From positions 372,001 through 436,000 of the forward strand of contig NZ_CP139971.1 of NCBI RefSeq assembly GCF_034424545.1: a DNA stretch of 64,000 bases, in the 5' to 3' direction. Shown here in pieces: positions 1 through 64,000 of this stretch; positions within the stretch are counted from its first letter, which is position 1, and each line of letters starts with the position of its first letter. This DNA comes from Trinickia caryophylli. GTDB taxonomy: Bacteria; Pseudomonadota; Gammaproteobacteria; Burkholderiales; Burkholderiaceae. Below the pieces are notes generated by a model, which saw only the letters and a program-made list of their open reading frames with translations, did no database searches and was not told the origin of the DNA. A program made the translations under genes and the position numbers.

Positions 1-59
1 CGTCGCGAACCGAGCCTCGCTCGTGTCTTCCGCGTCGTTGGCGCGTGGGGGAAACGAAC

Positions 60-3000
60 TTGAACCGCCGTTACCGGCTCGTGTGGAATCATGCGCTCCA
101 AACCACACAAGTGGCCTCGGAACTAACGGTTGCGAAGTCGGCAACTTCAGGCCGCAGTACCTCGCGCCGGGCGCGGCGCGAGCGCAGCCGGCGCCTCGCG
201 CGCGTCGCCGGGAATACGGCCCTCGCGCTCGGGCTCGCAAGCGCAGCTCCAGCAATTTGGGCCGCCACATGCACCTCCAGCGACACTACCGCCTGCAGCC
301 CCGCGGGCGGAAACGGAGCGCCGGGTCGCGGCGGCAGCGGCGGCGCAGGTAACGGGCAAGGCGGAGGCGCAAGCAGTCTTGGCGGCAGCGGCACGGTCCT
401 GACCGACGGCGGGCTGAGTACCGGTGGCACAGGCGGGACCGGCGTGGCCGGCGACCAGTCGAGCCCGACGACGGGCGGCGCGCCCGGTGCAGCAACCAGC
501 ATCAGTAGCGTCGTCGTCAACGGGGACTTGTCGGCCGGCGCCGGCACACAGCCAGTAGCCGGCTTGAATTTCGGCGGCGGTGGCTCGGGCGGCGGTACCG
601 GTCTTTATTACAGCGGCACCTCGGTCACCATTAATAGCGGCGTGACCATCTCCGGGGGCAAAGGCGGCGACGGCGGCACCGTCTCCAATCTCGGCTCGGG
701 CAACGGCGGTGGTGGCGGCGGTGGCGGCGCGGGGATGATCGCCGCGACCATCGGCACGCAAATCACCACCTTCGGCTCGCTCGTAGCCGGCAACGGTGGC
801 GCAGGGGGCGACGGCGGCTTTGGTGGCGGTGGCGGCGGCGGCGGTGACGGCCTGCTCTCGCTCGGAGGCAGCACGCAAATCACCAACCTCGGTTCCATCA
901 CCGGCGGCGCGGGCGGCGCTGCGGGCACGGGTTTCTCCGGTAACGGCACGAGCGGAGCAAGCGGCGTGGGCGTCAACCTCGTCGGCGGCAACAATGTCCT
1001 CGTCAATGCCGGCACCATTACCGGCGGAGCCGGCATCGGCGCCGGAGCCGGCGTGGGCGTCATGACGCGCGGCTCGGACTTCATCAACAACTTCGGCACG
1101 ATCAGCGGCGGACTCGACTCGGGCGGCACGCGTGCCGCCGCGATCGAATTCAGCGGCGCGAACAATACCCTGGCCCTGTCGAGCGGCTCGGTGTTCGTCG
1201 GCGGACTCGTCATCGATGCAGGGGCATCCGTCACCGTCATGCCGCTGAGCAACGGGCTTTCGCTCGACACGACAGTCTCCATGGCGAGCAGCAGCTCCGC
1301 CCTCACCTTCAATACGGTCTCAACGGCGCTCACTACCACAGGCGTCATCTCGGGCCCCGGCACGGTCACGCTGACCGGCGGCAAGACGCTGACGCTGACC
1401 GGCACGAATACCTACACCGGTACGACGACGATCACGAACGGCACCCTCGCCTTGTCGGGCAGCGGCAGCATCGCCGCATCGGGCGGCGTGGTCGACAACT
1501 CCGCGCTGGATATTTCGGCTACAACCGCTGGTGCATCGATTACGGCACTGACAGGCTCGGGGGCCGTCGCGCTCGGCGGCAAGACGCTGACCCTGAGCAA
1601 TGCAGCCGGCACCTTCAGCGGCGTCATCGGAGGTTCGGGCGGCTTGACGGTGGCCGGCGGCACCCAAACGCTTACCGGCGCGAACACCTACACCGGCACG
1701 ACGACGATCGGCAGCGGCGCGGCGCTCGTTCTGGGTGCGGGCGGCGGCCTCGCCTCTTCGAGCAACGTCGTCAACAATGGAACACTCGATCTTTCTTCCA
1801 CGACGAGCGGCGCCTCGATGGCGGGCCTGGCCGGCAGCGGCAGCGTCGCGCTCGGCGCACGCACGCTCACGCTGACGAACGCGGCGAGCACGTTCAGCGG
1901 CACAATCAGCGGCACAGGCGGCTTGACGCTCGACGGCGGCACTCAAACGCTGACCGGTGCGAACACCTATGCCGGTGCCACGACGATCAACGGCGGCACG
2001 CTCGCACTTTCAGGCGCGGGCAGCTTGCCCTCGACCACCAGCATCGCGCTGGCAGGCAGCGGCGCGACACTCGACGTATCGGCCGCCGGCGCACAGGCGA
2101 TCAAGGACCTCTCCGGCGTGACGGGCTCGCAACTCGCGCTCGGCTCCAACACGTTGGCAGTCACGACAACGACAGACGCCACGTTCGCCGGAACCCTGAC
2201 GGGTAGCGGCGCATTCGCAAAGCAAGGCAGCGGGACGCTGACGCTCAACGGCATCAGCAGCGGTTTTACGGGTGCGACGACGGTCGCGGCCGGCACGCTG
2301 GAAGTGGGCGATGCGAGCAATGCCACCGCGGTGCTGGGCGGCAACGTAACGGTTGCATCGGCAGGCACGCTGCGCGGGCACGGCACCGTATCGGGCAACG
2401 TCCTCAACAACGGCATCGTCATGCCTGGCGGCTCCATTGGCACTTTGACGGTCGGCGGGAACTATACGCAAGCCAGCAACGCCACGCTAACGCTCGAAGT
2501 GAGCCCAAGCGCCGGCTCTCAGTTGAAGGTCAACGGTTCTGCTTCACTGGGCGGGGGGCTTTCGATCGTCTACGATCCGGGCACCTACACCGCGCGCCGG
2601 TACGCCCTGCTGACAGCCGCCAACGGACTGAGCGGCACATTCTCGAGCGTCGCTGCAAGCACGTCCACCGGCACGGACCTTTCTTCGCTGAAGCAGTCGC
2701 TGATCTACGGGACGAACGAAGTCGACCTGTTGCTTGCAGCCGCGGACACGACGAGCCCGGGCATCGGGGTTATCGTCGCGCCGACGAACACGAGCATCTA
2801 TACTGCGGTTGGAACGACCGCTCTCATGCGTGCGCAGTCGTTCAACGAGGCGCTGCTCGAGCGCTCGGCGGCGGCACCGGCCGATGAGCAGCATGCCGGA
2901 CGCCGCGCGTGGATCACCGCGACGGGTTCGGGTACGCACGTAGGCGGCGCCGACGGCCACCCCGGCTTCATGGCGCGCGAGTATGGGTTCCTTGCCGGTG

Positions 3001-3713
3001 CGGACGGCCGGCTGGGCGATTTCACGATCGGCGCGGCCGGCGGCTATTCACATACCTCGATCGACGAACAGTCGACCGGCGCGTCGGGCGCGACCGATTC
3101 GCTGCGCGTAGCGCTCTACGGTGGGCGCAAGGTAGGGCCGGTCGGCCTGTCCGCGACGGTCGGCTACGCCCTCGACTTCCTTTCGCAAAAGCGCCCGTTC
3201 GGGTCCATAGGGACGGCCGAAGGCGACCACCTCGGTCACGAGTTCACCACCGCCGCCCAAGCCGCACTGCCGATGCAACTCGGCGGCATCGTGCTCACGC
3301 CGAGCGTGGGTCTGCGCTATGCGTACTTCCGCGGCAACGGCTTCGGCGAAAGCGGCGCTGGCGGTCAGAACCTCTCGGTCGGAGCGGACAACGCGCGCAG
3401 TCTGCAACCCTACGCATCGCTTGCCATCGACAAGGCCTTCGGCGACGCGTTGAAACCGGTGAACGTGCAACTGCGCGTAGGCTACGCGCGCGAGCTGCTC
3501 GGCAGCGGGCGCACTGTGACTGTAACGGCGCAGGATGGCACCCCGTTCGCCGCACCGGGCGTCGCCCTGCAGCGCGACTATCTGACCACCGGCGCGAGCG
3601 TGAGCATTCATCCAACAAAGGCAATGACCGTCTCGCTGGGCTTCGATGCACTCGTGAACACCGGGCACGCATCGGCGCAATCGGGCCATGCGCGGCTCGA
3701 CTATCGTTTTTGA
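60..3713 (+). CDS. Autotransporter (type Va) adhesin-like outer membrane protein
   Basis: A 1217-residue protein if it starts at the TTG at 60. That TTG has a GGGGGA ribosome-binding site 7-8 bases upstream and gives the extended signal peptide beginning (M)NRRYRLVWNHALQ; a GTG at 45 is the alternative. An Arg-rich stretch and a hydrophobic segment ending near PAIWA-A complete a signal peptide of about 75 residues. The passenger begins with about 250 residues very rich in Gly, followed by beta-helix repeats of the form GTTTI-x-GTLALSG. The last 270 or so residues form the autotransporter beta-barrel and end in the aromatic terminus DYRF. It should be exported by Sec and the barrel should display the passenger on the surface. 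No protease triad was recognised, so adhesion or aggregation is the likely role, by inference. Confidence 0.9.
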   Translation: MNRRYRLVWNHALQTTQVASELTVAKSATSGRSTSRRARRERSRRLARVAGNTALALGLASAAPAIWAATCTSSDTTACSPAGGNGAPGRGGSGGAGNGQGGGASSLGGSGTVLTDGGLSTGGTGGTGVAGDQSSPTTGGAPGAATSISSVVVNGDLSAGAGTQPVAGLNFGGGGSGGGTGLYYSGTSVTINSGVTISGGKGGDGGTVSNLGSGNGGGGGGGGAGMIAATIGTQITTFGSLVAGNGGAGGDGGFGGGGGGGGDGLLSLGGSTQITNLGSITGGAGGAAGTGFSGNGTSGASGVGVNLVGGNNVLVNAGTITGGAGIGAGAGVGVMTRGSDFINNFGTISGGLDSGGTRAAAIEFSGANNTLALSSGSVFVGGLVIDAGASVTVMPLSNGLSLDTTVSMASSSSALTFNTVSTALTTTGVISGPGTVTLTGGKTLTLTGTNTYTGTTTITNGTLALSGSGSIAASGGVVDNSALDISATTAGASITALTGSGAVALGGKTLTLSNAAGTFSGVIGGSGGLTVAGGTQTLTGANTYTGTTTIGSGAALVLGAGGGLASSSNVVNNGTLDLSSTTSGASMAGLAGSGSVALGARTLTLTNAASTFSGTISGTGGLTLDGGTQTLTGANTYAGATTINGGTLALSGAGSLPSTTSIALAGSGATLDVSAAGAQAIKDLSGVTGSQLALGSNTLAVTTTTDATFAGTLTGSGAFAKQGSGTLTLNGISSGFTGATTVAAGTLEVGDASNATAVLGGNVTVASAGTLRGHGTVSGNVLNNGIVMPGGSIGTLTVGGNYTQASNATLTLEVSPSAGSQLKVNGSASLGGGLSIVYDPGTYTARRYALLTAANGLSGTFSSVAASTSTGTDLSSLKQSLIYGTNEVDLLLAAADTTSPGIGVIVAPTNTSIYTAVGTTALMRAQSFNEALLERSAAAPADEQHAGRRAWITATGSGTHVGGADGHPGFMAREYGFLAGADGRLGDFTIGAAGGYSHTSIDEQSTGASGATDSLRVALYGGRKVGPVGLSATVGYALDFLSQKRPFGSIGTAEGDHLGHEFTTAAQAALPMQLGGIVLTPSVGLRYAYFRGNGFGESGAGGQNLSVGADNARSLQPYASLAIDKAFGDALKPVNVQLRVGYARELLGSGRTVTVTAQDGTPFAAPGVALQRDYLTTGASVSIHPTKAMTVSLGFDALVNTGHASAQSGHARLDYRF
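1395..2010 (+). repeat. Passenger repeats of the autotransporter, about 277-bp period
   Basis: Three nearly identical coding modules start at 1395, 1671 and 1950, each encoding LTG-x-NTY-x-G-x-TTI followed by a Gly/Ala/Ser stretch. The spacings are 276 and 279 bp, so each repeat is 92-93 residues and in frame. They correspond to passenger-associated transport repeats. High identity at the DNA level makes recombinational change of repeat number plausible. Confidence 0.75.
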
Positions 3714-3775
3714 CAGCGACACCGGCAAGACCAGGTATGGCTCGATCGAATCGGGATACGTTGAGCCATATCAAG

Positions 3776-3814
3776 ACATCGATAATATATCACAATATGA
3801 CATATTATCGATGT
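3776..3814. promoter_or_regulatory. 39-bp AT-rich inverted repeat between autotransporter and DUF1275 gene
   Basis: Perfect 13-bp arms (ACATCGATAATAT at 3776-3788 and its complement at 3802-3814) flank a 13-nt spacer. The surroundings are far more GC-rich. It lies 63 bp after the autotransporter stop and 75 bp before the next start. No T-run follows, so an operator for a dimeric regulator is at least as likely as a terminator. Confidence 0.5.
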
Positions 3815-3888
3815 GGGTTTCGGTACGAGTGCAGGTCGACGTGGATATACTGCGCCGGGTGTCCGTCAACCCGTCAAGAGCCGCTTGA

Positions 3889-4614
3889 ATGTTGCTGCGT
3901 CAGGGAGAAGCCCGCAACCACGACATCGACCGCCAACTCGCCTGCATACTTGCTGCGATTGCGGGGGCGCTGAACACCGCGGCCTTCCACGCCGTAGGAT
4001 ATTTCTCGGCCAACATGACCGGAAACGTGTCGTCACTTTCGGATAAGGCCGCACTCGGGCAATGGTGGGGCAGCACCTTCTATCTGACCATCGTCGTCAT
4101 GTTCGTTCTCGGCGGCACTACATCGACTCTGCTGATCAACGCAGGACGCCGGCGCACCATCCGCAGTATCTATGCGATCGCTATCCTGGCGGAAGCCATC
4201 CTCATGACGGTGCTCGGTCTGGCGGAATGGTCGATCCCCTCGATCGAACGCGGCCCCGTGCTGATCCTTGGCCTGAGTTTCCTGATGGGGATGCAGAACG
4301 CCGTCGTGACACGCATCTCCGATGCCCGGGTGCGTGCCACCCACGTTTCTGGCATGTCGACCGACATCGGGATCGAGTTCGGCATGCTCCTCGATATCAT
4401 CCGCGGACGGGAACCGGATGCCGAGCTCGCACCTTATTCCGCCCGGCTACGCTTGCACGTGCAAACTGTTCTCTCGTTCCTGACAGGCGGGGTCGCCGGG
4501 ATTATCGTTTATCGGGCAATCGGCACCCGACTCCTCTTTGCCGTGGCGCTCCTGCTATTCGCAATGGCGATCACGGCCATCGTCCGTGCCCGGATGCAGG
4601 TATGCCAGCTGTGA
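3889..4614 (+). CDS. DUF1275 (YoaK family) membrane protein
   Basis: A 241-residue integral membrane protein with about six hydrophobic segments. The N-terminal half carries the family pattern: AAIAGALNTAAFHAVGYF, then SANMTGN. Length and motif match DUF1275/YoaK proteins, which are widespread inner-membrane proteins of unknown transport or sensory function. It has its own intergenic region on the left and faces the convergent LysR gene on the right, so it looks monocistronic. Codon use is like that of its neighbours. Confidence 0.85.
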   Translation: MLLRQGEARNHDIDRQLACILAAIAGALNTAAFHAVGYFSANMTGNVSSLSDKAALGQWWGSTFYLTIVVMFVLGGTTSTLLINAGRRRTIRSIYAIAILAEAILMTVLGLAEWSIPSIERGPVLILGLSFLMGMQNAVVTRISDARVRATHVSGMSTDIGIEFGMLLDIIRGREPDAELAPYSARLRLHVQTVLSFLTGGVAGIIVYRAIGTRLLFAVALLLFAMAITAIVRARMQVCQL

Positions 4615-4699
4615 CTGGCAACAGGGCCGCGCACCACCAGATACGCCCGACCCTCGCCACATCCGTCATCCCGGTGCGGCCCTTCGCGCGGCTCGACGC

Positions 4700-5632
4700 T
4701 TACAACGCCTCCACGAGCTCGCGCTTCATCGATCGGCAATAGGCCGAACAGGCCAAATGGGCTGCGTTTGCGGCTGCGTTGATCATCGCACTTGCATTCG
4801 CGGGCTTGCATAGCGAGACGACGATCGGCGGCGGCACGGGCTTGAGCGGCAACTCCACGAATTCGCCCGTTGCCAGCTCCTCGGTGACGAAGAGGCTCGG
4901 AATACAGGCCACGCCATACCCATCGCGGACGAGCTGGACGATGGCCGCGACCGAGGGCGAGCATGTCACGCGTGCCTGATCGGGGTGCAAGCCTTCCTGC
5001 TGGGCGAGCGTATGAACGATGCTCTGCAGCGCGACCTGCGGTGCCGTCCCTCGCCCGAACGTGAGGATCGGGCGCTGCAGCACACGCGAGGCGAGGCCCG
5101 TCGTGCGCTTGGACGTCAGGCCGCGACGGGCGATCCATCGCACAGGATAGCTCGCGATCGCGCTCGATACGATCTTCGTGCTGGCGATGCCCTCCACCCT
5201 GATTGCGAGATCGATCTCTCCCGCCAACAACCGCTGTTGCAGCACGGCGCTTGAATCGACGGTCAAGTCGACTTCGAGCTGCGGATGCTTCGCATTGAGC
5301 TGCGTGATGTAATGCGACAACCAGGAATGCACGACCGTCTCGATCACGCCGAGGCGCAGCCTGCCTCCCACCACCGTTTCCCGCCCTGCCGCCTCGCGCA
5401 ACGCACGCGCCGCCTCCACCACGTTGCGAGCGAGACCCAGCAGGCTTTCGCCGACGGGCGTCAGCCGGAACTGCGTCGTCGAGCGGTCGACGAGCTCCGT
5501 GCGCAGTTCGTCCTCGAGCGACTTGATCCGCAACGAGATCGCGGCAGGCGTGGCATGAAGCACGCGCGCCGTTGCCCGGAAGTTCTCGAGTTCGGCCAAG
5601 GTGACGAATGTTTCCAGAAAACGAGTGTTCAT
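4700..5632 (-). CDS. LysR-type regulator of the 5-oxoproline operon
   Basis: A 310-residue LysR-type regulator. The N-terminal winged helix (FLETFVTLAELENFRATARVLHATPAAISLRIKSLE, given here as its start FLETFVTLAELENF) is followed by a periplasmic-binding-like effector domain from about residue 90. The start MNTRFLET was preferred over an upstream codon because it begins right at the helix-turn-helix. It is transcribed away from the DUF1445-MFS-oxoprolinase operon across a 370-bp gap with a T-N11-A palindrome, the usual arrangement for a LysR protein that controls its divergent neighbour. The ligand, perhaps 5-oxoproline or glutamate, is inferred from context only. Confidence 0.85.
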   Translation of the reverse strand: MNTRFLETFVTLAELENFRATARVLHATPAAISLRIKSLEDELRTELVDRSTTQFRLTPVGESLLGLARNVVEAARALREAAGRETVVGGRLRLGVIETVVHSWLSHYITQLNAKHPQLEVDLTVDSSAVLQQRLLAGEIDLAIRVEGIASTKIVSSAIASYPVRWIARRGLTSKRTTGLASRVLQRPILTFGRGTAPQVALQSIVHTLAQQEGLHPDQARVTCSPSVAAIVQLVRDGYGVACIPSLFVTEELATGEFVELPLKPVPPPIVVSLCKPANASAMINAAANAAHLACSAYCRSMKRELVEAL

Positions 5633-6002
5633 ACAGACCATTCAGGTAACCGACCACGACGCCACAACCGGTGCACGTCGCGCATCGACGATGCGATCCG
5701 ACCGGGACCGGGCCGTGCCGAATACGATCGATGCGTGTGTTGAGCGAGGGCATGATGTCAGGATTATCTTTCGATAAACCGTGGCGCTTCGCGTCGTTCT
5801 ATCCGCGCGAAACCTGGCATACGTACAAGGTTTTGCGCCGGGCCACGGCCACAGTATCCGCATGCCCCGGCCCCGTCGCATCAGTACAAACCCCGACCGA
5901 ATCGTTAAGGAAAGCTTAACACTTACGGCCGGAATATCTTGCTGGCGTGGCCTTTTTGACGCCCCTAATCTCCTCGCATCGACACCAGCGAAGGATGCGT
6001 TC
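5633..6002. other. Divergent intergenic region, LysR to DUF1445
   Basis: 370 bp without a convincing gene. It holds two dyads: TTATC-TTTC-GATAA at 5764-5777 and GTTAAG-N5-CTTAAC at 5904-5920. Reading frames crossing it lack a ribosome-binding site and homology. Confidence 0.6.
5904..5920 (+). promoter_or_regulatory. Candidate LysR box (T-N11-A dyad)
   Basis: GTTAAG-GAAAG-CTTAAC is a perfect inverted repeat. Its inner part from 5906 to 5918 fits the T-N11-A consensus of LysR activator sites. It lies 83 bp before the DUF1445 start and is the most regular dyad in the divergent region, so it is the best candidate binding site for the neighbouring LysR protein. Confidence 0.5.
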
Positions 6003-6773
6003 ATGCCATACGATTTCCGCAAACAAATCCGCTCCCGGACGTTCAGGGGGCCGACCGCCGGCTACTGCGGCGACTACGCCCAAGCCAATCTCGTGATTCT
6101 CCCGAGCACCCATGCCGACGACTTTTTGCGCTTTTGCGTGCGCAATCCGAAACCATGCCCGCTGCTCGGCGTGGGCGACCGCGGCGACTGGCGTCTGCCC
6201 TCCCTCGCAAAGGATCTCGACATCCGCACCGACGTGCCCGGCTTCAACGTCTACCGCGACGGTGTGCTGAGCGAGCAACCGGACAACATCGTGGATCTCT
6301 GGCGCGACGACTTCGTCGTCTTCGCGCTCGGCTGCTCGTTCTCGTTCGAGCAAATGCTCATCGAAGAAGGCATTCCGATTCGGCATATCGACGAAGGCGT
6401 CAATGTGCCGATGTTTCGCACGAACATCGCGAACGTCCCCGCCGGGCCGTTCGGCGGCCAGCTCGTCGTGACGATGCGCCCCATGACGGGCGCACAGGCT
6501 ATCCGCGCCGTGCAGGTCACGAGCCGTGTGCCATCCGTGCACGGTGCGCCGGTTCATCTCGGTAGCCCCGAGGCGATCGGCATCGCCGATCTCTCCCGCC
6601 CCGACTACGGCGACCCGGTCGAAATCCGCGAGCATGAGGTGCCGGTTTTCTGGGCCTGTGGGGTCACGCCGCAGACGGCGCTCGAGCAAGCTCGCCTGCC
6701 GCTGGCCATCACGCACCGCCCCGGCCACATGCTCGTTACCGATATCCCCAACGCCACGCTGGCCGTCCTTTGA
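6003..6773 (+). CDS. DUF1445 putative hydro-lyase / D-glutamate cyclase-like protein
   Basis: A 256-residue protein starting at the ATG at 6003, with GAAGGA 7-8 bases upstream; the open frame continues further 5' but without family similarity. The family is DUF1445 (YcsI-like), with the segment [20 protein letters not shown] near the N terminus and [16 protein letters not shown] in the middle. Relatives include the mitochondrial D-glutamate cyclase, which interconverts D-glutamate and 5-oxo-D-proline. In Bacillus ycsI lies beside 5-oxoprolinase genes. The same pairing here, with the oxoprolinase two genes downstream, supports a role in 5-oxoproline handling. The reaction itself is inferred. 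Confidence 0.85.
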
Positions 6774-6794
6774 TCGACCTCCCAGGAGAACGCG

Positions 6795-8093
6795 ATGAAT
6801 CCTGAAGCACATTTCCCATCGACGCACGATACGGGCGTCGCCGCGCCGACGAGCGGCGCATTGGGCTGGTACCGCCGCATGCAGCCGAACGAGCGGCGGG
6901 CCTTCTGGAGCTGCAAGATCGGCTACGGGCTCGACGCCATGGATACGCAGTTTCTCAGCTTCGTCATCCCGACGCTGATCGCGACCTGGGGTCTCACGAA
7001 GGGAGAAGCCGGCCTCATCGGCACGGTGACACTGTTGGCTTCCGCCGTGGGCGGCTGGGCTGCGGGCGTTCTGTCCGATCGCTTCGGGCGCGTGCGCACG
7101 CTGCAGCTCACGATCGTCTGGTTCGCCGTTTTCACGCTCGCCTGCGCATTCGCACAGAATTTCCCGCAGTTACTCGTCGCGCGCGGCTTGATGGGCCTCG
7201 GCTTCGGCGGCGAATGGACCGCTGGCGCCGTACTCATGGGCGAGGTGATTCATGCACGCGATCGCGGCAAGGCCGTAGGCATGGTGCAGGCCGGCTGGGC
7301 GATCGGCTGGGCCGTCTCGGCCGGCCTCTATACGCTCGTCTTCACCATACTGCCGCCCGAGCAGGCATGGCGCGCGCTGTTCGCGATCGGCATTGCCCCT
7401 GCGCCCTTCGTGATCTTCATCCGCCGCTTCGTCGAAGAGCCGGAAATCCATCGCACGCAAAAGCAGCTCGAACGCAAAGAGCACGCCGATCACTCGTTCC
7501 TCGAAATCTTCGGCCCGGGCATCTGGTGGACGACGCTGCGCGCCGCGTTGCTCGCCACGGGCGCGCAAGGCGGCTATTACGCGATCACGACCTGGCTGCC
7601 GACCTATCTGAAGACCGAACAGCATTTGAGCGTCGTCGGCACGGGCGGCTATCTTGCCGTCATCATCGCGGGCTCCTACGCCGGCTATCTGTTCGGCGCA
7701 TGGCTCAACGACCGCTTCGGGCGCAAGCCGTCGTTCATCGCCTTCTCGCTCGCTTCGATCGTCATCGCGATCGTCTATACCCGCCTGTCGCTCAACAACA
7801 CGCTGCTGCTCGTGCTCGGCTTTCCGCTCGGGTTTTGCGCATCGGGCATCTTCTCGGGCATGGGTGCATTCATGACCGAGTTGTTTCCCACACGCGTGCG
7901 CGGATCGGGCCAGGGGTTCTGCTACAACTTCGGGCGCGCCGTCGGCGCGACCTTCCCTTTCCTCATCGGTCACGTCGCTCAGAAGATGACGCTTGGGGCC
8001 GCGATCGGCACGTTTGCCGCCGCAGCCTACGGCATCGTGATTCTCGCCGCCCTCACCCTGCCCGAAACGCGCGGTGCGCAACTCAAGAACTGA
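6795..8093 (+). CDS. MFS transporter, organic acid type (candidate 5-oxoproline carrier)
   Basis: A 432-residue major facilitator with 12 predicted transmembrane segments. Between segments 2 and 3 it carries the family signature [14 protein letters not shown], and in the second half WLNDRFGRK. The closest resemblance by motif is to aromatic-acid/sialic-acid type proton symporters ([25 protein letters not shown]). It starts 21 bp after the DUF1445 stop with AGGAGA upstream, so the two are co-transcribed. Lying between a DUF1445 protein and a 5-oxoprolinase, it probably imports 5-oxoproline or a related acid. The substrate is an inference from position. Confidence 0.85.
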
Positions 8094-8118
8094 CCTCCTC
8101 CCCTATTCGCATCCGATC

Positions 8119-11100
8119 ATGAAGCAAGTCACTCCCGCTCCTTCGTCCCCGTCCCAGCGCTGGCAGTTCTGGATCGACCGGGGCGGCACGTTCACCGACA
8201 TCGTCGCCCGCCGCCCCGACGGCACGCTCGTCACGCACAAGGTGCTTTCGGAAAATCCGGAGCGCTACCGGGATTCGGCCGTCCAGGGAATCCGCGAGCT
8301 GCTTGGCGTGGCACCCGGCGCGCCCGTACCGGCCGATCTCATCGAATGCGTACGCATGGGCACGACCGTCGCCACCAATGCGCTGCTCGAGCGCAAAGGC
8401 GCACGCACGGTACTCGCGATCACCAAAGGCTTTGCCGACGCACTGCGCATCGCTTATCAGAATCGCCCGAAGCTTTTCTCACGTCATATCGAGTTGCCGA
8501 CGCTGCTCTACGAAACAGTGGTGGAGATCGACGAGCGAATCGGCGCGCGTGGCGAATGTGTGCGCGATCTCGACGAGGCGGGTACGCGGGATGCGTTGCA
8601 ACGCGCATTCGACGAAGGCATCCGCGCCTGCGCCATCGTTCTGATGCACGGGTATCGCTACACGGACCACGAGCGGCGCGTGGCCGCGATCGCCCGCGAA
8701 ATCGGCTTTGCGCAAATCTCCACGAGCCATGAAACGAGCCCGTTGATGAAGCTGGTTTCGCGCGGCGACACGACCGTGGTCGACGCCTACCTCTCGCCCG
8801 TGCTGCGTCACTATGTGGAGCAGGTCGAGCAGGAACTCGGCCCCGTGCCGCTGCAATTCATGCAAAGCAACGGCGGGCTGACCGACGCGCACCGCTTTCA
8901 GGGCAAGGACGCGATTCTCTCCGGCCCCGCGGGGGGTATCGTCGGCGCGGCACAGGTGGCGTCGCTGGCCGGCTTCGAGCGCATCATCGGCTTCGACATG
9001 GGCGGCACGTCCACCGACGTCACCCACTATGCAGGCGAATACGAACGCGAGTTCACCACCGAAGTCGCAGGCGTGCGCATCCGCGCCCCGATGATGAAAA
9101 TCCACACCGTGGCAGCCGGCGGCGGCTCCATTTGCACGTTCGACGGCGCTCGCTTTCGGGTCGGGCCCGAGAGTGCCGGCGCCAATCCGGGGCCGGCCTC
9201 ATACCGGCGCGGCGGCCCGTTGACGGTGACCGACTGCAACGTCATGACGGGCAAACTCGATCCGCGCTGGTTTCCGCGGGTGTTTGGGCCCAACGGCGAC
9301 GAGCCGCTCGACGATGCAGCCGTGCATGGGCGGTTTGCCGCACTCGCGCGTGAAGTGGCCGCCGCAACGGGCGTCGAGCGCACTCCCGAGGAGATCGCCG
9401 AGGGGTTTCTCACGATCGCCGTCGAAAACATGGCGAACGCAATCAAGCAAATCTCGGTGCAGCGCGGCTATGACGTCACGCAATATACGCTTGCCTGCTT
9501 CGGCGGCGCCGGCGGGCAGCACGCCTGCCTCGTGGCCGATGCGCTCGGAATGACGCGCGTGTTCGTTCATCCGCTGGCAGGCGTACTCTCGGCGTACGGA
9601 ATGGGGCTCGCAGACGTGCGCGCGCTGCGCCAGAGCGCACTGGAAACGCCGCTCGATACGGCGGCCCTCGACGCGTGCGAGACCGCATTCGCCGCAATGG
9701 CGCGGGCGGCTCGCGAGGAAGTGGCCGATCAGCGGATCGCTGGCGACCGGATCGATATCCGGCGCACGTTGCATCTGAAATACGAGGGTACCGATACGGC
9801 ACTCGAAGTCGACTTTCGGCACGACGTTGCTTCGATCGTCGCACAGTTCGAGGCGCTCTATCGCACGCGATACGGCTTTCTCATGCCGAACCGCGCGCTC
9901 GTGATCGAGGCCGCGGCCGTCGAAGCGATCGGCCGCACGCAGCAGGCTGACGACGAGCGCTGGCCGCTCGACGCAGGCGCCTGCACGCGCCCGGCTGCGC
10001 TTGCCGCCACGCGCGTCTATACGGGCGGCGCCTGGCGCGACACGCCTGTGTACCACCGCGATGCGATGGCACCCGGCGCGACGATCGACGGCCCCGCGAT
10101 CATAATGGAACGCACGGGCACGACCATCGTCGAGCCGGGCTGGCAACTAAGCGTGACGCGCCACAACCACCTCGTGGTCGAACGCCGTGTGGCGCGCGAC
10201 GTTCGTCATGCTGCGGGCACGAAAGCAGACCCCGTTCTGCTCGAGGTGTTCAACAATCTTTTCATGTCGATCGCCGAGCAGATGGGCGTGACGCTCGCGA
10301 ATACCTCGTATTCCGTCAATATCAAGGAGCGCCTCGATTTTTCGTGCGCCCTCTTCGACGCAGATGGCAATCTGATCGCCAACGCACCGCACATGCCGGT
10401 ACACCTCGGCTCGATGGGCGAAAGCGTGCGCACCGTCATCGAGCGGCGGGACGGCACGATGAAACCCGGTGACGCCTATGCGCTCAACGCACCCTACGCC
10501 GGCGGCACGCACCTGCCCGACGTCACCGTGATCATGCCCGTCTTCGCGGGCGAACAGCAGGCGGCACCGATGTTCTATGTCGCCGCGCGCGGACATCATG
10601 CCGATATCGGCGGCATCACGCCCGGCTCGATGCCGCCCGATTCGACCCACGTCGACGAGGAAGGCATTCTGCTCGATAACGTTCAATTGGTTGCGCAGGG
10701 GTGTTTCCTCGAAGGTCAAATGCGCGACCGCCTGCTTACCGGCGCATGGCCCGTTCGCAACGTCGAGCAGAATCTCGCAGACCTTCGCGCCCAGGTGGCC
10801 GCATGCACCAAAGGCGCTCAGGAGCTCGCGCGCATGTGCGGGCAGTTCGGCGTGGAGACTGTTGCTGCCTACATGCGGCATGTGCAGGACAATGCGGAGG
10901 AAGTCGTGCGGCGTACACTCTCCGTGCTGCAAGACGGGCGATTCGAGTACGCGTTCGACGATGGCGCGAAGATCGCCGTGAGCGTGGCGATCGATCGCGC
11001 GGCGCGCTCGGCCGTGATCGACTTCGAAGGCACGAGCGCACAGCGCCCGAACAACTTCAACGCCCCGTCGTCGATTTGCAAGGCGGCCGTGCTCTACGTC

Positions 11101-11760
11101 TTCCGCACGCTCGTGGACGAGGATATTCCACTCAACGCCGGTTGCCTGAAGCCGCTCGAGATCCGCATCCCGGAAGGGTCGATGCTGAATCCGCGGTATC
11201 CGGCCGCGGTCGTCGCCGGCAACGTCGAAACGTCGCAGGCCGTCACCGACGCGCTTTACGGCGCGCTCGGCGTCATGGCCGGCGCACAGGGCACAATGAA
11301 CAACTTCACGTTTGGCGACGCGCAATTTCAGTACTACGAAACGATCTGCGGCGGCTCCGGTGCCGGCCCTGACTTCGACGGATGCAGCGCCGTGCAGACG
11401 CATATGACGAACTCGCGCCTGACGGACCCCGAAGTGCTCGAATGGCGCTTCCCGGTGCGGCTCGACGCTTTCGGCATTCGCCGCGGCAGCGGTGGCGCAG
11501 GCCGGCACACCGGTGGCGACGGCGTGGAGCGGCGCATCCGCTTTCTTTCGCCGATGACGGCCGTCATGCTCGCGAACCGGCGCGAGGTGCCGCCTTTTGG
11601 CCTGGACGGCGGCGAAGCCGGCGCGACGGGCGAGAACTGGATCGAGCGCGGCGACGGCACGCGCGAAGTGTTCGGCGCACGGCATCGGATGGCGGTACAA
11701 AGCGGCGACGTCGTTGTCATCCGCACGCCGGGCGGCGGGGGCTACGGCGTGCGCCGATAG
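8119..11760 (+). CDS. oplAH: 5-oxoprolinase, fused HyuA-HyuB type
   Basis: A 1213-residue protein that cleaves 5-oxo-L-proline to glutamate at the cost of ATP. Residues 1 to about 690 are the hydantoinase A half, with the ATP-binding [12 protein letters not shown] at the N terminus and [14 protein letters not shown] further on. The rest, from about residue 700, is the hydantoinase B half ([32 protein letters not shown] [15 protein letters not shown]). The total length fits single-chain 5-oxoprolinases rather than split HyuA/HyuB. The ATG at 8119 is preferred over an upstream start that would overlap the MFS gene by 20 bp. It is the last gene of the operon, converging on the PepSY gene 36 bp away. 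Confidence 0.9.
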
Positions 11761-11796
11761 CCGGAGCATTCTCGCGTGCCGCCACTTGCTTTCGCT

Positions 11797-12948
11797 TCAG
11801 CGGCTCCTGCTACGCTTCGCCGCGCTCTTCTGTCGCCATCGCAGTACGCCGGTGACGAAGAGCAGCGGCATGGCGAATCCGGACATGAAGACGGCAATGC
11901 GGCCGGTCAGCCCAAGCGCTTCCCCGCTGTGCAGCGGGTGCAGCCACGCGAGAAACGTATCCCCCGCAGATTGCGTCGCGATGTCGCGTGCGCCGACTAT
12001 GTTGCCGGTATAGGCGTCGACCCAGACGGTCGTCGCCGGAAATCGGAAGCCCGGCTCGCCCGTCCGATGCAAACGGAAGCGATAGCAGCTCTGCGGCCCG
12101 TCCGGCGTTTCGAGCCATCGCGGCACCGCACCGGGAAAGTAGCGCCGGGCCGCCTCGAGCGCCTCGTCAAGCGAGAGCCGCCTAGGGCCGGGGACGCTTT
12201 GGCACACAGGCGCTTTGAACAGCACAGACGTCCGTCCAATCATCGGATTGAACGTCTCCGGCATGTCCAGCAGCACACCGGTCACGATCAGGACGGCGAC
12301 CACGGGCAGCAAATAGATTCCGCCGATTTTGTGCAAATCGTAGGTCGTACGCTGCCGGCTTGCGGTGAGCCGCAGCGTCAGCGCGGCGCGGAAGTTTCGG
12401 CGCCTCGGCCACCAAAGGTACAGCCCCGAGCCTGCCGAAACAAGCGCGATGAGACCGATGCAGCCGACGATCTGCCGCCCGATGCCATCCATCAGCAACG
12501 TGTAATGCAGGTCGTAGAGCCAGGTCATCAACGTGTCGCCCCAGAACGCGTGATGTACGACATCCATGGCGGCCGGATCGATCCAGACGAGCAGCGGAGC
12601 GAACGTCTTGTCCGCTTTCTCGGCGGGCCGATAGTAGCGCGCCCGGATCAGCGACGATGCGCCGGAGGGAAGTTCAAGGCGCCAGCCGCGCGTCCGTTCG
12701 GGCCAAGTGCGCTTCAGCAACTGGATGACGGACTCGTAGGTCGGCGCATCGTTCGGCATCGCGGCGTGCCGGATCGCCGGCAATTCCAGCGCGTCGTCGA
12801 GGCTCGTGTAAAAGACAAGTGCGCTGCCGGTCAGCCCGATCACCGCCAGCAGGGCGCCCACTGTGAGCCCGAGCCACAGATGAATGCGCAACCATACAGT
12901 GCGCAGGTTGCGCTTGCCGGTTTCGATTTGTGCGAGGTCGTGCGCCAT
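11797..12948 (-). CDS. PepSY-domain membrane protein (PiuB-like, iron uptake associated)
   Basis: A 383-residue PepSY-associated membrane protein. The first membrane segment is LWLGLTVGALLAVIGLTGSALVFY near residues 25-48, with further helices around 145-165, 195-215 and 345-365; a PepSY domain lies in the periplasmic part. These proteins sit next to TonB-dependent receptors and have been linked to reduction or handling of iron-siderophore complexes. The start lies 4 bp after the stop of the TonB receptor gene, so it is translated from the same message. The exact function within the family is unsettled. Confidence 0.85.
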   Translation of the reverse strand: MAHDLAQIETGKRNLRTVWLRIHLWLGLTVGALLAVIGLTGSALVFYTSLDDALELPAIRHAAMPNDAPTYESVIQLLKRTWPERTRGWRLELPSGASSLIRARYYRPAEKADKTFAPLLVWIDPAAMDVVHHAFWGDTLMTWLYDLHYTLLMDGIGRQIVGCIGLIALVSAGSGLYLWWPRRRNFRAALTLRLTASRQRTTYDLHKIGGIYLLPVVAVLIVTGVLLDMPETFNPMIGRTSVLFKAPVCQSVPGPRRLSLDEALEAARRYFPGAVPRWLETPDGPQSCYRFRLHRTGEPGFRFPATTVWVDAYTGNIVGARDIATQSAGDTFLAWLHPLHSGEALGLTGRIAVFMSGFAMPLLFVTGVLRWRQKSAAKRSRSR

Positions 12949-12952
12949 CGTA

Positions 12953-15172
12953 TCAGTAGCTCACGGTCAGCGATGCGAACGCCGCACGTCCCGGCGCGGG
13001 TGAATGGAGCGCCTGCGTGTCGTCGTACCAGACGTACTCGTTGAAGCGGTTGAAGAGGTTCGTCACCTGGACATCGACGGTCATCCACTTCGACAACCGA
13101 TACGCGGCACGCGCATTGACGGTCACCGCGTCGCCGAACTTGCCCTTTGTGTTGGTCGGCTCGAGGTAGTACGCGCTCTGCGCGTTCACCCATGTCGACA
13201 GGCGCAAATCAGACGTCGCTTGATAGTCCATGCCCGCCGACAGCAGATGGTTCGGCACGTGATCGACCTGCTTGCCGGCGCTGCCCGGATTCGCCGGTCC
13301 CGGGTCAACGATGCGGGCCATCTGGTACGTGTACGCGAACCACACGCCGACATCGCGCGTCATGCGGAGGTTGGCCTGCAGATCCACCCCGTGCCGTTTC
13401 GTCTTGCCGAGGTTGTCGTAGTCGCCGGTCGGATCGTTGAGCTTGCGGCGGACTTCGTTGCTGGCAAGCTGCTCCCAGTACGCGACGCGGCCGTCGATCC
13501 AGTCGGCCGGCTTGAATTTCATGCCGACTTCCCAGCCGTCGTTGATCGACGGCGCAAGATCGGCCGTGCGCGGCGGGATCTTGTAGGCGCCGGCTCCCAC
13601 GCCAACCTGGAACGAGCGTCCGTAGTTGCCGTAGAAGCTGTAGCCGCGCCACGGCGTGTAGACGGCGCCGATCTTCGGCTGCTGAACGACGCCGTAGTCG
13701 TTCATGTCGTAGCGCGTGCCCGTCAGGTTGTTGGTCAACTGTCCGCCCAGCACGTCAACCCGGTAAGCCGGAATGATCTTCAACGTGTCGATCGGCTTGA
13801 TGACTGCTTGCACGTAGGCGCCCCACGTATCGTACGAAAACGCCTGATCGCGAGTCTGCGACGTACGGACATGCTGGTTCGTCAGCCAGCGTTGGCTGAC
13901 GTCGTCTTGCCATTCGCCGCTCACGCCCGCTTCCAATGCGAGATCGTGAAGCCAGTTCACCTGTGGGCGAAACGTCAGCGTGCTCAGAAAGCCGAGATGC
14001 CGTTCGTCGGAGAAGCGCTCCTGCTGGCTTGCCGAGGAGGAGAAGGTCACCCAGCGCCGCTCCCGGAACGTGTTCAGATAGGCGGTGGTCGACCACGACA
14101 GCAGGTTGGTGAGATCGACGTCGGCATACAGTGCGTATTGACCGGTCTCCCGCGTCGCCTGATCCGTCGCATTGAACGCGTACGATTCGGTCGGGTGAGC
14201 GCGGGCGTCCGCATCGGTCAGATAGCCCGGTTCGTCAGCCGAAACGCGCGCGTATCGTGCAGAGAAACCGAGTCGCACGTCGGACGTCGGGTGGAAGAAC
14301 CACTTGCCGCTCAGCGCGACCTTGTCCGAATCGGAATGATCGCGGTAGCCCTGCGACTTGCGATAGCCGAATGCGTAGTTCTGCGAGAACGCATCGGTCT
14401 CGTGGCCGGCAACCGTCTCCGCGTCGAACGTGTTGTAGCTGCCGTAGCCGATTCGCCCTCGCGCGTAGTTGCCGCCCGTCAGGGTCGAGATGCTCGCGTT
14501 GCCTGCGATGTTGTGCAGACCGTAGCGCGGGTCGTTGGTCCCCCGCACGGTCTCGAGCGAATCGATTTCGAGCGGAAATACCGCGTCCATGAATGGCATG
14601 TTGCCGTCGTTGCTGTTCGACGGCACGCCGTCGATCAGAAGCTTGACCGCGTTGATTTCGCCTTCACCGTTGAAGCCGCGGAACGAGAGCTTGCCCGACG
14701 TCGTGCCTTGATTGAAATCGGTCAGCAGTACCCCCGGCAGTTGGCCGAACAGCTCCCACGGACTGCGCACGTTCTGGTTCTCGATATGGTCCGCGTCGAC
14801 GCGATCGACCGACGTCAGAATGTTCTTCGAAGTCAGCGATCCCGTTCGTGTGCTGCTGACGTTGACCGTGCCCAGCACGAACGTCGAGTCGGCGTTGCCG
14901 GACGCGCTCGGCAGCGCGGACTTCGTTGTTTGAACCGCGCTGCTGCCGCGCGCCTTCGCCGGCTCGCTTGCCTCAGGATCGCTATTTTGCTGCTGGACAG
15001 GATCGGCCTGTGCCGTCAGGGCGACGGCGAAGCAGGCCGGGATAACCCACCATTTGTTCTTTACGCTGATCCTGCCGGTCGTTGCGATGGCGCTCTGCGC
15101 GCACGCGCTCGTGGCAGAGCGAACCGAGGTCGCGCCAGAGCGCGCGATGGCGATGCGAGTCAAGCGAAACAT
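12953..15172 (-). CDS. TonB-dependent outer membrane receptor
   Basis: A 739-residue receptor if it starts at the ATG at 15172; the open frame runs further upstream to 15295 but gives no sensible signal peptide. A hydrophobic segment ending AVALTAQA-DPV marks the export signal. The plug follows (ILTSVDRVDADHIENQNVRS, LPGVLLTDFN, SFRGFNGEGE, VRGTNDPRYGL), then a barrel of about 500 residues ending SLTVSY. The plug motifs are those of siderophore-type receptors, and the co-transcribed PepSY protein agrees with ferric siderophore import. No Fur box was recognised upstream. The substrate is unknown. Confidence 0.85.
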   Translation of the reverse strand: MFRLTRIAIARSGATSVRSATSACAQSAIATTGRISVKNKWWVIPACFAVALTAQADPVQQQNSDPEASEPAKARGSSAVQTTKSALPSASGNADSTFVLGTVNVSSTRTGSLTSKNILTSVDRVDADHIENQNVRSPWELFGQLPGVLLTDFNQGTTSGKLSFRGFNGEGEINAVKLLIDGVPSNSNDGNMPFMDAVFPLEIDSLETVRGTNDPRYGLHNIAGNASISTLTGGNYARGRIGYGSYNTFDAETVAGHETDAFSQNYAFGYRKSQGYRDHSDSDKVALSGKWFFHPTSDVRLGFSARYARVSADEPGYLTDADARAHPTESYAFNATDQATRETGQYALYADVDLTNLLSWSTTAYLNTFRERRWVTFSSSASQQERFSDERHLGFLSTLTFRPQVNWLHDLALEAGVSGEWQDDVSQRWLTNQHVRTSQTRDQAFSYDTWGAYVQAVIKPIDTLKIIPAYRVDVLGGQLTNNLTGTRYDMNDYGVVQQPKIGAVYTPWRGYSFYGNYGRSFQVGVGAGAYKIPPRTADLAPSINDGWEVGMKFKPADWIDGRVAYWEQLASNEVRRKLNDPTGDYDNLGKTKRHGVDLQANLRMTRDVGVWFAYTYQMARIVDPGPANPGSAGKQVDHVPNHLLSAGMDYQATSDLRLSTWVNAQSAYYLEPTNTKGKFGDAVTVNARAAYRLSKWMTVDVQVTNLFNRFNEYVWYDDTQALHSPAPGRAAFASLTVSY

Positions 15173-15410
15173 GTTGTTGTTTGTATGGTCAGGTTGGATG
15201 CGAAACGGATCGAACGCGGTGCTCGCGCATGGCCGCGAGCCGTTGCACGCGCTCAGGCGCGCGGGGTCGACGTCATGCGCAAACGATGCGCGCACGATGG
15301 CGTCGCCCGCGCGGTGCGGGCGTTCGAATGAACGCTTGAATCAAGTCGTATCAGACGAACGGCACGACGGCTCGCGCATATCGAATGCACGAGCCGCTGC
15401 GCGGGAACGT

Positions 15411-15896
15411 TCAGCAGAACACAGGAGGAGCGCGGGGCGGCGGACGATCGTCGAACAGCGATCGCACACGGGGAGGACTGCCTGGGAGAATTCGAAAGCG
15501 CTGCGCAACCCCGACCGGAAACAGCAGTTGGAGCAGCATGAACGACGCCACCGCGACGAACAGCGCGGCATTGAACGCGCACGTACCGTCGCCGCTGCCC
15601 GGGGACTGCGCCTTGCCCGCGTGCGGGCCTTGCTCGATCGTGTCGACGAGCGCCGGCGCGTCGTTGGCCCCGGTGGTCTGGGCACTCACGTCGAAACGGG
15701 AGGCCGATACGGCCGGGTCGAGAATCAGGGGGCCGTGGCCCGAGCACAGCACCACCGAGCCCGCATCCAGACCGTCCGGATCGAGCATCACGGCGCCGGA
15801 CACCAGCGCGCGGGACAGCACTGTCACCAGGAGAAGACCCCACAGCAGCTGTCGCGCGACGCCAGGCCGATGCAGGAAGCGGCGAAGTGCGTTCAT
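15411..15896 (-). CDS. Small secreted or membrane protein, DUF2946-like
   Basis: A 161-residue protein starting MNALRRFLHRPG. It has an N-terminal hydrophobic segment (LLWGLLLVTVLSRALVSG), a Cys in VLCSGHGP, a second Cys in DGTCAFN and a C-terminal membrane segment (AALFVAVASFMLLQLLF). The two spaced cysteines and length resemble DUF2946 proteins, which are often found by TonB receptors and copper genes. It lies upstream of the TonB receptor gene on the same strand, 238 bp away, so it may belong to the same uptake unit. The family call is tentative and no catalytic function can be stated. Confidence 0.5.
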   Translation of the reverse strand: MNALRRFLHRPGVARQLLWGLLLVTVLSRALVSGAVMLDPDGLDAGSVVLCSGHGPLILDPAVSASRFDVSAQTTGANDAPALVDTIEQGPHAGKAQSPGSGDGTCAFNAALFVAVASFMLLQLLFPVGVAQRFRILPGSPPRVRSLFDDRPPPRAPPVFC

Positions 15897-16102
15897 GGCG
15901 CGCGATTGTACCTCGATCCGGCACGACGGCCATGCGGCTTCCGCGCGCAATCGCCGTCATGACCACGATGCCGCGCCGTTCCGCTCGCAGACTGCAACCG
16001 CCCCCTGCGCCGCGAAAACGCGGTGCATCGTCGATCATCGGGAGCGGATGCTGCTGCATCGGCGCCAGCGGCCTCACCGCGGGCGATGACTTCGGCCGTC
16101 GT

Positions 16103-17125
16103 TTATCGAGTGTGACGTTTGCGGTATTGGTCGGCGATCACGGCGGCGACGATAATGCCGCCCTTGACGATTTCCTGGATGTACGAGTCGATACCGAGAA
16201 AAATGAAGCCGCTGGAGATCACGCCGAGAATCAACGCGCCGATGACGGTCCCCGTAATGCGCCCCACACCGCCCGCGAGGCTTGTTCCACCGATCACGGC
16301 CGCCGCGATCGCATCGAGCTCGTACGACAACCCCATGCCCGACTGGCTCGTCTGTGCCCGCGCCGATACGACCACGCCGGCGAGCCCGCTCAGCAGTCCT
16401 GCGATCACGTACACCGCGATGAGGCTCTGCCCTACCGCGATGCCCGACACGCGCGCGGCGTGAACGTTGCCGCCGATCGCATAAAGGCATTTTCCGTAGC
16501 GCGTGTAGCGCAGGACGATATGAAAAATCAGCGCGGCGATCAGGAAGATGGCGACCGGCTTCGCGCCGTTGCCGATCGCCGAGTAGGCATCGGTGAACAT
16601 GCTGATCGGCTGGCCGTGGGTGTAATAGCGCGCGAGGCCGCGCGCGGACACCATCATGCCGAGCGTGACGATGAAAGGCGGAACGTTCGAGCGCACCGTG
16701 ACCATGCCGTTGACGAGCCCGCAGAAGCCCCCCGCCAGCACCCCCGCGATTACGGGCACCGCCACCGGAAGGTCCGTCAGGCCCGGAAATACGGTTGCCC
16801 CGAAGCCGCCCGCCTGCGCGAGGCTACCGGCGATCATGGCCGACAATGCGACGACGGAGCCCGACGACAGATCGATGCCGCCGGCGATGATGACCATCGT
16901 CACGCCCACGGCGATGAGACCGATCTCGGACACGCGCAGGACCATGATCATGAGGCCTTGCGGGTTGTAAAGGAAGGACTGCCCGCGCTCCATCCAGCCC
17001 AGGCCTTCGAAGGCGAGCGCAATTGCGAAAAGCACGAGGAGAATGCCTGTTTCCTGCGGCAGGCGCCATTTACGCGGTGCGATGCCTGCCACATCCGCCG
17101 TGCTCGTCATTGCCGGTACACGCAT
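16103..17125 (-). CDS. Sugar ABC transporter permease, RbsC family
   Basis: A 340-residue membrane protein with 8-10 hydrophobic segments, of the branched RbsC/XylH/inositol permease family (DLSSGSVVALSAMIAGSLA, then NGMVTVRSNVPPFIVTLGMM and GGTSLAGGVGRITGTVIGAL). It forms the channel of the importer encoded with the two genes upstream. AAGGAGA stands 6 bases before the ATG. It is last in the operon order binding protein, ATPase, permease. The family imports pentoses, hexoses and inositols; the IolI-like and LacI neighbours favour an inositol-like substrate here. Confidence 0.9.
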   Translation of the reverse strand: MRVPAMTSTADVAGIAPRKWRLPQETGILLVLFAIALAFEGLGWMERGQSFLYNPQGLMIMVLRVSEIGLIAVGVTMVIIAGGIDLSSGSVVALSAMIAGSLAQAGGFGATVFPGLTDLPVAVPVIAGVLAGGFCGLVNGMVTVRSNVPPFIVTLGMMVSARGLARYYTHGQPISMFTDAYSAIGNGAKPVAIFLIAALIFHIVLRYTRYGKCLYAIGGNVHAARVSGIAVGQSLIAVYVIAGLLSGLAGVVVSARAQTSQSGMGLSYELDAIAAAVIGGTSLAGGVGRITGTVIGALILGVISSGFIFLGIDSYIQEIVKGGIIVAAVIADQYRKRHTR

Positions 17126-17150
17126 GTTCGTCTCCTTCTCGATGGCCGCT

Positions 17151-18707
17151 TCAGAGACGCTCGCCGGAGGCCAGCGCCATGATGGATTCCTGCGTTGCCC
17201 GCTCGCGCGGCAGGATGCCGCTCACGGTGCGTCCGTGCATCACCACTATCCGGTCGCTCATGCCGATGACTTCCGGCAGTTCCGAGGAGATCATGATGAT
17301 CGCTGCGCCTTTCCTGGCGAGTTGGGTGATCAGTGCGTGGATCTCGGCCTTGGCGCCCACGTCGACGCCGCGCGTCGGTTCGTCGAGGATGAGAATCCTC
17401 GGCTGATTCAAGAGCCACCGGGCGAGCAGGACTTTTTGCTGATTGCCGCCGCTCAGGTTCTCGATGGTTTCGCCGAGCCCCGGCGTTTTGACCTTCAAGC
17501 TGCCGCACATGCGCGCGCATTCGCCGTCGATGCGCTGCTGCCTCACGAAGCCCAGCATGCAATAGCGCCGCATCGCCGAGATCTCCATGTTTTCGCCCAC
17601 CGACAATTGCGGGAACATCCCGCTGCCCTTGCGGTCTTCGGTCAGGAACGCAAGGCCCGACTCGATCGCCTCGCGCGGCGTGCGGATTCGCTTCGGCTTG
17701 CCGTCGAAGGCGATTTCCCCCCGGTCGGCCGGCAGCGCGCCGAAAATCGCCTCCATGACTTCGGTGCGGCCGGAGCCCATCAATCCGGCGAAACCAAGAA
17801 TTTCGCCGTATCGCACATCGAAGCTCACGTTCGAGAACGCGCTGCGCCGGCCGAGATTCGTGACCGCCAGGGCCACTTCGCCAATGGGCACCTGCTCCTT
17901 CGGAAAAACCTGCGTGAGTTCGCGCCCCACCATGGCGGCGATCAGCGACTGCTTGTCGAATTCGCTCGCCGGGCGAGAGACGATGTGATGTCCGTCGCGA
18001 AAGATCGAAATGTCGTCGGCGATCTCGAACACTTCGTCCATCTTGTGCGTGATGTATACGATGGCCTTGCCGCGGGCCTTCAACTCGCCGATGATCCGAA
18101 AGAGCTGCTCGACCTCCCTGTCGGTGATGGCCGAGGTCGGCTCGTCCATGATGAGCAGGTCCGAATCGAACGAAACGGCCTTAGCGATCTCCACCATCTG
18201 CCGATTGGCGATGCTGAGCGAACCCAGTTGCGCTTCGGGATCGATATGGATGCCGAGCTGGGCAAAGAGGGCCTCGGTACGTCTGTTGAGCGCCTTGTGA
18301 TCGACGAGACCGAAGACGTAACGCGGCTCGCGGCGAATCCAGATGTTCTCCGCCACCGTCATGTCGGGCAGCAGATTCAGCTCCTGGTGGATCATCGCGA
18401 TGCCGCTGTCGAGCGCATGGCGCGGCGACTTCAGCTTGATCGGCTCGCCCTTGAAGCGCAGCGTGCCGCCATCGGGCGTGTAGATGCCGGCAATGATCTT
18501 CATCATCGTCGACTTGCCCGCGCCGTTCTCGCCCATCAGCGCATGAACCCGCCCCGCATGGATCTCGATGGAGACGTTATCGAGCGCGACGACGCCGGGG
18601 AAAGCCTTACGAACGTTCCGGGCCGCCAGCAGCGGCTCCATGCCCGAATGCATCGGGAAATGAGAACGCGCATCCGAGGCGCACGCTGCGATCGTTGGAT
18701 TGGACAT
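17151..18707 (-). CDS. Sugar ABC transporter ATPase, RbsA family (two nucleotide-binding domains)
   Basis: A 518-residue protein with two fused ATPase domains. The first has Walker A GENGAGKS at residues 59-66 and Walker [13 protein letters not shown]. The second has the signature [15 protein letters not shown] and [13 protein letters not shown]. The length fits RbsA/MglA/XylG. The start at 18707 was chosen because AGGAG precedes it by 8 bases, while the longer frame has none. The permease follows after 25 bp and the binding protein lies 97 bp upstream. It powers import from the cytoplasmic face. Confidence 0.9.
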
Positions 18708-18804
18708 GGCCGCACTCTCCTGACAAATCTGAGCAACGAAAACATTCGCTCGATGCGAGGGCGGCACGCAGCCGCGCCTCGTCGGATGATCGGACCGCTG
18801 CCTC

Positions 18805-19740
18805 TTATCGGCTCAGAAAGCTTTTGTAGTTCTCGGGGGTCACGAGTTGATAGGGGATCCAGTCCTCGCGCTTCACGTTCCGGTCCCCGCTTGCCAGCTT
18901 GGCTGCCATGTCGACGGCGGCCTTGCCCTGCCCCTTCGCGTCCTGGAAGACCGTCACGGCCAGATCGCCCTTGGACATCGCGAACAGCGCGTCTTTCGTT
19001 GCGTCGACGCCGCCGACCAGCACCGTCTTCGGCGAGATGCCGGCCTGCTTCATCGCAATCAGCGCACCGAGGGCCATTTCGTCGTTGTTGGCCGCGATCG
19101 CATCGAACTTCTTGCCGGCGCTCAACCACTGGCTCATGAGGTTGATGGCTTGGCTGCGATCGAAGTTGGCGGTTTGCTCCGCGACGATCTTGATACCGGG
19201 GTTCTTCGATAGGATGTCTTTCACCCCGCGCGTGCGGTCGCGGGTGGCATCGGTGGATAACTCCCCGAGCATGACGGCGATATTGCCGCGCCCATCCAGC
19301 TTTTTGGCGAGGTATTCCATCTGCAGGTGCCCGGCAACGAGGCTGTCCGAGCCGACGAAGTAAGCGCCGTTGCCCATCGGCTCGTCGGGCTTGCGGTTGA
19401 CGTAGACGATCGGAATACCCGCCTTGCGCGCCGCGTCGGTCATGCGCTTCGTCGCCGAAGCATCGGCCGGATTGACGATGATCGCCGCCACGTGCTGCGC
19501 CACGAAAGCCTCGATCTGGCTGACCTGACGGCCGACATCGCCTTGCGCGTCCTCGAAGTCGAGGTTGACCGCCTTTTCCTTGCCTTCGGCCGCCATGGCC
19601 TCGCGCACCGTGGTCAGGAAGTTGTCGTCGAAATGAGCCATCGACACGCCGATCGTCGCGGCGGCGAACGCCGATGCGGGAAGTGCCAAGGCAAACGACA
19701 AGGTAAGCAGGCAACGCAAGGAACGCGCGAAAGACTTCAT
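18805..19740 (-). CDS. Periplasmic sugar-binding protein of the ABC importer (RbsB/MocB type)
   Basis: A 311-residue type I periplasmic binding protein. The signal peptide is [16 protein letters not shown] with cleavage before [14 protein letters not shown]. Two Rossmann-like lobes follow, with GRDRTRG-like DATRDRTRG and [16 protein letters not shown] recognisable. The ATG at 19740 has GGAG 6-7 bases upstream. It is the first gene of the transport operon. Relatives bind ribose, inositol or rhizopine (MocB); the sequence alone does not tell which. The adjacent IolI-like enzyme and the regulatory link to the moc-like operon argue for an inositol derivative. Confidence 0.85.
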
Positions 19741-19944
19741 GTTTGTCTCCGGATATATAGTCGAATCGGCGTGCCGCCGCGCAACGTGCGATGCGGGCAT
19801 CACGCCTTTCAAGCCGTGTTATTCACGGTCTGGCCATTACGCCGATCCTGCGGGTCGCGACAGATGCTGCCGATCCTGACGCCACGGCGTACGGTGGTTG
19901 CCACAAGACACGCGACAACCGGCATACGCCGGCCCGCAAACGCG

Positions 19945-20790
19945 TTATGCCGCCTCGCGCAAACGTGCGGCCTCCACACCGATGCGGACGTGAGCCATGC
20001 TCTCGCGCAACAACGCCTCGATGTCGCTTGCCTGGGCGATCTCCTCGGCGAACGGCTCGAATGAGATGTGCCCGCGATAGCCGCGTTCACGCAGCGCAAT
20101 GAGTTGTCGAATGTTGCCGAGGCGATCGCCGCAGCCCACTAGCACGCGATGGCGGTCGCGCATCCCGCTCACCGGGACGGTGCCGTCCTCGACGCCCGAG
20201 ATGTGGACCAGGCCCGTCAGATCGGGAAAGAAAATGTCCTCGCCCGACAGATGATGGTGGAAGGTGTCGTGCACGAGCTTGAAGTGCCGCTCTGCCGCTG
20301 CGTCGTAGATGCCCTTGACGGCATCGGACTTTCTGCGCAGGGCACATTCCTCGAAACCGAGCGTCTCGACGAGGCCGAGCACGCCGTGATCGTCGAGAAT
20401 CGGTTTGAGCTGCTTGAGCGCGGCGACGTAATCGACATGCCGCTCGGCGGCCGTACGGCTATCCAGCACGCTGTTCGTCGGGCACATGACGAGTGCCTTC
20501 GCGCCGCAGCCGGCGGCGTATTTCGCCAGCGCCACGGCCTCCTCGGCGCGCGTCGCGTCGAACTGCTCGAAGCGCTGCAGCGCGTTGATGGTGAGGATCT
20601 CGAGACCGGCTGCCTGCGTCGCTTCCTTGATCCGCTCGGCCGGCGTTCCATCGACGAGTTCGATGCCGGGCAGATCGTTGCGAATTTCGATTGCCTGGAC
20701 GCCCAGGCGCCGGCACAGCCCCACGTAGTCCGCGAACGGCATTCGCGGAGCGCTCATACGGTTCAACGAAAATTGCACGGCGACGCTCAT
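19945..20790 (-). CDS. TIM-barrel sugar isomerase/epimerase, IolI-like
   Basis: A 281-residue TIM-barrel protein of the xylose-isomerase-like superfamily. The N-terminal part (AIEIRNDLPGIELVDG, then LEILTINALQRFEQFD) resembles 2-keto-myo-inositol isomerase IolI, where EIR and the ALNAL strand are conserved. Metal-ligand candidates are Glu in LVETLGFEE, Asp/His in LVHDTFHHHL and Glu in ISFEPF. It lies 204 bp upstream of the binding-protein gene on the same strand and divergent from the LacI gene. A role in converting an imported inositol-like compound is inferred. Other epimerases of the superfamily cannot be excluded. Confidence 0.7.
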   Translation of the reverse strand: MSVAVQFSLNRMSAPRMPFADYVGLCRRLGVQAIEIRNDLPGIELVDGTPAERIKEATQAAGLEILTINALQRFEQFDATRAEEAVALAKYAAGCGAKALVMCPTNSVLDSRTAAERHVDYVAALKQLKPILDDHGVLGLVETLGFEECALRRKSDAVKGIYDAAAERHFKLVHDTFHHHLSGEDIFFPDLTGLVHISGVEDGTVPVSGMRDRHRVLVGCGDRLGNIRQLIALRERGYRGHISFEPFAEEIAQASDIEALLRESMAHVRIGVEAARLREAA

Positions 20791-20907
20791 CGATTTGCCT
20801 CCGGTTCACGCAGATGGATGGTGTACTGGCGCTCGCACGGCGCCACCCGATTCGCACGTGCACGCGCAGGGGGCCGCCGTATAGATGCTGGAAAGGTAAG
20901 TGACTGA

Positions 20908-20946
20908 TTGACGCGCCTCAACGAAAAGATTGATGATTTATCGTCA
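20908..20946. promoter_or_regulatory. Candidate LacI operator, iolI-lacI divergent region
   Basis: Contains CCTCAACG (20916-20923), TTGATGA (20930-20936) and TCGTCA (20941-20946). The same three blocks with the same spacing recur at 33814-33844 upstream of the moc-like operon; 25 of 31 positions are identical. It sits 126 bp upstream of the iolI-like start and 86 bp upstream of lacI. An overlapping near-palindrome, TTGACG-CG-CCTCAA, covers 20908-20921. Confidence 0.6.
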
Positions 20947-21031
20947 GCCAGAACATAGGGGCACGAGGCGGGGCACGGGTGCTGTGCTGCGCCATCGGAT
21001 AAGCCCCGGCAAAACATTGGGAGACACCGAT

Positions 21032-22141
21032 ATGACCGACGCCGCATCGCCACGGCGCAAACGTACGCCGCGCTTCGTCGAGATTGCCGAGGCTGCGGGC
21101 GTGAGCCCCGCCACAGTGGACCGCGTGCTCAACGAGCGAGGCAGCGTATCGGCAGAGATGCGCGCGCGCGTGGTTGCCGCGGCCCGCCAGCTTGGCGTGC
21201 CGCGCGTGCTGCCCGATACGCGTCATGGGCTCGTCCATATCGACGTTTTGCTGCCCCGAAACGACACACCGTTTTTTCGACGCTTGAATCTGGCGTTGCA
21301 GCGCTCGATGCAGATGCTCGACAGGCGCATCGTGCTGCATCGCCAGATCCTTCCCGAAGACGACGACGACGTGATCACGCGCGCGATCTTGAACCCGCCG
21401 TATCCGCGCGCGGGCCTCCTCATCACCACGCACGACACCGCGAGCGTGCGCGAGGCGCTGCGCACGGTGAGCAGCCGCGGCGAATCGGTGGTGACGATGG
21501 TGACGGACATTCCCGACGTCGGGCGTGTGCATTACGCCGGAATCGACAACGCTTGCGCCGGGCGCACGGCTGGCTATTTCGTGGGGCGGCTCGCAGCACG
21601 GCCCGGCCGCGTGCTGCTGCTGTGCAGTCGCAAGGATTACCGCGCGCATATAGAGCGTGTGCGAGGCTGTAAAACCGAGCTGCTGAAATCGTTTCCAACT
21701 CTCGTCTGCGAAGAGGAGCCGATGGAGACGCTCGACGACCCGGACCGATGTCATCGGGCCGTTGCATCCGCGCTCAAGCGCGGCGAACTGGTTGGGATCT
21801 ATAACAGCGGCTATGGCTCTGCCGGCGTGGAAGCTGCGCTACGCGTGGCCGGTGTGGCGGGCAAGATCGTATGGGTCGGCCACGAAATGCTCGATCATCA
21901 TCGGCAGTACATCGAACAAGGCACGATGGATATCGCGCTCGACCAGGACCCGGACGGGCAAGTCATGTCCGCGCTGCAGCATCTGCTCAATGCCTGCGGC
22001 GTAGTGGATGCGCCCGCGCCGCCCGGCCCGGTCGAATTCCGGATCTTCTGCTCGTCCAATGTCAGGCGCAGCCCGTATCTGGTCGACGACGAATGTGGCC
22101 ACGCTGTTTCGACGGGGCGCGCGCGGCATGCGGCGGTTTGA
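21032..22141 (+). CDS. LacI-family transcriptional regulator
   Basis: A 369-residue regulator. The DNA-binding part is FVEIAEAAGVSPATVDRVLNE with the hinge region following near residue 60, then a periplasmic-binding-like sensor domain (HGLVHIDVLLPRNDTPFFRRL and NNACAGRTAGYFVG-like IDNACAGRTAGYFVG). GGGAG lies 9 bases before the ATG at 21032. It is divergent from the iolI-like gene and the ABC importer, its probable targets. The related site upstream of the moc-like operon suggests a wider regulon. The inducer is probably a sugar or inositol derivative, by family and context. Confidence 0.85.
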   Translation: MTDAASPRRKRTPRFVEIAEAAGVSPATVDRVLNERGSVSAEMRARVVAAARQLGVPRVLPDTRHGLVHIDVLLPRNDTPFFRRLNLALQRSMQMLDRRIVLHRQILPEDDDDVITRAILNPPYPRAGLLITTHDTASVREALRTVSSRGESVVTMVTDIPDVGRVHYAGIDNACAGRTAGYFVGRLAARPGRVLLLCSRKDYRAHIERVRGCKTELLKSFPTLVCEEEPMETLDDPDRCHRAVASALKRGELVGIYNSGYGSAGVEAALRVAGVAGKIVWVGHEMLDHHRQYIEQGTMDIALDQDPDGQVMSALQHLLNACGVVDAPAPPGPVEFRIFCSSNVRRSPYLVDDECGHAVSTGRARHAAV

Positions 22142-22247
22142 GTACGGCTGTCGTTCGGCATCCACCGCGAGCGCCACGGAGGGGGAGGCACCCGCATCTC
22201 CTGGCCCACCACTCCGCCCGAGATTCGCCATGCATGCAAATTGTCTT

Positions 22248-22253
22248 TATAAT
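22248..22253 (+). promoter_or_regulatory. Candidate -10 element of the fic gene
   Basis: A perfect TATAAT in an AT-rich island 32 bp before the fic GTG start. No good -35 is present at the expected distance (TCGCCA at 22225-22230). Confidence 0.35.
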
Positions 22254-22284
22254 TCAATGACTAATGATTTCTTGAATTCGCCAA

Positions 22285-23559
22285 GTGAACGCCAGCAACA
22301 TGATCGAACCGGCCTTCCCTGACGACGGCCAAATGGTCGATGTCCTCGACAGAGTCGGCGATCTGCGAGCCGCGGCGGCCCGGCTGTCGGCGAGCGCGGG
22401 ACCGGCCTCACGTGCGGTTCTCACACCGCTGCTTCGCGCGATGAATTCGTATTACACGAACAAGATCGAAGGACAGCAAACTTATCCTGCAGACCTTGAA
22501 GCCGCCCTGGAGCAGAAATTCTCGAAAGAACACGAGACATACCGCCGGCAACAGCTTGCCCTCGCTCATATGCGTCTTGAGGCCGAACTCGAGCCACTCG
22601 CGCTTCAGATGTCATGGGCAGAACAGCTCAGTCCGGACTGGATCACTCGTATTCATCGGCAACTCTACGAGCAGTTGCCTGCGGAGTCGCGGGTTATCCT
22701 TGACGCGCAAGGCCAAGTGCGCGGCTCTTTGGCCCCAGGTGCGTTGCGCGAGATCGAGGTAACGGTAGGCAACCACCTTGCCCCTCCGGCTGCAATGCTG
22801 CCCGACTTGCTGCGGCACTTTGTTTTTCGCTATGGCGTCGAGCACTATTCCGTCAACAAGAAGATCGTTGCAGCCGGCGCTTCCATGCACCGCCTATCAT
22901 GGATTCACCCGTTTGCGGACGGCAATGGGCGCGTCAGCCGGTTGCAAAATCACCTCCTGTTGACCCATTTGGCGCTCACCGACGGCCTGTGGTCTCCGAT
23001 GAGAGGACTTGCCCGGCGGCAGGGCGATTACTACGCTGCGCTTAGCGCGGCTGACCAGCGGCGCCGGAACGATACCGATGGGCGCGGAAACCCGAGCTCG
23101 AGCGGCTTGACACACTTCGTGTCGTTCTGGCTCGACGTCTGCCTCGATCAGGTCAATTTCATGGCTGGCCAGCTCGATTTCCCCTCGCTCGAGCACCGCT
23201 TCAACAGTTTGGCCTTGCAGATAACGCATGACTTCGGCCGCAGCATGGCGCACTCGCGTACGTCGATTTACCCGGAGCAACTCGGTCGGGCGCTTTACCG
23301 CTTGTTTCAGATCGGCAAGCTCGATCGCGGAGAGTTCAAGGCAATGCTCGGCGTTGCGGACCGGACTGCATCCCGCACGGTCGCTCAACTGCTGGCCCTG
23401 CGGCTCGTGAAGACGACAAGCCGGGTCGGGCCCATCGAGCCCGCCCTGCCGTTCTTCAGTCTGCGTTTCCTCTTTCCGGGCCTCTGGCCGGAAAGCGAGA
23501 GCGTTCCCCTGCCAACGATCGAATCACATCGAGCGCAAGACGCTCGCGGGATCGAGTAA
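22285..23559 (+). CDS. Fic-domain AMP-transferase with N-terminal inhibitory helix and C-terminal winged helix
   Basis: A 424-residue Fic protein. The catalytic motif HPFADGNGRVSR is at residues 208-219, a full match to HxFx(D/E)GNGRxxR, so transferase activity (usually AMP onto Ser, Thr or Tyr of a target) is expected. TNKIEG at 58-63 fits the (S/T)xxxE(G/N) inhibitory motif of class II Fic proteins, in which the inhibitory helix is in the same chain. The C-terminal 100 or so residues look like a winged helix (GEFKAMLGVADRTASRTVAQL). The start is GTG at 22285, with an ATG at 22300 as alternative. It appears monocistronic. The target is unknown. Confidence 0.9.
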   Translation: MNASNMIEPAFPDDGQMVDVLDRVGDLRAAAARLSASAGPASRAVLTPLLRAMNSYYTNKIEGQQTYPADLEAALEQKFSKEHETYRRQQLALAHMRLEAELEPLALQMSWAEQLSPDWITRIHRQLYEQLPAESRVILDAQGQVRGSLAPGALREIEVTVGNHLAPPAAMLPDLLRHFVFRYGVEHYSVNKKIVAAGASMHRLSWIHPFADGNGRVSRLQNHLLLTHLALTDGLWSPMRGLARRQGDYYAALSAADQRRRNDTDGRGNPSSSGLTHFVSFWLDVCLDQVNFMAGQLDFPSLEHRFNSLALQITHDFGRSMAHSRTSIYPEQLGRALYRLFQIGKLDRGEFKAMLGVADRTASRTVAQLLALRLVKTTSRVGPIEPALPFFSLRFLFPGLWPESESVPLPTIESHRAQDARGIE

Positions 23560-23680
23560 AGCCGAGCGAAGCACACCGGCCGCCGCGTGGCCGGGATAGG
23601 GCCAGTGTCCGGCGCCGAGTCTCCAAGACACGGTCAAACCATTTCGCGGGCGCTCGCATCAATAGATTTTTCGGGCGAAG

Positions 23681-23699
23681 GCTCACGATTCACGTGAGC
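23681..23699. repeat. Perfect inverted repeat after fic
   Basis: GCTCACG-ATTCA-CGTGAGC, 7-bp perfect arms with a 5-nt loop, 122 bp after the fic stop and 98 bp before the next start. No T-run follows, so neither terminator nor operator can be assigned. Confidence 0.4.
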
Positions 23700-23770
23700 G
23701 CATCCGACGCGTTTCTATGCAGGTGGGCATGACGCATAGCCCGCCGAGCCCGGAATTCATCCGGATAACG

Positions 23771-23790
23771 ATGCAAGGAGATGCAAGGAG
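23771..23790 (+). repeat. Tandem 10-bp duplication carrying a ribosome-binding site
   Basis: ATGCAAGGAG occurs twice in direct tandem; the second copy provides AAGGAG 7-8 bases before the ATG at 23798. The duplication creates two Shine-Dalgarno sequences in the leader of the unknown gene that follows. Confidence 0.6.
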
Positions 23791-23797
23791 CCTCATC

Positions 23798-24343
23798 ATG
23801 CCTTTCGATCCGATACTGCCCCATCGCGTGAAACCAAGCGAACTCGAGTTGATCAATCCTGTCTGGATCGACATTGAAGCGAACCCCAAGGAGTTCGTTG
23901 CCGACCAGAGCCTGACCTATCTTTGGGTGTTGCGTGACGACGGCAAGGTCATTCTGGGCATCGAAGAGCCCTGGAAGTATCCGCAGGCATTCAGTGACGC
24001 GGTGCGCGAAAAGCTCGACGAGATGCGGGACCATTACGAGGCGCAATATCAACAGAACGAAAAGGACGGAAGCGGTGGACACCCTACCCTGGCGGCCTGG
24101 TTCGATGAAACCGGGAGGGCCGATCCCCGGGGAGGCTACGCCTTCCTCGGCGGGGAATTGAAATACGACGGCCAGATCGGCGGATGGATGCTGTCGAACA
24201 GATCCGGCCGATTTGGCCGTGGAGCGGGTCTGACCGACGGGACCGTCTCCGAGGAAGCGGTTCTGGAGGCGATGAGCTTCGCAGCCCAGGTGATCGAGGC
24301 GCAAACGGGCCTGAACGTGAGCATCGAAGTCGTGCGCAAATAA
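23798..24343 (+). CDS. Unknown protein, 181 residues
   Basis: Starts at the ATG at 23798, which has AAGGAG at the right distance; the open frame extends a little further 5'. The protein is acidic and hydrophilic, with no signal peptide or membrane segment. The middle is Asp/Gly-rich (GGELKYDGQIGGWMLSNRSGRFGRG), given here as GGELKYDGQIGG followed by SNRSGRF. That type of strand with an SGRF/SGHY turn is seen in small domains attached to secreted toxins and their partners, but no family could be assigned. It is separated by 120 bp from the convergent acdS gene and has no evident link to the Fic gene. Confidence 0.65.
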   Translation: MPFDPILPHRVKPSELELINPVWIDIEANPKEFVADQSLTYLWVLRDDGKVILGIEEPWKYPQAFSDAVREKLDEMRDHYEAQYQQNEKDGSGGHPTLAAWFDETGRADPRGGYAFLGGELKYDGQIGGWMLSNRSGRFGRGAGLTDGTVSEEAVLEAMSFAAQVIEAQTGLNVSIEVVRK

Positions 24344-24463
24344 TCGCGATCGGGCACGCAGAGGATGACCGACGCGGCGGATAAACCGCCGCCGCGGCCC
24401 GGATCACCGGCTCGGCTCGCTCGAAGCCCTCGTCGAGCAGAGCCGCCACGGCCGCTTTTTTTG

Positions 24464-25480
24464 TCAGCCGTCGCGGAAGATGAAACTGTATGCGCTCAAC
24501 GCGGGCACACCGCCCAGATGCGCATACAGCACTTTCGAGCCCGGCTCGAATTCGCCGCGGCGCACTTTGTCGATCATCCCGTGCATCGATTTGCCTTCGT
24601 AGACGGGGTCCGTCAGCACGCCTTCCATGCGCGCGCAAAGGCGGATCGCTTCGAGCGTGCCCTCGTTGGGCAGACCATACTCGGGACCGGCATAGCGCGT
24701 GTCGAGCACGACGTCCTTCTCGGTGATGTTGCGGCCGAGATCGACGAGCTCTGCCGTATGCCGTGCGATTCGCGTGATCTGCGCGTGAGTTTTTTCCGGC
24801 GTTGCCGAGGCATCGATGCCGATGACCCGATCGGCACGCCCGTCCGCTGCGAAACCGACGACCATACCGGCTTGCGTGCTGCCCGTCACCGAGCACACGA
24901 CGATGTAGTCGAACTTGAAACCAAGTTCCGCTTCCTGCTGGCGCACTTCTTCGGCGAAGCCGACAAAACCCAGACCGCCATACGGATGCTCGGAGCAGCC
25001 TGCCGGAACCGGATAGGGTTTGCCGCCCGCTTTGGTCACGCTCTCGAGCGCCTCCTCCCAGCTCGGGCGAATGCCGATATCGAAACCGTCCGGCACGAGC
25101 CGCACGTCCGCGCCCATCATGCGCGACATCTGAATGTTACCGACGCGATCGTAGACCGCATCCGAGTAATTGACCCAGTTTTCCTGGACCAGCACGCACT
25201 TCATGCCGAGATGCGCGGCAACAGCGGCCACCTGCCGGGTCTGGTTCGACTGGATACCGCCGATCGATACGAGCGTGTCGCACCCTTGCTCGAGGGCGTC
25301 GGGAATCAGGTATTCGAGCTTGCGCGTCTTGTTGCCGCCAAACGCAAGACCGCTATTGCAGTCCTCGCGCTTCGCATACAGCTCGACCTTGCCACCCAGA
25401 TGCTCGGTCAGACGCTTGAGCGGCTGAATAGGCGTTGGCCCGAACGTCAGGGGGTAACGGGGAAAGCGTTGAAGGTTCAT
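24464..25480 (-). CDS. acdS: 1-aminocyclopropane-1-carboxylate (ACC) deaminase
   Basis: A 338-residue PLP enzyme that splits ACC, the plant ethylene precursor, into 2-oxobutanoate and ammonia. The PLP lysine is K51 in FGGNKTRK. The residues that separate true ACC deaminase from D-cysteine desulfhydrase are all present at the canonical positions: Y268, Y294, E295 and L322. The length is exactly that of the family. GGAGA precedes the ATG. It is divergent from an Lrp-type gene (acdR), as in other Burkholderia and Pseudomonas strains, and a palindrome lies between them. It acts in the cytoplasm on ACC taken up from plant exudate. Confidence 0.97.
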
Positions 25481-25587
25481 TCAGTGTCTCCGGAGAGGGG
25501 CGATCCATGCGAGTACGGGCTTCGCCGGCGGTGCGGCTGCGCGCGTTGCCGTAGGAAAAATGATAGGGATATCCGTGAGAAATAAGC

Positions 25588-25605
25588 TTGCGAAATAAAT
25601 CGCAA
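25588..25605. promoter_or_regulatory. Candidate AcdR (Lrp-type) operator between acdS and acdR
   Basis: TTGCGA-AATAAA-TCGCAA has perfect 6-bp arms around an AT spacer. A -10-like TATCAT on the minus strand (25560-25565) lies downstream of it toward acdS, with no good -35, as expected for an activated promoter. It lies 108 bp upstream of acdS and 70 bp upstream of acdR. Confidence 0.55.
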
Positions 25606-25674
25606 TGACCTACTTTGGAAGGCCACCCGGCGACGTATACGAATTTTTCATTCTTAACGCCCACGGTCCACGCA

Positions 25675-26175
25675 ATGAAATTAGGCAGTCCAACGTCACC
25701 TCCTTCCGGCGCCCAGCCCGCATTGGATCGCATCGATCGTGCGATCCTCAGGTATCTGCAGCAGGATGCGTCGATCTCGAACGTCAACCTTGCCGCGAAA
25801 GTGAAGCTCAGCGCGCCCGCATGCCTGCGGCGCGTCGAGCGGTTGAAGGAAATGGGCCTGATACGTGGCATCGTCGCGCTGCTCGACCCGAAAGCGCTCG
25901 GCGTCGGGATGCTGGTCGTAATCGGTTTCGTGCTCGATCGGTCGACGCCCGAAGCGTTCACCGAGTTCGAGAAGGCCGCGCAGAAGGTGTCGGGGTGCGT
26001 CGAGTGCCACGTCGTAACCGGCGAGTTCGATTACTTCATGCTCGTGCGCACGAAGGACAACGAGAGCTTCAATCGCTTGCACGCCGAGCAGCTGCTGTAC
26101 CTGCCGGGCGTGCGGCAGGTACGCAGTTTCATGGTGTTAAAGGAAATTTTGTCGACGCATGCGCTGCCGCTGTGA
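25675..26175 (+). CDS. acdR: Lrp/AsnC-family regulator of ACC deaminase
   Basis: A 166-residue Lrp/AsnC protein: helix-turn-helix in residues 15-65 (LDRIDRAILRYLQQDASISN, then SAPACLRRVERLKEMGLI) and a C-terminal RAM domain (GCVECHVVTGEFDYFMLVRT). The ATG at 25675 is used because the longer frame adds residues without similarity. Lrp-type AcdR proteins activate acdS in response to ACC or leucine in related bacteria; the divergent position supports that role here. Confidence 0.9.
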   Translation: MKLGSPTSPPSGAQPALDRIDRAILRYLQQDASISNVNLAAKVKLSAPACLRRVERLKEMGLIRGIVALLDPKALGVGMLVVIGFVLDRSTPEAFTEFEKAAQKVSGCVECHVVTGEFDYFMLVRTKDNESFNRLHAEQLLYLPGVRQVRSFMVLKEILSTHALPL

Positions 26176-26288
26176 TGCGGCTCCCCCGCAAGCACTGCGG
26201 CAACGCGTGGGACAACGTCGCGGCGGCCCGGCAACCGCATCTTGAGTTTCGGGCGTGGGAGGCTCAGCACTGCAACGGGTCAGCCCAC

Positions 26289-26897
26289 TTACCATGCCCC
26301 GCCTGCAAAACGAAGACTGACCGACTCGCGGTCACGCCATTCGCAGCGATCGGATGACGAGCAAGCGGTCAGAACATCCAGCAACGCCTTCGGATCGCCT
26401 TCGACGCAAAGCAATTCCCTGTGCACGCGCGTCAGAAACGATTCGGCAACTACATGATCGAGAAATGTCAGCAACCGATCGTAGTACCCGCCGACGTTGA
26501 GCAATCCCAGCGGCTTCTCCAGATAGGCAAGCTGGTTCAACGTCCATATTTCGAAGAGTTCCTCGAGGGTGCCGATCCCGCCCGGCAAGGCAATAAACGC
26601 ATCGGCCAGTTCCGCCATTAGTGCCTTGCGTTCATGCATCGAGCCGACGATACGCAAATCTGCCAGACCGCGGTGCGCGACCTCCATTTCGACAAGGGCT
26701 CGAGGAATAACGCCCGTCACATGGCCGCCCGCGGCCTGCACGGCGTCGGCGATCGCCCCCATGGAGCCGATCGCCGCTCCACCATACACGAGGCCGATGT
26801 TTCGCTCGGCGAGCAATGTTCCCAGGCCCGCCGCGGCCTCGAGGTAACGGGGCGCCCCCGCTTCGCTGGAACCGGAAAACACGCAAATCCTTTGCAT
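26289..26897 (-). CDS. log: LOG-family cytokinin riboside 5'-monophosphate phosphoribohydrolase
   Basis: A 202-residue LOG protein. It has GGAAIGSMGAIADAV at the nucleotide-binding loop and the signature PGGIGTLEELFE, which matches PGGxGTxxE. These enzymes release the active free-base cytokinin from its riboside monophosphate in one step. GAGGAGGG lies just upstream of the ATG at 26897. It follows the isopentenyltransferase gene by 57 bp on the same strand, so the pair can make isopentenyladenosine phosphate and then free isopentenyladenine. LOG proteins alone can be housekeeping AMP hydrolases, but the neighbour makes the cytokinin role strong. Confidence 0.92.
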   Translation of the reverse strand: MQRICVFSGSSEAGAPRYLEAAAGLGTLLAERNIGLVYGGAAIGSMGAIADAVQAAGGHVTGVIPRALVEMEVAHRGLADLRIVGSMHERKALMAELADAFIALPGGIGTLEELFEIWTLNQLAYLEKPLGLLNVGGYYDRLLTFLDHVVAESFLTRVHRELLCVEGDPKALLDVLTACSSSDRCEWRDRESVSLRFAGGAW

Positions 26898-26954
26898 CGA
26901 GCCCTCCTCAAAGATCAGCAATACGAAGGTGCCCCGCGCTCCCGGAGGGGGTAC

Positions 26955-27674
26955 CTACCAGGCGTGAGCGACGTGCCTCCAACATGTCGGCGGTGAAGCG
27001 AACCGCTGCTCCTGCCAGCACGCATGCTCCCAATACTCGCGGGCGATGAGCTCGACCCAGTCATCGAAGATCTCAGGCGCCGCGTTCGACAGTTCGACGA
27101 CCGGTATGCCAGCGGCGCGAGCGTAACCGATCAATTGCCGGTATCCGTCGATATCTTCGAGCACCGCGTGCGTTCTCGGATCGCGCCAAAGATCGACTAA
27201 TTCGTCGAGCATGCTCCGTTCTCCAGCCGGCGCATCGAGCATCGCACGAGCACGGCCGCGGGCGCGCTTCATGAACACATCTTGCGCTGGCAAGGGGACT
27301 CTTTGCAGCACCCACTCGGCAATATGCGCCCATGAATCGTCCGCAGTCATCTCGTTGAAGAGAGAAACCGATCCTCCCTCGAGAATCAGCGCCGGCAAAT
27401 GCCTTGAGTAATCGAGCACTTTCGCCTTGAGGAGCCGGTTTGCCTCGGCGGCCGACACGACGCCGTCCGCCACTCGCCGGTGGCAGAGATACTCGCGCGC
27501 CGTACCTTCCAATTCCTCCGGAGAGGGGCGACCGCTGCCCACGGCGATTTCATGGCAGCATTGCACACGGTCCAACGACAGCACAGGCACCCCGACCATG
27601 CGGGCAAGCGCCACGGACAGCGCGGTCTTGCCGGTCGTAGTAGGCCCCCAGATCATGTAAAGGCGGATCGTCAT
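26955..27674 (-). CDS. ipt: Adenylate isopentenyltransferase (cytokinin synthase, Tmr/Tzs type)
   Basis: A 239-residue enzyme that transfers an isopentenyl or hydroxybutenyl group to N6 of AMP. It has the P-loop GPTTTGKT at residues 10-17, LSLDRVQCC at 32-40 with the catalytic D35, GSGRPSPEELEGT at 47-59, LILEGGS and DIDGYRQLI. These are the conserved blocks of Agrobacterium Tmr and Tzs, and the length is almost identical; tRNA-type MiaA is longer and lacks the LSLDRVQCC form. AAGGAGG lies 8 bases before the ATG at 27674. It is preceded by an unknown gene and followed by log. Confidence 0.95.
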   Translation of the reverse strand: MTIRLYMIWGPTTTGKTALSVALARMVGVPVLSLDRVQCCHEIAVGSGRPSPEELEGTAREYLCHRRVADGVVSAAEANRLLKAKVLDYSRHLPALILEGGSVSLFNEMTADDSWAHIAEWVLQRVPLPAQDVFMKRARGRARAMLDAPAGERSMLDELVDLWRDPRTHAVLEDIDGYRQLIGYARAAGIPVVELSNAAPEIFDDWVELIAREYWEHACWQEQRFASPPTCWRHVAHAW

Positions 27675-27690
27675 CGCGTTCCCCCCTCCT

Positions 27691-28275
27691 TCAGTTGTGC
27701 AGCAGGGAAATACGCGAACGTGTGCGGTCCGACAGTTCGCGAGCGTACTTTTCCAGGGAGCCCGCCACGTGGCAGGCAACGCCCTTGTTCCAACCCGACG
27801 AAAACAGCAGCCCGCACGCACCCGGAGCGTCAGGCGAGGGGTCGCGCCATTCGACGCCGCCCGAAAGGTAATCCCGCAGGGACGCCATCAGTTCCGTGCC
27901 GTAGCCGTGGTTCAGATAAAGCAGGCACACGTGAGCGCTCGATGTCATGCGCCGTTCGAACTTCTCGCCGATGCGCGACAAATGCGACAACCCGGCCGAG
28001 CGCCCCGGAACCACGACAAAAACGACCTCGCGCGCGAAAGCGCCCCGCTGTTCGTCGTCGGCCCGGCCAGCCGGTTCGAAAACAACTCGCTTGGTGCCGT
28101 TCTGGACCGTCAATGCCACGTACTCGCCATGCAGGTGCTGCGATGGCGTCACGAGGATCTCTCGCACCAGCGGCGCGAACTCGAGATCGTCGAAGCAGAT
28201 CGCCTCGGTCAGGGCAATCAATTCGAGCGATCCGATGCCGTTAGGCGCATCATTCGACGACGACGATGCAAACAT
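27691..28275 (-). CDS. Unknown protein upstream of ipt, 194 residues
   Basis: Starts at ATG 28275 with GGGGAG 6 bases upstream and ends 16 bp before ipt, so it is co-transcribed and perhaps translationally coupled. No signal peptide or membrane helix is seen. The body has alternating strands (REVVFVVVPG, AHVCLLYLNHGYGTEL) and a conserved-looking C-terminal part (GLLFSSGWNKGVACHVAGSL), with no catalytic motif that I recognise. In gall-forming Pantoea an open reading frame called pre-etz precedes the ipt homologue; this gene has the same position and similar size, but homology was not shown. It could assist, modify or regulate cytokinin synthesis. Confidence 0.75.
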   Translation of the reverse strand: MFASSSSNDAPNGIGSLELIALTEAICFDDLEFAPLVREILVTPSQHLHGEYVALTVQNGTKRVVFEPAGRADDEQRGAFAREVVFVVVPGRSAGLSHLSRIGEKFERRMTSSAHVCLLYLNHGYGTELMASLRDYLSGGVEWRDPSPDAPGACGLLFSSGWNKGVACHVAGSLEKYARELSDRTRSRISLLHN

Positions 28276-28328
28276 CTATCACTCCCCAATAACATTCCTA
28301 ATATGCGTTTAGCCGGACCGTACGCTGC

Positions 28329-29306
28329 TCAGACGCACCCACCCCCACCCCTCAGAATGGGAATCACTCGCGTACCATATAAGTCATACGACGTTGACGT
28401 GGATTGCTTATCGATCCGATTTCCGGTGAAAAAGCCGACAATGTTATTGGCGCCGGTTTCTCGCATTTCGGAGCAGATCAGGTCTGCTACTTCCTCCGGC
28501 GTACCGGCGACAATGTCCTCGTCGAGAATGGACGGCAATTGCGCCTGTGCTGCACGCGCATGGCGGATAGCGAGGTCGTGCGTTTCGGCGACAAAAATGC
28601 ACCGACGTACCGCCATGTCGTTCGGCGAAACGGATTTTCCGGAACGTTCCGCAGATTCACGATAGGCATCGAAGATTTCCACCACTTGCTGCCGCGGCAG
28701 GAATCCGGTGCAGATTTTGTGGCCGCGTTTTCCTGCTTCCCTGGCCGCGTTCACCGTGCGCGCCGTGGCCCAGATCGGCGGCGGCTGTTGAAGCGGCTTT
28801 GGGACGATCTGCAACCGCTCGTATGTCCAGTAGTCGCCGCGGTGCGAGATGCCGGGCCGCTGCCATGCACGCTCGAGGATGGCGAGTGACTCGAGGAACA
28901 TCGGCACGACATCACTTTCGCCTATGCCGACCGCCGCCATTTCGGCGGGATTCGAGCCGCGTGCGACTCCTACCTCGAGGCGGCCCTGAGTCAGGTGATC
29001 GAGCACGGCAACTTCCTCCAGGAAGCGCCATGGTTGCCAAAGCGGCAGGACCCATCCCAGCACACCGATGCGTAGTCGCTGCGTTCGCGCAGCGACGAAT
29101 GCGGCGAACAGCCCCGGTGCCGGAATGGCGCGGGCGCCACTGAAATGGTGCTCACTAAAGAAGATGCCGTGGAATCCCAATTGCTCCGCCCTCGCCCACA
29201 GATCGCTATGCCATGCATATTCGCGCGAACAATTTTGAACGTCGAAGTTGATCGGGTCGTCGTCGCTTGAAATATTGACCAAGTCGAATATCCATGATCG
29301 GATCAT
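28329..29306 (-). CDS. LLM-class flavin-dependent monooxygenase (luciferase-like)
   Basis: A 325-residue luciferase-like TIM barrel. Characteristic parts are GFHGIFFSEHHFSGARAIP near residue 45, LRIGVLGWVLPLWQPWRFLEEVAVLDHLTQGRLEVGVARG (given as WRFLEEVAVLDHLTQGR) and the C-terminal VAGTPEEVADLI. The reduced flavin is normally supplied by a separate reductase, which is not visible nearby. The ATG at 29306 has AAGGAAG 9-10 bases upstream; an earlier ATG at 29360 lacks one. It precedes the unknown gene by 53 bp and could be the first gene of the cytokinin operon. Whether it acts on a cytokinin side chain is open. Confidence 0.85.
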   Translation of the reverse strand: MIRSWIFDLVNISSDDDPINFDVQNCSREYAWHSDLWARAEQLGFHGIFFSEHHFSGARAIPAPGLFAAFVAARTQRLRIGVLGWVLPLWQPWRFLEEVAVLDHLTQGRLEVGVARGSNPAEMAAVGIGESDVVPMFLESLAILERAWQRPGISHRGDYWTYERLQIVPKPLQQPPPIWATARTVNAAREAGKRGHKICTGFLPRQQVVEIFDAYRESAERSGKSVSPNDMAVRRCIFVAETHDLAIRHARAAQAQLPSILDEDIVAGTPEEVADLICSEMRETGANNIVGFFTGNRIDKQSTSTSYDLYGTRVIPILRGGGGCV

Positions 29307-29654
29307 TTCTTCAATCTTCCTTTTCAGATTCCCCGCGATAGGATCAATTAATGAGGCCAATCAAGTTATTCTATGTCGACACGGGTTGCACCGTAACATA
29401 TCGATCGCGTAGAATCGCCGCATCCCGCCATAACCGGCGTCGAATTGATTTTCGAAATATACCTGCAAGCGGAGGAGAATCTCGTGTTAAACAATGAATC
29501 GAGATTTGCTTGACGAACCGCTGTATCGTATGCCCTCTCGGTCAACTGCCACAAGCGAGCTGACTGTCTCCTCCTCTGCACTTGGCCTCTCGATGATTCT
29601 TATCAACGTGCAATGACTTTATATGTTCTCAGGAAGCCTGAAAAGGAGGCAGTT
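29307..29654. other. AT-rich divergent region, LLM gene to HxlR gene
   Basis: About 350 bp of lower GC than the surroundings with no convincing gene. It must hold the promoters of both the cytokinin-type operon (minus) and the HxlR gene (plus). No long dyad was seen. Confidence 0.5.
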
Positions 29655-30089
29655 TTGCGACACCAGGTGACGAAAAGTAGACCTTCGACACGCGGCGAAG
29701 CGAAGGATGACAAGGCTCGCGACGTTTGCGGACCGGCGGCCGACGCGGCCGATCCATGTCCGGTGCGCGATGTGCTCGACCGGGTCGGCAGTAAATGGAG
29801 CCCGCTACTGCTCTTGTGTCTTACCGAGCGATCACAACGGTTCAATGCGCTGAGGCAAGCCGTCCCCGAGATCTCGAAGCGGATGTTGACGCAGACGTTG
29901 CGCAGCCTCGAGCGCGACGGGCTCGTTACTCGTCATGTGTTCGCGACGAAGCCGCCGAGCGTCGAGTACCGGCTGTCTCCGCTCGGACGGTCGTTCCTGA
30001 GTCCGCTTGGGGCGCTGATCGAATGGGCCGGCGAGCATCATACGGAGATACGCGTCGCACGGCAGCAATTCGATGGGGTTGGGGTTTGA
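29655..30089 (+). CDS. HxlR-family transcriptional regulator
   Basis: A winged-helix HxlR protein of 144 residues from a TTG at 29655, which has a perfect AAGGAGG five bases upstream; an ATG at 29613 without a ribosome-binding site would add 14 residues. The HxlR signature is present: a Cys before the domain ([20 protein letters not shown]), then [25 protein letters not shown] with its start RFNALRQ and [10 protein letters not shown]. These regulators often sense electrophiles or redox state and control a divergent oxidoreductase gene, here the LLM monooxygenase. It converges on the moc-like operon. Confidence 0.85.
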
Positions 30090-30112
30090 TTCGCCGCTGA
30101 CGGGTCGGGCAT

Positions 30113-30952
30113 TCAACACGCTTCGATCTCGCGCCACATATCGCGGATCCAATTCATCAGCAGCAACGACTCCGACCAGCGGTCGGTGGTGTCGTTGCCG
30201 TCGCGCCCCACAATCGCATAGGGCTGCGGCCCGAGCTCGCACGTGAACGCAAGCGTGTCGTTCTCTTTCGCCCGGCGGCGCCACGAGAGAAACCCGTAGC
30301 GCCACCATCCCATGAAGAGATCGACCCACTTGCGGTGCGGCGGAAACGACAGTTCGATCTGCACCTGTTCCCGGGTCGCCACGCGCCCATGAAATGCCCA
30401 GGAGTTATCCGCGATGCGGTGAATCAACGCATGGTTTTCGTCGGATACAGGCCATGGAAACTCGCGTCCGACGAGAAAGTGCGACAAATCGGCCAGCAAC
30501 ATCAGGTCGGGCCGAGCGTCGAGCAGATCGAGCGTGAAGAAAAGGTCCGTCGTCATCCGGTCCCGGTGCGTTTCGATATAGACCGGGAAATCGACCTGTT
30601 CGGCCAGCCGTCTCCAGCCATCGAGTAGCGCCAACGCTTCGCCGAGGGTCCGCGGCCGCACGTCGGGCTGCAAATCGAGGTGATGCACGCCGAACTCGGT
30701 CGCGTGCTCGAGCACCGGCTGCAGATCGTCCACCGTGCGGGGAAAACACTGCCCTTCCGCATCGAGGCCGAAATCGCGGCGCAACTGCGCGAGCCTTTTC
30801 ACGCTCTCGCGGTCCGTATAGTGCGCGCTCACGCCATCGAATCCCGCATTGGCGATCATCTCGACGTTTTCCTCGAGCGAGCGCTCGTAACCATCGGTAT
30901 GGCGCCGCTCCATGGCCCAGAGCGATTGGAACACCCGCAGCCGCTGCGCCAT
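30113..30952 (-). CDS. TIM-barrel protein of the moc-like operon (sugar isomerase superfamily)
   Basis: A 279-residue xylose-isomerase-like TIM barrel. Possible metal ligands are Glu/His in FPVYIETHRDR, Asp and His in LLADLSHFLVG, and Glu in FTCELGPQPY. It is the last gene of the oxygenase-ferredoxin-reductase operon, 53 bp after the reductase gene. In Sinorhizobium the rhizopine locus also has a TIM-barrel protein (MocC, of the IolE/MocC group) with MocDEF; the position here is equivalent. Whether it is a dehydratase, isomerase or epimerase cannot be read from the sequence. Confidence 0.75.
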   Translation of the reverse strand: MAQRLRVFQSLWAMERRHTDGYERSLEENVEMIANAGFDGVSAHYTDRESVKRLAQLRRDFGLDAEGQCFPRTVDDLQPVLEHATEFGVHHLDLQPDVRPRTLGEALALLDGWRRLAEQVDFPVYIETHRDRMTTDLFFTLDLLDARPDLMLLADLSHFLVGREFPWPVSDENHALIHRIADNSWAFHGRVATREQVQIELSFPPHRKWVDLFMGWWRYGFLSWRRRAKENDTLAFTCELGPQPYAIVGRDGNDTTDRWSESLLLMNWIRDMWREIEAC

Positions 30953-31005
30953 TCATGCCTCCTTCGTGCGCGGTTGTGCGCCGCATGTACGATCGATGAG
31001 ATCGG

Positions 31006-32286
31006 TCACGGATTGCGCCGTTCTCGCAACAAGCTTTTGAGGTTGACGTCGAGATCGACGAGTTGCGCCGGCGTAACGGCGGCCTCGCAATCGACAAGCA
31101 TGCGCGCCAGTTTCATTTCGCGTGCGAGCGCACTCGCCGGGCCGAATCCGCTGGCCCCGACAAGGCGGCCGTTGGCTGTACGACCGTTGTTCGCGCGGCC
31201 ATTTCGCTCGAAATGAAAATGAATCTCCGCGCCGCCGCCGATCGGGCGCACGACCGAGTCCTTGCCGAGTGCGGGCTCGCCCGCAACCTGTAGCTGATGG
31301 TCGTACTGATCGGACCAGAACCACGGCAACTCGCGATACGCCGCTCGTGCCCCGAGCATGTTTCGGGCTGCCGCCCGCGCTTGCGTCTCGGCGTTGTGCC
31401 AGGTTTCCTGACGTATGCGGTGCGGTCCGAAGCGGCTCGGGAACACGGCCACGTCGCCTGCTGCATAGACGTTGCGCGCAGACGTTTCCAGCGCGTCGCT
31501 CACGACGATCCCTCGCTCCACATCGAGGCCTGCCGCGCGTGCCAGCGCATCGGCCGGCTCGATTCCGATGCCGACGATCACCGTATCGGCGCGCAATTCG
31601 TCGCCGGTTTGAAGCCTGACGACGATCGAGCCGTCGCTTTGCGGCTCGATCGCGCACGGCGCTGCGCCCAATACGAGCCGTACGCCGTTGTGCTCGTGCA
31701 GCGTGCGGGCACGCGCCGCGATCGGCTCGGGCACTGCGCGTCCCATCAGGCGCACGGCGCCCTCGACCACCGTCACCTCGCATTCGCACGCACGTGCCGA
31801 CGCGGCCACTTCGAGTCCGATGAAGCCTCCGCCGATCACGACGATGCGCGCGCCGGGAATGAGGCGCCGGCGGATGCCGATCGCGTCGTCGAGCGTGCGC
31901 AGGCCATGCACGCCGGTGCCGCGCGCGCCGGGAATGGCGAGCGGCCGTGCGTACCCGCCGGTTGCCAACAGCAACGCTTCGTAATCGATCTGCCGGCCGC
32001 CATGAAGCCGGACCGTTTGCTCGTGCGGATCGAACGACTGCACGGTCGCAACGATGTGTTCGATGCCGTCCTCCTGCCACGCGCCCGGAGGACGCAATCC
32101 GCATTGCCCGGGCTCGCGCTGCGCCGTCAGCAGATCCTTCGAAAGCGGGGGCCGTTCGTAGGGCAGATGAGACTCCGCGCCGATGAGCGCGATGCCTCCG
32201 CGCCAGCCCGCCTCGCGAAGCGCTTGCGCGGCGCGTCCGCCGACGTGGCCGGCGCCCACGATCGCCATGACTCGTTCGCCCGCCAT
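31006..32286 (-). CDS. FAD/NAD-dependent ferredoxin reductase (MocF-like)
   Basis: A 426-residue rubredoxin/ferredoxin reductase type flavoprotein. The FAD-binding loop is MAIVGAGHVGGRAAQALREAG at the N terminus, with YERPPLSKDLL; the NAD loop is VVIGGGFIGLEVAASA near residue 150; and VYAAGDVAVFPS closes the FAD domain. It ends with a reductase C-terminal domain. It passes electrons from NADH to the Rieske ferredoxin encoded 4 bp upstream. Its size and domain order match reductases of three-component oxygenases. Confidence 0.88.
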   Translation of the reverse strand: MAGERVMAIVGAGHVGGRAAQALREAGWRGGIALIGAESHLPYERPPLSKDLLTAQREPGQCGLRPPGAWQEDGIEHIVATVQSFDPHEQTVRLHGGRQIDYEALLLATGGYARPLAIPGARGTGVHGLRTLDDAIGIRRRLIPGARIVVIGGGFIGLEVAASARACECEVTVVEGAVRLMGRAVPEPIAARARTLHEHNGVRLVLGAAPCAIEPQSDGSIVVRLQTGDELRADTVIVGIGIEPADALARAAGLDVERGIVVSDALETSARNVYAAGDVAVFPSRFGPHRIRQETWHNAETQARAAARNMLGARAAYRELPWFWSDQYDHQLQVAGEPALGKDSVVRPIGGGAEIHFHFERNGRANNGRTANGRLVGASGFGPASALAREMKLARMLVDCEAAVTPAQLVDLDVNLKSLLRERRNP

Positions 32287-32290
32287 GACA

Positions 32291-32599
32291 TCAGATCTCG
32301 ATCAGGACGCGGCCACCCTCGACTCTCGCGGGGTAGGTCCTCAGCTTTTCGCAAACCGGCGCGCCGAGCGGACGCCCGTCGCGCACATCGAAACGGCCGT
32401 TGTGCTTCGGGCACTCGATGACGTGGCCCATTACGAGGCCATCGCAAAGGTGGACGTGTTCGTGGGTGCAAAGCCCGTCGCTCGCGTACACCTCGTCGTC
32501 GACACGATAGATGGCGAACGTACGCCCCGCATGATCGAAGCGCACCACGTCTTCGTCGTCGATTTCGTCGAATGCGACTGTGTCGATCCAATCGGTCAT
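32291..32599 (-). CDS. MocE-type Rieske [2Fe-2S] ferredoxin
   Basis: A 102-residue Rieske ferredoxin. Cluster ligands are C44 and H46 in CTHEHVHL and C63 and H66 in CPKHNGRF, the two C-x-H and C-x2-H pairs of the family. The overall sequence resembles the MocE family, whose founder is needed for rhizopine breakdown in Sinorhizobium. It carries electrons between the reductase downstream and the diiron membrane oxygenase upstream. Gaps of 57 and 4 bp to its neighbours show one transcription unit. Confidence 0.9.
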   Translation of the reverse strand: MTDWIDTVAFDEIDDEDVVRFDHAGRTFAIYRVDDEVYASDGLCTHEHVHLCDGLVMGHVIECPKHNGRFDVRDGRPLGAPVCEKLRTYPARVEGGRVLIEI

Positions 32600-32656
32600 G
32601 TCGTGTCTCCTGTCCTTGTTATGAACTGAAATCGAAGCCGGATTCGTCGGCCCGGC

Positions 32657-33733
32657 TTACATCCGCGATGTTTCCGGCACGGGCCGTATCACGTGATACG
32701 AGGGGTCGCGCGTTTGCCGCATCAGCGCGGGAATGATCTCGGCGTAGGCCGACAGCGTGCTCGGATAAGGCGGCGGCATATCGTCCCTGACGATTTCGTG
32801 CAGACGCTCGAGAGCATGGAACGGCACCATGGGGAACATGTGGTGTTCGATGTGGTAATTCATGTTCCAGTAGAGAAAGCGGAACACGGAATTCATCTTC
32901 ACCGTCCGGCAATTCTTGCGGTGATCGAGGACGTTCTCGGGCAAGCCGGCGTGCTGCGTCAACCCCAGGTAGAGATAGAGCCACGCGCCGTAAAGGCTCG
33001 GCAGTCCGATATAGAGGAGCGGCAGGACCGAATGCGATGCCACACTCGCGGCGATCACGGCCGCATGAATCGCAAGCATGATGCGGGCTTCGCGCACGGC
33101 CTTCGGCCATTCCGATTCCGGCACGAAGGTCTTGTCCTCCGCACCGATGTTGCCGAACGCGTTCGACACCATCTTCGGCAGCTCTTTCGAAACGTGCTTG
33201 AGCGCAAAGACGTTGAGCAGCAGCCCAAACCAGTCGGTCGGCCGCGGCGCGGCGATTTCCGGGTCGCGCCCGACCACGAGCGTGTCGGTGTGATGCCGCG
33301 CATGGCTCCAGCGCCAAACCGTCGCGCGGCGAAAGACCTGAAACGAAGCGAGCTGATACAGCACGTCGTTCATCCAGCGGGTCTTGAAGGCGGTGCCATG
33401 CCCGCATTCGTGCCAGCGCGAATCCGCCGGGCTGCAATAGAGCGTTCCGTAAGCGAAAAATGCCGGAATCGCCCAAAGCGAATCGGCACGCCACGCGAGC
33501 CACGCCCATACGCCGCTCGCGGCAATTGCTGCATACCAGACGATGGTATCGGCGATGGCACGTGCGTCGTGACGCTGCATCAGCGATTTCATCGTCGCGC
33601 GCGGCACCGGGCATTTGTACCAAACCGCATTCACGAGGCCCGCTGCATGCGCCGCGTCGCCCGCGCCGCCAATCAGCCGATACGCCCCATGGCGCGTGTC
33701 CGAGTCGCGCGAGCAGTTCTGCGTGTTCGACAC
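32657..33733 (-). CDS. Membrane diiron oxygenase, fatty-acid-desaturase fold (MocD-like)
   Basis: A 358-residue membrane protein with the three histidine boxes of the desaturase/hydroxylase superfamily: HECGH at residues 108-112, HARHH at 144-148 and HIEHH at 293-297, plus H260 in QHAG. Four transmembrane segments lie around 65-100 and 218-255. Together with the ferredoxin and reductase it forms a three-component oxygenase. In Sinorhizobium, mocDEF are required to use 3-O-methyl-scyllo-inosamine, presumably by O-demethylation. The same gene trio here makes a similar substrate plausible, although lipid or alkane oxidation is not excluded. Confidence 0.85.
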   Translation of the reverse strand: MSNTQNCSRDSDTRHGAYRLIGGAGDAAHAAGLVNAVWYKCPVPRATMKSLMQRHDARAIADTIVWYAAIAASGVWAWLAWRADSLWAIPAFFAYGTLYCSPADSRWHECGHGTAFKTRWMNDVLYQLASFQVFRRATVWRWSHARHHTDTLVVGRDPEIAAPRPTDWFGLLLNVFALKHVSKELPKMVSNAFGNIGAEDKTFVPESEWPKAVREARIMLAIHAAVIAASVASHSVLPLLYIGLPSLYGAWLYLYLGLTQHAGLPENVLDHRKNCRTVKMNSVFRFLYWNMNYHIEHHMFPMVPFHALERLHEIVRDDMPPPYPSTLSAYAEIIPALMRQTRDPSYHVIRPVPETSRM

Positions 33734-33813
33734 CCGTTGTCTCCTTGTTCGAGTCGTTGCGCGGCGATCGGTCGCGCGCCAATGCGATCAAACATAGGCT
33801 TGTCGGGCACGGC

Positions 33814-33845
33814 CCTCAACGGAAACGTTGATGAAATTTCGTCAA
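33814..33845. promoter_or_regulatory. Candidate LacI operator upstream of the moc-like operon
   Basis: CCTCAACG (33814-33821), TTGATGA (33828-33834) and TCGTCA (33839-33844) repeat the site at 20916-20946 with the same spacing and orientation. TCAACG-GAAA-CGTTGA is a perfect dyad at 33816-33831, and TTGATGAAA-TTTCGTCAA at 33828-33845 is near-perfect. It lies 81-112 bp upstream of the oxygenase start. Confidence 0.6.
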
Positions 33846-33909
33846 TGTGCGCTCGCGGGCCATGGTGCTGTCAGGGCCGTCGCGTAAGCGGGGCCCCGCA
33901 CGCCGGTGG

Positions 33910-34599
33910 CTATCGCGATTTAGCTTTCGGGGGCTTCCTGCCCCCGACGGCACGCGCCGCATCCCTGCCGGGCATCACCAGACCGCCGCTCATTTGCTCC
34001 ATCCAGGACAGCGTATCGGCGTATGCCATGAACCGCTGGAGATAATCGGGAGACAGCTCGCGCATGAGCATAAGCGCCCGATAAACGAGGCTGTTCGAGT
34101 TCAACGGACCCGCATTTCCTGGCACCTGTTCCAACGATTGACGCAGTTGCCGCTCGGTGCTGACCTTCGACCAGACGCCCCGGAAATAATCGACCACGTC
34201 GGTCGGCGGCTCCACGCCCGCTTGCGCTCGTCCGCCTCGTTCGGTATCGTCCTGGCCGCTTGCGGGCCATCGGCTCGAAAGTTTGTCCGCCAATTCGCCG
34301 AGCGGCCCGCGCGCCTGCCGGCCGCGCCCGATGTCCGCACCGGTATCGGCGCAAGCCGCGGCGGCGTCCTGGCCGGCGTTGCACCGGGCCTCGGCGCACG
34401 TGCGCTCCAGGTCGGCCGCGTAAGCCTCGACGAGCCGGGCGAGCTTATCGTCGAGAACCTTGCGCGGCTCGCCGCCGTAGCCGGCCGTCCGCCGCTCCAT
34501 CGCATCGATGAGATCGAAGCGAAGCCGATCCATACGGTCGGCCCCGGACGCACGCCACACGTCCAGCTGCGCTCGCACCCGCGACTTGCCGTTATCCAC
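33910..34599 (-). CDS. DUF2894 protein, last gene of the stator-like operon
   Basis: A 229-residue soluble protein rich in Arg and Ala, with the opening RAQLDVWRASGADRMDRLRFDLIDAM characteristic of DUF2894 (here RAQLDVWRASGADRMDRLRF). The C-terminal third (NSNSLVYRALMLMRELSPDYLQRFM) is helical. No signal peptide or membrane helix. It overlaps the OmpA-like gene by 8 bp. The set DUF3348, DUF802, OmpA, DUF2894 recurs in Burkholderiales with unknown function; this member is probably a cytoplasmic partner of the membrane pair. Confidence 0.8.
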   Translation of the reverse strand: MDNGKSRVRAQLDVWRASGADRMDRLRFDLIDAMERRTAGYGGEPRKVLDDKLARLVEAYAADLERTCAEARCNAGQDAAAACADTGADIGRGRQARGPLGELADKLSSRWPASGQDDTERGGRAQAGVEPPTDVVDYFRGVWSKVSTERQLRQSLEQVPGNAGPLNSNSLVYRALMLMRELSPDYLQRFMAYADTLSWMEQMSGGLVMPGRDAARAVGGRKPPKAKSR

Positions 34600-35239
34600 G
34601 CGACTTCACCGTGGCGGCTGCCTGCCGCGGCACCGGCGCAATTTCCACTCGCCGGTTCAAGGCGCGGCCGGCTTCGTCGGCGTTCGAGCTGACGGGCTGC
34701 TCCGAGCCGAATGCGGCGGCAAACACAGACTTCGCCGGGACACCTTCGTCGATCAACGCGCGCGTGACGGTCAGCGCACGTTTGGCAGACAGCTCCCAGT
34801 TGTCGGCGAAGCGCGCGTTGCCTTCACGCACCTGCCTGTCGTCGGCGAACCCGCTGACCATGAGCGCCTCGTCGTGGCCTTGCAGGTACGCGGCAAGCGG
34901 CTTGGCCAGGCTTTTCAGCAGATCGCGCCCCTTGGGCTGCAGTTGATCGGAGTTCAGCGCAAAAAGCAGGCTGCCGCTGATGCCGATATGGCCGTTCGCG
35001 AGCGTGACGCGCCCGGCCGCCAGGGGCCCGGCCAGCGCCTGCTCCAGCGTCTTGCGGCGCTGCGCTTCGGCCTGCCGTTCCTTGACCTCGGCACGCAGCT
35101 GCGTCGAGAGCTGCACTTCCACGCCCACGACGCTCACGAGAATCAGCACGAATACGCCGAGCAGCACCGACATCAGATCGCCGAAAGCGGCCCAGACGGG
35201 AGCGCCGGCTTCCAGGCCGCCGTCGATCTCTTCGCTCAT
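34592..35239 (-). CDS. MotB/OmpA-like peptidoglycan-binding stator subunit
   Basis: A 215-residue protein with one N-terminal transmembrane helix, a coiled linker and an OmpA-like domain. The helix begins AFGDLMSVLLGVFVLILVS and aligns with the MotB helix A-x2-DFMT-x2-MMAFF, placing D21 at the position of the proton-binding aspartate of MotB. The OmpA domain has NWELSAKRALTVTRAL and ALNRRVEI, the peptidoglycan contact motifs. It overlaps the DUF802 gene by 4 bp. I infer a proton-driven stator B subunit rather than a flagellar MotB, as no flagellar genes are near. Confidence 0.85.
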   Translation of the reverse strand: MSEEIDGGLEAGAPVWAAFGDLMSVLLGVFVLILVSVVGVEVQLSTQLRAEVKERQAEAQRRKTLEQALAGPLAAGRVTLANGHIGISGSLLFALNSDQLQPKGRDLLKSLAKPLAAYLQGHDEALMVSGFADDRQVREGNARFADNWELSAKRALTVTRALIDEGVPAKSVFAAAFGSEQPVSSNADEAGRALNRRVEIAPVPRQAAATVKSRG

Positions 35240-37332
35240 GCCGCTTCCGCTCCGGCCGACGTGCTGCGCGCGGCCACCTGCTGCAGCTCTTCGACGATCT
35301 GCTTTTGCGCCCTCATGCTGAGGTCGACCACTTCGCGCGCCTGGGCAACATAATAGGCAAGCTGCTCGTCGCTGCGCGCCAGCGACTTGTCGAGCGCGCC
35401 CTCGATGCGCCGCAGTTGCGCGAGGAGTTGATCGCTCGACTCGCCGAACACGCGCACGGCTTGTCCGAATGCTTCGCCGAGGCTGGCCACCTCGACGGCG
35501 CTGCCCGTCATTTGCGCTGCTACGGCGCCCAACTGCCCTGCCTGCGCCTCGATCTGTTCGCTGAACCGCTTGCCCGCGCGGTCGAGCAACTCGGCCGACG
35601 TGGCCACGAGCGCCTCGACGTTCGTGCGCTGCTCGTTACTGGCATGGTTGACCGCGTCGAGCAAGGTTTGGACGGTCGCGAGCAAACGGCTGCGCTCCTC
35701 CAGCATGGCGGTATCGCGTGCCATGCTGTCCGAGAGTTTCGCGCGCAGTTCGGCCACGACTTCGGCGGCGGCTTTCGGCGCTTCCGAGGCAGCCTGCACG
35801 AGTCCCGAGATCTCGGCGATCGTCGCATTCGCATGCGCTTGCGTCTGAGCCGATATCTCGCGCACGGTTCGCTCCAGCAGATCGCAGACTTCCCGCTGCT
35901 GGCTTGCCGTGCGCGCACCGGCCTGCTCCCACTGCTCGCCGAGCGTCCCGGCGAGCTTGGCAAGCGTCTCGGACCACGCCGCGAGCCGGTGCGCATCCTG
36001 CGCCGCGAGCTCCGCCTGCAAGCCCGTGTGCGCCTCGCTCAGGTCGCGCAGCAGCGAAGTCGAGTGCTGCCTGAATGCCTCTGCGGCGCCTTCGAGCGCG
36101 CGCTCGTTGCGCTGCGCCAGGTGCTCGCCTGTTTGCGCCTGGTGCGACAGCGCCTCGGTCCATGTATCGGACATGCCGCGCGCGAGCGTGTCCATGCGCA
36201 CCGCCACCGCGTCGACGAGGCCGCGCGATCGCTCGTCGAAACGGTCGCTGAACCGATCGAGGGCGTCGCGCAGGCGTTGCGAGAGCGCCTCGCTCGAGCG
36301 CCGCTGCTCCAAGAGCGCTTCGTCCCAGATCGTCGCCACTCGGGCGGTGGACGCCTCGAAGCCCGTCGAGAGCGCATCGAGCTGCTGCTGCACGGATTGC
36401 GCGACCGTATCGCGCAGCGCGGCGCTCTCGCTCGCGAGCCCTGCCATCGTCGCCTGCGCCACGGGCGCGAGCGCGGCACCCGCCGCACGTGCGCTTTCTT
36501 CGACGCTTTGCTTCAACGCGCGCTCGACCGACGAGGCCAGACGCAGATACGCGGCCTCCGTACGGCCGTGGAACGCGTCCTGGCTCGCGGCCTGCCGCTC
36601 GCTCAGCGTCTCGCTCTGCCGTTCGATCGTTACCATCATGGCCTGCAGGCGATCCACGAGCGCCGGCATCACGGCCGCCTGCTGCTGCAGCAGCTTCAGC
36701 GCTTCTTCGCGCTGGTGCGCCGGCGAATGCACACGCAAGGTCGTCGCGATCCTCATGTCGAGCCATTGCGCGGCCTCGCCGCGCTCGCGGCGGCTCAGTG
36801 CCGACATCAGCCCCAACATCGACGAAGTGGCCACGCCGGCAATCGACGTGCCGAATGCGAACCCGAGCCCCGTGATCGGCGCCGCGAGCGAGGCACGAAT
36901 CGCCTCCAGATCCGTCGCGCTGTCGAGCGCCGCCCCCGTTCCCTTCAACGTGACCACCATGCCGAGCAGCGTGCCGAGCATGCCCAACAGCACGAGGAGG
37001 CCGACGAGATACGGCGCGAGCGCCGGCGCCGGCAAAGGCACGCGCTCGCCTTCCACGCGCAGACGCACGGCGTTGCGCAGGCTCGGGTGCATTTGCTCGA
37101 GCCATGTCGCAAGCACCGGAGCACGATCGGCAAGGCACGCGACAGCCGCCGCCAGGCTCGAGGTCGCTTGTCGATAGCGATGCAGTTCGACCGCGCCGGT
37201 CACATAGCAGGCTGCGATCGACAGCGTAACGGCGAATGCGAGCGGGTTGGACGTGACGTAACCCGCACCGATCCAGCAGACGGCCGCCAAGCCGGCCAGA
37301 AACACGACGAGATAAGTAAGACGTCTGGACAT
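35236..37332 (-). CDS. MotA/ExbB-like membrane subunit with long DUF802 coiled tail
   Basis: A 698-residue protein from ATG 37332; the frame continues upstream but only antiparallel to the DUF3348 gene. Membrane segments lie at about 5-22 and 26-44, then LVGLLVLLGMLGTLLGMVVTL near 110-130 and a Gly/Ala-rich segment (ITGLGFAFGTSIAGVATSSM) near 155-175. The last two match the paired helices of MotA, TolQ and ExbB. The remaining 500 residues are almost entirely helical, Ala/Glu/Gln/Arg-rich and coiled-coil-like (DUF802), reaching into the cytoplasm. That architecture resembles ZorA, a MotA protein with a long tail. The 4-bp overlap with the MotB-like gene supports a complex. Confidence 0.85.
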   Translation of the reverse strand: MSRRLTYLVVFLAGLAAVCWIGAGYVTSNPLAFAVTLSIAACYVTGAVELHRYRQATSSLAAAVACLADRAPVLATWLEQMHPSLRNAVRLRVEGERVPLPAPALAPYLVGLLVLLGMLGTLLGMVVTLKGTGAALDSATDLEAIRASLAAPITGLGFAFGTSIAGVATSSMLGLMSALSRRERGEAAQWLDMRIATTLRVHSPAHQREEALKLLQQQAAVMPALVDRLQAMMVTIERQSETLSERQAASQDAFHGRTEAAYLRLASSVERALKQSVEESARAAGAALAPVAQATMAGLASESAALRDTVAQSVQQQLDALSTGFEASTARVATIWDEALLEQRRSSEALSQRLRDALDRFSDRFDERSRGLVDAVAVRMDTLARGMSDTWTEALSHQAQTGEHLAQRNERALEGAAEAFRQHSTSLLRDLSEAHTGLQAELAAQDAHRLAAWSETLAKLAGTLGEQWEQAGARTASQQREVCDLLERTVREISAQTQAHANATIAEISGLVQAASEAPKAAAEVVAELRAKLSDSMARDTAMLEERSRLLATVQTLLDAVNHASNEQRTNVEALVATSAELLDRAGKRFSEQIEAQAGQLGAVAAQMTGSAVEVASLGEAFGQAVRVFGESSDQLLAQLRRIEGALDKSLARSDEQLAYYVAQAREVVDLSMRAQKQIVEELQQVAARSTSAGAEAA

Positions 37333-37342
37333 ACGATCCCAG

Positions 37343-38110
37343 TTAGCAGGTACGAAGAGCCGCGAGCAGCCCCTCGACCGGTTGTAGACGAAGATCCAAT
37401 TCGGCCAGCAGCAGGCTTTGCATGTCTTTGCGAAAGACGTCGAGCCAGGTGCCGGCCGCGACCGGCACGGTCTCGGCGCAAGCGTCGGCCGCGGCCTGCG
37501 CCAGCGCCTGCTGTTCCCCCTGGCGAAGCCGCTCGAAATACCGGGCGAGCAGCGCGGGCAGCCCGGCAAGCAGCATCTGCTCGCGCGCGCCCAGCGCCTG
37601 CTCCATCGCGGCATCCACCCACGCAAGCCGCGCCATACGTGGCTCGCCGGCAGCGAGCATGCGCCGCAGGCGGCCGCGAAGATGGCTTACACCCGTTTCC
37701 ATGGCCTGCTGCATCGACAAATAGCGCTGGCGAAAAAACGCAAAATCCGCCGCGGCGTCAGGCTCCCCTATGGCTGCCGGATGCGCCGCCCGCGCCCCGC
37801 CGCTCCGTTGCCGCAGGCCCGCGAAGGCACTGTCTTCGACGATCACGCGCGTGAGTTGCTGGCGCAGCCGCAGGCATTCGCCCGTGTCCGCGCCGCCGGC
37901 CGGCGGGGCAGCTTGCGCGCCCCCCGCCGGCATGGCCGCGGGTGCGCTCAGCGCCGTGGACAGCGCGATTGCGTCGGTCCAGTCGAGCCATTCGCTCAGA
38001 CGCTGCGAGATCGATTGCTCGGGCTCGGGTACGTCGGCGTCGGCCAGCCTGGCGAGCAAGCGAATCAGGGTCGGGCCGCGCAAAGCGCTGGGCCGCGAGG
38101 CGTTCTCCAT
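37343..38110 (-). CDS. DUF3348 protein, first gene of the stator-like operon
   Basis: A 255-residue helical protein starting MENASRPSALRGPTLIRLLARL. The second half (FAFFRQRYLSMQQAMETGVSHLRGRLR, given as FAFFRQRYLSMQQAMET) fits DUF3348. No signal peptide, membrane segment or catalytic motif is seen. It ends 10 bp before the MotA-like gene and is the first gene of the four-gene unit, reading away from the anti-sigma gene at 38307. A cytoplasmic accessory or assembly role is inferred. Confidence 0.85.
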   Translation of the reverse strand: MENASRPSALRGPTLIRLLARLADADVPEPEQSISQRLSEWLDWTDAIALSTALSAPAAMPAGGAQAAPPAGGADTGECLRLRQQLTRVIVEDSAFAGLRQRSGGARAAHPAAIGEPDAAADFAFFRQRYLSMQQAMETGVSHLRGRLRRMLAAGEPRMARLAWVDAAMEQALGAREQMLLAGLPALLARYFERLRQGEQQALAQAAADACAETVPVAAGTWLDVFRKDMQSLLLAELDLRLQPVEGLLAALRTC

Positions 38111-38306
38111 ACTGGCTGGACAAAAACCCGCTAGTTTACACGTCGGCGGCCGGCGCGCACGCGTGGCACCGGTGCCAGTGCGAGATACCGACGGCAGCGC
38201 CGCCCGGTGCAAGGGCCAGCGGCGCCGCGGTGGTACGATGCACACACTCCATCAGGGTTTGGCGCGAGATGGGCAACCACAACATGCTGGTCGTCGGGCG
38301 GGCATC

Positions 38307-38735
38307 ATGACGAGCCACCGCACACTGGGTCAAACGGACCGGGTATTCATCAGCGGTGCGTCCGATGTCGCCTGGGCGCGCCGGGCCGTTCAGGATCTCG
38401 CCGCGCGCGAGGGGCTCGGGCCTGCACGGGCGGCGGCGCTTGCCACGGCTGTCTCCGAGATCGCCCGCAACATCGTCGTGCACGCTGGCAGAGGCCAGGT
38501 GGCGTTCTCCGCGGTGACCGACGGCATGCGGCGCGGCATCGTCGTGGTCGCCCGCGACGACGGCCCCGGCATCCCCGATATTGCGCGCGCCATCGAGGAT
38601 GGCTATTCGACGAAGGGCAGCCTCGGTTTGGGGCTGTCGGGTGCGAAGCGTCTCGTCGACGAATTCGCGATCGAGTCCGCGCCCGGCGCAGGCGTGACGG
38701 TCACGCTGACCCAATGGGAAGACGAGGTCTTGTGA
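38307..38735 (+). CDS. RsbT/RsbW-type serine kinase (anti-sigma ATPase), second copy
   Basis: A 142-residue GHKL ATPase. It has the N box VSEIARNIVVHA, the G1 box DDGPGIPDI and the G2 region LGLGLSGAKRLVDEF, like RsbT. The ATG at 38307 was chosen by family length; the open frame extends far upstream without similarity. It is tail-to-tail with the histidine kinase gene, one base apart, at the edge of the stressosome locus that already contains an RsbT, so it is a paralogue of that protein. Its partner STAS protein may be RsbS or one encoded elsewhere. Confidence 0.85.
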   Translation: MTSHRTLGQTDRVFISGASDVAWARRAVQDLAAREGLGPARAAALATAVSEIARNIVVHAGRGQVAFSAVTDGMRRGIVVVARDDGPGIPDIARAIEDGYSTKGSLGLGLSGAKRLVDEFAIESAPGAGVTVTLTQWEDEVL

Positions 38736-38736
38736 G

Positions 38737-40089
38737 TCACACTTTCGCTTCCACGAACGCGAGCGGCAGGACTGCCGTCAACACGAATCCCGCACCGGGC
38801 GCAGTCCGGATACGGATTTCGCCACCGAGCAGCGCGGCGCGCTCGCGCATGCCGAGCAGTCCGAACGAGTGCCGGGCTCTCGGCCCGCCGCTGGTCGCGC
38901 CGCGGCCGTTGTCGGCAATCCGCACGATGCAGTTCGGGTCCTCGCGCACGATGTCGAGTACGACTTCCGTCGCCCTCGAATGGCGAGCCACATTCGTCAA
39001 CGCTTCCTGCACCATCCGATACATGTCGATCCGGCATTCGCGGTTGAATGCAATCGCATCCGCGTCGATGTGGCGAACCACGCGAATGCGATAGCGCGCC
39101 GCGAACTCGTCGGCCAGCACCTCGATGGCGGGTATCAACCCGAGATCCTGCAGCATGGGCGGGTGCAGGTCGGCCGCGATGTGCCGCACGGAATGGATCA
39201 GTTCGTCGATCATCCCATAGATGCCTTTGAGCGCACTCTCGGGCGGTGACGGCTGCCTGCCGCCGCCGTACTCGAGCAATGACGTCGCCATCTTCAAGGC
39301 CGTGAGCTGCTGCCCGAGATCGTCGTGCAACTCGCGGGCAATGCGCGCCTTTTCCTCTTCGCGAACGTGCTGGATATGCGCCGACAAGCGCCGCAATTCT
39401 TCGCGCGATGCCCTCAGCGCTTCCTCGTCGCGCTTGCGCTCGGTGATGTCCATGATCCAGCCGACCATCCGATAGGCCAGCCCCGCTTCGTTCCAGAGCG
39501 CCTGCCCGCGCGAGTGCACCCAGCGAAACTCGCCCGATTTCGTACGCACCCGGTACTCGACGTTGTAGCTGCGGCGCTCGTCGAGATGCGCGCTCAGCGC
39601 CTGCTCGACCCGTCCCAAGTCGTCCGGATGGATCGCCCCCCAGTGCGCTTGCCGTTCGTTCGGCAGCTCGTCGTCCTCATATCCCATGATCCGCTTGAAG
39701 TGGGGCGAGAAGTACACTTCGCCCGTCCGGGGATTCCAATCCCACACCCCCGCGGCGGCCCAGCTCACGGCCAACTGGAAGCGCTCTTCGCTCGCCGTCA
39801 GCGCGGCGCGGTAGCCTTCGATGGAAAGCTCGAACGGCGCCAGCAGTTCGTTGAAGAAGGCATCGGCGGCATCCACGAGCTCGAGCTGATCGGCCGGCGC
39901 CGCCGGCAGCACGAGCGCATCGAGCGCCATCCGGTGCAAGGCGGCCATCTCGAGCAAGCCGATGCCCTCGGCCATCGCCCGACGGCCGATTTCATAGGCA
40001 CGCGAAAGCTCGGTTTCGCTCCCCGCTTCAACGTAGCCTCGCAGCGCGGCAAGATATTCCGCGCGGAGCGCCTCGCGCCGCGCTGTCAT
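38737..40089 (-). CDS. Soluble PAS histidine kinase with RsbU-N-like input domain
   Basis: A 450-residue kinase without membrane segments. Residues 1-90 form an all-helical domain resembling the N-terminal domain of the phosphatase RsbU, which is where RsbT docks in Bacillus. A PAS domain (about 100-215, with IMDITERKRDEE at its end) follows, then a NarL/DegS-type HisKA_3 domain with H255 in ARELHDDLGQQL and a HATPase ending in GATSGGPRARHSFGLLGMRE. It overlaps the phosphatase gene by 4 bp. I infer that RsbT released from the stressosome activates this kinase. No cognate response regulator is in the window. Confidence 0.85.
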   Translation of the reverse strand: MTARREALRAEYLAALRGYVEAGSETELSRAYEIGRRAMAEGIGLLEMAALHRMALDALVLPAAPADQLELVDAADAFFNELLAPFELSIEGYRAALTASEERFQLAVSWAAAGVWDWNPRTGEVYFSPHFKRIMGYEDDELPNERQAHWGAIHPDDLGRVEQALSAHLDERRSYNVEYRVRTKSGEFRWVHSRGQALWNEAGLAYRMVGWIMDITERKRDEEALRASREELRRLSAHIQHVREEEKARIARELHDDLGQQLTALKMATSLLEYGGGRQPSPPESALKGIYGMIDELIHSVRHIAADLHPPMLQDLGLIPAIEVLADEFAARYRIRVVRHIDADAIAFNRECRIDMYRMVQEALTNVARHSRATEVVLDIVREDPNCIVRIADNGRGATSGGPRARHSFGLLGMRERAALLGGEIRIRTAPGAGFVLTAVLPLAFVEAKV

Positions 40090-40706
40090 GGATCCGCTCC
40101 GAGATAGCGCGCGACGACGACGTGAGCGTCGTCGTTGCCTTTCGCGTAGCCGGTCAGGACCGATTCGGCGATCTCCTGCGCGGCGGCATGCGGGCTCACC
40201 CCGGCGCCGAACGTACTCCGGATGCCGTCGGTCGCCATGACGAGGACGTCGCCGCGCGAGACCGCGATGCGATCGACGCGCAACGAGGGCAAACGGTAAC
40301 CCACCACGCCGCCGCGCGTGGAGATGGCTTCATTACGCGATTGCCCGATTCTCAGCGCGCGGATCAATACGCAGTCGACGTTGCCCACGCCCACCCATGT
40401 CAGCGACGAATCGAGCACATCGAACCACGCTACGCTCATGACGGCACCGCGCGTCTTGCGCAACGCCTCGTGGCAGCGCTGCACGAGCGCGTCGACCGGT
40501 TCGCCCGCGTGGGCTTCGATCACCGGAATCGCTGCCCGGGACGCTTCGGCTGCCTCGAAGCCATGCCCCAGGCCATCGAGCAGCGCCACCACCGCCCCGC
40601 CGCGGCACTCGACGACGGCATGCGCATCGCCCGACGGTTCCTCGAGCGCACGGCCCGCCCAGCCCCATTCGATGACAGCCTGTCGCGGCGCGGGAGGGTC
40701 GCTCAT
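40086..40706 (-). CDS. rsbX: SpoIIE/PP2C-type phosphatase, RsbX-like
   Basis: A 206-residue stand-alone PP2C-fold phosphatase of the SpoIIE family. Metal-binding motifs are VVALLDGLGHG near residue 38 and VLVMATDGIRSTF further on. It has no input domain, as in RsbX, which resets the stressosome by dephosphorylating RsbS and RsbR. The start at 40706 overlaps the stop of rsbT by 4 bp; a codon at 40715 is the alternative. Operon order R-S-T-X is the same as in other bacteria. Confidence 0.85.
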   Translation of the reverse strand: MSDPPAPRQAVIEWGWAGRALEEPSGDAHAVVECRGGAVVALLDGLGHGFEAAEASRAAIPVIEAHAGEPVDALVQRCHEALRKTRGAVMSVAWFDVLDSSLTWVGVGNVDCVLIRALRIGQSRNEAISTRGGVVGYRLPSLRVDRIAVSRGDVLVMATDGIRSTFGAGVSPHAAAQEIAESVLTGYAKGNDDAHVVVARYLGADP

Positions 40707-41104
40707 CGCAGCCACCTTTTCATCCTTACGGTCGTGCCTTTGCCGACCGTGGACGTCAGCTCGAACTCGTCCATGATCCGCTTCGTGCCCGGCAGGCCCA
40801 CGCCGAGACTGCGCGCCGTCGAATAACCGTCGCGCATCGCAAGCTCGATGTCGGGAATCCCGGGCCCTTCGTCTTCGGCGACGATTTCCACGCCCACGCG
40901 CATGCCTTCCTCGACGCGGCGCAGCGTGATCTCGCCCCGGCGAGCGTAGCTCACGATGTTGCGGGCGATCTCGGAGATCGCGAGCGCGATGATGGTCCGA
41001 TCGGTGTTCGAAAAGCCCGTTTCCGCAGCCAGCTCACGCCCTTTTTGCCGAGCGATGACGACGTCCTCCTCGTGCTCGATGGGCACACGGATTTCATCCG
41101 GCAT
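40703..41104 (-). CDS. rsbT: RsbT serine/threonine kinase of the stressosome
   Basis: A 133-residue GHKL kinase with ISEIARNIVSYARRGEI (N box), EDEGPGIPDIELAMRDGYS (G1 box) and GVGLPGTKRIMDEFEL (G2 region), the standard RsbT pattern. It phosphorylates RsbS and RsbR on stress and is then released to act on a downstream partner. The ATG at 41104 overlaps rsbS by 11 bp, suggesting coupled translation. A longer frame would start inside rsbS and is unlikely. Confidence 0.9.
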   Translation of the reverse strand: MPDEIRVPIEHEEDVVIARQKGRELAAETGFSNTDRTIIALAISEIARNIVSYARRGEITLRRVEEGMRVGVEIVAEDEGPGIPDIELAMRDGYSTARSLGVGLPGTKRIMDEFELTSTVGKGTTVRMKRWLR

Positions 41105-41468
41105 GGGGGATGCTCCCGCCTGCTGTCGTACGCAGGTATGCAAGACCTTCCTCGAGGTCGAGCGCGGTCGCGACACCGTCGAGCGTCAGCCCGAGCTGAA
41201 CCATGGCGAACGCGACCTCGGGCTGAATGCCGACGACGACCGTCGTGGCGCCACGCAGCTTCGATACATAGGCAATGCCGCGCAGCGTACGCGTGGCGAA
41301 GGAATCGAGCACGTCGAGCGCCGTCACGTCGATGATCACCCCGCGCGTGCGAAAGCGCCCGATCTTCTCGGCGAAGTCGTCGCGAAGCTGAACGAGATCC
41401 TGATCCGAGAGTGCGGACTGGATCGATGCGATCAGCACGTCTGCCTGTTTGAGGATGGGAACGGACAC
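41094..41468 (-). CDS. rsbS: RsbS STAS scaffold protein
   Basis: A 124-residue single STAS domain protein starting at a GTG (MSVPILKQADVLIASIQ). S56 in VLDSFATR corresponds to the serine of Bacillus RsbS that RsbT phosphorylates. It starts 4 bp after the rsbR stop and overlaps rsbT by 11 bp. It should form the core of the stressosome with RsbR and hold RsbT in the resting state. Confidence 0.9.
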   Translation of the reverse strand: MSVPILKQADVLIASIQSALSDQDLVQLRDDFAEKIGRFRTRGVIIDVTALDVLDSFATRTLRGIAYVSKLRGATTVVVGIQPEVAFAMVQLGLTLDGVATALDLEEGLAYLRTTAGGSIPHAG

Positions 41469-41472
41469 GGTA

Positions 41473-42444
41473 TCAGGCCCCTGCCCCGAGGTCGGCGTCG
41501 ACCGGCTCCCCATGCGTCACCCGGTAGCCGAGATTGCGCTCGGCAAGCTCGATGCCGCCTTGCAGGTCGCCCACCGTGTCGAGCCCGCCGAGCTCGATGC
41601 CGAGCGAGACGAGCGACTGCGCGACCGCCGCCGAAATGCCCGTCACGATCACGCGCGCGCCCATCAGCCGGGCCGCCGTCACCGTCTGGAGGATATGGTT
41701 GGCCACGCGCGAGTCGATCGTCGCCACGCCGGTGATGTCCATCACGACGGCCCTCGCGCGGTTCGTGCGGATGGCCTCGAGCAGACTCTCGGTAATGAGG
41801 CGCGCGCGGTAGGTATCGATGACGCCGATGATCGGCAGCAACAGCAGTCGCTCGCGCAACTGAAGCACGGGCGTGGACAGCTCGCGAATCGCTTCCTGCT
41901 GCTGGCGTATGATTCGTTCCCGCTCGAACACGAGCACATCGATGATGAGCGCGATGTCGAAAAAACCGACCTTCGTCAGCGACATGAAGGCATCGAAGGC
42001 GCCGTCGCCCGCCTCGCCGGCACGCTTCATGACGTCGGCGCCGATCACTTTCAACAGGCGGTGGAACGCGCCCAGGAACACGCGCATATCGAGGCCCGCC
42101 GCAGCGTAGAGCAAGCCCAGCTCCACGCGTTGCTCGACATAGTCGGCCCCGTAGTCGCCCGCCGCCAGCGCTTGCAGATGCTTGACTTTCAAACGCTTTG
42201 CGCGCTCGAGGAACGTGCGATTGCCAAGGAGCGGCCGTGCCTCGTCGAGACTCGCGAGATGATCGAAGAAGGCTGCGGCGTAATCCTCCGCCCGGCCCAG
42301 CACGAGATCCTTGATCGTCTCGATGCGCTTGATATCGGCCGGCTCGAGGCCGACGATCTGTTTGCGGCGCTCGATCGCAGCGCTCGACAACCCCATCTGA
42401 TGCATCAACGTCAGCGACTCGCGCTGCCCAACCTGATCCACCAT
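41473..42444 (-). CDS. rsbR: RsbR-type sensor with N-terminal globin domain and C-terminal STAS domain
   Basis: A 323-residue sensor. Residues 30-170 fit a globin-coupled-sensor fold (RAKRLKVKHLQALAAGDYG, then GLDMRVFLGAFHRLLKVIG); H89 is a candidate haem ligand. The STAS domain covers about 195-310. T191 in ELSTPVLQL and S245 in TIDSRVANHI occupy the two sites phosphorylated by RsbT in Bacillus RsbR. A haem globin would let the stressosome sense oxygen, NO or CO. GAGGAGG stands just before the ATG. First gene of a tightly overlapping five-gene operon. Confidence 0.9.
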   Translation of the reverse strand: MVDQVGQRESLTLMHQMGLSSAAIERRKQIVGLEPADIKRIETIKDLVLGRAEDYAAAFFDHLASLDEARPLLGNRTFLERAKRLKVKHLQALAAGDYGADYVEQRVELGLLYAAAGLDMRVFLGAFHRLLKVIGADVMKRAGEAGDGAFDAFMSLTKVGFFDIALIIDVLVFERERIIRQQQEAIRELSTPVLQLRERLLLLPIIGVIDTYRARLITESLLEAIRTNRARAVVMDITGVATIDSRVANHILQTVTAARLMGARVIVTGISAAVAQSLVSLGIELGGLDTVGDLQGGIELAERNLGYRVTHGEPVDADLGAGA

Positions 42445-42855
42445 GCGCGCCTCCTCGAGTGCTTGTCCGGGTCGAGCCGGCGCCCGACACCACGGGATCG
42501 GACAAGGATGATACGGATGCGGATACGGACACGGAGCAGCCGCACGGCTGCCGCCATGCGCATCCGCGGCTCATCGCGGCGCGTAACGGACGCCGCTGCA
42601 TCGGTGCAGCAATTTTCGTTCTTCGCTCCGCACCGCCGCGCGAAGCATGGCGCCCCATGCGACTGGGCCGACTCATGCTAGCCGTTTCGTCGGAGTTTTC
42701 CAAGTATAGGCAGCGTCCGGGCACTGGCAAGGGCCGTGCCTGGCGCGAAGGAGGAGGACAAACCGCGGGAGGGGAGTACGCGGCGGATGCGGCGGCGGCC
42801 GGCCGCATCGCCGGCTCGAGCAGGGTGACGGTGAGCTCGCGACGAGCGTGCGGAT
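42445..42855. other. Intergenic region upstream of rsbR
   Basis: 411 bp between the SDR stop and rsbR. Open frames crossing it have no ribosome-binding site and biased composition. It contains a likely promoter for the rsb operon (42703-42730) and no clear terminator for the biosynthetic operon. Confidence 0.6.
42703..42730 (-). promoter_or_regulatory. Candidate sigma-70 promoter of the rsb operon
   Basis: On the minus strand: TTGCCA (42730-42725), a 16-bp spacer and TATACT (42708-42703), each 5 of 6 to consensus, about 260 bp upstream of rsbR. Confidence 0.5.
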
Positions 42856-43602
42856 CTACCACCGCTCGGCAAATGGCCTGATCGTATAGTCGAAGGTCCA
42901 GGCGGAGGGATGTTGATGAGCAATATGAAACACTTCGTCCGCGATGGCATCGGGCTGCGCGAAATATTCGTCTCGCGAGAACGGCCAGCCGGCCGGCGGC
43001 TCGGCCCAGGACGGCCGCGTGCGCCCGTCGTCACCCAACCACGCGGCATCGATGACCGCATCGATCATCAGATAGCCGACGTGAACACGCTTCGGGCCCA
43101 GGTCGCGCGCCAGCGCCTCCGCGAGCACGCGTTGCGCGGCCTTCGTCGGCGCGAACAGCGCGTAGTTCGGCTTGCCGCGCAGCGATGCCGTATTGCCCGT
43201 GACGACGATGGCGCCTTCGCCGGCCGCGATCATGTCGGGAGCGCAGGCGCGCGCCAGATGCAGCAACGCCGTGGTATTGACGCGGAAGTTGCGCTCGAGC
43301 GAGGCGGGGTCGCCCTCCAGGAACGTCGCGAACGTTTCCGACACGGCGTTGTGGACGACCACCGACGGTTTGCCCATCGTGCCACGCACCCGATCGATCA
43401 CGGCTTCGAGCCGATCGGGATCGGATACGTCGCACGGGAAGGCAGCCGCCAAGGCAATCTCCTGCTCCAGGCGCGCCAGCCTCTCGCGATTGCGTGCCAG
43501 CATCGCCACGCGGTAACCGTCCCGCGCGAAACGCCGGGCAATTGCAGCGCCCGTCGCATCGCCCACGCCGGTGATCAGGCAGACCCGCTCGTTCGTCACC
43601 AT
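42856..43602 (-). CDS. SDR-family protein with altered catalytic residues
   Basis: A 248-residue short-chain dehydrogenase fold. The cofactor loop TGVGDATGAAIARRF and N109 in FRVNTTALL are present. The usual catalytic Tyr of YxxxK is F150 (FAPTK, K154 kept), and the usual Ser is replaced by N137 (VVTGNTAS), so standard ketone reduction is doubtful. The ATG at 43602 begins the family sequence. It follows the SGNH gene by 88 bp on the same strand and may be the last gene of the biosynthetic operon, or an independent gene. Confidence 0.85.
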   Translation of the reverse strand: MVTNERVCLITGVGDATGAAIARRFARDGYRVAMLARNRERLARLEQEIALAAAFPCDVSDPDRLEAVIDRVRGTMGKPSVVVHNAVSETFATFLEGDPASLERNFRVNTTALLHLARACAPDMIAAGEGAIVVTGNTASLRGKPNYALFAPTKAAQRVLAEALARDLGPKRVHVGYLMIDAVIDAAWLGDDGRTRPSWAEPPAGWPFSRDEYFAQPDAIADEVFHIAHQHPSAWTFDYTIRPFAERW

Positions 43603-43690
43603 GTTCGCTCCGTGCCCCTCGCGTGTTCGCATCGCGGCCGGCGCCGCATCGCCCCGCCCGACCCTCGCACGACGCGGCGCCGGTTCGGTC

Positions 43691-45766
43691 TCATGCGGCT
43701 GCCGCCACGCGCAGGTCGTGCAACTGGCCGAATTGCGTGCGGATATCCACCTTGTGGCCTGCCTCGAAGTCCCTTCGCAGGCGCGGGCGGGCATCCTTGC
43801 GCGACACATTGGGCCAGCGAATCGTCAGTTCGTTGAAACCGCGATTGACGATACCCGCGCTCGCACGCGTGCGCAATGCTGTCCAATCGTCTTTCAAAGT
43901 GGCCTGCATGATCGGCTTGCCGTTCAGTTCGACCACGACGTCGCCCGACTGCGTGGCCCCCGGCAGACGCGACGTGACGTCGATGGCCAGATCCTGCGGC
44001 GACGCGCAGCAGAATGTAAAGCGGCTCTCGACCCCATAGGCCGCGGCGTAAGCGCGCCGATACCAGCGGTTGCGATCGGTCAGCTCCATCGAGTGAGATT
44101 GCAGCAAATCGATCTCGTCGACTTCGCCGATCGAGAGTTCCGGCCCCGGCGCCGCGGACACCACCTCGGGAAACGCGCTCTCGATCGCGCGCAAGAGCGC
44201 ATGCTCCTTGATCACGCCGCGCGCGAGCGGGCTATATCCGACGAGACACACCTCCGCAATGTCGTTCTTGACGATCCGGTCGAACGCGGGCAGCAGCACC
44301 GTGGGCGTCTGGTGGCGGTACGCGTCGTAGACGAGCGCGATATCGGCCGCGATTCCCGGATGGTATTCGCGCGCCTTGCGCAAGTGATAGCTGCAGATTT
44401 CCGGATCCTGGCCCCAGTGCGCATTGTGAATGCCGGCAAGCAGATGGGCCCACGCCTCGTGCTCCGGCTCGGGCCGCGATGCCGCATCGATCAGGTCGCG
44501 AAGGCCGGCCTCCTTGCGGAACAATGCGGGCAGCAGCTTTTGCGAAACAGCGGCCATGGCCACGCGCATGCCTTCCGAAGTGTGGTGACAGAAGTCGAGA
44601 TAAAGACGCCGGCCCGGGATTTCATGCTCGTAGAGATCGCCGAAAAGCTGCGGCAGATCGACGACGGCCGCACCCAGTTCCGGCGCGACGCGGCGAATCG
44701 CGTCGGCCACGTTGACGAAGATGCCCGGTACCACGCGCGTATCCTCGATGATGTCGCGGCTCTTGCGCAGCGTTTCGTACACGTCCTGGCTGCGCTTGCC
44801 CAAGCCTCGCTGCGCACGGGCCAGCAAGTCGAGGCTGGCCGAAGAGGTGCCGCCATCGAGACCGATCGCGTTCGACGCGTAACGCTCGGCCGCCGCGAAA
44901 TCTCCGCTTTGCACCGCCCGTCGCGCGGCTTCGTAGGCGCGGACCCACGCCTGGGTATCATCGGCGGACATGAGCGGAACGTCGAGCGATCCTGCCGGCG
45001 CGCCGGTCCAATCGGCCACGTTGATCTCGGGAATCGCGAACACCACCGGCACGCCGAGCGGCATCAGCGATGCGCCCAACTGCCTGACGACATGGGTCGC
45101 GAACTGCTCGAGGCCGCCCAGTTGCTTTTTCAGGATCTTGGCAAAACCATCGCGCGCTTCGATGAGCTCGCCATCGCCGATGAACGCGTCGACCGACGTA
45201 TTGGCCAGCGCGCCGACACGCCAGTTGTTGCCGGCGAACACGACGACCGCATCGGGCTCGAGCAACGGCACCGAAGCGGCGATCTTCGAGAGCCACCACG
45301 GGTCGCAGTTGCTCTGTGCCAGATCGATCACCTCGACAGGCTCGCCGCAAGCCGTGAGCTGTTCGCGCAGCACCTTGGCCGGGCAATAAACGGGATCGAA
45401 GAAAAATCCGCGTGCGACCGATTCGCCCAGAAGAACGATGCGCTTCTTGTCGCCCTTCTTGCCGATGCGCTCGACGTCCGCGCAAAAGCGCCAAAGGTCG
45501 ATATGCTTGCGAGCGCGAACGAATTCGCCGGTCTCTTCGTCTTCTTCCCAGATGCTGACCGCCCGCTTCTCGGCGGCCTGCCCCTTCAGGCTGGCGAAGT
45601 CCTCGCCGAGCGCGGCAAACGGGCCTGACCAATGATCGGAGCCGTGCGAATCGACACGCGCCGCGTCGTGGCTGAGTAGCTGCAGCACCGACAACGCCGC
45701 GTTGTCCTGCCTGAGCAGTTCCGCAAACCGGCCGCTCAGTTCCTGCCGTATCGAATTGTCTGCCAT
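43691..45766 (-). CDS. Large SGNH-fold protein with inserted helical repeat
   Basis: A 691-residue protein starting at ATG 45766 with GGGAG 8-9 bases upstream. SGNH hydrolase blocks can be seen: S116 in VLLGESVARG, N180/N181 in VVFAGNNW and D391-x2-H394 in YLDFCHHTSEGM. Between the last two, residues 275-325 look like a TPR-type helix pair. A C-terminal 200 residues have no assigned fold. An esterase or acyl/carbamoyl transfer role on the cluster product is possible. It lies 117 bp after the amidohydrolase-like gene. Not a known family to me. Confidence 0.75.
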   Translation of the reverse strand: MADNSIRQELSGRFAELLRQDNAALSVLQLLSHDAARVDSHGSDHWSGPFAALGEDFASLKGQAAEKRAVSIWEEDEETGEFVRARKHIDLWRFCADVERIGKKGDKKRIVLLGESVARGFFFDPVYCPAKVLREQLTACGEPVEVIDLAQSNCDPWWLSKIAASVPLLEPDAVVVFAGNNWRVGALANTSVDAFIGDGELIEARDGFAKILKKQLGGLEQFATHVVRQLGASLMPLGVPVVFAIPEINVADWTGAPAGSLDVPLMSADDTQAWVRAYEAARRAVQSGDFAAAERYASNAIGLDGGTSSASLDLLARAQRGLGKRSQDVYETLRKSRDIIEDTRVVPGIFVNVADAIRRVAPELGAAVVDLPQLFGDLYEHEIPGRRLYLDFCHHTSEGMRVAMAAVSQKLLPALFRKEAGLRDLIDAASRPEPEHEAWAHLLAGIHNAHWGQDPEICSYHLRKAREYHPGIAADIALVYDAYRHQTPTVLLPAFDRIVKNDIAEVCLVGYSPLARGVIKEHALLRAIESAFPEVVSAAPGPELSIGEVDEIDLLQSHSMELTDRNRWYRRAYAAAYGVESRFTFCCASPQDLAIDVTSRLPGATQSGDVVVELNGKPIMQATLKDDWTALRTRASAGIVNRGFNELTIRWPNVSRKDARPRLRRDFEAGHKVDIRTQFGQLHDLRVAAAA

Positions 45767-45883
45767 GTTGATTACTCCCGTCGTTGACATGAACGTGTGA
45801 ACCTTCAGTGCGTCGCACGGCATCGTCGGCGCACGCATTGATCGAGTGAGGCGATGAAGCGGTGCACCGCGCCTGCCAGCCGC

Positions 45884-47011
45884 TCACGCATATGACGCCG
45901 CGAGTTCCGTACGGGCTTGCGCGCCGGTGCCCGCGGCCGCGGCTACACCATCCTGCATTTGCCCGCCATCGACGATCGTGAAAGCGGGCCGGCGCGTCGC
46001 GAGCAACGTCAACAACGCCGCACTGCCGGTGCGATAGTCGTCCGCGGCGTCGCGCTCGAACACGCATACGTCGGCTCGCATGCCGGGGGCGAGCGAGCCG
46101 ACGTCGGCAAGCCCCAGCGCCGCCGCGGCCGCGCGCGTCAACGCATCCGCATAGCAATCGAGCTGCGCGGCCGGCGCAAGCTGTGCGAGCTGGGCCAGAA
46201 ACGTCGGTGCGGCCTCAGCGCTCAAGTGCCATGCGGCAAGACCTTGCGCGAAAAGCGGTGCATATGCGCGCCACTGACCGGCCGCCTCCCCGCCCCCGGG
46301 AACGGCCATCGAAACCGCACACCGCATCCGCCTCAGCAGCCCGACATCGCGCCTATCGATCCCGGCTGCGCCAAACACGGTGACATCCTTGTCGTCGGGC
46401 AGCAGGTAGGCGATCAGCGCGCTTTCGGCGCAGTAAAACCGCGCGCGAAATTCGAGCGCCTCGTCGAGCGTCGGCGCGAGCCGCACGCCGACTCGCGCGC
46501 CCATCGTCTTCGCGAACTTCGCAAACTCGACGAGTTCCGTGGCGGACATGAGCGTGCCCGTTTCGAGCACCGGCATGACGGTCAGCGGGCGTCGCGCGTC
46601 CGTTCGCTCGCGGCCTCGCGACGCTTGGAGGAACCAGTCGAGAAAGCCGTTGACCTGCTCCAGGTAGTTCCCGCCGAATCGCAGCAGCGCCACCGTGCGC
46701 AGGGGCGCCGCCGGCATGGCCGCCGACATTTCGCGCATCGTGGCGCCATGCACGCCGACCGAGGTCACGCACGCCGGCCAGGCCGAACGTGCGGACCCGG
46801 CCATGGTGGCACCGGCTGCGCCGATACCGACGACGCCCGGCGTGCAGACGAGCCGCGACCCGTCCATGCCGTCGGTGAGCGTCGACGTGCCGGCGGGCAG
46901 CATGGCGCTGATACGCCCGCCGGTGATCTCCATATCGCGATGGACAAACGCATGATGCGCGCTGTCGAAGCAGAGGGTTTGCCGAATCACCCAGGATCGA
47001 ACGTGGCCCAT
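45884..47011 (-). CDS. Amidohydrolase-like protein lacking the metal-binding HxH
   Basis: A 375-residue protein of the amidohydrolase superfamily. The small beta domain is recognisable at both ends: the N-terminal strands to TPGVVGIG (residues 57-64) and the C-terminal GSLAPGMRADVCVFERD. At the position of the metal-binding HxH after the PG turn the sequence is IGAAGA, and the other usual histidines were not found, so a normal metal-dependent hydrolase is unlikely. It may have a different chemistry or a structural role. The gene is 18 bp after the carbamoyltransferase gene and clearly in its operon. Confidence 0.75.
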   Translation of the reverse strand: MGHVRSWVIRQTLCFDSAHHAFVHRDMEITGGRISAMLPAGTSTLTDGMDGSRLVCTPGVVGIGAAGATMAGSARSAWPACVTSVGVHGATMREMSAAMPAAPLRTVALLRFGGNYLEQVNGFLDWFLQASRGRERTDARRPLTVMPVLETGTLMSATELVEFAKFAKTMGARVGVRLAPTLDEALEFRARFYCAESALIAYLLPDDKDVTVFGAAGIDRRDVGLLRRMRCAVSMAVPGGGEAAGQWRAYAPLFAQGLAAWHLSAEAAPTFLAQLAQLAPAAQLDCYADALTRAAAAALGLADVGSLAPGMRADVCVFERDAADDYRTGSAALLTLLATRRPAFTIVDGGQMQDGVAAAAGTGAQARTELAASYA

Positions 47012-47029
47012 GCTGCGCGCTCCGGTGGA

Positions 47030-48808
47030 TTACAGGAACGTATAGACGTTGACCGACTCGGGCACCGCGCGCTTTTTTGCCGAGCGCGCACTGAAGATCT
47101 CCTTGAGCTTGGACCAGGTGTCGAGTCTGAAGCCACGATCGACGATGTAATCGCCAATCACGAGCGCGTCGATGTCCGACACGACGAAGCACCAGATCGC
47201 ATCCACCGGATCGAGCACGATCGCATCGCCGCGCATGTTGAACGAGGTGTTCAGCAGGATCGGGCATCCGGTCAGCCGGTCGAACTCGGTCAGCAATGCA
47301 TGAAAGCGCGGATTGCTGGCTTCGGTCACGGTCTGCACGCGGGCCGAGCCATCGACGTGGGTGATCGCCGGCAGCGACAGCCGCGACACCACCTGACACG
47401 TCTCGAGCATGAACGGCGACGCATGATCCAGATCGAAATGCTCGGCGGCCTTCGACTCCAGCACCGCGGGCGCGAAGGGCCGGAACGCTTCGCGCATCTT
47501 CACGAGCGCGTTGATCCGATCCCGCATTTCCGGACGGCGCGGGTCCGCGATGATCGAACGCGAGCCGAGCGCCCGCGGGCCGAACTCCATCCGCCCCTGG
47601 AACCAGCCGATGACCTTGCCGTCCGCGAGCCGCTGCGCGGTTTCGGCGATGAGCGCCTCCGGCCGGTCGGTGCAGTCGACGATCGACGTGTCCGGGAACA
47701 CCGCGCTCACCGCCTTGTGAATCTCGCGATTCGAATAGCTCGGGCCGAGATAGGCGTGCGGCAGCGGCTTGAGTTCGGGGCGCTCGCCCGTGAGGCGCAC
47801 GTGCGCTACCGCGGCGGCGCCGAGCGAGCCGCCCGCATCGCTCGCGGCCGGCTGCACGAACAGCCGCTTGAAAGGCCCCTCGCGCAACACGCGCCCGTTC
47901 GCGACGCAATTGAGCGCGACGCCGCCAGCCATGCAGAGATTGTCGACGGGATGCGTGTCGTGCAAATACTGCGCCTTCGCGAGCAGGATATCTTCGAGCG
48001 TGCGCTGCAGGCTCGCCGCCAGATCCTTGTGGAACGACTCCAGATCCGATTCGGGCTCGCGCGGCGCCTCGCCGAAGAGTTCGGGCAGGCGGTCGGAGTA
48101 CATGCGGTCGCCGTTGAGGAAATCGAAGTACTCCATGTTGAGCCGGTACTGCCCGCGCGCGTCCATTTCGAGCAGACGCTTGACCTGATCGACGTAGAGC
48201 GGACGGCCGTAGGGCGCAAGCCCCATGACCTTGTATTCGGCGTCATTCACGTCGAAGCCCAGATAGGCCGTGATCGTGCTGTAAAGCAGGCCGAGCGAGT
48301 TCGGAAAGGCCACCTCCTCGAAGAGATCGATCCGTTCGCCCTGGCCGAGACCATAAGTGGTGGTCGCCCATTCGCCGACGCCATCGACGGTCAGCAGCCC
48401 GGCCTCCGAGAATCCGGAGTAGAAAAACGAACTGGCCGCATGCGACAGGTGGTGGTCCACATACTCGATCGTCCCGTCGAAGCCGAGGCTTTGCCGAATG
48501 TCGCGCTCGGCCCGCTCCGGGTCCACCTTGAAACGGCGCCGCGGGTTTTGCAGCAGGTCCGACAGATTCGTTGCGATCTGGCGCGACGCCTTCTTGTACG
48601 GATCCTCGTAATACGCGATGCAATCGACGTCCTTGATCGAGACGTCCGCTTCGCGCAGGCAATAACGAAATGCGCCCGTGGGGATGCTGTTGTCGTGCTT
48701 CACTTTCGAGAAGCGTTCTTCTTCGGCCGCGGCAATGAGCTTCCCATCCTTGAGGATGCAACAGGAAGAGTCGTGATAATGCGCGGAAACGCCAACGATT
48801 ATGCTCAT
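47030..48808 (-). CDS. Carbamoyltransferase (NovN/TobZ/CmcH family)
   Basis: A 592-residue O-carbamoyltransferase. The Kae1-like N-terminal domain has GVSAHYHDSSCCIL, VDHHLSHAASSFFYSGF with the metal-binding histidines, VDGVGEWAT and AEYKVMGLAPYG. The YrdC-like C-terminal domain has FQGRMEFGPRALGSRSI, FRPFAPAVL and LLNTSFNMRG. Such enzymes transfer a carbamoyl group from carbamoyl phosphate, through carbamoyl-adenylate, to a hydroxyl of an antibiotic or toxin. Family, length and motif order are all regular. It strongly marks the operon as secondary metabolism. Confidence 0.93.
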   Translation of the reverse strand: MSIIVGVSAHYHDSSCCILKDGKLIAAAEEERFSKVKHDNSIPTGAFRYCLREADVSIKDVDCIAYYEDPYKKASRQIATNLSDLLQNPRRRFKVDPERAERDIRQSLGFDGTIEYVDHHLSHAASSFFYSGFSEAGLLTVDGVGEWATTTYGLGQGERIDLFEEVAFPNSLGLLYSTITAYLGFDVNDAEYKVMGLAPYGRPLYVDQVKRLLEMDARGQYRLNMEYFDFLNGDRMYSDRLPELFGEAPREPESDLESFHKDLAASLQRTLEDILLAKAQYLHDTHPVDNLCMAGGVALNCVANGRVLREGPFKRLFVQPAASDAGGSLGAAAVAHVRLTGERPELKPLPHAYLGPSYSNREIHKAVSAVFPDTSIVDCTDRPEALIAETAQRLADGKVIGWFQGRMEFGPRALGSRSIIADPRRPEMRDRINALVKMREAFRPFAPAVLESKAAEHFDLDHASPFMLETCQVVSRLSLPAITHVDGSARVQTVTEASNPRFHALLTEFDRLTGCPILLNTSFNMRGDAIVLDPVDAIWCFVVSDIDALVIGDYIVDRGFRLDTWSKLKEIFSARSAKKRAVPESVNVYTFL

Positions 48809-48901
48809 GGTCTCACCAGTCTCGGGTTGGAACGAAGGGTAAAGAGAACCGTGGCGCGCGAGCCCGCGGCCGCGCCAATCCGCCGGTCGGTCATGCTTGC
48901 G

Positions 48902-50299
48902 TTACCGCGATACGGCGTTGAGCGCCTTTCTCAGAGACTCGAAAATGCGCGGCACGTCCGCCTCGCCCGTGCGCCAGTTCGTGAAGGCGACGCGTAACCC
49001 CCAGGTGCCGGCATACACGGTGCTCGTCACGAACACGTCGCCCAGATCGCGCACGGCGCGCACGTAGGCGTTGATGCGCGCCTCGTCGGGCTCGCTCGCG
49101 AGCGTGAAGCAAACGACGTTGACCCGCGTCGGTGCCAGCAGCCGAAAACCCGGATCCGCGCTGATCTTCTCGCCGAGCACCTGTGCCAGCGCGATGTTGC
49201 GCGCGACGATCTCCGCATGGCCCGCACGGCCATAGGCGGCCAGCGAAAACCAGGTGGCGAGCGCACGCAGCCGCCGCGAGTTTTCCGGCGTCAAATGCAC
49301 GAAATCAGGGTTTTCCGCAGGCACGCCGAGATACGCGGCGCTGTTCTGGAACACGCGTACCTGCAGGTCGCGCCGGCGCGTGAACTGAACGGCGGCGTCG
49401 TACGGCACGTTGAGCCATTTGTGCAAGTCGATGCAGATCGAATCGGCGAGGTCGAGGCCATCGACGAGCCGCGCGTAATCGGGGGCGAGCGCCACGAACG
49501 CGCCGAACGCGGCATCCACGTGCAGCCAGAACGGATAACGCTGCTTGAGCGCCGCGATGGCTGCCAGATCGTCGAAGTCGACCGTATTGACGGTGCCGGC
49601 ACTCGCGACGACGATGGCCGGCTCCCCGCCGAGCGCCGCCAGCGCATTTTCGAGCGCATCGACATCGATCGCTTCCCGCTGCGGCAGCGTCGCGATCTTC
49701 TGCACGGCGTTGCGGCCGATGCCGAGCATCGAAAGCGACTTGTAGATGCTCGAATGCGGCGTGGCCGAAAGCACGCGTACCGGGCCGAGCGCCGCCACGC
49801 CCTGCTCGAATACGCGAACCTGCTTGCATTCGCCGAGCCACTCGCGGCCGATTGCGAGCCCCACGAGATTCGACATGGTGGCGCCCGTCACGAACACGCC
49901 CTGCTGCGCCTCGCCGAGCCCGAACAATTCCTTCAGCCGGGCAACCGTCTCGCGCTCGAGATCGGGCGCCGCGCTATCGATGCCGGCGGTCGGATTCTGA
50001 TCGTAGACGCTCGTGAGCCAATCGCCGGCCAGCGACGCGGGGGTCGCGCCGCCCGTAACGAAGCCGAGATAGCGCGGGCCCGCGCTGCCGGAAAACCCGG
50101 CCGCCCAGCGTTCGGCGAACTCGGACAGCGCGCCTTCGAGTCCGGCCCCCTCTTCGGGCAACGGGCGGACGTTCGCCGCCGGCGGGGCGAGCGCGGCTGG
50201 ACGGTCGTCGAGACTGGCGAGCGCCGAAACCGCGTGCTGCCGGGTGCGCTCGAGCAGCGTATCGACGTTGGCTAGGTCGGAGGCAAGTGTCGGATGCAT
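48902..50299 (-). CDS. PLP-dependent amino acid decarboxylase (group II)
   Basis: A 465-residue fold-type I PLP decarboxylase. The PLP lysine is K294 in CIDLHKWLNVPYD, the ring-stacking His is H182 in SATPHSSIYKS, and the Asp holding the pyridine N is D262 in HVDAAFGAFVAL. It belongs to the aromatic/glutamate/diaminobutyrate decarboxylase group; the substrate cannot be read from sequence. It starts 76 bp after the haem-oxygenase-like gene. It probably makes an amine building block, or decarboxylates the C-terminal residue of the ATP-grasp product. Confidence 0.9.
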   Translation of the reverse strand: MHPTLASDLANVDTLLERTRQHAVSALASLDDRPAALAPPAANVRPLPEEGAGLEGALSEFAERWAAGFSGSAGPRYLGFVTGGATPASLAGDWLTSVYDQNPTAGIDSAAPDLERETVARLKELFGLGEAQQGVFVTGATMSNLVGLAIGREWLGECKQVRVFEQGVAALGPVRVLSATPHSSIYKSLSMLGIGRNAVQKIATLPQREAIDVDALENALAALGGEPAIVVASAGTVNTVDFDDLAAIAALKQRYPFWLHVDAAFGAFVALAPDYARLVDGLDLADSICIDLHKWLNVPYDAAVQFTRRRDLQVRVFQNSAAYLGVPAENPDFVHLTPENSRRLRALATWFSLAAYGRAGHAEIVARNIALAQVLGEKISADPGFRLLAPTRVNVVCFTLASEPDEARINAYVRAVRDLGDVFVTSTVYAGTWGLRVAFTNWRTGEADVPRIFESLRKALNAVSR

Positions 50300-50375
50300 G
50301 GCGAAATTGAAAAACGGAAAGAGTGGCGACAAAAGGACGGGCGCCGGCATGCGCCGGCCGCCCGGCACGGCTTGC

Positions 50376-51290
50376 TCAATGCAGCTTGCGGTTCATCAGC
50401 TCCCGCGCGCCCGCGTAATACTCCTTCTCGATCTGGTAGCGGATCAGACACCCTTCGCACAGGTCCCGGATGAGACGCGGATTCTTGCGCGCGAGCGGCA
50501 GCAGCACGCGCGCGACCAGTTGCTTGCCATGATTCGCGTCCACCGGCACATGAAGCTCGTGGTAGTAACGGAACTCCTTGGGCACGTCGTGGCGCTGCAT
50601 GCCCTTGAGCATGCGGGTGAAGCGGTACGGCACCGTCTGCTCGAGCAGCGTCAGCGCGCCGAGCAGACGGCCTACGTGCTGCCGCCGCAGCGCATACATC
50701 AACAGCAGGTTGCCGTTCTTCATCGCGGCCACAGGCATATCCACCTCGAGATCGAGCTCGCCGAGCTGAGCCTTGAAATACGGCGCGGCCCGCATGAACG
50801 TGCGCGTATGCATTTCGTCGAGTTCGCCGAGGCCCATTTCGTCCCAGAAATTCTCGGCAAGCGCGAGCTTCATGTCGCCATCCATGCCCAGTTGGGAGAG
50901 CGCGATGATGTCGTCGAAACGGCCATCCACCTGGGCCTCCAGCGCAACGAAAAGCGACAACTGCGGCAGCGATGCCTCTTCCGCGAGAAAGTCGAAGAAC
51001 GGCGCCACCTCCTTGCGATGCGTATTGCGCAGCGCGACGTACCACTCCTCGAACTCGTCGGCATTGGAGGGCAACTCGCCGAGCACGACGCGCGAGGCTT
51101 CGTAGTCGCTCCAGGCCGTCTCCAAGCCGAGAATGCGTGCGTAGTCCTCGGCCAACGGCACCGTCTCGGGTGCGCTGGGCGGCGCCAGCTCTCTCAGGTA
51201 AAACGAATTGAGTTCCATTTGGCCGGCGAGCGTGTTGCAGCGGTCCGGCTCGTTCCATTGCGGTTGCGTACTCACGGTCTTGACTCCCAT
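50376..51290 (-). CDS. Haem-oxygenase-like diiron oxidase/oxygenase (canonical ligands)
   Basis: A 304-residue all-helical protein of the iron-containing redox enzyme family. Metal-ligand candidates fit the family: E118 in ALEAQVDGRFDD, E151 and H161 in FWDEMGLGELDEMH, and H247-x3-D251-x2-H254 in HVPVDANH. Related enzymes N-hydroxylate amines (SznF), cleave amino acids (BesC) or decarboxylate fatty acids (UndA). MGVKTV at 51290 is the likely start; M25 (51218) is another. It lies 47 bp after an ATP-grasp gene. It is one of two such enzymes in the operon; the ferredoxin gene is a likely electron source. Confidence 0.88.
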   Translation of the reverse strand: MGVKTVSTQPQWNEPDRCNTLAGQMELNSFYLRELAPPSAPETVPLAEDYARILGLETAWSDYEASRVVLGELPSNADEFEEWYVALRNTHRKEVAPFFDFLAEEASLPQLSLFVALEAQVDGRFDDIIALSQLGMDGDMKLALAENFWDEMGLGELDEMHTRTFMRAAPYFKAQLGELDLEVDMPVAAMKNGNLLLMYALRRQHVGRLLGALTLLEQTVPYRFTRMLKGMQRHDVPKEFRYYHELHVPVDANHGKQLVARVLLPLARKNPRLIRDLCEGCLIRYQIEKEYYAGARELMNRKLH

Positions 51291-51337
51291 CTCGTCGATC
51301 GATTTATGAAAATGCGCATCGTCGATGCGCGGATGAA

Positions 51338-52621
51338 TCAACGCAGTGCCGCGTGCGCGGCTTCGGTGTACGAGCGCAAACGCGAGGCCGCTGTCTCGCG
51401 CGACGACCCGCTGGCCGCGAAGAGCGCGCCAATCCAATCGCGCGTGGCCTGCCAGCGCTCGTGCGCGACAATGCCGGCCAGCGGCGCCTCGTGCGCCGAA
51501 TAGGTCACCTTGCGTTTCAGCTGTGCGCCGATGGGCAGCTCCACCCAGCGCACGAGCGATGGATCGCCGCGGAACGCGTCGATGCCGGCGATTCCGTCGT
51601 ACGTCTCCTCCTCGAGCGTATGGCCCGGAAAGACGAACCAGCCGTGCCAGCGGGCATTGGTCTGCGTTGGCGGCAACTGGCGCGACGGCGTCCCATCGAT
51701 CAGCAGCCGCAGTTCTTCGGACGGCAGATGCACGCCCGTTGCGTACTCGAATGTGGCGACGACATCGGCTCCACCGACGCGGTTGCCGACTTCGAGAAAC
51801 ACGAGCTCGTCGCCGCTTTCGATTGCTTCGAGATGGAAGCTGCCCTGGCGGATGCCGACGGCGCGCAGCGCGGCGCTCACCCATTCACTCGTTGGCGCGG
51901 ACACCGGAAAGTGATACGAACCGAGCGGCTTGCCGTTCGCATAGTCCAGGCACGTTCCGATATAGCGGCTTGCCGTGAGCGTCAGTACATCGCCCTGCGC
52001 GACGAGCCCATCGAAGTGCAGAATGTCTCCCGTCACGAACTCCTCGAGCTCGTAGCCACCGGTTGCCGGCGTTGGGGAGTCGAGCCGCGCGACGCCGCTG
52101 CGGCGCGAGCGGATGGCGGCGAGCGCCGCCTCCATCGTCTCGAACACCACCACGTCTTCGCTCGACGCACCCGCGAGCGGCTTGAGCACCGTCCGGCCGC
52201 GCCATCCGGCCGCGCCCGGCGATTCGACGAGCGCCGGCAGGCCGACGAATCGCGGCACGCGCAGGCCCGCGCGGCCGACCGCCTCCTTCATGGCCACCTT
52301 GTCGCGCACGAGCCGCACTTCGTCGTAGGTCGGGCCGGGCGCGACGAGCCACGCACGCAGCCGCGCCGCGTCGAGCAAGTCGTACTCGGAGAGCGCAATC
52401 ACGCGGTCGAAATTCCGCGGCGTGCGTGTGAGCCACGCCTGCGCCTCCTCGAACGTGCCGGCCTGGCCCGGCCGCTCGACCTGCTCGCAACGCAGCCCGT
52501 GAGGAAGCGTTGCAAGCAGCTCGGGCACGCCGAAGTAGGTAACCTCGTGCCGATCGTGATCGATGCCGCGGGCGTATTCGATTCGCGGATAAGGCACGCG
52601 ATGCAGGACGAGAATGTTCAT
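51338..52621 (-). CDS. ATP-grasp ligase 1
   Basis: A 427-residue ATP-grasp enzyme. The ATP lysine region is GRTVLKPLAGASSEDVVV, the hinge is LEEFVTGDILHFDG, and the metal-binding end is FLEVGNRVGGADVV. An N-terminal pre-ATP-grasp domain (MNILVLHRVPYPRIEYARG) precedes. Family members form amide bonds by way of acyl phosphates, as in L-amino acid ligases. It starts 13 bp after ATP-grasp 2. Which acid and amine it joins is unknown. Confidence 0.88.
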   Translation of the reverse strand: MNILVLHRVPYPRIEYARGIDHDRHEVTYFGVPELLATLPHGLRCEQVERPGQAGTFEEAQAWLTRTPRNFDRVIALSEYDLLDAARLRAWLVAPGPTYDEVRLVRDKVAMKEAVGRAGLRVPRFVGLPALVESPGAAGWRGRTVLKPLAGASSEDVVVFETMEAALAAIRSRRSGVARLDSPTPATGGYELEEFVTGDILHFDGLVAQGDVLTLTASRYIGTCLDYANGKPLGSYHFPVSAPTSEWVSAALRAVGIRQGSFHLEAIESGDELVFLEVGNRVGGADVVATFEYATGVHLPSEELRLLIDGTPSRQLPPTQTNARWHGWFVFPGHTLEEETYDGIAGIDAFRGDPSLVRWVELPIGAQLKRKVTYSAHEAPLAGIVAHERWQATRDWIGALFAASGSSRETAASRLRSYTEAAHAALR

Positions 52622-52634
52622 CGGCTTGCTCCGG

Positions 52635-53987
52635 TCAGGCGGCGGCGAGCGTCGTGCGCGCGAGCGAGGCCGCATGCGCGGGCTCGAACACCTGGCGCGA
52701 CTCGCCGAGCACGGAAAGCCACGTCGCGCGGACGGTGGCCACGACGCTATGGATGTCCTGCGCGTCGCTATCGACGACCAAACAGGCTTGCGCGGCAAAA
52801 TCGGCGTTGTCGCGAGGCAATGCCGGGATGAAGCGTGTGCCCTCGCCCAGCCATCCGAACTCGATCCGGCGGATGGCCTCGGCGCCGAGCAGGGCCGAGG
52901 CGCGCGCGAGCGTCCGGTCGAACAGGATTTCGCCCTGTGCGGTATCGGGCGGCGTCAGCATGCCGTCGACAGGCACGCCGAGCATGACGGTGGCGGCCCG
53001 CTTCCCCGACGGGGCGACAGCCGGCTCGCGCGCCACGCCGAAAGCGGCATCGACCCACAACGCGTAGAAATCGATACCGTAGACCTGCTCCGCGATGGTC
53101 CAGATCTTCATACCCGCCGGCCGCCGGTTCGGCTCGACCACGGCCGCGCACAGGCCGGCGTCGTCGAGCTTTATTTCGTTATGGAACGGCCCCGTGTGCT
53201 GACCGACAAGCACATTGGCCAGCCGCCCGGCACGCGTGATCGTCGTCCGCTCTCTCGACGTGATTCGCGCCGGCAGGATTTGCGCAACCTCGACGGGGTA
53301 CCGGCCGTGCGCGCTGACCTTCTCCGTGATGAACTCGGTGGCCCCGACACCGTCGAACGAAAATTCGCGCGAGAACGGTATGAATCCCTCGCAAATGGCG
53401 CCGCGCGACAAATACGGGGCAACGGCGGCGAACGCGGCATCGAGATTGTCCCCGCGCTTGACCACCACCACGCCCCGATTGTTGCCCTCGCACGACGGTT
53501 TGACGACGAACCCATTGGGGTGGGCGTCGGCAAAACGCCTCAGATCGTCGACGGTGCGCACCTCCACGCAGTCCGGCACCATGATCTGCTGCGCTTCGAG
53601 CAGGTCGCGTACGCGCGCCTCGCTCACGCGATACGCATGCTTGCTGTACGAATTCGCGGCAAGTGCCGACGAATCCACCGGCAACGACAACCGTTCGAGC
53701 AGCGCGGCGCCGCTTTGCACGGCGTTGTCGGAGAACACCATGCCCGCGCGCAGGCGGTCGCGCCACGGCTTCAGGTAATACAGCGCCTGCTCGACGAAAT
53801 CGTCGGCGAGCGGATCGAGGTCGATCAGATATTGGCAGATCTGACGATCGCGCTCGTTCGGATTCGAACGGATCAGAATCGTGTCGGCACCATGCCGCTC
53901 GCGCGCGTACGACGCGATGTGTGCGACGTCCGCTACCCGCGTGAGGTTGTAGTCGACGATCAACAGCAAAGGTCTGGGCATGTTCAT
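52635..53987 (-). CDS. ATP-grasp ligase 2, atypical C-terminal end
   Basis: A 450-residue ATP-grasp protein. FVVKPSCEGNNRGVVVVK gives the ATP lysine and glycine-rich loop, and AICEGFIPFSREFSFDG the hinge and central strand. The usual E-x-N-x-R-x-GG near the end of the domain is not obvious; the corresponding part reads NRRPAGMKIW, and a later piece is IEFGWLGEG. Either a variant metal site or a changed activity is implied. It overlaps ATP-grasp 3 by 4 bp (ATGA), a sign of coupled synthesis. Confidence 0.83.
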   Translation of the reverse strand: MNMPRPLLLIVDYNLTRVADVAHIASYARERHGADTILIRSNPNERDRQICQYLIDLDPLADDFVEQALYYLKPWRDRLRAGMVFSDNAVQSGAALLERLSLPVDSSALAANSYSKHAYRVSEARVRDLLEAQQIMVPDCVEVRTVDDLRRFADAHPNGFVVKPSCEGNNRGVVVVKRGDNLDAAFAAVAPYLSRGAICEGFIPFSREFSFDGVGATEFITEKVSAHGRYPVEVAQILPARITSRERTTITRAGRLANVLVGQHTGPFHNEIKLDDAGLCAAVVEPNRRPAGMKIWTIAEQVYGIDFYALWVDAAFGVAREPAVAPSGKRAATVMLGVPVDGMLTPPDTAQGEILFDRTLARASALLGAEAIRRIEFGWLGEGTRFIPALPRDNADFAAQACLVVDSDAQDIHSVVATVRATWLSVLGESRQVFEPAHAASLARTTLAAA

Positions 53988-55333
53988 GATTGAGCCTCCA
54001 AAGCGAGAGATGGGGTCCGGTAACGAACGTCGATGGTCGTTGCCGACTCCGCCAGCAGCGCCGTGAGCGTTTCGTCACGCTCGGCTCGCGTCATGCTCCA
54101 GAGCAGTTGACCCAAAAAGGCTTCGCGTGGCGTATCGGGCACGACGTCGCCGGCCTTGAGAAGAATCTGTTCGATCACCGGGTGCCGTGTGCCGGGCCGG
54201 ACTTCGATGCTGTCGATCTGGCCCGGCGCCGCGAAATAGACACGAAAGAACGTGGCGAGCGCGGTAGGCGGCGTGCCGTCCTGCTGGTAGGCAAGACGCC
54301 GGAACGTATTGGCGAGTCCCGCGTACTGAACACCGCCGGCCTGCTCGAGCAAGAGCGCGAGCCAGAGCTCGAGCATGCCCGCCTCGCCGTTCAGGGACTT
54401 GACGCTCGGCGAGATGAGGCTGCCGCCAACGCGCGGGTTGATCTCGATCAGGTCCCAGCGCGAGCCGTCGAAGCGGGCTTCGACGTGAAAGCAGCCCCAG
54501 TCGAGCTGCAACTGCGCGAATACGGCGCGCAGCCAGGCGAGCCCAGCCGCGACGCTGCCTGCCGAGATCGATGCAGGCGGGCTCGTGCAACTGTCTTCGA
54601 GCACTGTCCCGTTCGCTTCGGTCAGCTCGCACTTTTCGTGGATGGCGAAGACGTGCGGGTCTCCATGCGATACCAGCAGCTCGAAGCTGAACTCGGTGCC
54701 GCCGAGATAATCCTCGGCGACGAACGTCACCGTCTCGCCGAGCGCGGAGGCATAAACCGTATCGGCATGCGCGTGTGCGGCAATGGCTTCGAGCGTCGCC
54801 CAGGTCGTATCGGGCGCGAGCCGAAACGCGCCGTACGAGGCGATACCGCGCGCCGGCTTGATGAAGTATCTGCCGCCGTCGCGTTTCAGCGCATCGAGTA
54901 CGTCGGGCGTGAGCACGCGCGCCGCGATACGCGAGAGGCCCGTGCGATGCAGCTCGCTGCGCACGGCGAATTTGTCGCGCAGGAACTCGATTCGCTGAGC
55001 CGGCAAATCGCTCACGCCCAAAAGCATGTTCGCGTGGGCCATCAGCGCGCGATAGCCCTCCCATACGCTGATACAGGCGCGAATCGAATGCCCCTGCGCC
55101 TGCAGCGAGGCGATCGCGCGCTCCACGTCCCCGGCCCCGAGCACGTGGGAATCGCTCGCCAGCACCGCTGCGGCCATGCTCCGCAGTTTGTTCAGCCGTT
55201 CTTCGCCGTGCTCCGGCAATGGAAGCGAGCTGAGCACGAACGGCTGCAGGCCGCGCGACCTGATTGCCGCGATCAGATCCTCGGCGAACGAGAATCCGCA
55301 ATGACTCAGGATGAGAACGCCGGTGTGCGCCAT
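53984..55333 (-). CDS. ATP-grasp ligase 3
   Basis: A 449-residue ATP-grasp enzyme starting at the second of two ATGs (55333), which has GAGGAG 8 bases upstream. The ATP site is RYFIKPARGIASYGAFRL, the hinge FVAEDYLGGTEFSFELLV, and the metal motif DLIEINPRVGGSLISPS is a full E-x-N-x-R-x-GG match. This is the most canonical of the three and resembles L-amino acid ligases. It follows the other haem-oxygenase-like gene by 22 bp. Confidence 0.88.
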   Translation of the reverse strand: MAHTGVLILSHCGFSFAEDLIAAIRSRGLQPFVLSSLPLPEHGEERLNKLRSMAAAVLASDSHVLGAGDVERAIASLQAQGHSIRACISVWEGYRALMAHANMLLGVSDLPAQRIEFLRDKFAVRSELHRTGLSRIAARVLTPDVLDALKRDGGRYFIKPARGIASYGAFRLAPDTTWATLEAIAAHAHADTVYASALGETVTFVAEDYLGGTEFSFELLVSHGDPHVFAIHEKCELTEANGTVLEDSCTSPPASISAGSVAAGLAWLRAVFAQLQLDWGCFHVEARFDGSRWDLIEINPRVGGSLISPSVKSLNGEAGMLELWLALLLEQAGGVQYAGLANTFRRLAYQQDGTPPTALATFFRVYFAAPGQIDSIEVRPGTRHPVIEQILLKAGDVVPDTPREAFLGQLLWSMTRAERDETLTALLAESATTIDVRYRTPSLALEAQS

Positions 55334-55355
55334 CGCCATGTCTCCTCGTTGCCGG

Positions 55356-56108
55356 TCAGGCCGCGGCCTTCAACGCGGGCGCGATCTTGTCCTCGTAGAG
55401 CTCCTTGAAGTACAGGGCGAGGACCGTCTGATGCTCGTGCAGATAGCGCTTGAGCGCGTCGATATCTTCATCGCTGCGCAGCAGGTAGCGGATCGCCTGC
55501 CACACTTCGCCCGGATGGTCGTCGTTGATATCCGTATGCGAATGCGCTATCTGCCCGGTGATGTTGGTTTCGCCGACCGAATCCTTCAGCGCCTTGAGCT
55601 TGCGCGGCTCGAGCTTCACGTTGACGTACTCGACGAGGTAGGAATAGGCGATCACGCCAAGCGGACCCTCGTGGTCGAGCAGATAGGAGAAGAACCCGGT
55701 GAGCAGCTTGGTGGACAGGTACGGCTCGGTTGCCAGGAACTGTTCGCGCGAGACGCCCGCTCGCTCCAGGTCCTGAACGAAGAGCTCGTCGTGGAGCATC
55801 TCCTCGCGCTCGTAGTTCGCCCAGATCTGCGCCGCCTCGGGGCTTTGCTTGGCCACTTCCGCGAGCGTTTTCGACTCGGAAACGCGCAGCAAACGGATGC
55901 GCCAGGCCGTTTCGATCAGGTGGCGCCGGTAATACTCGGAGTCGACTTTCTTTCCTTCGAGATGAGCGGCGTAGGGTACCGTTTCGTACCAGTTATCGAT
56001 TTGCGCGTCGATAATCGAGTCGATTTCCTTGCGCAATTCCAACGAGCGCTGGGCGTTGAGAAAAGGGATGCGATTGCCCAAGCCTGCGTTTTTGACGCGA
56101 TTGCTCAT
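55356..56108 (-). CDS. Haem-oxygenase-like metal enzyme (second copy, variant ligands)
   Basis: A 250-residue all-helical protein of the same broad fold as the enzyme at 50376. Candidate ligands are E103 and H106 in EREEMLHDEL, E160 in YLVEYVNVKL, and H189, H191, D193, D197 and H198 in HSHTDINDDH. Read as H-x3-D-x2-H the central position is N195, so the third set of ligands differs from the canonical form. It is 67 bp after the ferredoxin gene and early in the operon. It probably carries out an O2-dependent step such as N-oxygenation or C-C cleavage. Confidence 0.8.
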   Translation of the reverse strand: MSNRVKNAGLGNRIPFLNAQRSLELRKEIDSIIDAQIDNWYETVPYAAHLEGKKVDSEYYRRHLIETAWRIRLLRVSESKTLAEVAKQSPEAAQIWANYEREEMLHDELFVQDLERAGVSREQFLATEPYLSTKLLTGFFSYLLDHEGPLGVIAYSYLVEYVNVKLEPRKLKALKDSVGETNITGQIAHSHTDINDDHPGEVWQAIRYLLRSDEDIDALKRYLHEHQTVLALYFKELYEDKIAPALKAAA

Positions 56109-56175
56109 AATTCCTTCCTTTAGGTGTAAAGAAGAGACCGCCGAAAAATCGGCCGAACAGATTGGTCTGGTTAAC

Positions 56176-56469
56176 CTACTGCGAAGCCGCCCGAATCGTC
56201 ACCGCTCCATTGACACTGCATTGACATGCCAATCTAAAAGAATCTCCGGGAAATCCGAGCGTCTCCAGAAAATCCCGCTCCTCTCTCCCCTTGGCGCCGA
56301 GATAATCCACGCCCTGCAATATCTCAATTACGCAAGCCCCGCACACGCCCGCCCGGCAGCCAAATGGGACGGATTCCTGACCATGAAGCTCAAATTCCAG
56401 TTCTGTCAAGGAGCTACCGTTCGGTAATATCACCTCAACGTTCTGAGGCATCAGCTTTACGATGTGCAT
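56176..56469 (-). CDS. Plant-type [2Fe-2S] ferredoxin
   Basis: A 97-residue ferredoxin with cluster cysteines in FGCRAGVCGACVIEI (C-x4-C-x2-C) and the fourth in RLACQCSV. The start at MHIVKLMPQNVEV gives the usual length; a codon at 56514 would add 15 residues. Neither has a good ribosome-binding site. First gene of the long biosynthetic operon, it probably feeds electrons to the two haem-oxygenase-like enzymes. No reductase gene is present in the cluster. Confidence 0.88.
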   Translation of the reverse strand: MHIVKLMPQNVEVILPNGSSLTELEFELHGQESVPFGCRAGVCGACVIEILQGVDYLGAKGREERDFLETLGFPGDSFRLACQCSVNGAVTIRAASQ

Positions 56470-56561
56470 GACGAATCCAACATGATTGTCGCAGCCCGAC
56501 GGAAGTGCAGCCATGCAACGCGCCAGGCAACAAGAGGGCTATTGGTGCGAACGTCGAGCAC

Positions 56562-56592
56562 AATATAAGGCATAGAGTTGCAAGTTGCAACT
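56562..56592 (-). promoter_or_regulatory. Promoter of the biosynthetic operon with palindromic operator over the -35
   Basis: On the minus strand: TTGCAA (56590-56585), a 17-bp spacer and TATATT (56567-56562). AGTTGCAA-G-TTGCAACT at 56576-56592 is a perfect palindrome covering the -35, a position suited to repression or HxlR-type control. Confidence 0.55.
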
Positions 56593-56741
56593 GTCATTTC
56601 ATGAAATTCGAAGGCTTTTTACACGAGGGGGAATAGCGGTATTCGAGCGATTTTAAGCTAACACTTATTATAAAAGTCCGCTCGATTTACAGATAACTGC
56701 TCAACGGCATTGCCACTCGATCAAATGATCGGCGCATGAGC

Positions 56742-56773
56742 AAAAGGTAATTAAGCTGATGAATTACCTTTTT
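56742..56773. terminator. Bidirectional intrinsic terminator after the HxlR gene
   Basis: AAAAGGTAATT and its complement AATTACCTTTT form an 11-bp perfect stem with a 9-nt loop; the arms themselves give T-runs in both directions. It lies 108 bp past the HxlR stop on the minus strand and separates that gene from the biosynthetic operon. Confidence 0.7.
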
Positions 56774-56880
56774 GAAACGATGTCGGGCAAAAGCGCGACG
56801 ATACGCGCGGCGAGCTCGATGCCCGCCGCGGCCGGGCGACGCAACCTGTGATTGGACAACGGGCGTGCGAAGCGGCGGCG

Positions 56881-57384
56881 TCAGTCCGCTTCGTAGATGT
56901 CCTTTTCCGAGGCGAACTCCGCCACGTGGCGCCGTACCTCGTCAACCGTTCTGACGACCGTGTCTTCCGGGCCGAGCAGCCGCCCATCCTGCGAGCGAAG
57001 CTCGAGCCGCTTGACCGGTAGACCATGCTCCCGGTCGACCAGGCAAACACGGCATTCGGACGGTTCGAAGAAATATTGCTCGCCCCACTGCCTGAGCGCC
57101 ACGAGCAGCGGAAACAACCCCCTGCCCTTTTCCGTCAATACGTACTTTTGATAGGCACTGCCATCGGACGCGGGCACCGTCTCGAGAATCCCATGCTCCA
57201 CGAGGTTGCGAAGCCTCGTGGTCAGGATGTTTTTGGCAAGGCCCAGGTTTTTCTGGAACTCGCCAAAGCGCTCGAGCCCGTCGAAAGCATCGCGAACGAT
57301 CAGCAGGGACCACCAGTCTCCGATCGCGTCCAAGGGCCGTGCTATGGGACAAGACGTTCCCTTGTGACTCGTTCGCTTGACCAT
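56881..57384 (-). CDS. HxlR-family regulator next to the biosynthetic operon
   Basis: A 167-residue HxlR winged-helix protein. SCPIARPLDAIGDWWSLLIV carries the conserved Cys and tryptophans, and RFGEFQKNLGLAKNILTTRL is the recognition part. A further C-terminal 50 residues contain CRVCLVD. GGAGGG lies just before the ATG at 57384. It is directly upstream of the biosynthetic operon on the same strand, separated by a terminator, and is the obvious candidate to bind the palindrome at 56576. The redox or ligand signal is unknown. Confidence 0.87.
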   Translation of the reverse strand: MVKRTSHKGTSCPIARPLDAIGDWWSLLIVRDAFDGLERFGEFQKNLGLAKNILTTRLRNLVEHGILETVPASDGSAYQKYVLTEKGRGLFPLLVALRQWGEQYFFEPSECRVCLVDREHGLPVKRLELRSQDGRLLGPEDTVVRTVDEVRRHVAEFASEKDIYEAD

Positions 57385-57680
57385 CGGGCCCTCCAGTTTC
57401 AGCACAGAGACTGGTCCGGCCGGCCTCGATCGAGTACGTCACGGCAACGTACCGCCGAAGACCCTGGTTCGACCTTCATCGAGTACCAGACCATGGACGC
57501 GCCGCAACTTCGAACAACAATGTCGTGCGAAACCGCAGTGCAACTGGTTCCATTATAAAACTCAGACCGGGCGAGAACAAACCCGCCTGAGATTGGCCGC
57601 AGAGCGGTCGGCCTGCACCAAGGCGCATCCGGTTTCGCTCGATAGGCCAGCCGGGCACTTGCAAAGCGGGAATGCGCTTG

Positions 57681-58400
57681 TCAGCGCAGACGAAAATCGG
57701 TGAAGCGGATCCACACGAGCAGCCGGTTGCGATCGGGCTCGTCGTCGACACCGCGCGCATAGGCATGGCGCCGTGTAGGGAAACGCAGGCCCTGGACTTC
57801 GGCGTGGTCGGACACGTAGTGCGCCACGCGGGCCTTGCCCGAAACGTCGAGATGGTAATCCTGGCGCCGCAGCAGATAGTCCGGCCCGAAGTAGAACCGC
57901 TGCTCGCTGCTGTGGCTCGCGAGCGAATCGGGCAGCACGACCTGAAGCACACGCCAGACTTCGCCGTCTTCGTACCAGGGCGCGGCCTCTTGTGCCTGAA
58001 CGCCCGGCAGCGCGAGCAGGAACGGCGTGGCGAGGTAGGTCCAAAGCGCGTAGCCGTTGAAGTAGGCGCGGCGGGGAATGTCCCAGTACGCGTGCTCGCC
58101 GTATCCGGCGAATGCCGCGCGCGGATCGGACAGTTCCTGCACGAGCCGATGATCGAAGTCTTCGATGACCACACGCTCGGGCGTAAACGTCATGCGGTGG
58201 TCTGGCGCATCGTAAGGCGATATGCTCGTCCACTCCTGCGCCGTCCTGATCGTGACATTGCCCCAGCCGTGGTTCTCCGGAATGCCTTTGGACGCCCAGA
58301 AGGGTCCGCCGGTAGCGCTTTTCACGGCCAGTTCGTTGAAGGCATTCCAACGATCGAGGCCGCCATAGGCGTCGAGTACGTTGCTCAAGAGATCGTCCAT
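57681..58400 (-). CDS. Unknown conserved-type protein, 239 residues
   Basis: Starts at ATG 58400 (GAGGAG upstream), MDDLLSNVLDAYGGLDRWN. No signal peptide or membrane helix. Several short strands with aromatic residues (YFNGYALWTYLATPFLL, SSEQRFYFGPDYLLRRQDYH) suggest a beta-rich lipocalin- or LolA-like fold, but I do not recognise the family. It lies 154 bp after the MFS exporter gene on the same strand and may share its message. Function not assigned. Confidence 0.7.
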   Translation of the reverse strand: MDDLLSNVLDAYGGLDRWNAFNELAVKSATGGPFWASKGIPENHGWGNVTIRTAQEWTSISPYDAPDHRMTFTPERVVIEDFDHRLVQELSDPRAAFAGYGEHAYWDIPRRAYFNGYALWTYLATPFLLALPGVQAQEAAPWYEDGEVWRVLQVVLPDSLASHSSEQRFYFGPDYLLRRQDYHLDVSGKARVAHYVSDHAEVQGLRFPTRRHAYARGVDDEPDRNRLLVWIRFTDFRLR

Positions 58401-58554
58401 CGGACGCTCCTCGGAAAACGGAAAATGCGGGTGAATGAAGACCGGCGACGATGCCGGCAAGACGGATACGGCGGGGGCACCCCGTCACGCGAGGCAGGGT
58501 GCCCTGTCGTTGCGCGCGCCGCCTCGAGCGCGGCGCGCGCCACCCCATGTCTGC

Positions 58555-60099
58555 TCAAGTCCGCGCGGGTTGCCCGGCGCGTTGCGGCGCGAAGATCAAC
58601 AGGCTGATCGCACCCAGGATCCAGACACCGAAGCCGCCATAGAGCATGAGCCAGCTGAACCCTTGCACGAGCGCGCCGTGCATGATCGCACCCGTCGGGT
58701 CGGCATGCGCGAGCGCGGGGAACCGCTCCGCGAGGGAGCCCGCGCTGCCCGCGGCGATTCTTTCCGCAAGCGTTTGCAGGTCCACGGCACTGAATGCGGT
58801 GGGCAAGGCGTTCTTCAGGTGATCGACGATGCCGGCAACGAGCACGAAGCCCATCACGGCAATATTGATCGCGAGGCTGATCAGACGAGCGCTGATGTCC
58901 ATGCCCGAAGCCATGCCGGCGCGGTTGGACGGTACCGAGCCCGTGGTCGTATTCGTCGTGGGCGTGTTCGTGAGGCCGAGGCCGATACCGGCGATCAGCG
59001 ATCCCGGCAGCATCGTCAGGCCGCTCGCGTGCTCGGCAACCGCACCGAATCGCATCAGGATGAATCCGAGGCCGATCGTGAACATACCGAGCGGGATGAT
59101 CACGCCCGGTTGGTACCGGTGCGAGAGCTTTTCGGCGAGCGGAGGAATGACGAGCGTCGGCAGCGTATAGGCGAGCAGCGAGAACCCGGCCGTGACGATG
59201 TCGTAATGAAGACCGCTTTGATAGAAGATCGGCAAAAAGATGATGAACGGCCAGAAGCTGAAGTTCATGCCGATCGACCCCATGATCGCGCCGGAGAACT
59301 TGCGGATGCGAAAGACCGAGAAGTCGAACATCGGGTGAGCGGCGAATTGCTCCACGAGCAGGAACCCGACGAAACACACGACCGTGGCGGCGAGAATGTA
59401 AAGCGACGTACGGCTCGTGAAGCCGAGCTCCGATCCTTGCGTGATGTAGTAGCTGAGGCCGAATACCGCGAGCGAAAGCGTGACGATGCCGAGAAAGTCC
59501 AGCTTCCTCGCCTCCGGGTCGCTCGACTCGTCAACGCTACCCAGCGCCAGGAACAGTGTGAGCGCGGCAAGCGGAACGTGGACGAGGAAGACCCATTGCC
59601 AGCCGGAAACGGCGGCTATCGCACTGCCGATGATCGGGCCGAAGCCGAGGCCGAAGCCGAGGAAGATGCCCCAAATGCCGAATGCCTTGACGCGCTCCGT
59701 TCCCTCCTTGAACTGATTCGAAAGAATCGCGATCAGGCAGATGAACATCGAGCCGCCACCCATGCCTTGGACGAACCGGCCGGCGATCAACAGCGGGGTG
59801 CTTTGCGTGAGGCCGCAGACGAGCGAAGCCACGCCGAAAACGATCACGCTGATGAGGAACATCAGCTTGCGGCCGTACCGGTCCGCGAGCGTGCCCGCCG
59901 CCATCAGCACTGTCGTGCAGGCGATCGTGTACGCGTTCATGATCCATTGAAGGTCTTTGAATTCGGCCTGCAACAGCTTTTCCAACGTCGGCAAGATGAC
60001 TGGCACGCTGGAAATTTCGAGCGCAAACATGAGTTGCGCGAGGCAGATGGCCGCCAGTGCCACTGTATTTCGGCCGGAGCGAGCGTAGGAGATGTCCAT
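58555..60099 (-). CDS. MFS drug exporter, 14-helix DHA2 (EmrB/QacA) type
   Basis: A 514-residue exporter. Motif A LADRYGRKLMFLISV and motif C GFGLGFGPIIGSAIAAVSGW are clear, and the number of hydrophobic segments is about 14. The ATG at 60099 begins directly before the first helix (NTVALAAICLAQLMFALEISS) and fits the family length. It probably exports a toxic or signalling compound using the proton gradient. It is not in the biosynthetic operon but lies 2 kb away and could export its product. A dyad sits about 120 bp upstream. Confidence 0.87.
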   Translation of the reverse strand: MDISYARSGRNTVALAAICLAQLMFALEISSVPVILPTLEKLLQAEFKDLQWIMNAYTIACTTVLMAAGTLADRYGRKLMFLISVIVFGVASLVCGLTQSTPLLIAGRFVQGMGGGSMFICLIAILSNQFKEGTERVKAFGIWGIFLGFGLGFGPIIGSAIAAVSGWQWVFLVHVPLAALTLFLALGSVDESSDPEARKLDFLGIVTLSLAVFGLSYYITQGSELGFTSRTSLYILAATVVCFVGFLLVEQFAAHPMFDFSVFRIRKFSGAIMGSIGMNFSFWPFIIFLPIFYQSGLHYDIVTAGFSLLAYTLPTLVIPPLAEKLSHRYQPGVIIPLGMFTIGLGFILMRFGAVAEHASGLTMLPGSLIAGIGLGLTNTPTTNTTTGSVPSNRAGMASGMDISARLISLAINIAVMGFVLVAGIVDHLKNALPTAFSAVDLQTLAERIAAGSAGSLAERFPALAHADPTGAIMHGALVQGFSWLMLYGGFGVWILGAISLLIFAPQRAGQPART

Positions 60100-60433
60100 G
60101 GGTCGTTGTTTCCCGATTCGATGTTGACGGGCTGGCATTGCCACCGGCGCTCTCCCGCCGCGGCGTTGAGCCATTCGATACGAACGCGATACGGGCCAAG
60201 GGCGACAGCCCGCATCTGGTTTTAAAATGAAACCAATGCGAATGCTAGTCGATCAGGTATCAATTTGCAACCATATTGCATACGGGAATACCCTCGGTCG
60301 ATCGCCCCGATGGGGCGACGCCGCAAACAGGACAAAGCGATGGAATCCGGCGCGGCAGGCCGCCGGGGCCGAGGCGGTGTAATGACGGCGGACGCCTGTG
60401 CCGCTGGCGCGCCACCGTACGCTGGACGGGTGC
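60100..60433. other. Intergenic region upstream of the MFS exporter
   Basis: 334 bp without a credible gene. It contains TGGTTT-N7-AAACCA (60218-60236) with TTTTAAAA inside, a probable operator or promoter element for the exporter gene. Confidence 0.45.
60218..60236. promoter_or_regulatory. Inverted repeat upstream of the MFS exporter
   Basis: TGGTTT-TAAAATG-AAACCA, 6-bp perfect arms, 119 bp upstream of the exporter ATG. TetR- and LysR-type regulators use sites of this kind; the binding protein is unknown. Confidence 0.4.
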
Positions 60434-61321
60434 TCAACCTTCGAAGAGCGCGCGCTCGTCCGAAAAAATCTTCGTCAGAAAGTCGACGACCACTCTGACA
60501 GCGGTGTCGTTTCGGCTGTGCCTGCGCCTGAGCAGCCACAGTTCCCTCGTGGGCGGCGCTGGTTCGAGCACGCAGGGCATCAACGCCTCGTCGGCCCGGC
60601 CGAGGAAATGAGGCAGCAACGCGACGCCGGCACCTGCCTTGGCAGCCGCGGCTTGGGCAAGCAGACTGCTCGCGCCGATCGCGATTCGCGCGCGCGGAAA
60701 ATGGCGCTTGAGCCAGTGAGACTCCGGTACATGCGCGTTGGCCTCGTCGAAGCCGACGAAAACGGGCGACGTACCGTCCTCGGTGCGGCGCCGCCATGCC
60801 GGCGCCGCGTAAAAGCCGTAGCCCACGTTCACGAGAAAGCTGCCGATGACGTCGCCATCTTGCGGGCGGCCCAGCCGCAAGGCGACGTCGGCTTCGCGCC
60901 GCTCGAGGCTGACCGAACGAACGTCGGCCGCAATATCGAGATCGAGTGCGGGATGCTCGGCCGCCAGCTTCGCGAGCCGGGCGCTCAGAAAACTTTGCGT
61001 GAGGCTCGGCAACGCATTGATTCGCACGAGGCCCGTCGCGCGGCCATCGCCCCCGTCGCGCACGAGCCTCGCGGCAGCCGCCTCCATCTCGCTTGCCGCG
61101 CTGAGCACGCGGGTACCGCCCGGCGTGAGCACATATCCGTCCGGCCGGCGCTCCACGAGCTTTTCCCCGAGCGTGCGCTCGAGCGCCTGAATGCGCCGCG
61201 ATATGGTCGCATGGGTAACGGAGATTGCGCGCGCCGCGCCCGACAAGCTGCCGTGCCGGGCCAGCGCGACGAAAATGCGGACGTCTTCCCAATCGAGAGT
61301 TGTGCAAATTTGATCAGCCAT
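60434..61321 (-). CDS. LysR-family regulator
   Basis: A 295-residue LysR protein: helix-turn-helix in WEDVRIFVALARHGSLSGAA and HATISRRIQALERTLGEKL, then the effector domain. The version with RRPDGYVLTPGG is typical of LysR repressors/activators of the group controlling small oxidoreductases. It is divergent from the metallo-beta-lactamase-fold gene across 74 bp, its most likely target. The exporter gene further on is transcribed in the same direction. Confidence 0.87.
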   Translation of the reverse strand: MADQICTTLDWEDVRIFVALARHGSLSGAARAISVTHATISRRIQALERTLGEKLVERRPDGYVLTPGGTRVLSAASEMEAAAARLVRDGGDGRATGLVRINALPSLTQSFLSARLAKLAAEHPALDLDIAADVRSVSLERREADVALRLGRPQDGDVIGSFLVNVGYGFYAAPAWRRRTEDGTSPVFVGFDEANAHVPESHWLKRHFPRARIAIGASSLLAQAAAAKAGAGVALLPHFLGRADEALMPCVLEPAPPTRELWLLRRRHSRNDTAVRVVVDFLTKIFSDERALFEG

Positions 61322-61395
61322 TGAGAGAGATTAGCGAATTTTCACAAGCTCGACACCTGCTTACGATGGGTCTCCCGATAAACAAGGAGATCATC

Positions 61396-62178
61396 ATGTC
61401 CGCTTCCGCCATCACGCTGACCTTGATCGGCGGCCCGACCGCCCTGATCGAGTTCCAAGGCATTCGCCTCTTGACCGATCCGACGTTCGACGCACCTGGC
61501 CTGTATCAGAAAACCCCCGTCTGGATGGAAAAAACGTCGGGCCCGGCCCTGAGCGTCGAGCAGGTGGGCGCGCTCGACGCCGTGTTGCTGAGCCACGACC
61601 AGCATCTCGACAATCTCGATCACGCAGGCCGCGCGATGCTGCCGCGCGTGCCGGTCGTCTACACGACGAGCGCGGGGGCGAGCCGGCTCGGCGGCAATGC
61701 GAGCGGCCTTGCCCCATTCGAGACGCGGGTGCTCGAGGCGCGCAACGGCAAGCGCCTTTTCGTCACGGCCACGCCCGCACGGCACGGGCCGATCGGCATC
61801 GAAAGGCACTCGGGAGACGTGATCGGCTTTGCGCTCGGTGTCGACGAACCCGGCGATCTTCTCTATGTGACCGGCGATACGGTCTGGTATCACGGCACGG
61901 CGGAAGTCGCGTCTCGGTTCGCGCCGCGCGTGGTCATGCTTCACACGGGCGCCGCGGAACCGCGCGGCCGGTTTCACATGACGATGGGCAGCGAAGATGC
62001 GCTCGAGGCAGCCTACGCGTTCCCCAATGCCGCGCTCGTGGCCATTCACAACGAAGGTTGGAAGCATTTTCGCGAAACTCAGCAGCAACTCGCCGAGGCT
62101 TTTGACACCCTCGGTGCGGGAAGCCGGCTCACGCGGCTCGAGCGTGGTGAACCGTTGCGTCTCGCGCTGGCGGGATGA
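61396..62178 (+). CDS. Metallo-beta-lactamase-fold hydrolase, UlaG-like
   Basis: A 260-residue protein. AAGGAG stands 6-7 bases before the ATG. Metal-binding motif: SHDQHLDNLD, a form of HxHxDN as in the UlaG/YycJ group; further ligands are likely in TPARHGP, VTGDTVWY and AIHNEGW. It has no signal peptide, so it is cytoplasmic. Regulated probably by the divergent LysR protein. The substrate (a lactone or phosphoester, by family) is not known. Confidence 0.85.
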   Translation: MSASAITLTLIGGPTALIEFQGIRLLTDPTFDAPGLYQKTPVWMEKTSGPALSVEQVGALDAVLLSHDQHLDNLDHAGRAMLPRVPVVYTTSAGASRLGGNASGLAPFETRVLEARNGKRLFVTATPARHGPIGIERHSGDVIGFALGVDEPGDLLYVTGDTVWYHGTAEVASRFAPRVVMLHTGAAEPRGRFHMTMGSEDALEAAYAFPNAALVAIHNEGWKHFRETQQQLAEAFDTLGAGSRLTRLERGEPLRLALAG

Positions 62179-62184
62179 TGGTAT

Positions 62185-62215
62185 CGGCGAGCGCGGTTGG
62201 CCCCACCGCTCGCCG
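62185..62215 (+). terminator. Putative terminator after the hydrolase gene
   Basis: CGGCGAGCG and CGCTCGCCG form a 9-bp GC stem with a 13-nt loop 7 bp past the stop codon. Only a short CTTTA follows, so termination may be weak. Confidence 0.5.
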
Positions 62216-62246
62216 CTTTATGCCGCTTTATGCCGCCTTAACGCGC

Positions 62247-62301
62247 TTGACGAATTAGGACGATTGCCCTAGCATCGACCCCAATTAGGATGATCATCCT
62301 A
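62247..62301 (+). promoter_or_regulatory. Promoter with twin TetR-type operators
   Basis: TTGACG (62247-62252), 17-bp spacer and TAGCAT (62270-62275) form a promoter. TAGGATGATCATCCTA at 62286-62301 is a perfect 16-bp palindrome; TAGGACGATTGCCCTA at 62256-62271 is an imperfect copy inside the promoter spacer. The two are 30 bp apart centre to centre, three helical turns. Confidence 0.65.
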
Positions 62302-62350
62302 GACAGCAGCGAACCTACGTTTTCAGGCAGAACACCTACGCGCCACGCCG

Positions 62351-62950
62351 ATGAACCACCGCTCGACACGAGAACTGATCGTAACCGCCGCCGATCGGCT
62401 CTTCTACGAGCGTGGCTACGAACACACGTCGTTCTCCGATATCGCCGATGCGGTAGGCATTTCGCGCGGCAACTTCTATCACCACTTCAAATCGAAAGAC
62501 GAAATCCTCGATGCCGTCATCGACCTGCGGCTCGGCAATACCCGAGCGATGCTCGGTGACTGGGAACGGCGCGGCAAGAGCCCCCACGATCGAATCGAGC
62601 GCTTCGTGCGCATCCTGATCGTCAACCGCTCGAAGATCATGAAGCACGGGTGCCCGGTCGGCACGCTATGCGCGGAGTTGGCAAAGCTCGATCACGCATT
62701 GCGACATCGGGCGAACGAGCTTCTCACGCTTTTTCGCGCCTGGCTGGCCGAGCAATTCACCGCACTCGGCCACGAGCACGACGCGGACCGGCTTGCCATG
62801 CATTTGCTGGCGAGAGCCCAGGGCGTTGCCTCATTGGCAAGCGCGTTTCATGACGAGCGCTTCATCGAGCAGGAAGTCGGACAGATGCTCGACTGGGTCT
62901 CGGCAGTCACCCCGAAACGCCGCGCGCGTCGCGGCATCCACACACCTTAG
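62351..62950 (+). CDS. TetR-family repressor
   Basis: A 199-residue TetR protein. The helix-turn-helix is ELIVTAADRLFYERGYEHTS and FSDIADAVGISRGNFYHHFK. The C-terminal domain (SKIMKHGCPVGTLCAELAKL) is of the AcrR/YxaF type, with two cysteines that could sense electrophiles. It should bind the twin palindromes just upstream and repress itself and the two following genes, which overlap or lie 19 bp away. Confidence 0.9.
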   Translation: MNHRSTRELIVTAADRLFYERGYEHTSFSDIADAVGISRGNFYHHFKSKDEILDAVIDLRLGNTRAMLGDWERRGKSPHDRIERFVRILIVNRSKIMKHGCPVGTLCAELAKLDHALRHRANELLTLFRAWLAEQFTALGHEHDADRLAMHLLARAQGVASLASAFHDERFIEQEVGQMLDWVSAVTPKRRARRGIHTP

Positions 62951-62969
62951 CCCGCAGGGGGCCTCACCG

Positions 62970-63257
62970 ATGTTCGTCGTGCTTCTGCAATTTTCCGATA
63001 ACAAAGACAAGTCGGCCGAATTCATGAGCGGCCACAAGAACTGGATTCAGCAAGGTTTCAGCGACGGCGTATTTCTGCTTGCAGGCAGCCTCGATGACGA
63101 GCGCGGCGGCGCCGTGCTGGCCACGAACACGTCGCGCGCCGAGCTCGAGGCTCGCGTGGGCGCCGATCCCTTCGTGGCACACGGCGTCGTGCGCGCTCAG
63201 ATCATCGGCATTACGCCGATGCGGCTCGACGCGCGCCTTGGAGCCCTGCTGTCATGA
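62970..63257 (+). CDS. YCII-family protein
   Basis: A 95-residue YciI-like protein (MFVVLLQFSDNKDKSAEFMS, then GGAVLATNTSRAELEARVGADPF, shown here in part as SRAELEARVGADPF). It has the small alpha-beta fold seen in degradative and stress operons; the conserved His of HKNWIQQG and Asp of ADPFVAHG could be catalytic. It follows tetR by 19 bp and overlaps tag by 4 bp. Its reaction is not established for the family. Confidence 0.85.
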   Translation: MFVVLLQFSDNKDKSAEFMSGHKNWIQQGFSDGVFLLAGSLDDERGGAVLATNTSRAELEARVGADPFVAHGVVRAQIIGITPMRLDARLGALLS

Positions 63258-63871
63258 ACTCGACGGTCATCGCCTCGGACGGCAAGCCGCGCTGTGGCTG
63301 GTGCAGCGCCGCACCCGAGTTTCTCGCCTATCACGACATCGAATGGGGATGGCCGGTCGGCGATGACCGGCGCCTCTTCGAAAAGCTCTGCCTGGAAGGT
63401 TTTCAGTCGGGACTCAGTTGGCGGACAATCCTGGCCAAACGCGAAAATTTCCGCGCTGCCTTTCACGACTTCGACTTCGATCGCATTGCACGCTTCACCG
63501 AACGAGACGTCGAACGGCTATTGAGCAACGCCGGAATCGTTCGTCATCGCGGCAAGATCGAGGCCGTGATTCACAATGCGCGCAAGGCGCAGGAACTCGT
63601 CGCGCAGGAGGGATCGCTCGCCGCATTCTTCTGGCGCTACGAGCCTGACGCCGAACAGTTGCCCGAACCGCAGACCGCCTCCACTTGCAGCGAATCGATT
63701 GCATTGTCGAAGGCACTCAAAAAGCTCGGCTGGAAATTCGTCGGCCCCACAACGATGTACGCCTTGATGCAGGCAATGGGATTGGTCAACGATCACGCCG
63801 CTGACTGCGTCATGCGCGGCCAAATCGAGAAGGCACGCAGAGCATTTTCGCGCCCTGGCAGCCGGCCCTAG
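63254..63871 (+). CDS. tag: DNA-3-methyladenine glycosylase I
   Basis: A 205-residue base-excision enzyme that removes 3-methyladenine from alkylated DNA. The zinc-snap residues are visible: CGWC near the N terminus, H in AYHDIEWG, and H and C in VNDHAADC near the C terminus. The core GFQSGLSWRTILAKRENFR with the conserved Glu of HDIEWG and the Trp of LSWR fits Tag. It overlaps the YCII gene by 4 bp, so it shares its promoter and is under the same TetR-type control. Confidence 0.95.
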   Translation: MNSTVIASDGKPRCGWCSAAPEFLAYHDIEWGWPVGDDRRLFEKLCLEGFQSGLSWRTILAKRENFRAAFHDFDFDRIARFTERDVERLLSNAGIVRHRGKIEAVIHNARKAQELVAQEGSLAAFFWRYEPDAEQLPEPQTASTCSESIALSKALKKLGWKFVGPTTMYALMQAMGLVNDHAADCVMRGQIEKARRAFSRPGSRP

Positions 63872-63872
63872 C

Positions 63873-63899
63873 GCCATGACCGCCATGACCGCAATGACC
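63873..63899 (+). repeat. Short tandem repeat after tag
   Basis: Three 9-bp units (GCCATGACC twice, then GCAATGACC), with a fourth partial unit following, lie directly after the tag stop codon. Confidence 0.6.
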
Positions 63900-63910
63900 G
63901 CGATGCACGG

Positions 63911-64000
63911 CTAAGCGTCGAGCAACGCCAGCGTCGGACGAAGCACACCCTCCATCAGCGCACGCTCGGGGCGCGAGCGCGCGAGCACGCGAATGCCGAG
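63911..64000 (-). CDS. C-terminus of a TetR-like regulator (cut by window end)
   Basis: The last 29 residues of a minus-strand gene that continues beyond the window, read from 64000 to the TAG at 63913-63911: it begins LGIRVLARSRPERALMEG and ends LLDA. The composition is like the C-terminal helix of TetR-type proteins, but so short a fragment allows only a weak family guess. Confidence 0.5.
   Translation of the reverse strand, partial: LGIRVLARSRPERALMEGVLRPTLALLDA

Follow-up and report, generated by a model that had tools for sequence, protein, structure and literature searches.

Gene content and layout of the operon

What might a bacterium make from an operon that combines three ATP-grasp enzymes with two haem-oxygenase-like diiron oxidases (HDOs), a decarboxylase and a carbamoyltransferase? 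In the soil-type bacterium Trinickia caryophylli such an operon occupies positions 42856-56514 on the minus strand of the window, the 64,000-nucleotide stretch of DNA that was analysed; all features described below lie on this strand unless indicated. With gene starts set after inspection of the translations, it comprises 11 co-directional genes, and the gaps from the first gene (Fd) to the last (SDR) are, in gene order, 67, 16, −4, 13, 47, 76, 93, 18, 117 and 88 bp. These values match the range from a 4-bp overlap to 117 bp reported in a first-pass annotation, and all enzymes named there were found on the minus strand, including the two HDO-type enzymes with a ferredoxin, the PLP decarboxylase and the carbamoyltransferase. 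The product type proposed at that stage, a carbamoylated peptide or amine, stays inferential.

The first gene encodes a plant-type [2Fe-2S] ferredoxin of 112 aa (Fd; 56176-56514; Pfam Fer2, 1.2e-8; motif C-x4-C-x2-C), and is followed by the gene for HDO1, a relative of the mangotoxin enzyme MboA (55356-56108). Three ATP-grasp ligase genes come next. The L-amino-acid-ligase-like AG1 (53984-55339) matched Pfam ATP-grasp_4 (4.6e-16) and PDB 3vot (2e-8). AG2 (52635-53987; motif E-x-N-x-R) matched the same Pfam family at 1.5e-5 with 25.1 bits, below the cut-off of 27, and 3vot at 9.5e-4. AG3 (51338-52621; motif E-x-x-N-R) gave no Pfam match and owes its identification as a ligase to PDB 4wd3, an L-amino acid ligase (4.3e-11). 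AG1-AG3 would act as amide-forming peptide ligases, with specificities that are not readable from sequence. Among the ORFs scanned from 37770 to 62088, Pfam searches found no adenylation, condensation, carrier or ketosynthase domains; together with the three ligase genes, this supports the earlier suggestion that amide bonds are made by ATP-grasp ligases without NRPS or PKS.

Several ORFs were discarded. That at 50272-51258 is a shadow frame overlapping the true HDO2 gene (50376-51290), and reading of the translations revealed further shadow frames at 41432-42862, 57562-58548 and 61342-62088 and, on the plus strand, at 41449-42681 and 57672-58607.

A five-gene core is conserved in distant genomes

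Of 27 distinct loci, 25 carried the complete Fd-HDO1-AG1-AG2-AG3 cassette and two (L035 and L099) were truncated by contig ends; Fd was matched in 26/26 distinct loci other than that of Trinickia. The hosts were Burkholderiaceae, Chromobacterium, Streptomyces, cyanobacteria and metagenome-assembled genomes. Included in the 27-locus set were L100, with a complete core, and L099, whose contig ends in AG1; the paralogue loci of genome G331 and the second locus of G138 were inspected as short stretches only. The ferredoxin, HDO1 and the three ATP-grasp ligases are the conserved unit of the cluster. A phylum-wide sample gave HDO1 matches in three of 398 genomes, our own genome counted, and no identified MboA was among them. 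When plasmids were searched with the decarboxylase, 20 records matched and two were inspected. Burkholderia stagnalis carries the cluster; for a Deinococcus record from this search, no core gene was annotated in its 24.8 kb stretch.

The three ligases and both HDOs had been suggested as the set by which related clusters could be found. This held for HDO1 and the ligases, but HDO2 was present in only 11/27 loci. HDO2 and the decarboxylase occurred together in these 11 and never singly, and 14 uncut loci had neither.

The carbamoyltransferase marks an accessory branch

The carbamoyltransferase (47030-48808) is of the NodU/NovN/TobZ type, with both Pfam domains complete (Carbam_trans_N, 5.4e-71; Carbam_trans_C, 1.7e-68). 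It was found in six of the 27 related loci, the Trinickia locus counted, and 21 loci showed the core, or its remnant, without it within the stretch covered. It is accessory, not core, and the first-pass annotation, which had based its proposed test on it, has to be corrected in this respect. In the five other carbamoyltransferase-type loci the operon's genes recur at 49-92% identity, some of the stretches stopping before the last genes, and the operon is therefore not a chance assembly.

The conserved block extends upstream of 56514, in Trinickia to 60174. An HxlR-type regulator (56881-57405; Pfam HxlR, 4.8e-19) is kept in all six carbamoyltransferase-type loci, Trinickia counted, and in L074. 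An MFS exporter (58555-60174; Pfam MFS_1, 1.3e-46) is present in 5/6, with 77-85% identity in four of the five other loci. The uncharacterised protein encoded between exporter and regulator (57681-58460; no Pfam match) keeps its position and is likewise found in 5/6 (72-84% identity in four of the other five). Directly past the exporter, L040 carries a rubredoxin-reductase-type oxidoreductase, a possible candidate for the reductase of the ferredoxin.

Downstream of the carbamoyltransferase gene lies that of a degenerate amidohydrolase-like protein (45884-47011; weak Pfam matches at the C-terminus only), which is absent from two of the six carbamoyltransferase-type clusters. No N-terminal HxH metal motif was seen in the three distinct sequences inspected, and an active enzyme was therefore set aside. 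The next protein (43691-45766; no Pfam family) carries the motifs GESVARG, GNN and DFCHH, invariant in the Trinickia protein and three orthologues, which we take to denote the SGNH-hydrolase type; its tailoring role is putative. Its fold model (pLDDT 43), built from four sequences of which two were truncated, was discarded. The operon ends with a short-chain dehydrogenase/reductase (SDR; 42856-43602; Pfam adh_short, 1.8e-31).

HDO1 is a distant MboA relative with a changed substrate pocket

Among characterised proteins, MboA was the best match to HDO1 by sequence (6.4e-16), and the similarity is distant. According to the excerpted text of PMC13185094, alkyne formation by an HDO was first reported for MboA, which acts on a peptide side chain, with Leu-Ala-Arg as substrate. 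All 11 MboA residues named in that text could be located in HDO1. The six iron ligands (3-His/3-carboxylate), Asp90 and the base Tyr82 (MboA numbering) are identical, so that HDO1 has intact diiron and base residues. In contrast, Asn57, Asp61 and Asp139, which hold the substrate arginine in MboA, are replaced by Leu74, Glu78 and Ser156. This changed pocket was invariant in 42/42 HDO1 rows of the alignment, a count that includes several repeat reads of the same locus. Every row also keeps Tyr82, the proposed base. The residue on which HDO1 acts is thus probably not arginine.

As a relative of MboA, HDO1 is more likely a side-chain desaturase or acetylenase than an N-oxygenase. The N-oxygenation earlier considered for the product would fit HDO2, described below, but not HDO1. 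Since HDOs can differ in the reaction they catalyse even when their ligand sets and substrates are nearly identical (PMC13108848, excerpted text), desaturation by HDO1 stays putative. Moreover, the presumed electron donor of HDO1 is a bare ferredoxin instead of a flavin/[2Fe-2S] reductase like MboB, which counts against an MboA-like reading. Fold comparison does not tell function, because true haem oxygenases, TenA and PqqC scored almost as high as UndA and HrmI. MboA was absent from the listed fold-search matches; its entries (9YPI, 9YPL and 9YPM) may postdate the library (to 8 April 2026), and this absence therefore says nothing on fold distance.

HDO2 and the decarboxylase

HDO2 is of the N-oxygenase type, its PDB matches being, in order, HrmI (1.2e-29), the iron-containing redox enzyme 9pfw (5.1e-6) and PbrRohS (3.3e-3). 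In the 251-residue alignment with HrmI, residues Glu, His, Glu, His, Asp and His were aligned, presumably as metal ligands in the general HDO pattern. HrmI and BelK, which convert lysine to a nitro compound by a six-electron oxidation at N6 and to which HDO2 is thus related in sequence with metal-ligand positions kept, act in NRPS pathways. Unlike them, HDO2 is paired with a decarboxylase, a PLP-dependent group II enzyme (48902-50299; Pfam Pyridoxal_deC, 5.3e-42) whose PDB matches are decarboxylases; diaminobutyrate and desferrioxamine decarboxylases are among its matches.

Comparison with characterised systems

The five-gene core, which recurs from Burkholderiaceae to cyanobacteria, bears a distant likeness to the mangotoxin genes. 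Mangotoxin, a plant toxin, is encoded by mboABCDEF of Pseudomonas syringae (PMC3355146; PMC13185094, excerpted text), and the two systems have in common an HDO whose six ligands and base are identical, a redox protein of their own, free-standing amino-acid ligases of the ATP-grasp type, an exporter and the lack of NRPS and PKS. They differ in that MboB is a flavin and [2Fe-2S] NAD(P)H reductase, whereas Fd has only the Fer2 domain; that two ATP-grasp ligases form a tripeptide there, compared with three ligase genes here; and that the exporter is EamA rather than MFS. HDO2, the decarboxylase, the carbamoyltransferase, the SGNH-type protein and the SDR are absent from mbo, and no Pfam match to an MboE-like amidinotransferase-fold deiminase was found among the ORFs scanned (37770-62088).

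In the thiovarsolin var cluster, which also has an ATP-grasp gene, VarO is needed for the double bond in arginine (PMC6511847). VarO is ~30% identical to MboA (PMC13185094, excerpted text), and its likeness to HDO1 runs through this relation, not through direct sequence comparison. Thiovarsolin is a ribosomal peptide with YcaO/TfuA, in contrast to the Trinickia locus, where the ORFs scanned (37770-62088) gave no such match. The stand-alone L-amino acid ligases 4wd3 and 3vot are matched by AG1 and AG3 and weakly by AG2. We take these ligases to belong to rhizocticin- and bacilysin-type pathways, in which we know of no HDO.

No product-linked cluster with this gene set was among the literature matches listed, a comparison outside which stand the at least 25 HDO/ATP-grasp cluster types counted in Figure S2C of PMC13185094 (excerpted text). 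Among those matches, the first-pass statement that no characterised pathway has this combination stands for the exact set but not for its logic, for which mangotoxin is a precedent.

Proposed pathway and alternatives

Very likely the cluster makes a short modified peptide and does so without assembly-line enzymes; for the whole course proposed here, we put the chances slightly above even. What is shown is the gene content, its conservation, the enzyme families and, for HDO1, the preserved diiron and base residues and the altered pocket, whereas we infer every reaction, the reaction order and the product. The three ligases would join amino acids to a tri- or tetrapeptide. HDO1, with the ferredoxin, would remove hydrogen from the unactivated side chain of a residue, perhaps C-terminal and probably other than arginine, to leave an alkene or alkyne, in the manner of MboA. 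HDO2 and the decarboxylase may jointly supply an N-oxygenated amine unit (hydroxylamine or nitro), the carbamoyltransferase may cap a hydroxyl or amine, and the SGNH-type protein and the SDR may perform further tailoring before the MFS protein exports the product, by analogy an antimetabolite-like peptide. We favour this course because the core is conserved and mbo has the same HDO, redox partner and ATP-grasp logic (PMC13185094, excerpted text), because HDO1 matches MboA and keeps its ligands and base, and because HDO2 resembles HrmI and co-occurs with the decarboxylase and the exporter is conserved in 5/6 loci.

The same peptide could arise while HDO1 performs other chemistry, such as ring closure as in PolF, C-C cleavage as in UndA and BesC, or oxygen insertion, with no alkene or alkyne formed. 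Fold searches place CADD, UndA and HrmI structures close, and similar ligand sets support different reactions (PMC13108848, excerpted text), but the rank of MboA among characterised matches and the constancy of Tyr82 argue the other way, and we regard this as rather unlikely. Two further readings concern the product as a whole. The first-pass annotation took the 13.6-kb operon as the unit and a carbamoylated, N-oxygenated amine or peptide as its hallmark. This agrees with the operon-like spacing and with a gene set largely kept in the six carbamoyltransferase-type loci as far as the stretches reach, but it is improbable given the 21 loci without carbamoyltransferase in the stretch covered and an HDO1 that is MboA-like, not N-oxygenase-like. 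Slightly more improbable still is a metallophore or signal, in which an N-hydroxy or N-nitroso amine from HDO2 and the decarboxylase would bind the metal and the peptide would serve as its carrier. The resemblance of HDO2 to N-oxygenases and the matches to diaminobutyrate and desferrioxamine decarboxylases speak for it; against it, no siderophore synthetase or receptor was among the genes scanned (37770-62088), and the 14 uncut loci lack HDO2.

Returning to the desaturated peptide that we prefer, a broader reading is tentative and on balance doubtful: HDO1 would found a widespread Leu/Glu/Ser-pocket subfamily of peptide desaturases and acetylenases that install an alkene or alkyne on residues other than arginine, and in Burkholderiaceae the warhead peptide would be joined to the nitro or hydroxylamino amine made by HDO2, with a carbamate added in one branch. 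If true, this would be a peptide family whose assembly depends on ATP-grasp ligases together with HDO chemistry of two kinds. A conserved cassette with the same catalytic residues and a different, invariant pocket offers enzymes for learning what sets HDO substrate and outcome, and suggests a small-peptide family that would escape mining based on NRPS and PKS.

The operon and its downstream flank

The operon occupies the minus strand from 56514 to 42856 of the window, in a genome of 6.59 Mb (2 contigs), and comprises 11 genes with intergenic gaps of −4 to 117 bp. When the window ORFs were scanned with Pfam, the Fd product matched Fer2, two of the three ligases gave ATP-grasp matches (AG2 slightly below the cut-off), and the PLP decarboxylase, the SDR and both domains of the carbamoyltransferase were matched, while no NRPS or PKS domains were detected in the ORFs scanned. 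HDO1 matched Haem_oxygenas_2 at 27.6 bits, below the cut-off of 28.9. The AG3 and SGNH proteins yielded no Pfam match; solved L-amino acid ligases were found as AG3 matches in the PDB (4.3e-11). HDO2 was assigned to the frame at 50376-51290 (minus strand), and an overlapping ORF at 50272-51258 was rejected as a shadow frame.

Immediately downstream on the same strand (38737-42444) lie genes for a protoglobin-STAS protein, a histidine-kinase-like ATPase, a SpoIIE-type phosphatase and a PAS histidine kinase that carries an RsbU N-terminal domain. This block is a stress-signalling module and looks unrelated to the operon.

Distribution of the core cassette

An HDO1 scan of representative genomes gave 20 loci, and further loci came from plasmid and whole-genome searches. 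Leaving out repeat reads of the same contig and a second Burkholderia stagnalis strain (L012, beside L028), we counted 27 distinct loci (the window, L024-L043, L073, L074, L075, L077, L099 and L100). The five-gene core was complete in 25 of these; L035, a 4-kb contig, stops in AG2 and L099 in AG1. The order Fd-HDO1-AG1-AG2-AG3 on a single strand was found in 24/25 complete loci, the exception being Chromobacterium vaccinii (L037), with an AG3-like gene upstream. Among the named loci, hosts were Burkholderia, Trinickia, Caballeronia and Paraburkholderia within the Burkholderiaceae, and elsewhere Chromobacterium, Streptomyces, three cyanobacteria, an Enterobacteriaceae MAG and a gammaproteobacterial MAG. 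HDO1 matches (≤1e-20, paralogues counted) occurred in 36 of 398 sampled Burkholderiaceae genomes; in the phylum sample, 3/398 genomes, the window's own among them, had matches at 1e-8.

Accessory genes and core phylogeny

Accessory genes were scored in stretches, mostly of 20 kb, surrounding HDO1. HDO2 and the decarboxylase occurred together in 11/27 loci and either alone in none; both were absent from 14 uncut loci and two cut ones. The carbamoyltransferase was present in six loci (the window, L024, L025, L026, L031 and L073), all with HDO2 and the decarboxylase and all with an HxlR regulator upstream. Five of the six carry an MFS exporter and an uncharacterised gene upstream (the window block reaches 60174), five an SGNH gene (in the sixth, the stretch stops short of its place) and four an amidohydrolase-like gene, whose product lacked the HxH motif in all three distinct sequences inspected. 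L074 has an SDR, HDO2 and the decarboxylase without a carbamoyltransferase within its 20 kb. A second cluster type (L027-L030, n=4) combines HDO2, MFS, decarboxylase, DsbB, FdxA and NTF2-like genes; T. diaoshuihuensis contains both types (L025 and L029, respectively).

One of two gene families whose scanned members are MFS exporters adjoins the core in 11 of 14 uncut core-only loci, the neighbour scan having covered all of these but L075, L077 and L100. L032 additionally has an EamA gene. Another family is common to distant core-only loci from Streptomyces, Chromobacterium and cyanobacteria (L036, 14916-19381; L037, 7792-9544; L038, 16584-17696; L043, 16384-17550), and the two members scanned (L036 and L037) are luciferase-like monooxygenases. 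In both of these loci, flavin-reductase-type matches lie close by, and a fatty-acid-desaturase-type gene is present in L036 as well.

In a FastTree phylogeny of the concatenated core proteins (rooted by us on L040 and built on the loci other than L099 and L100), the six carbamoyltransferase loci and L074 formed one group (support 1.00), L074 lying outside the six (0.86). Next came the core-only pair L032/L075, with the second type further out. This arrangement suggests more than one gain or loss of the HDO2 module.

Proposed pathway

The best PDB match of HDO2 was HrmI (1.2e-29), followed by 9pfw (5.1e-6) and PbrRohS (3.3e-3), with BesC weak. Glu151, His161, Glu217, His247, Asp251 and His254 of HDO2 align with identical residues in HrmI; we take these six to be metal ligands from the general HDO pattern. 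Since each of the 27 loci that has HDO2 also has the decarboxylase, the two would constitute a single sub-pathway giving an N-oxygenated amine. HrmI oxidises lysine at its side-chain amine, yielding a nitro group (review PMC13108848).

From gene content, conservation and residue identities, which are directly supported, we infer the following reactions and order. The ATP-grasp ligases would assemble a short peptide, which HDO1 with Fd would desaturate; HDO2 and the decarboxylase would supply the N-oxygenated amine; the carbamoyltransferase, SGNH protein and SDR would tailor the product, and the MFS protein would export it.

Known relatives

The cluster is akin to mangotoxin biosynthesis in logic. 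However, it is outside the mangotoxin family because the HDO1 substrate pocket differs from that of MboA, the redox partner is of a different type, and the clusters differ in the deiminase (MboE in mangotoxin) and in the exporter (MFS here, MboF there). PMC3355146 describes EamA domains in MboF and the loss of mangotoxin in mboA to mboD mutants. VarO of the thiovarsolin pathway is the other relative, judged from its description in PMC6511847 rather than by sequence comparison. Among the matches listed in the literature search, none tied a product to this gene set. PMC13185094 reports 1447 HDO sequences close to genes for ATP-grasp enzymes, and no fewer than 25 types of cluster, and neither Burkholderia nor Trinickia is named in its main text; the cluster may be in its supplement as an orphan.

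Other HDO loci

HDO1 paralogues (44-50%) belong to a distinct HDO/ATP-grasp cluster, which also contains a divergent AroA-like (EPSP-synthase) gene and often encodes a DUF1611-like protein; one branch additionally has a HisC-like aminotransferase. One such cluster is in the window's genome (L021, G000:C2:57000-76999, at 3057-10559); others with the AroA-like gene are L078, L088-L094, L096 and L098. Sixteen paralogue loci were found in the Burkholderiaceae sample, and 11 of the 14 examined had this gene; of the three without it, L087 is cut by a contig end. Because the AroA-like protein shares no more than 28-29% identity with the other AroA of the window's genome, it could either serve biosynthesis as an enolpyruvyl transferase or be a resistant copy of the target.

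Another Trinickia (L095, G001:C1:1533000-1552999) carries at 5906-10390 a divergent ferredoxin/HDO/three-ligase set, 35-45% identical to the window core, with a Met/Gln/Ser HDO pocket. Burkholderia stagnalis plasmid plas2 (L012, 24461-31307) carries yet a third kind of HDO, at 27% to HDO1, ~16 kb from the core cassette and adjoining opine-dehydrogenase-like genes and one gene each of the phytanoyl-CoA dioxygenase and tyrosinase families. HDO2 relatives (25-32%) were found in other Trinickia neighbourhoods (L019, L020, L022 and L023); that of L022 adjoins an ATP-grasp-like gene, and that of L020 has a decarboxylase-like gene nearby.
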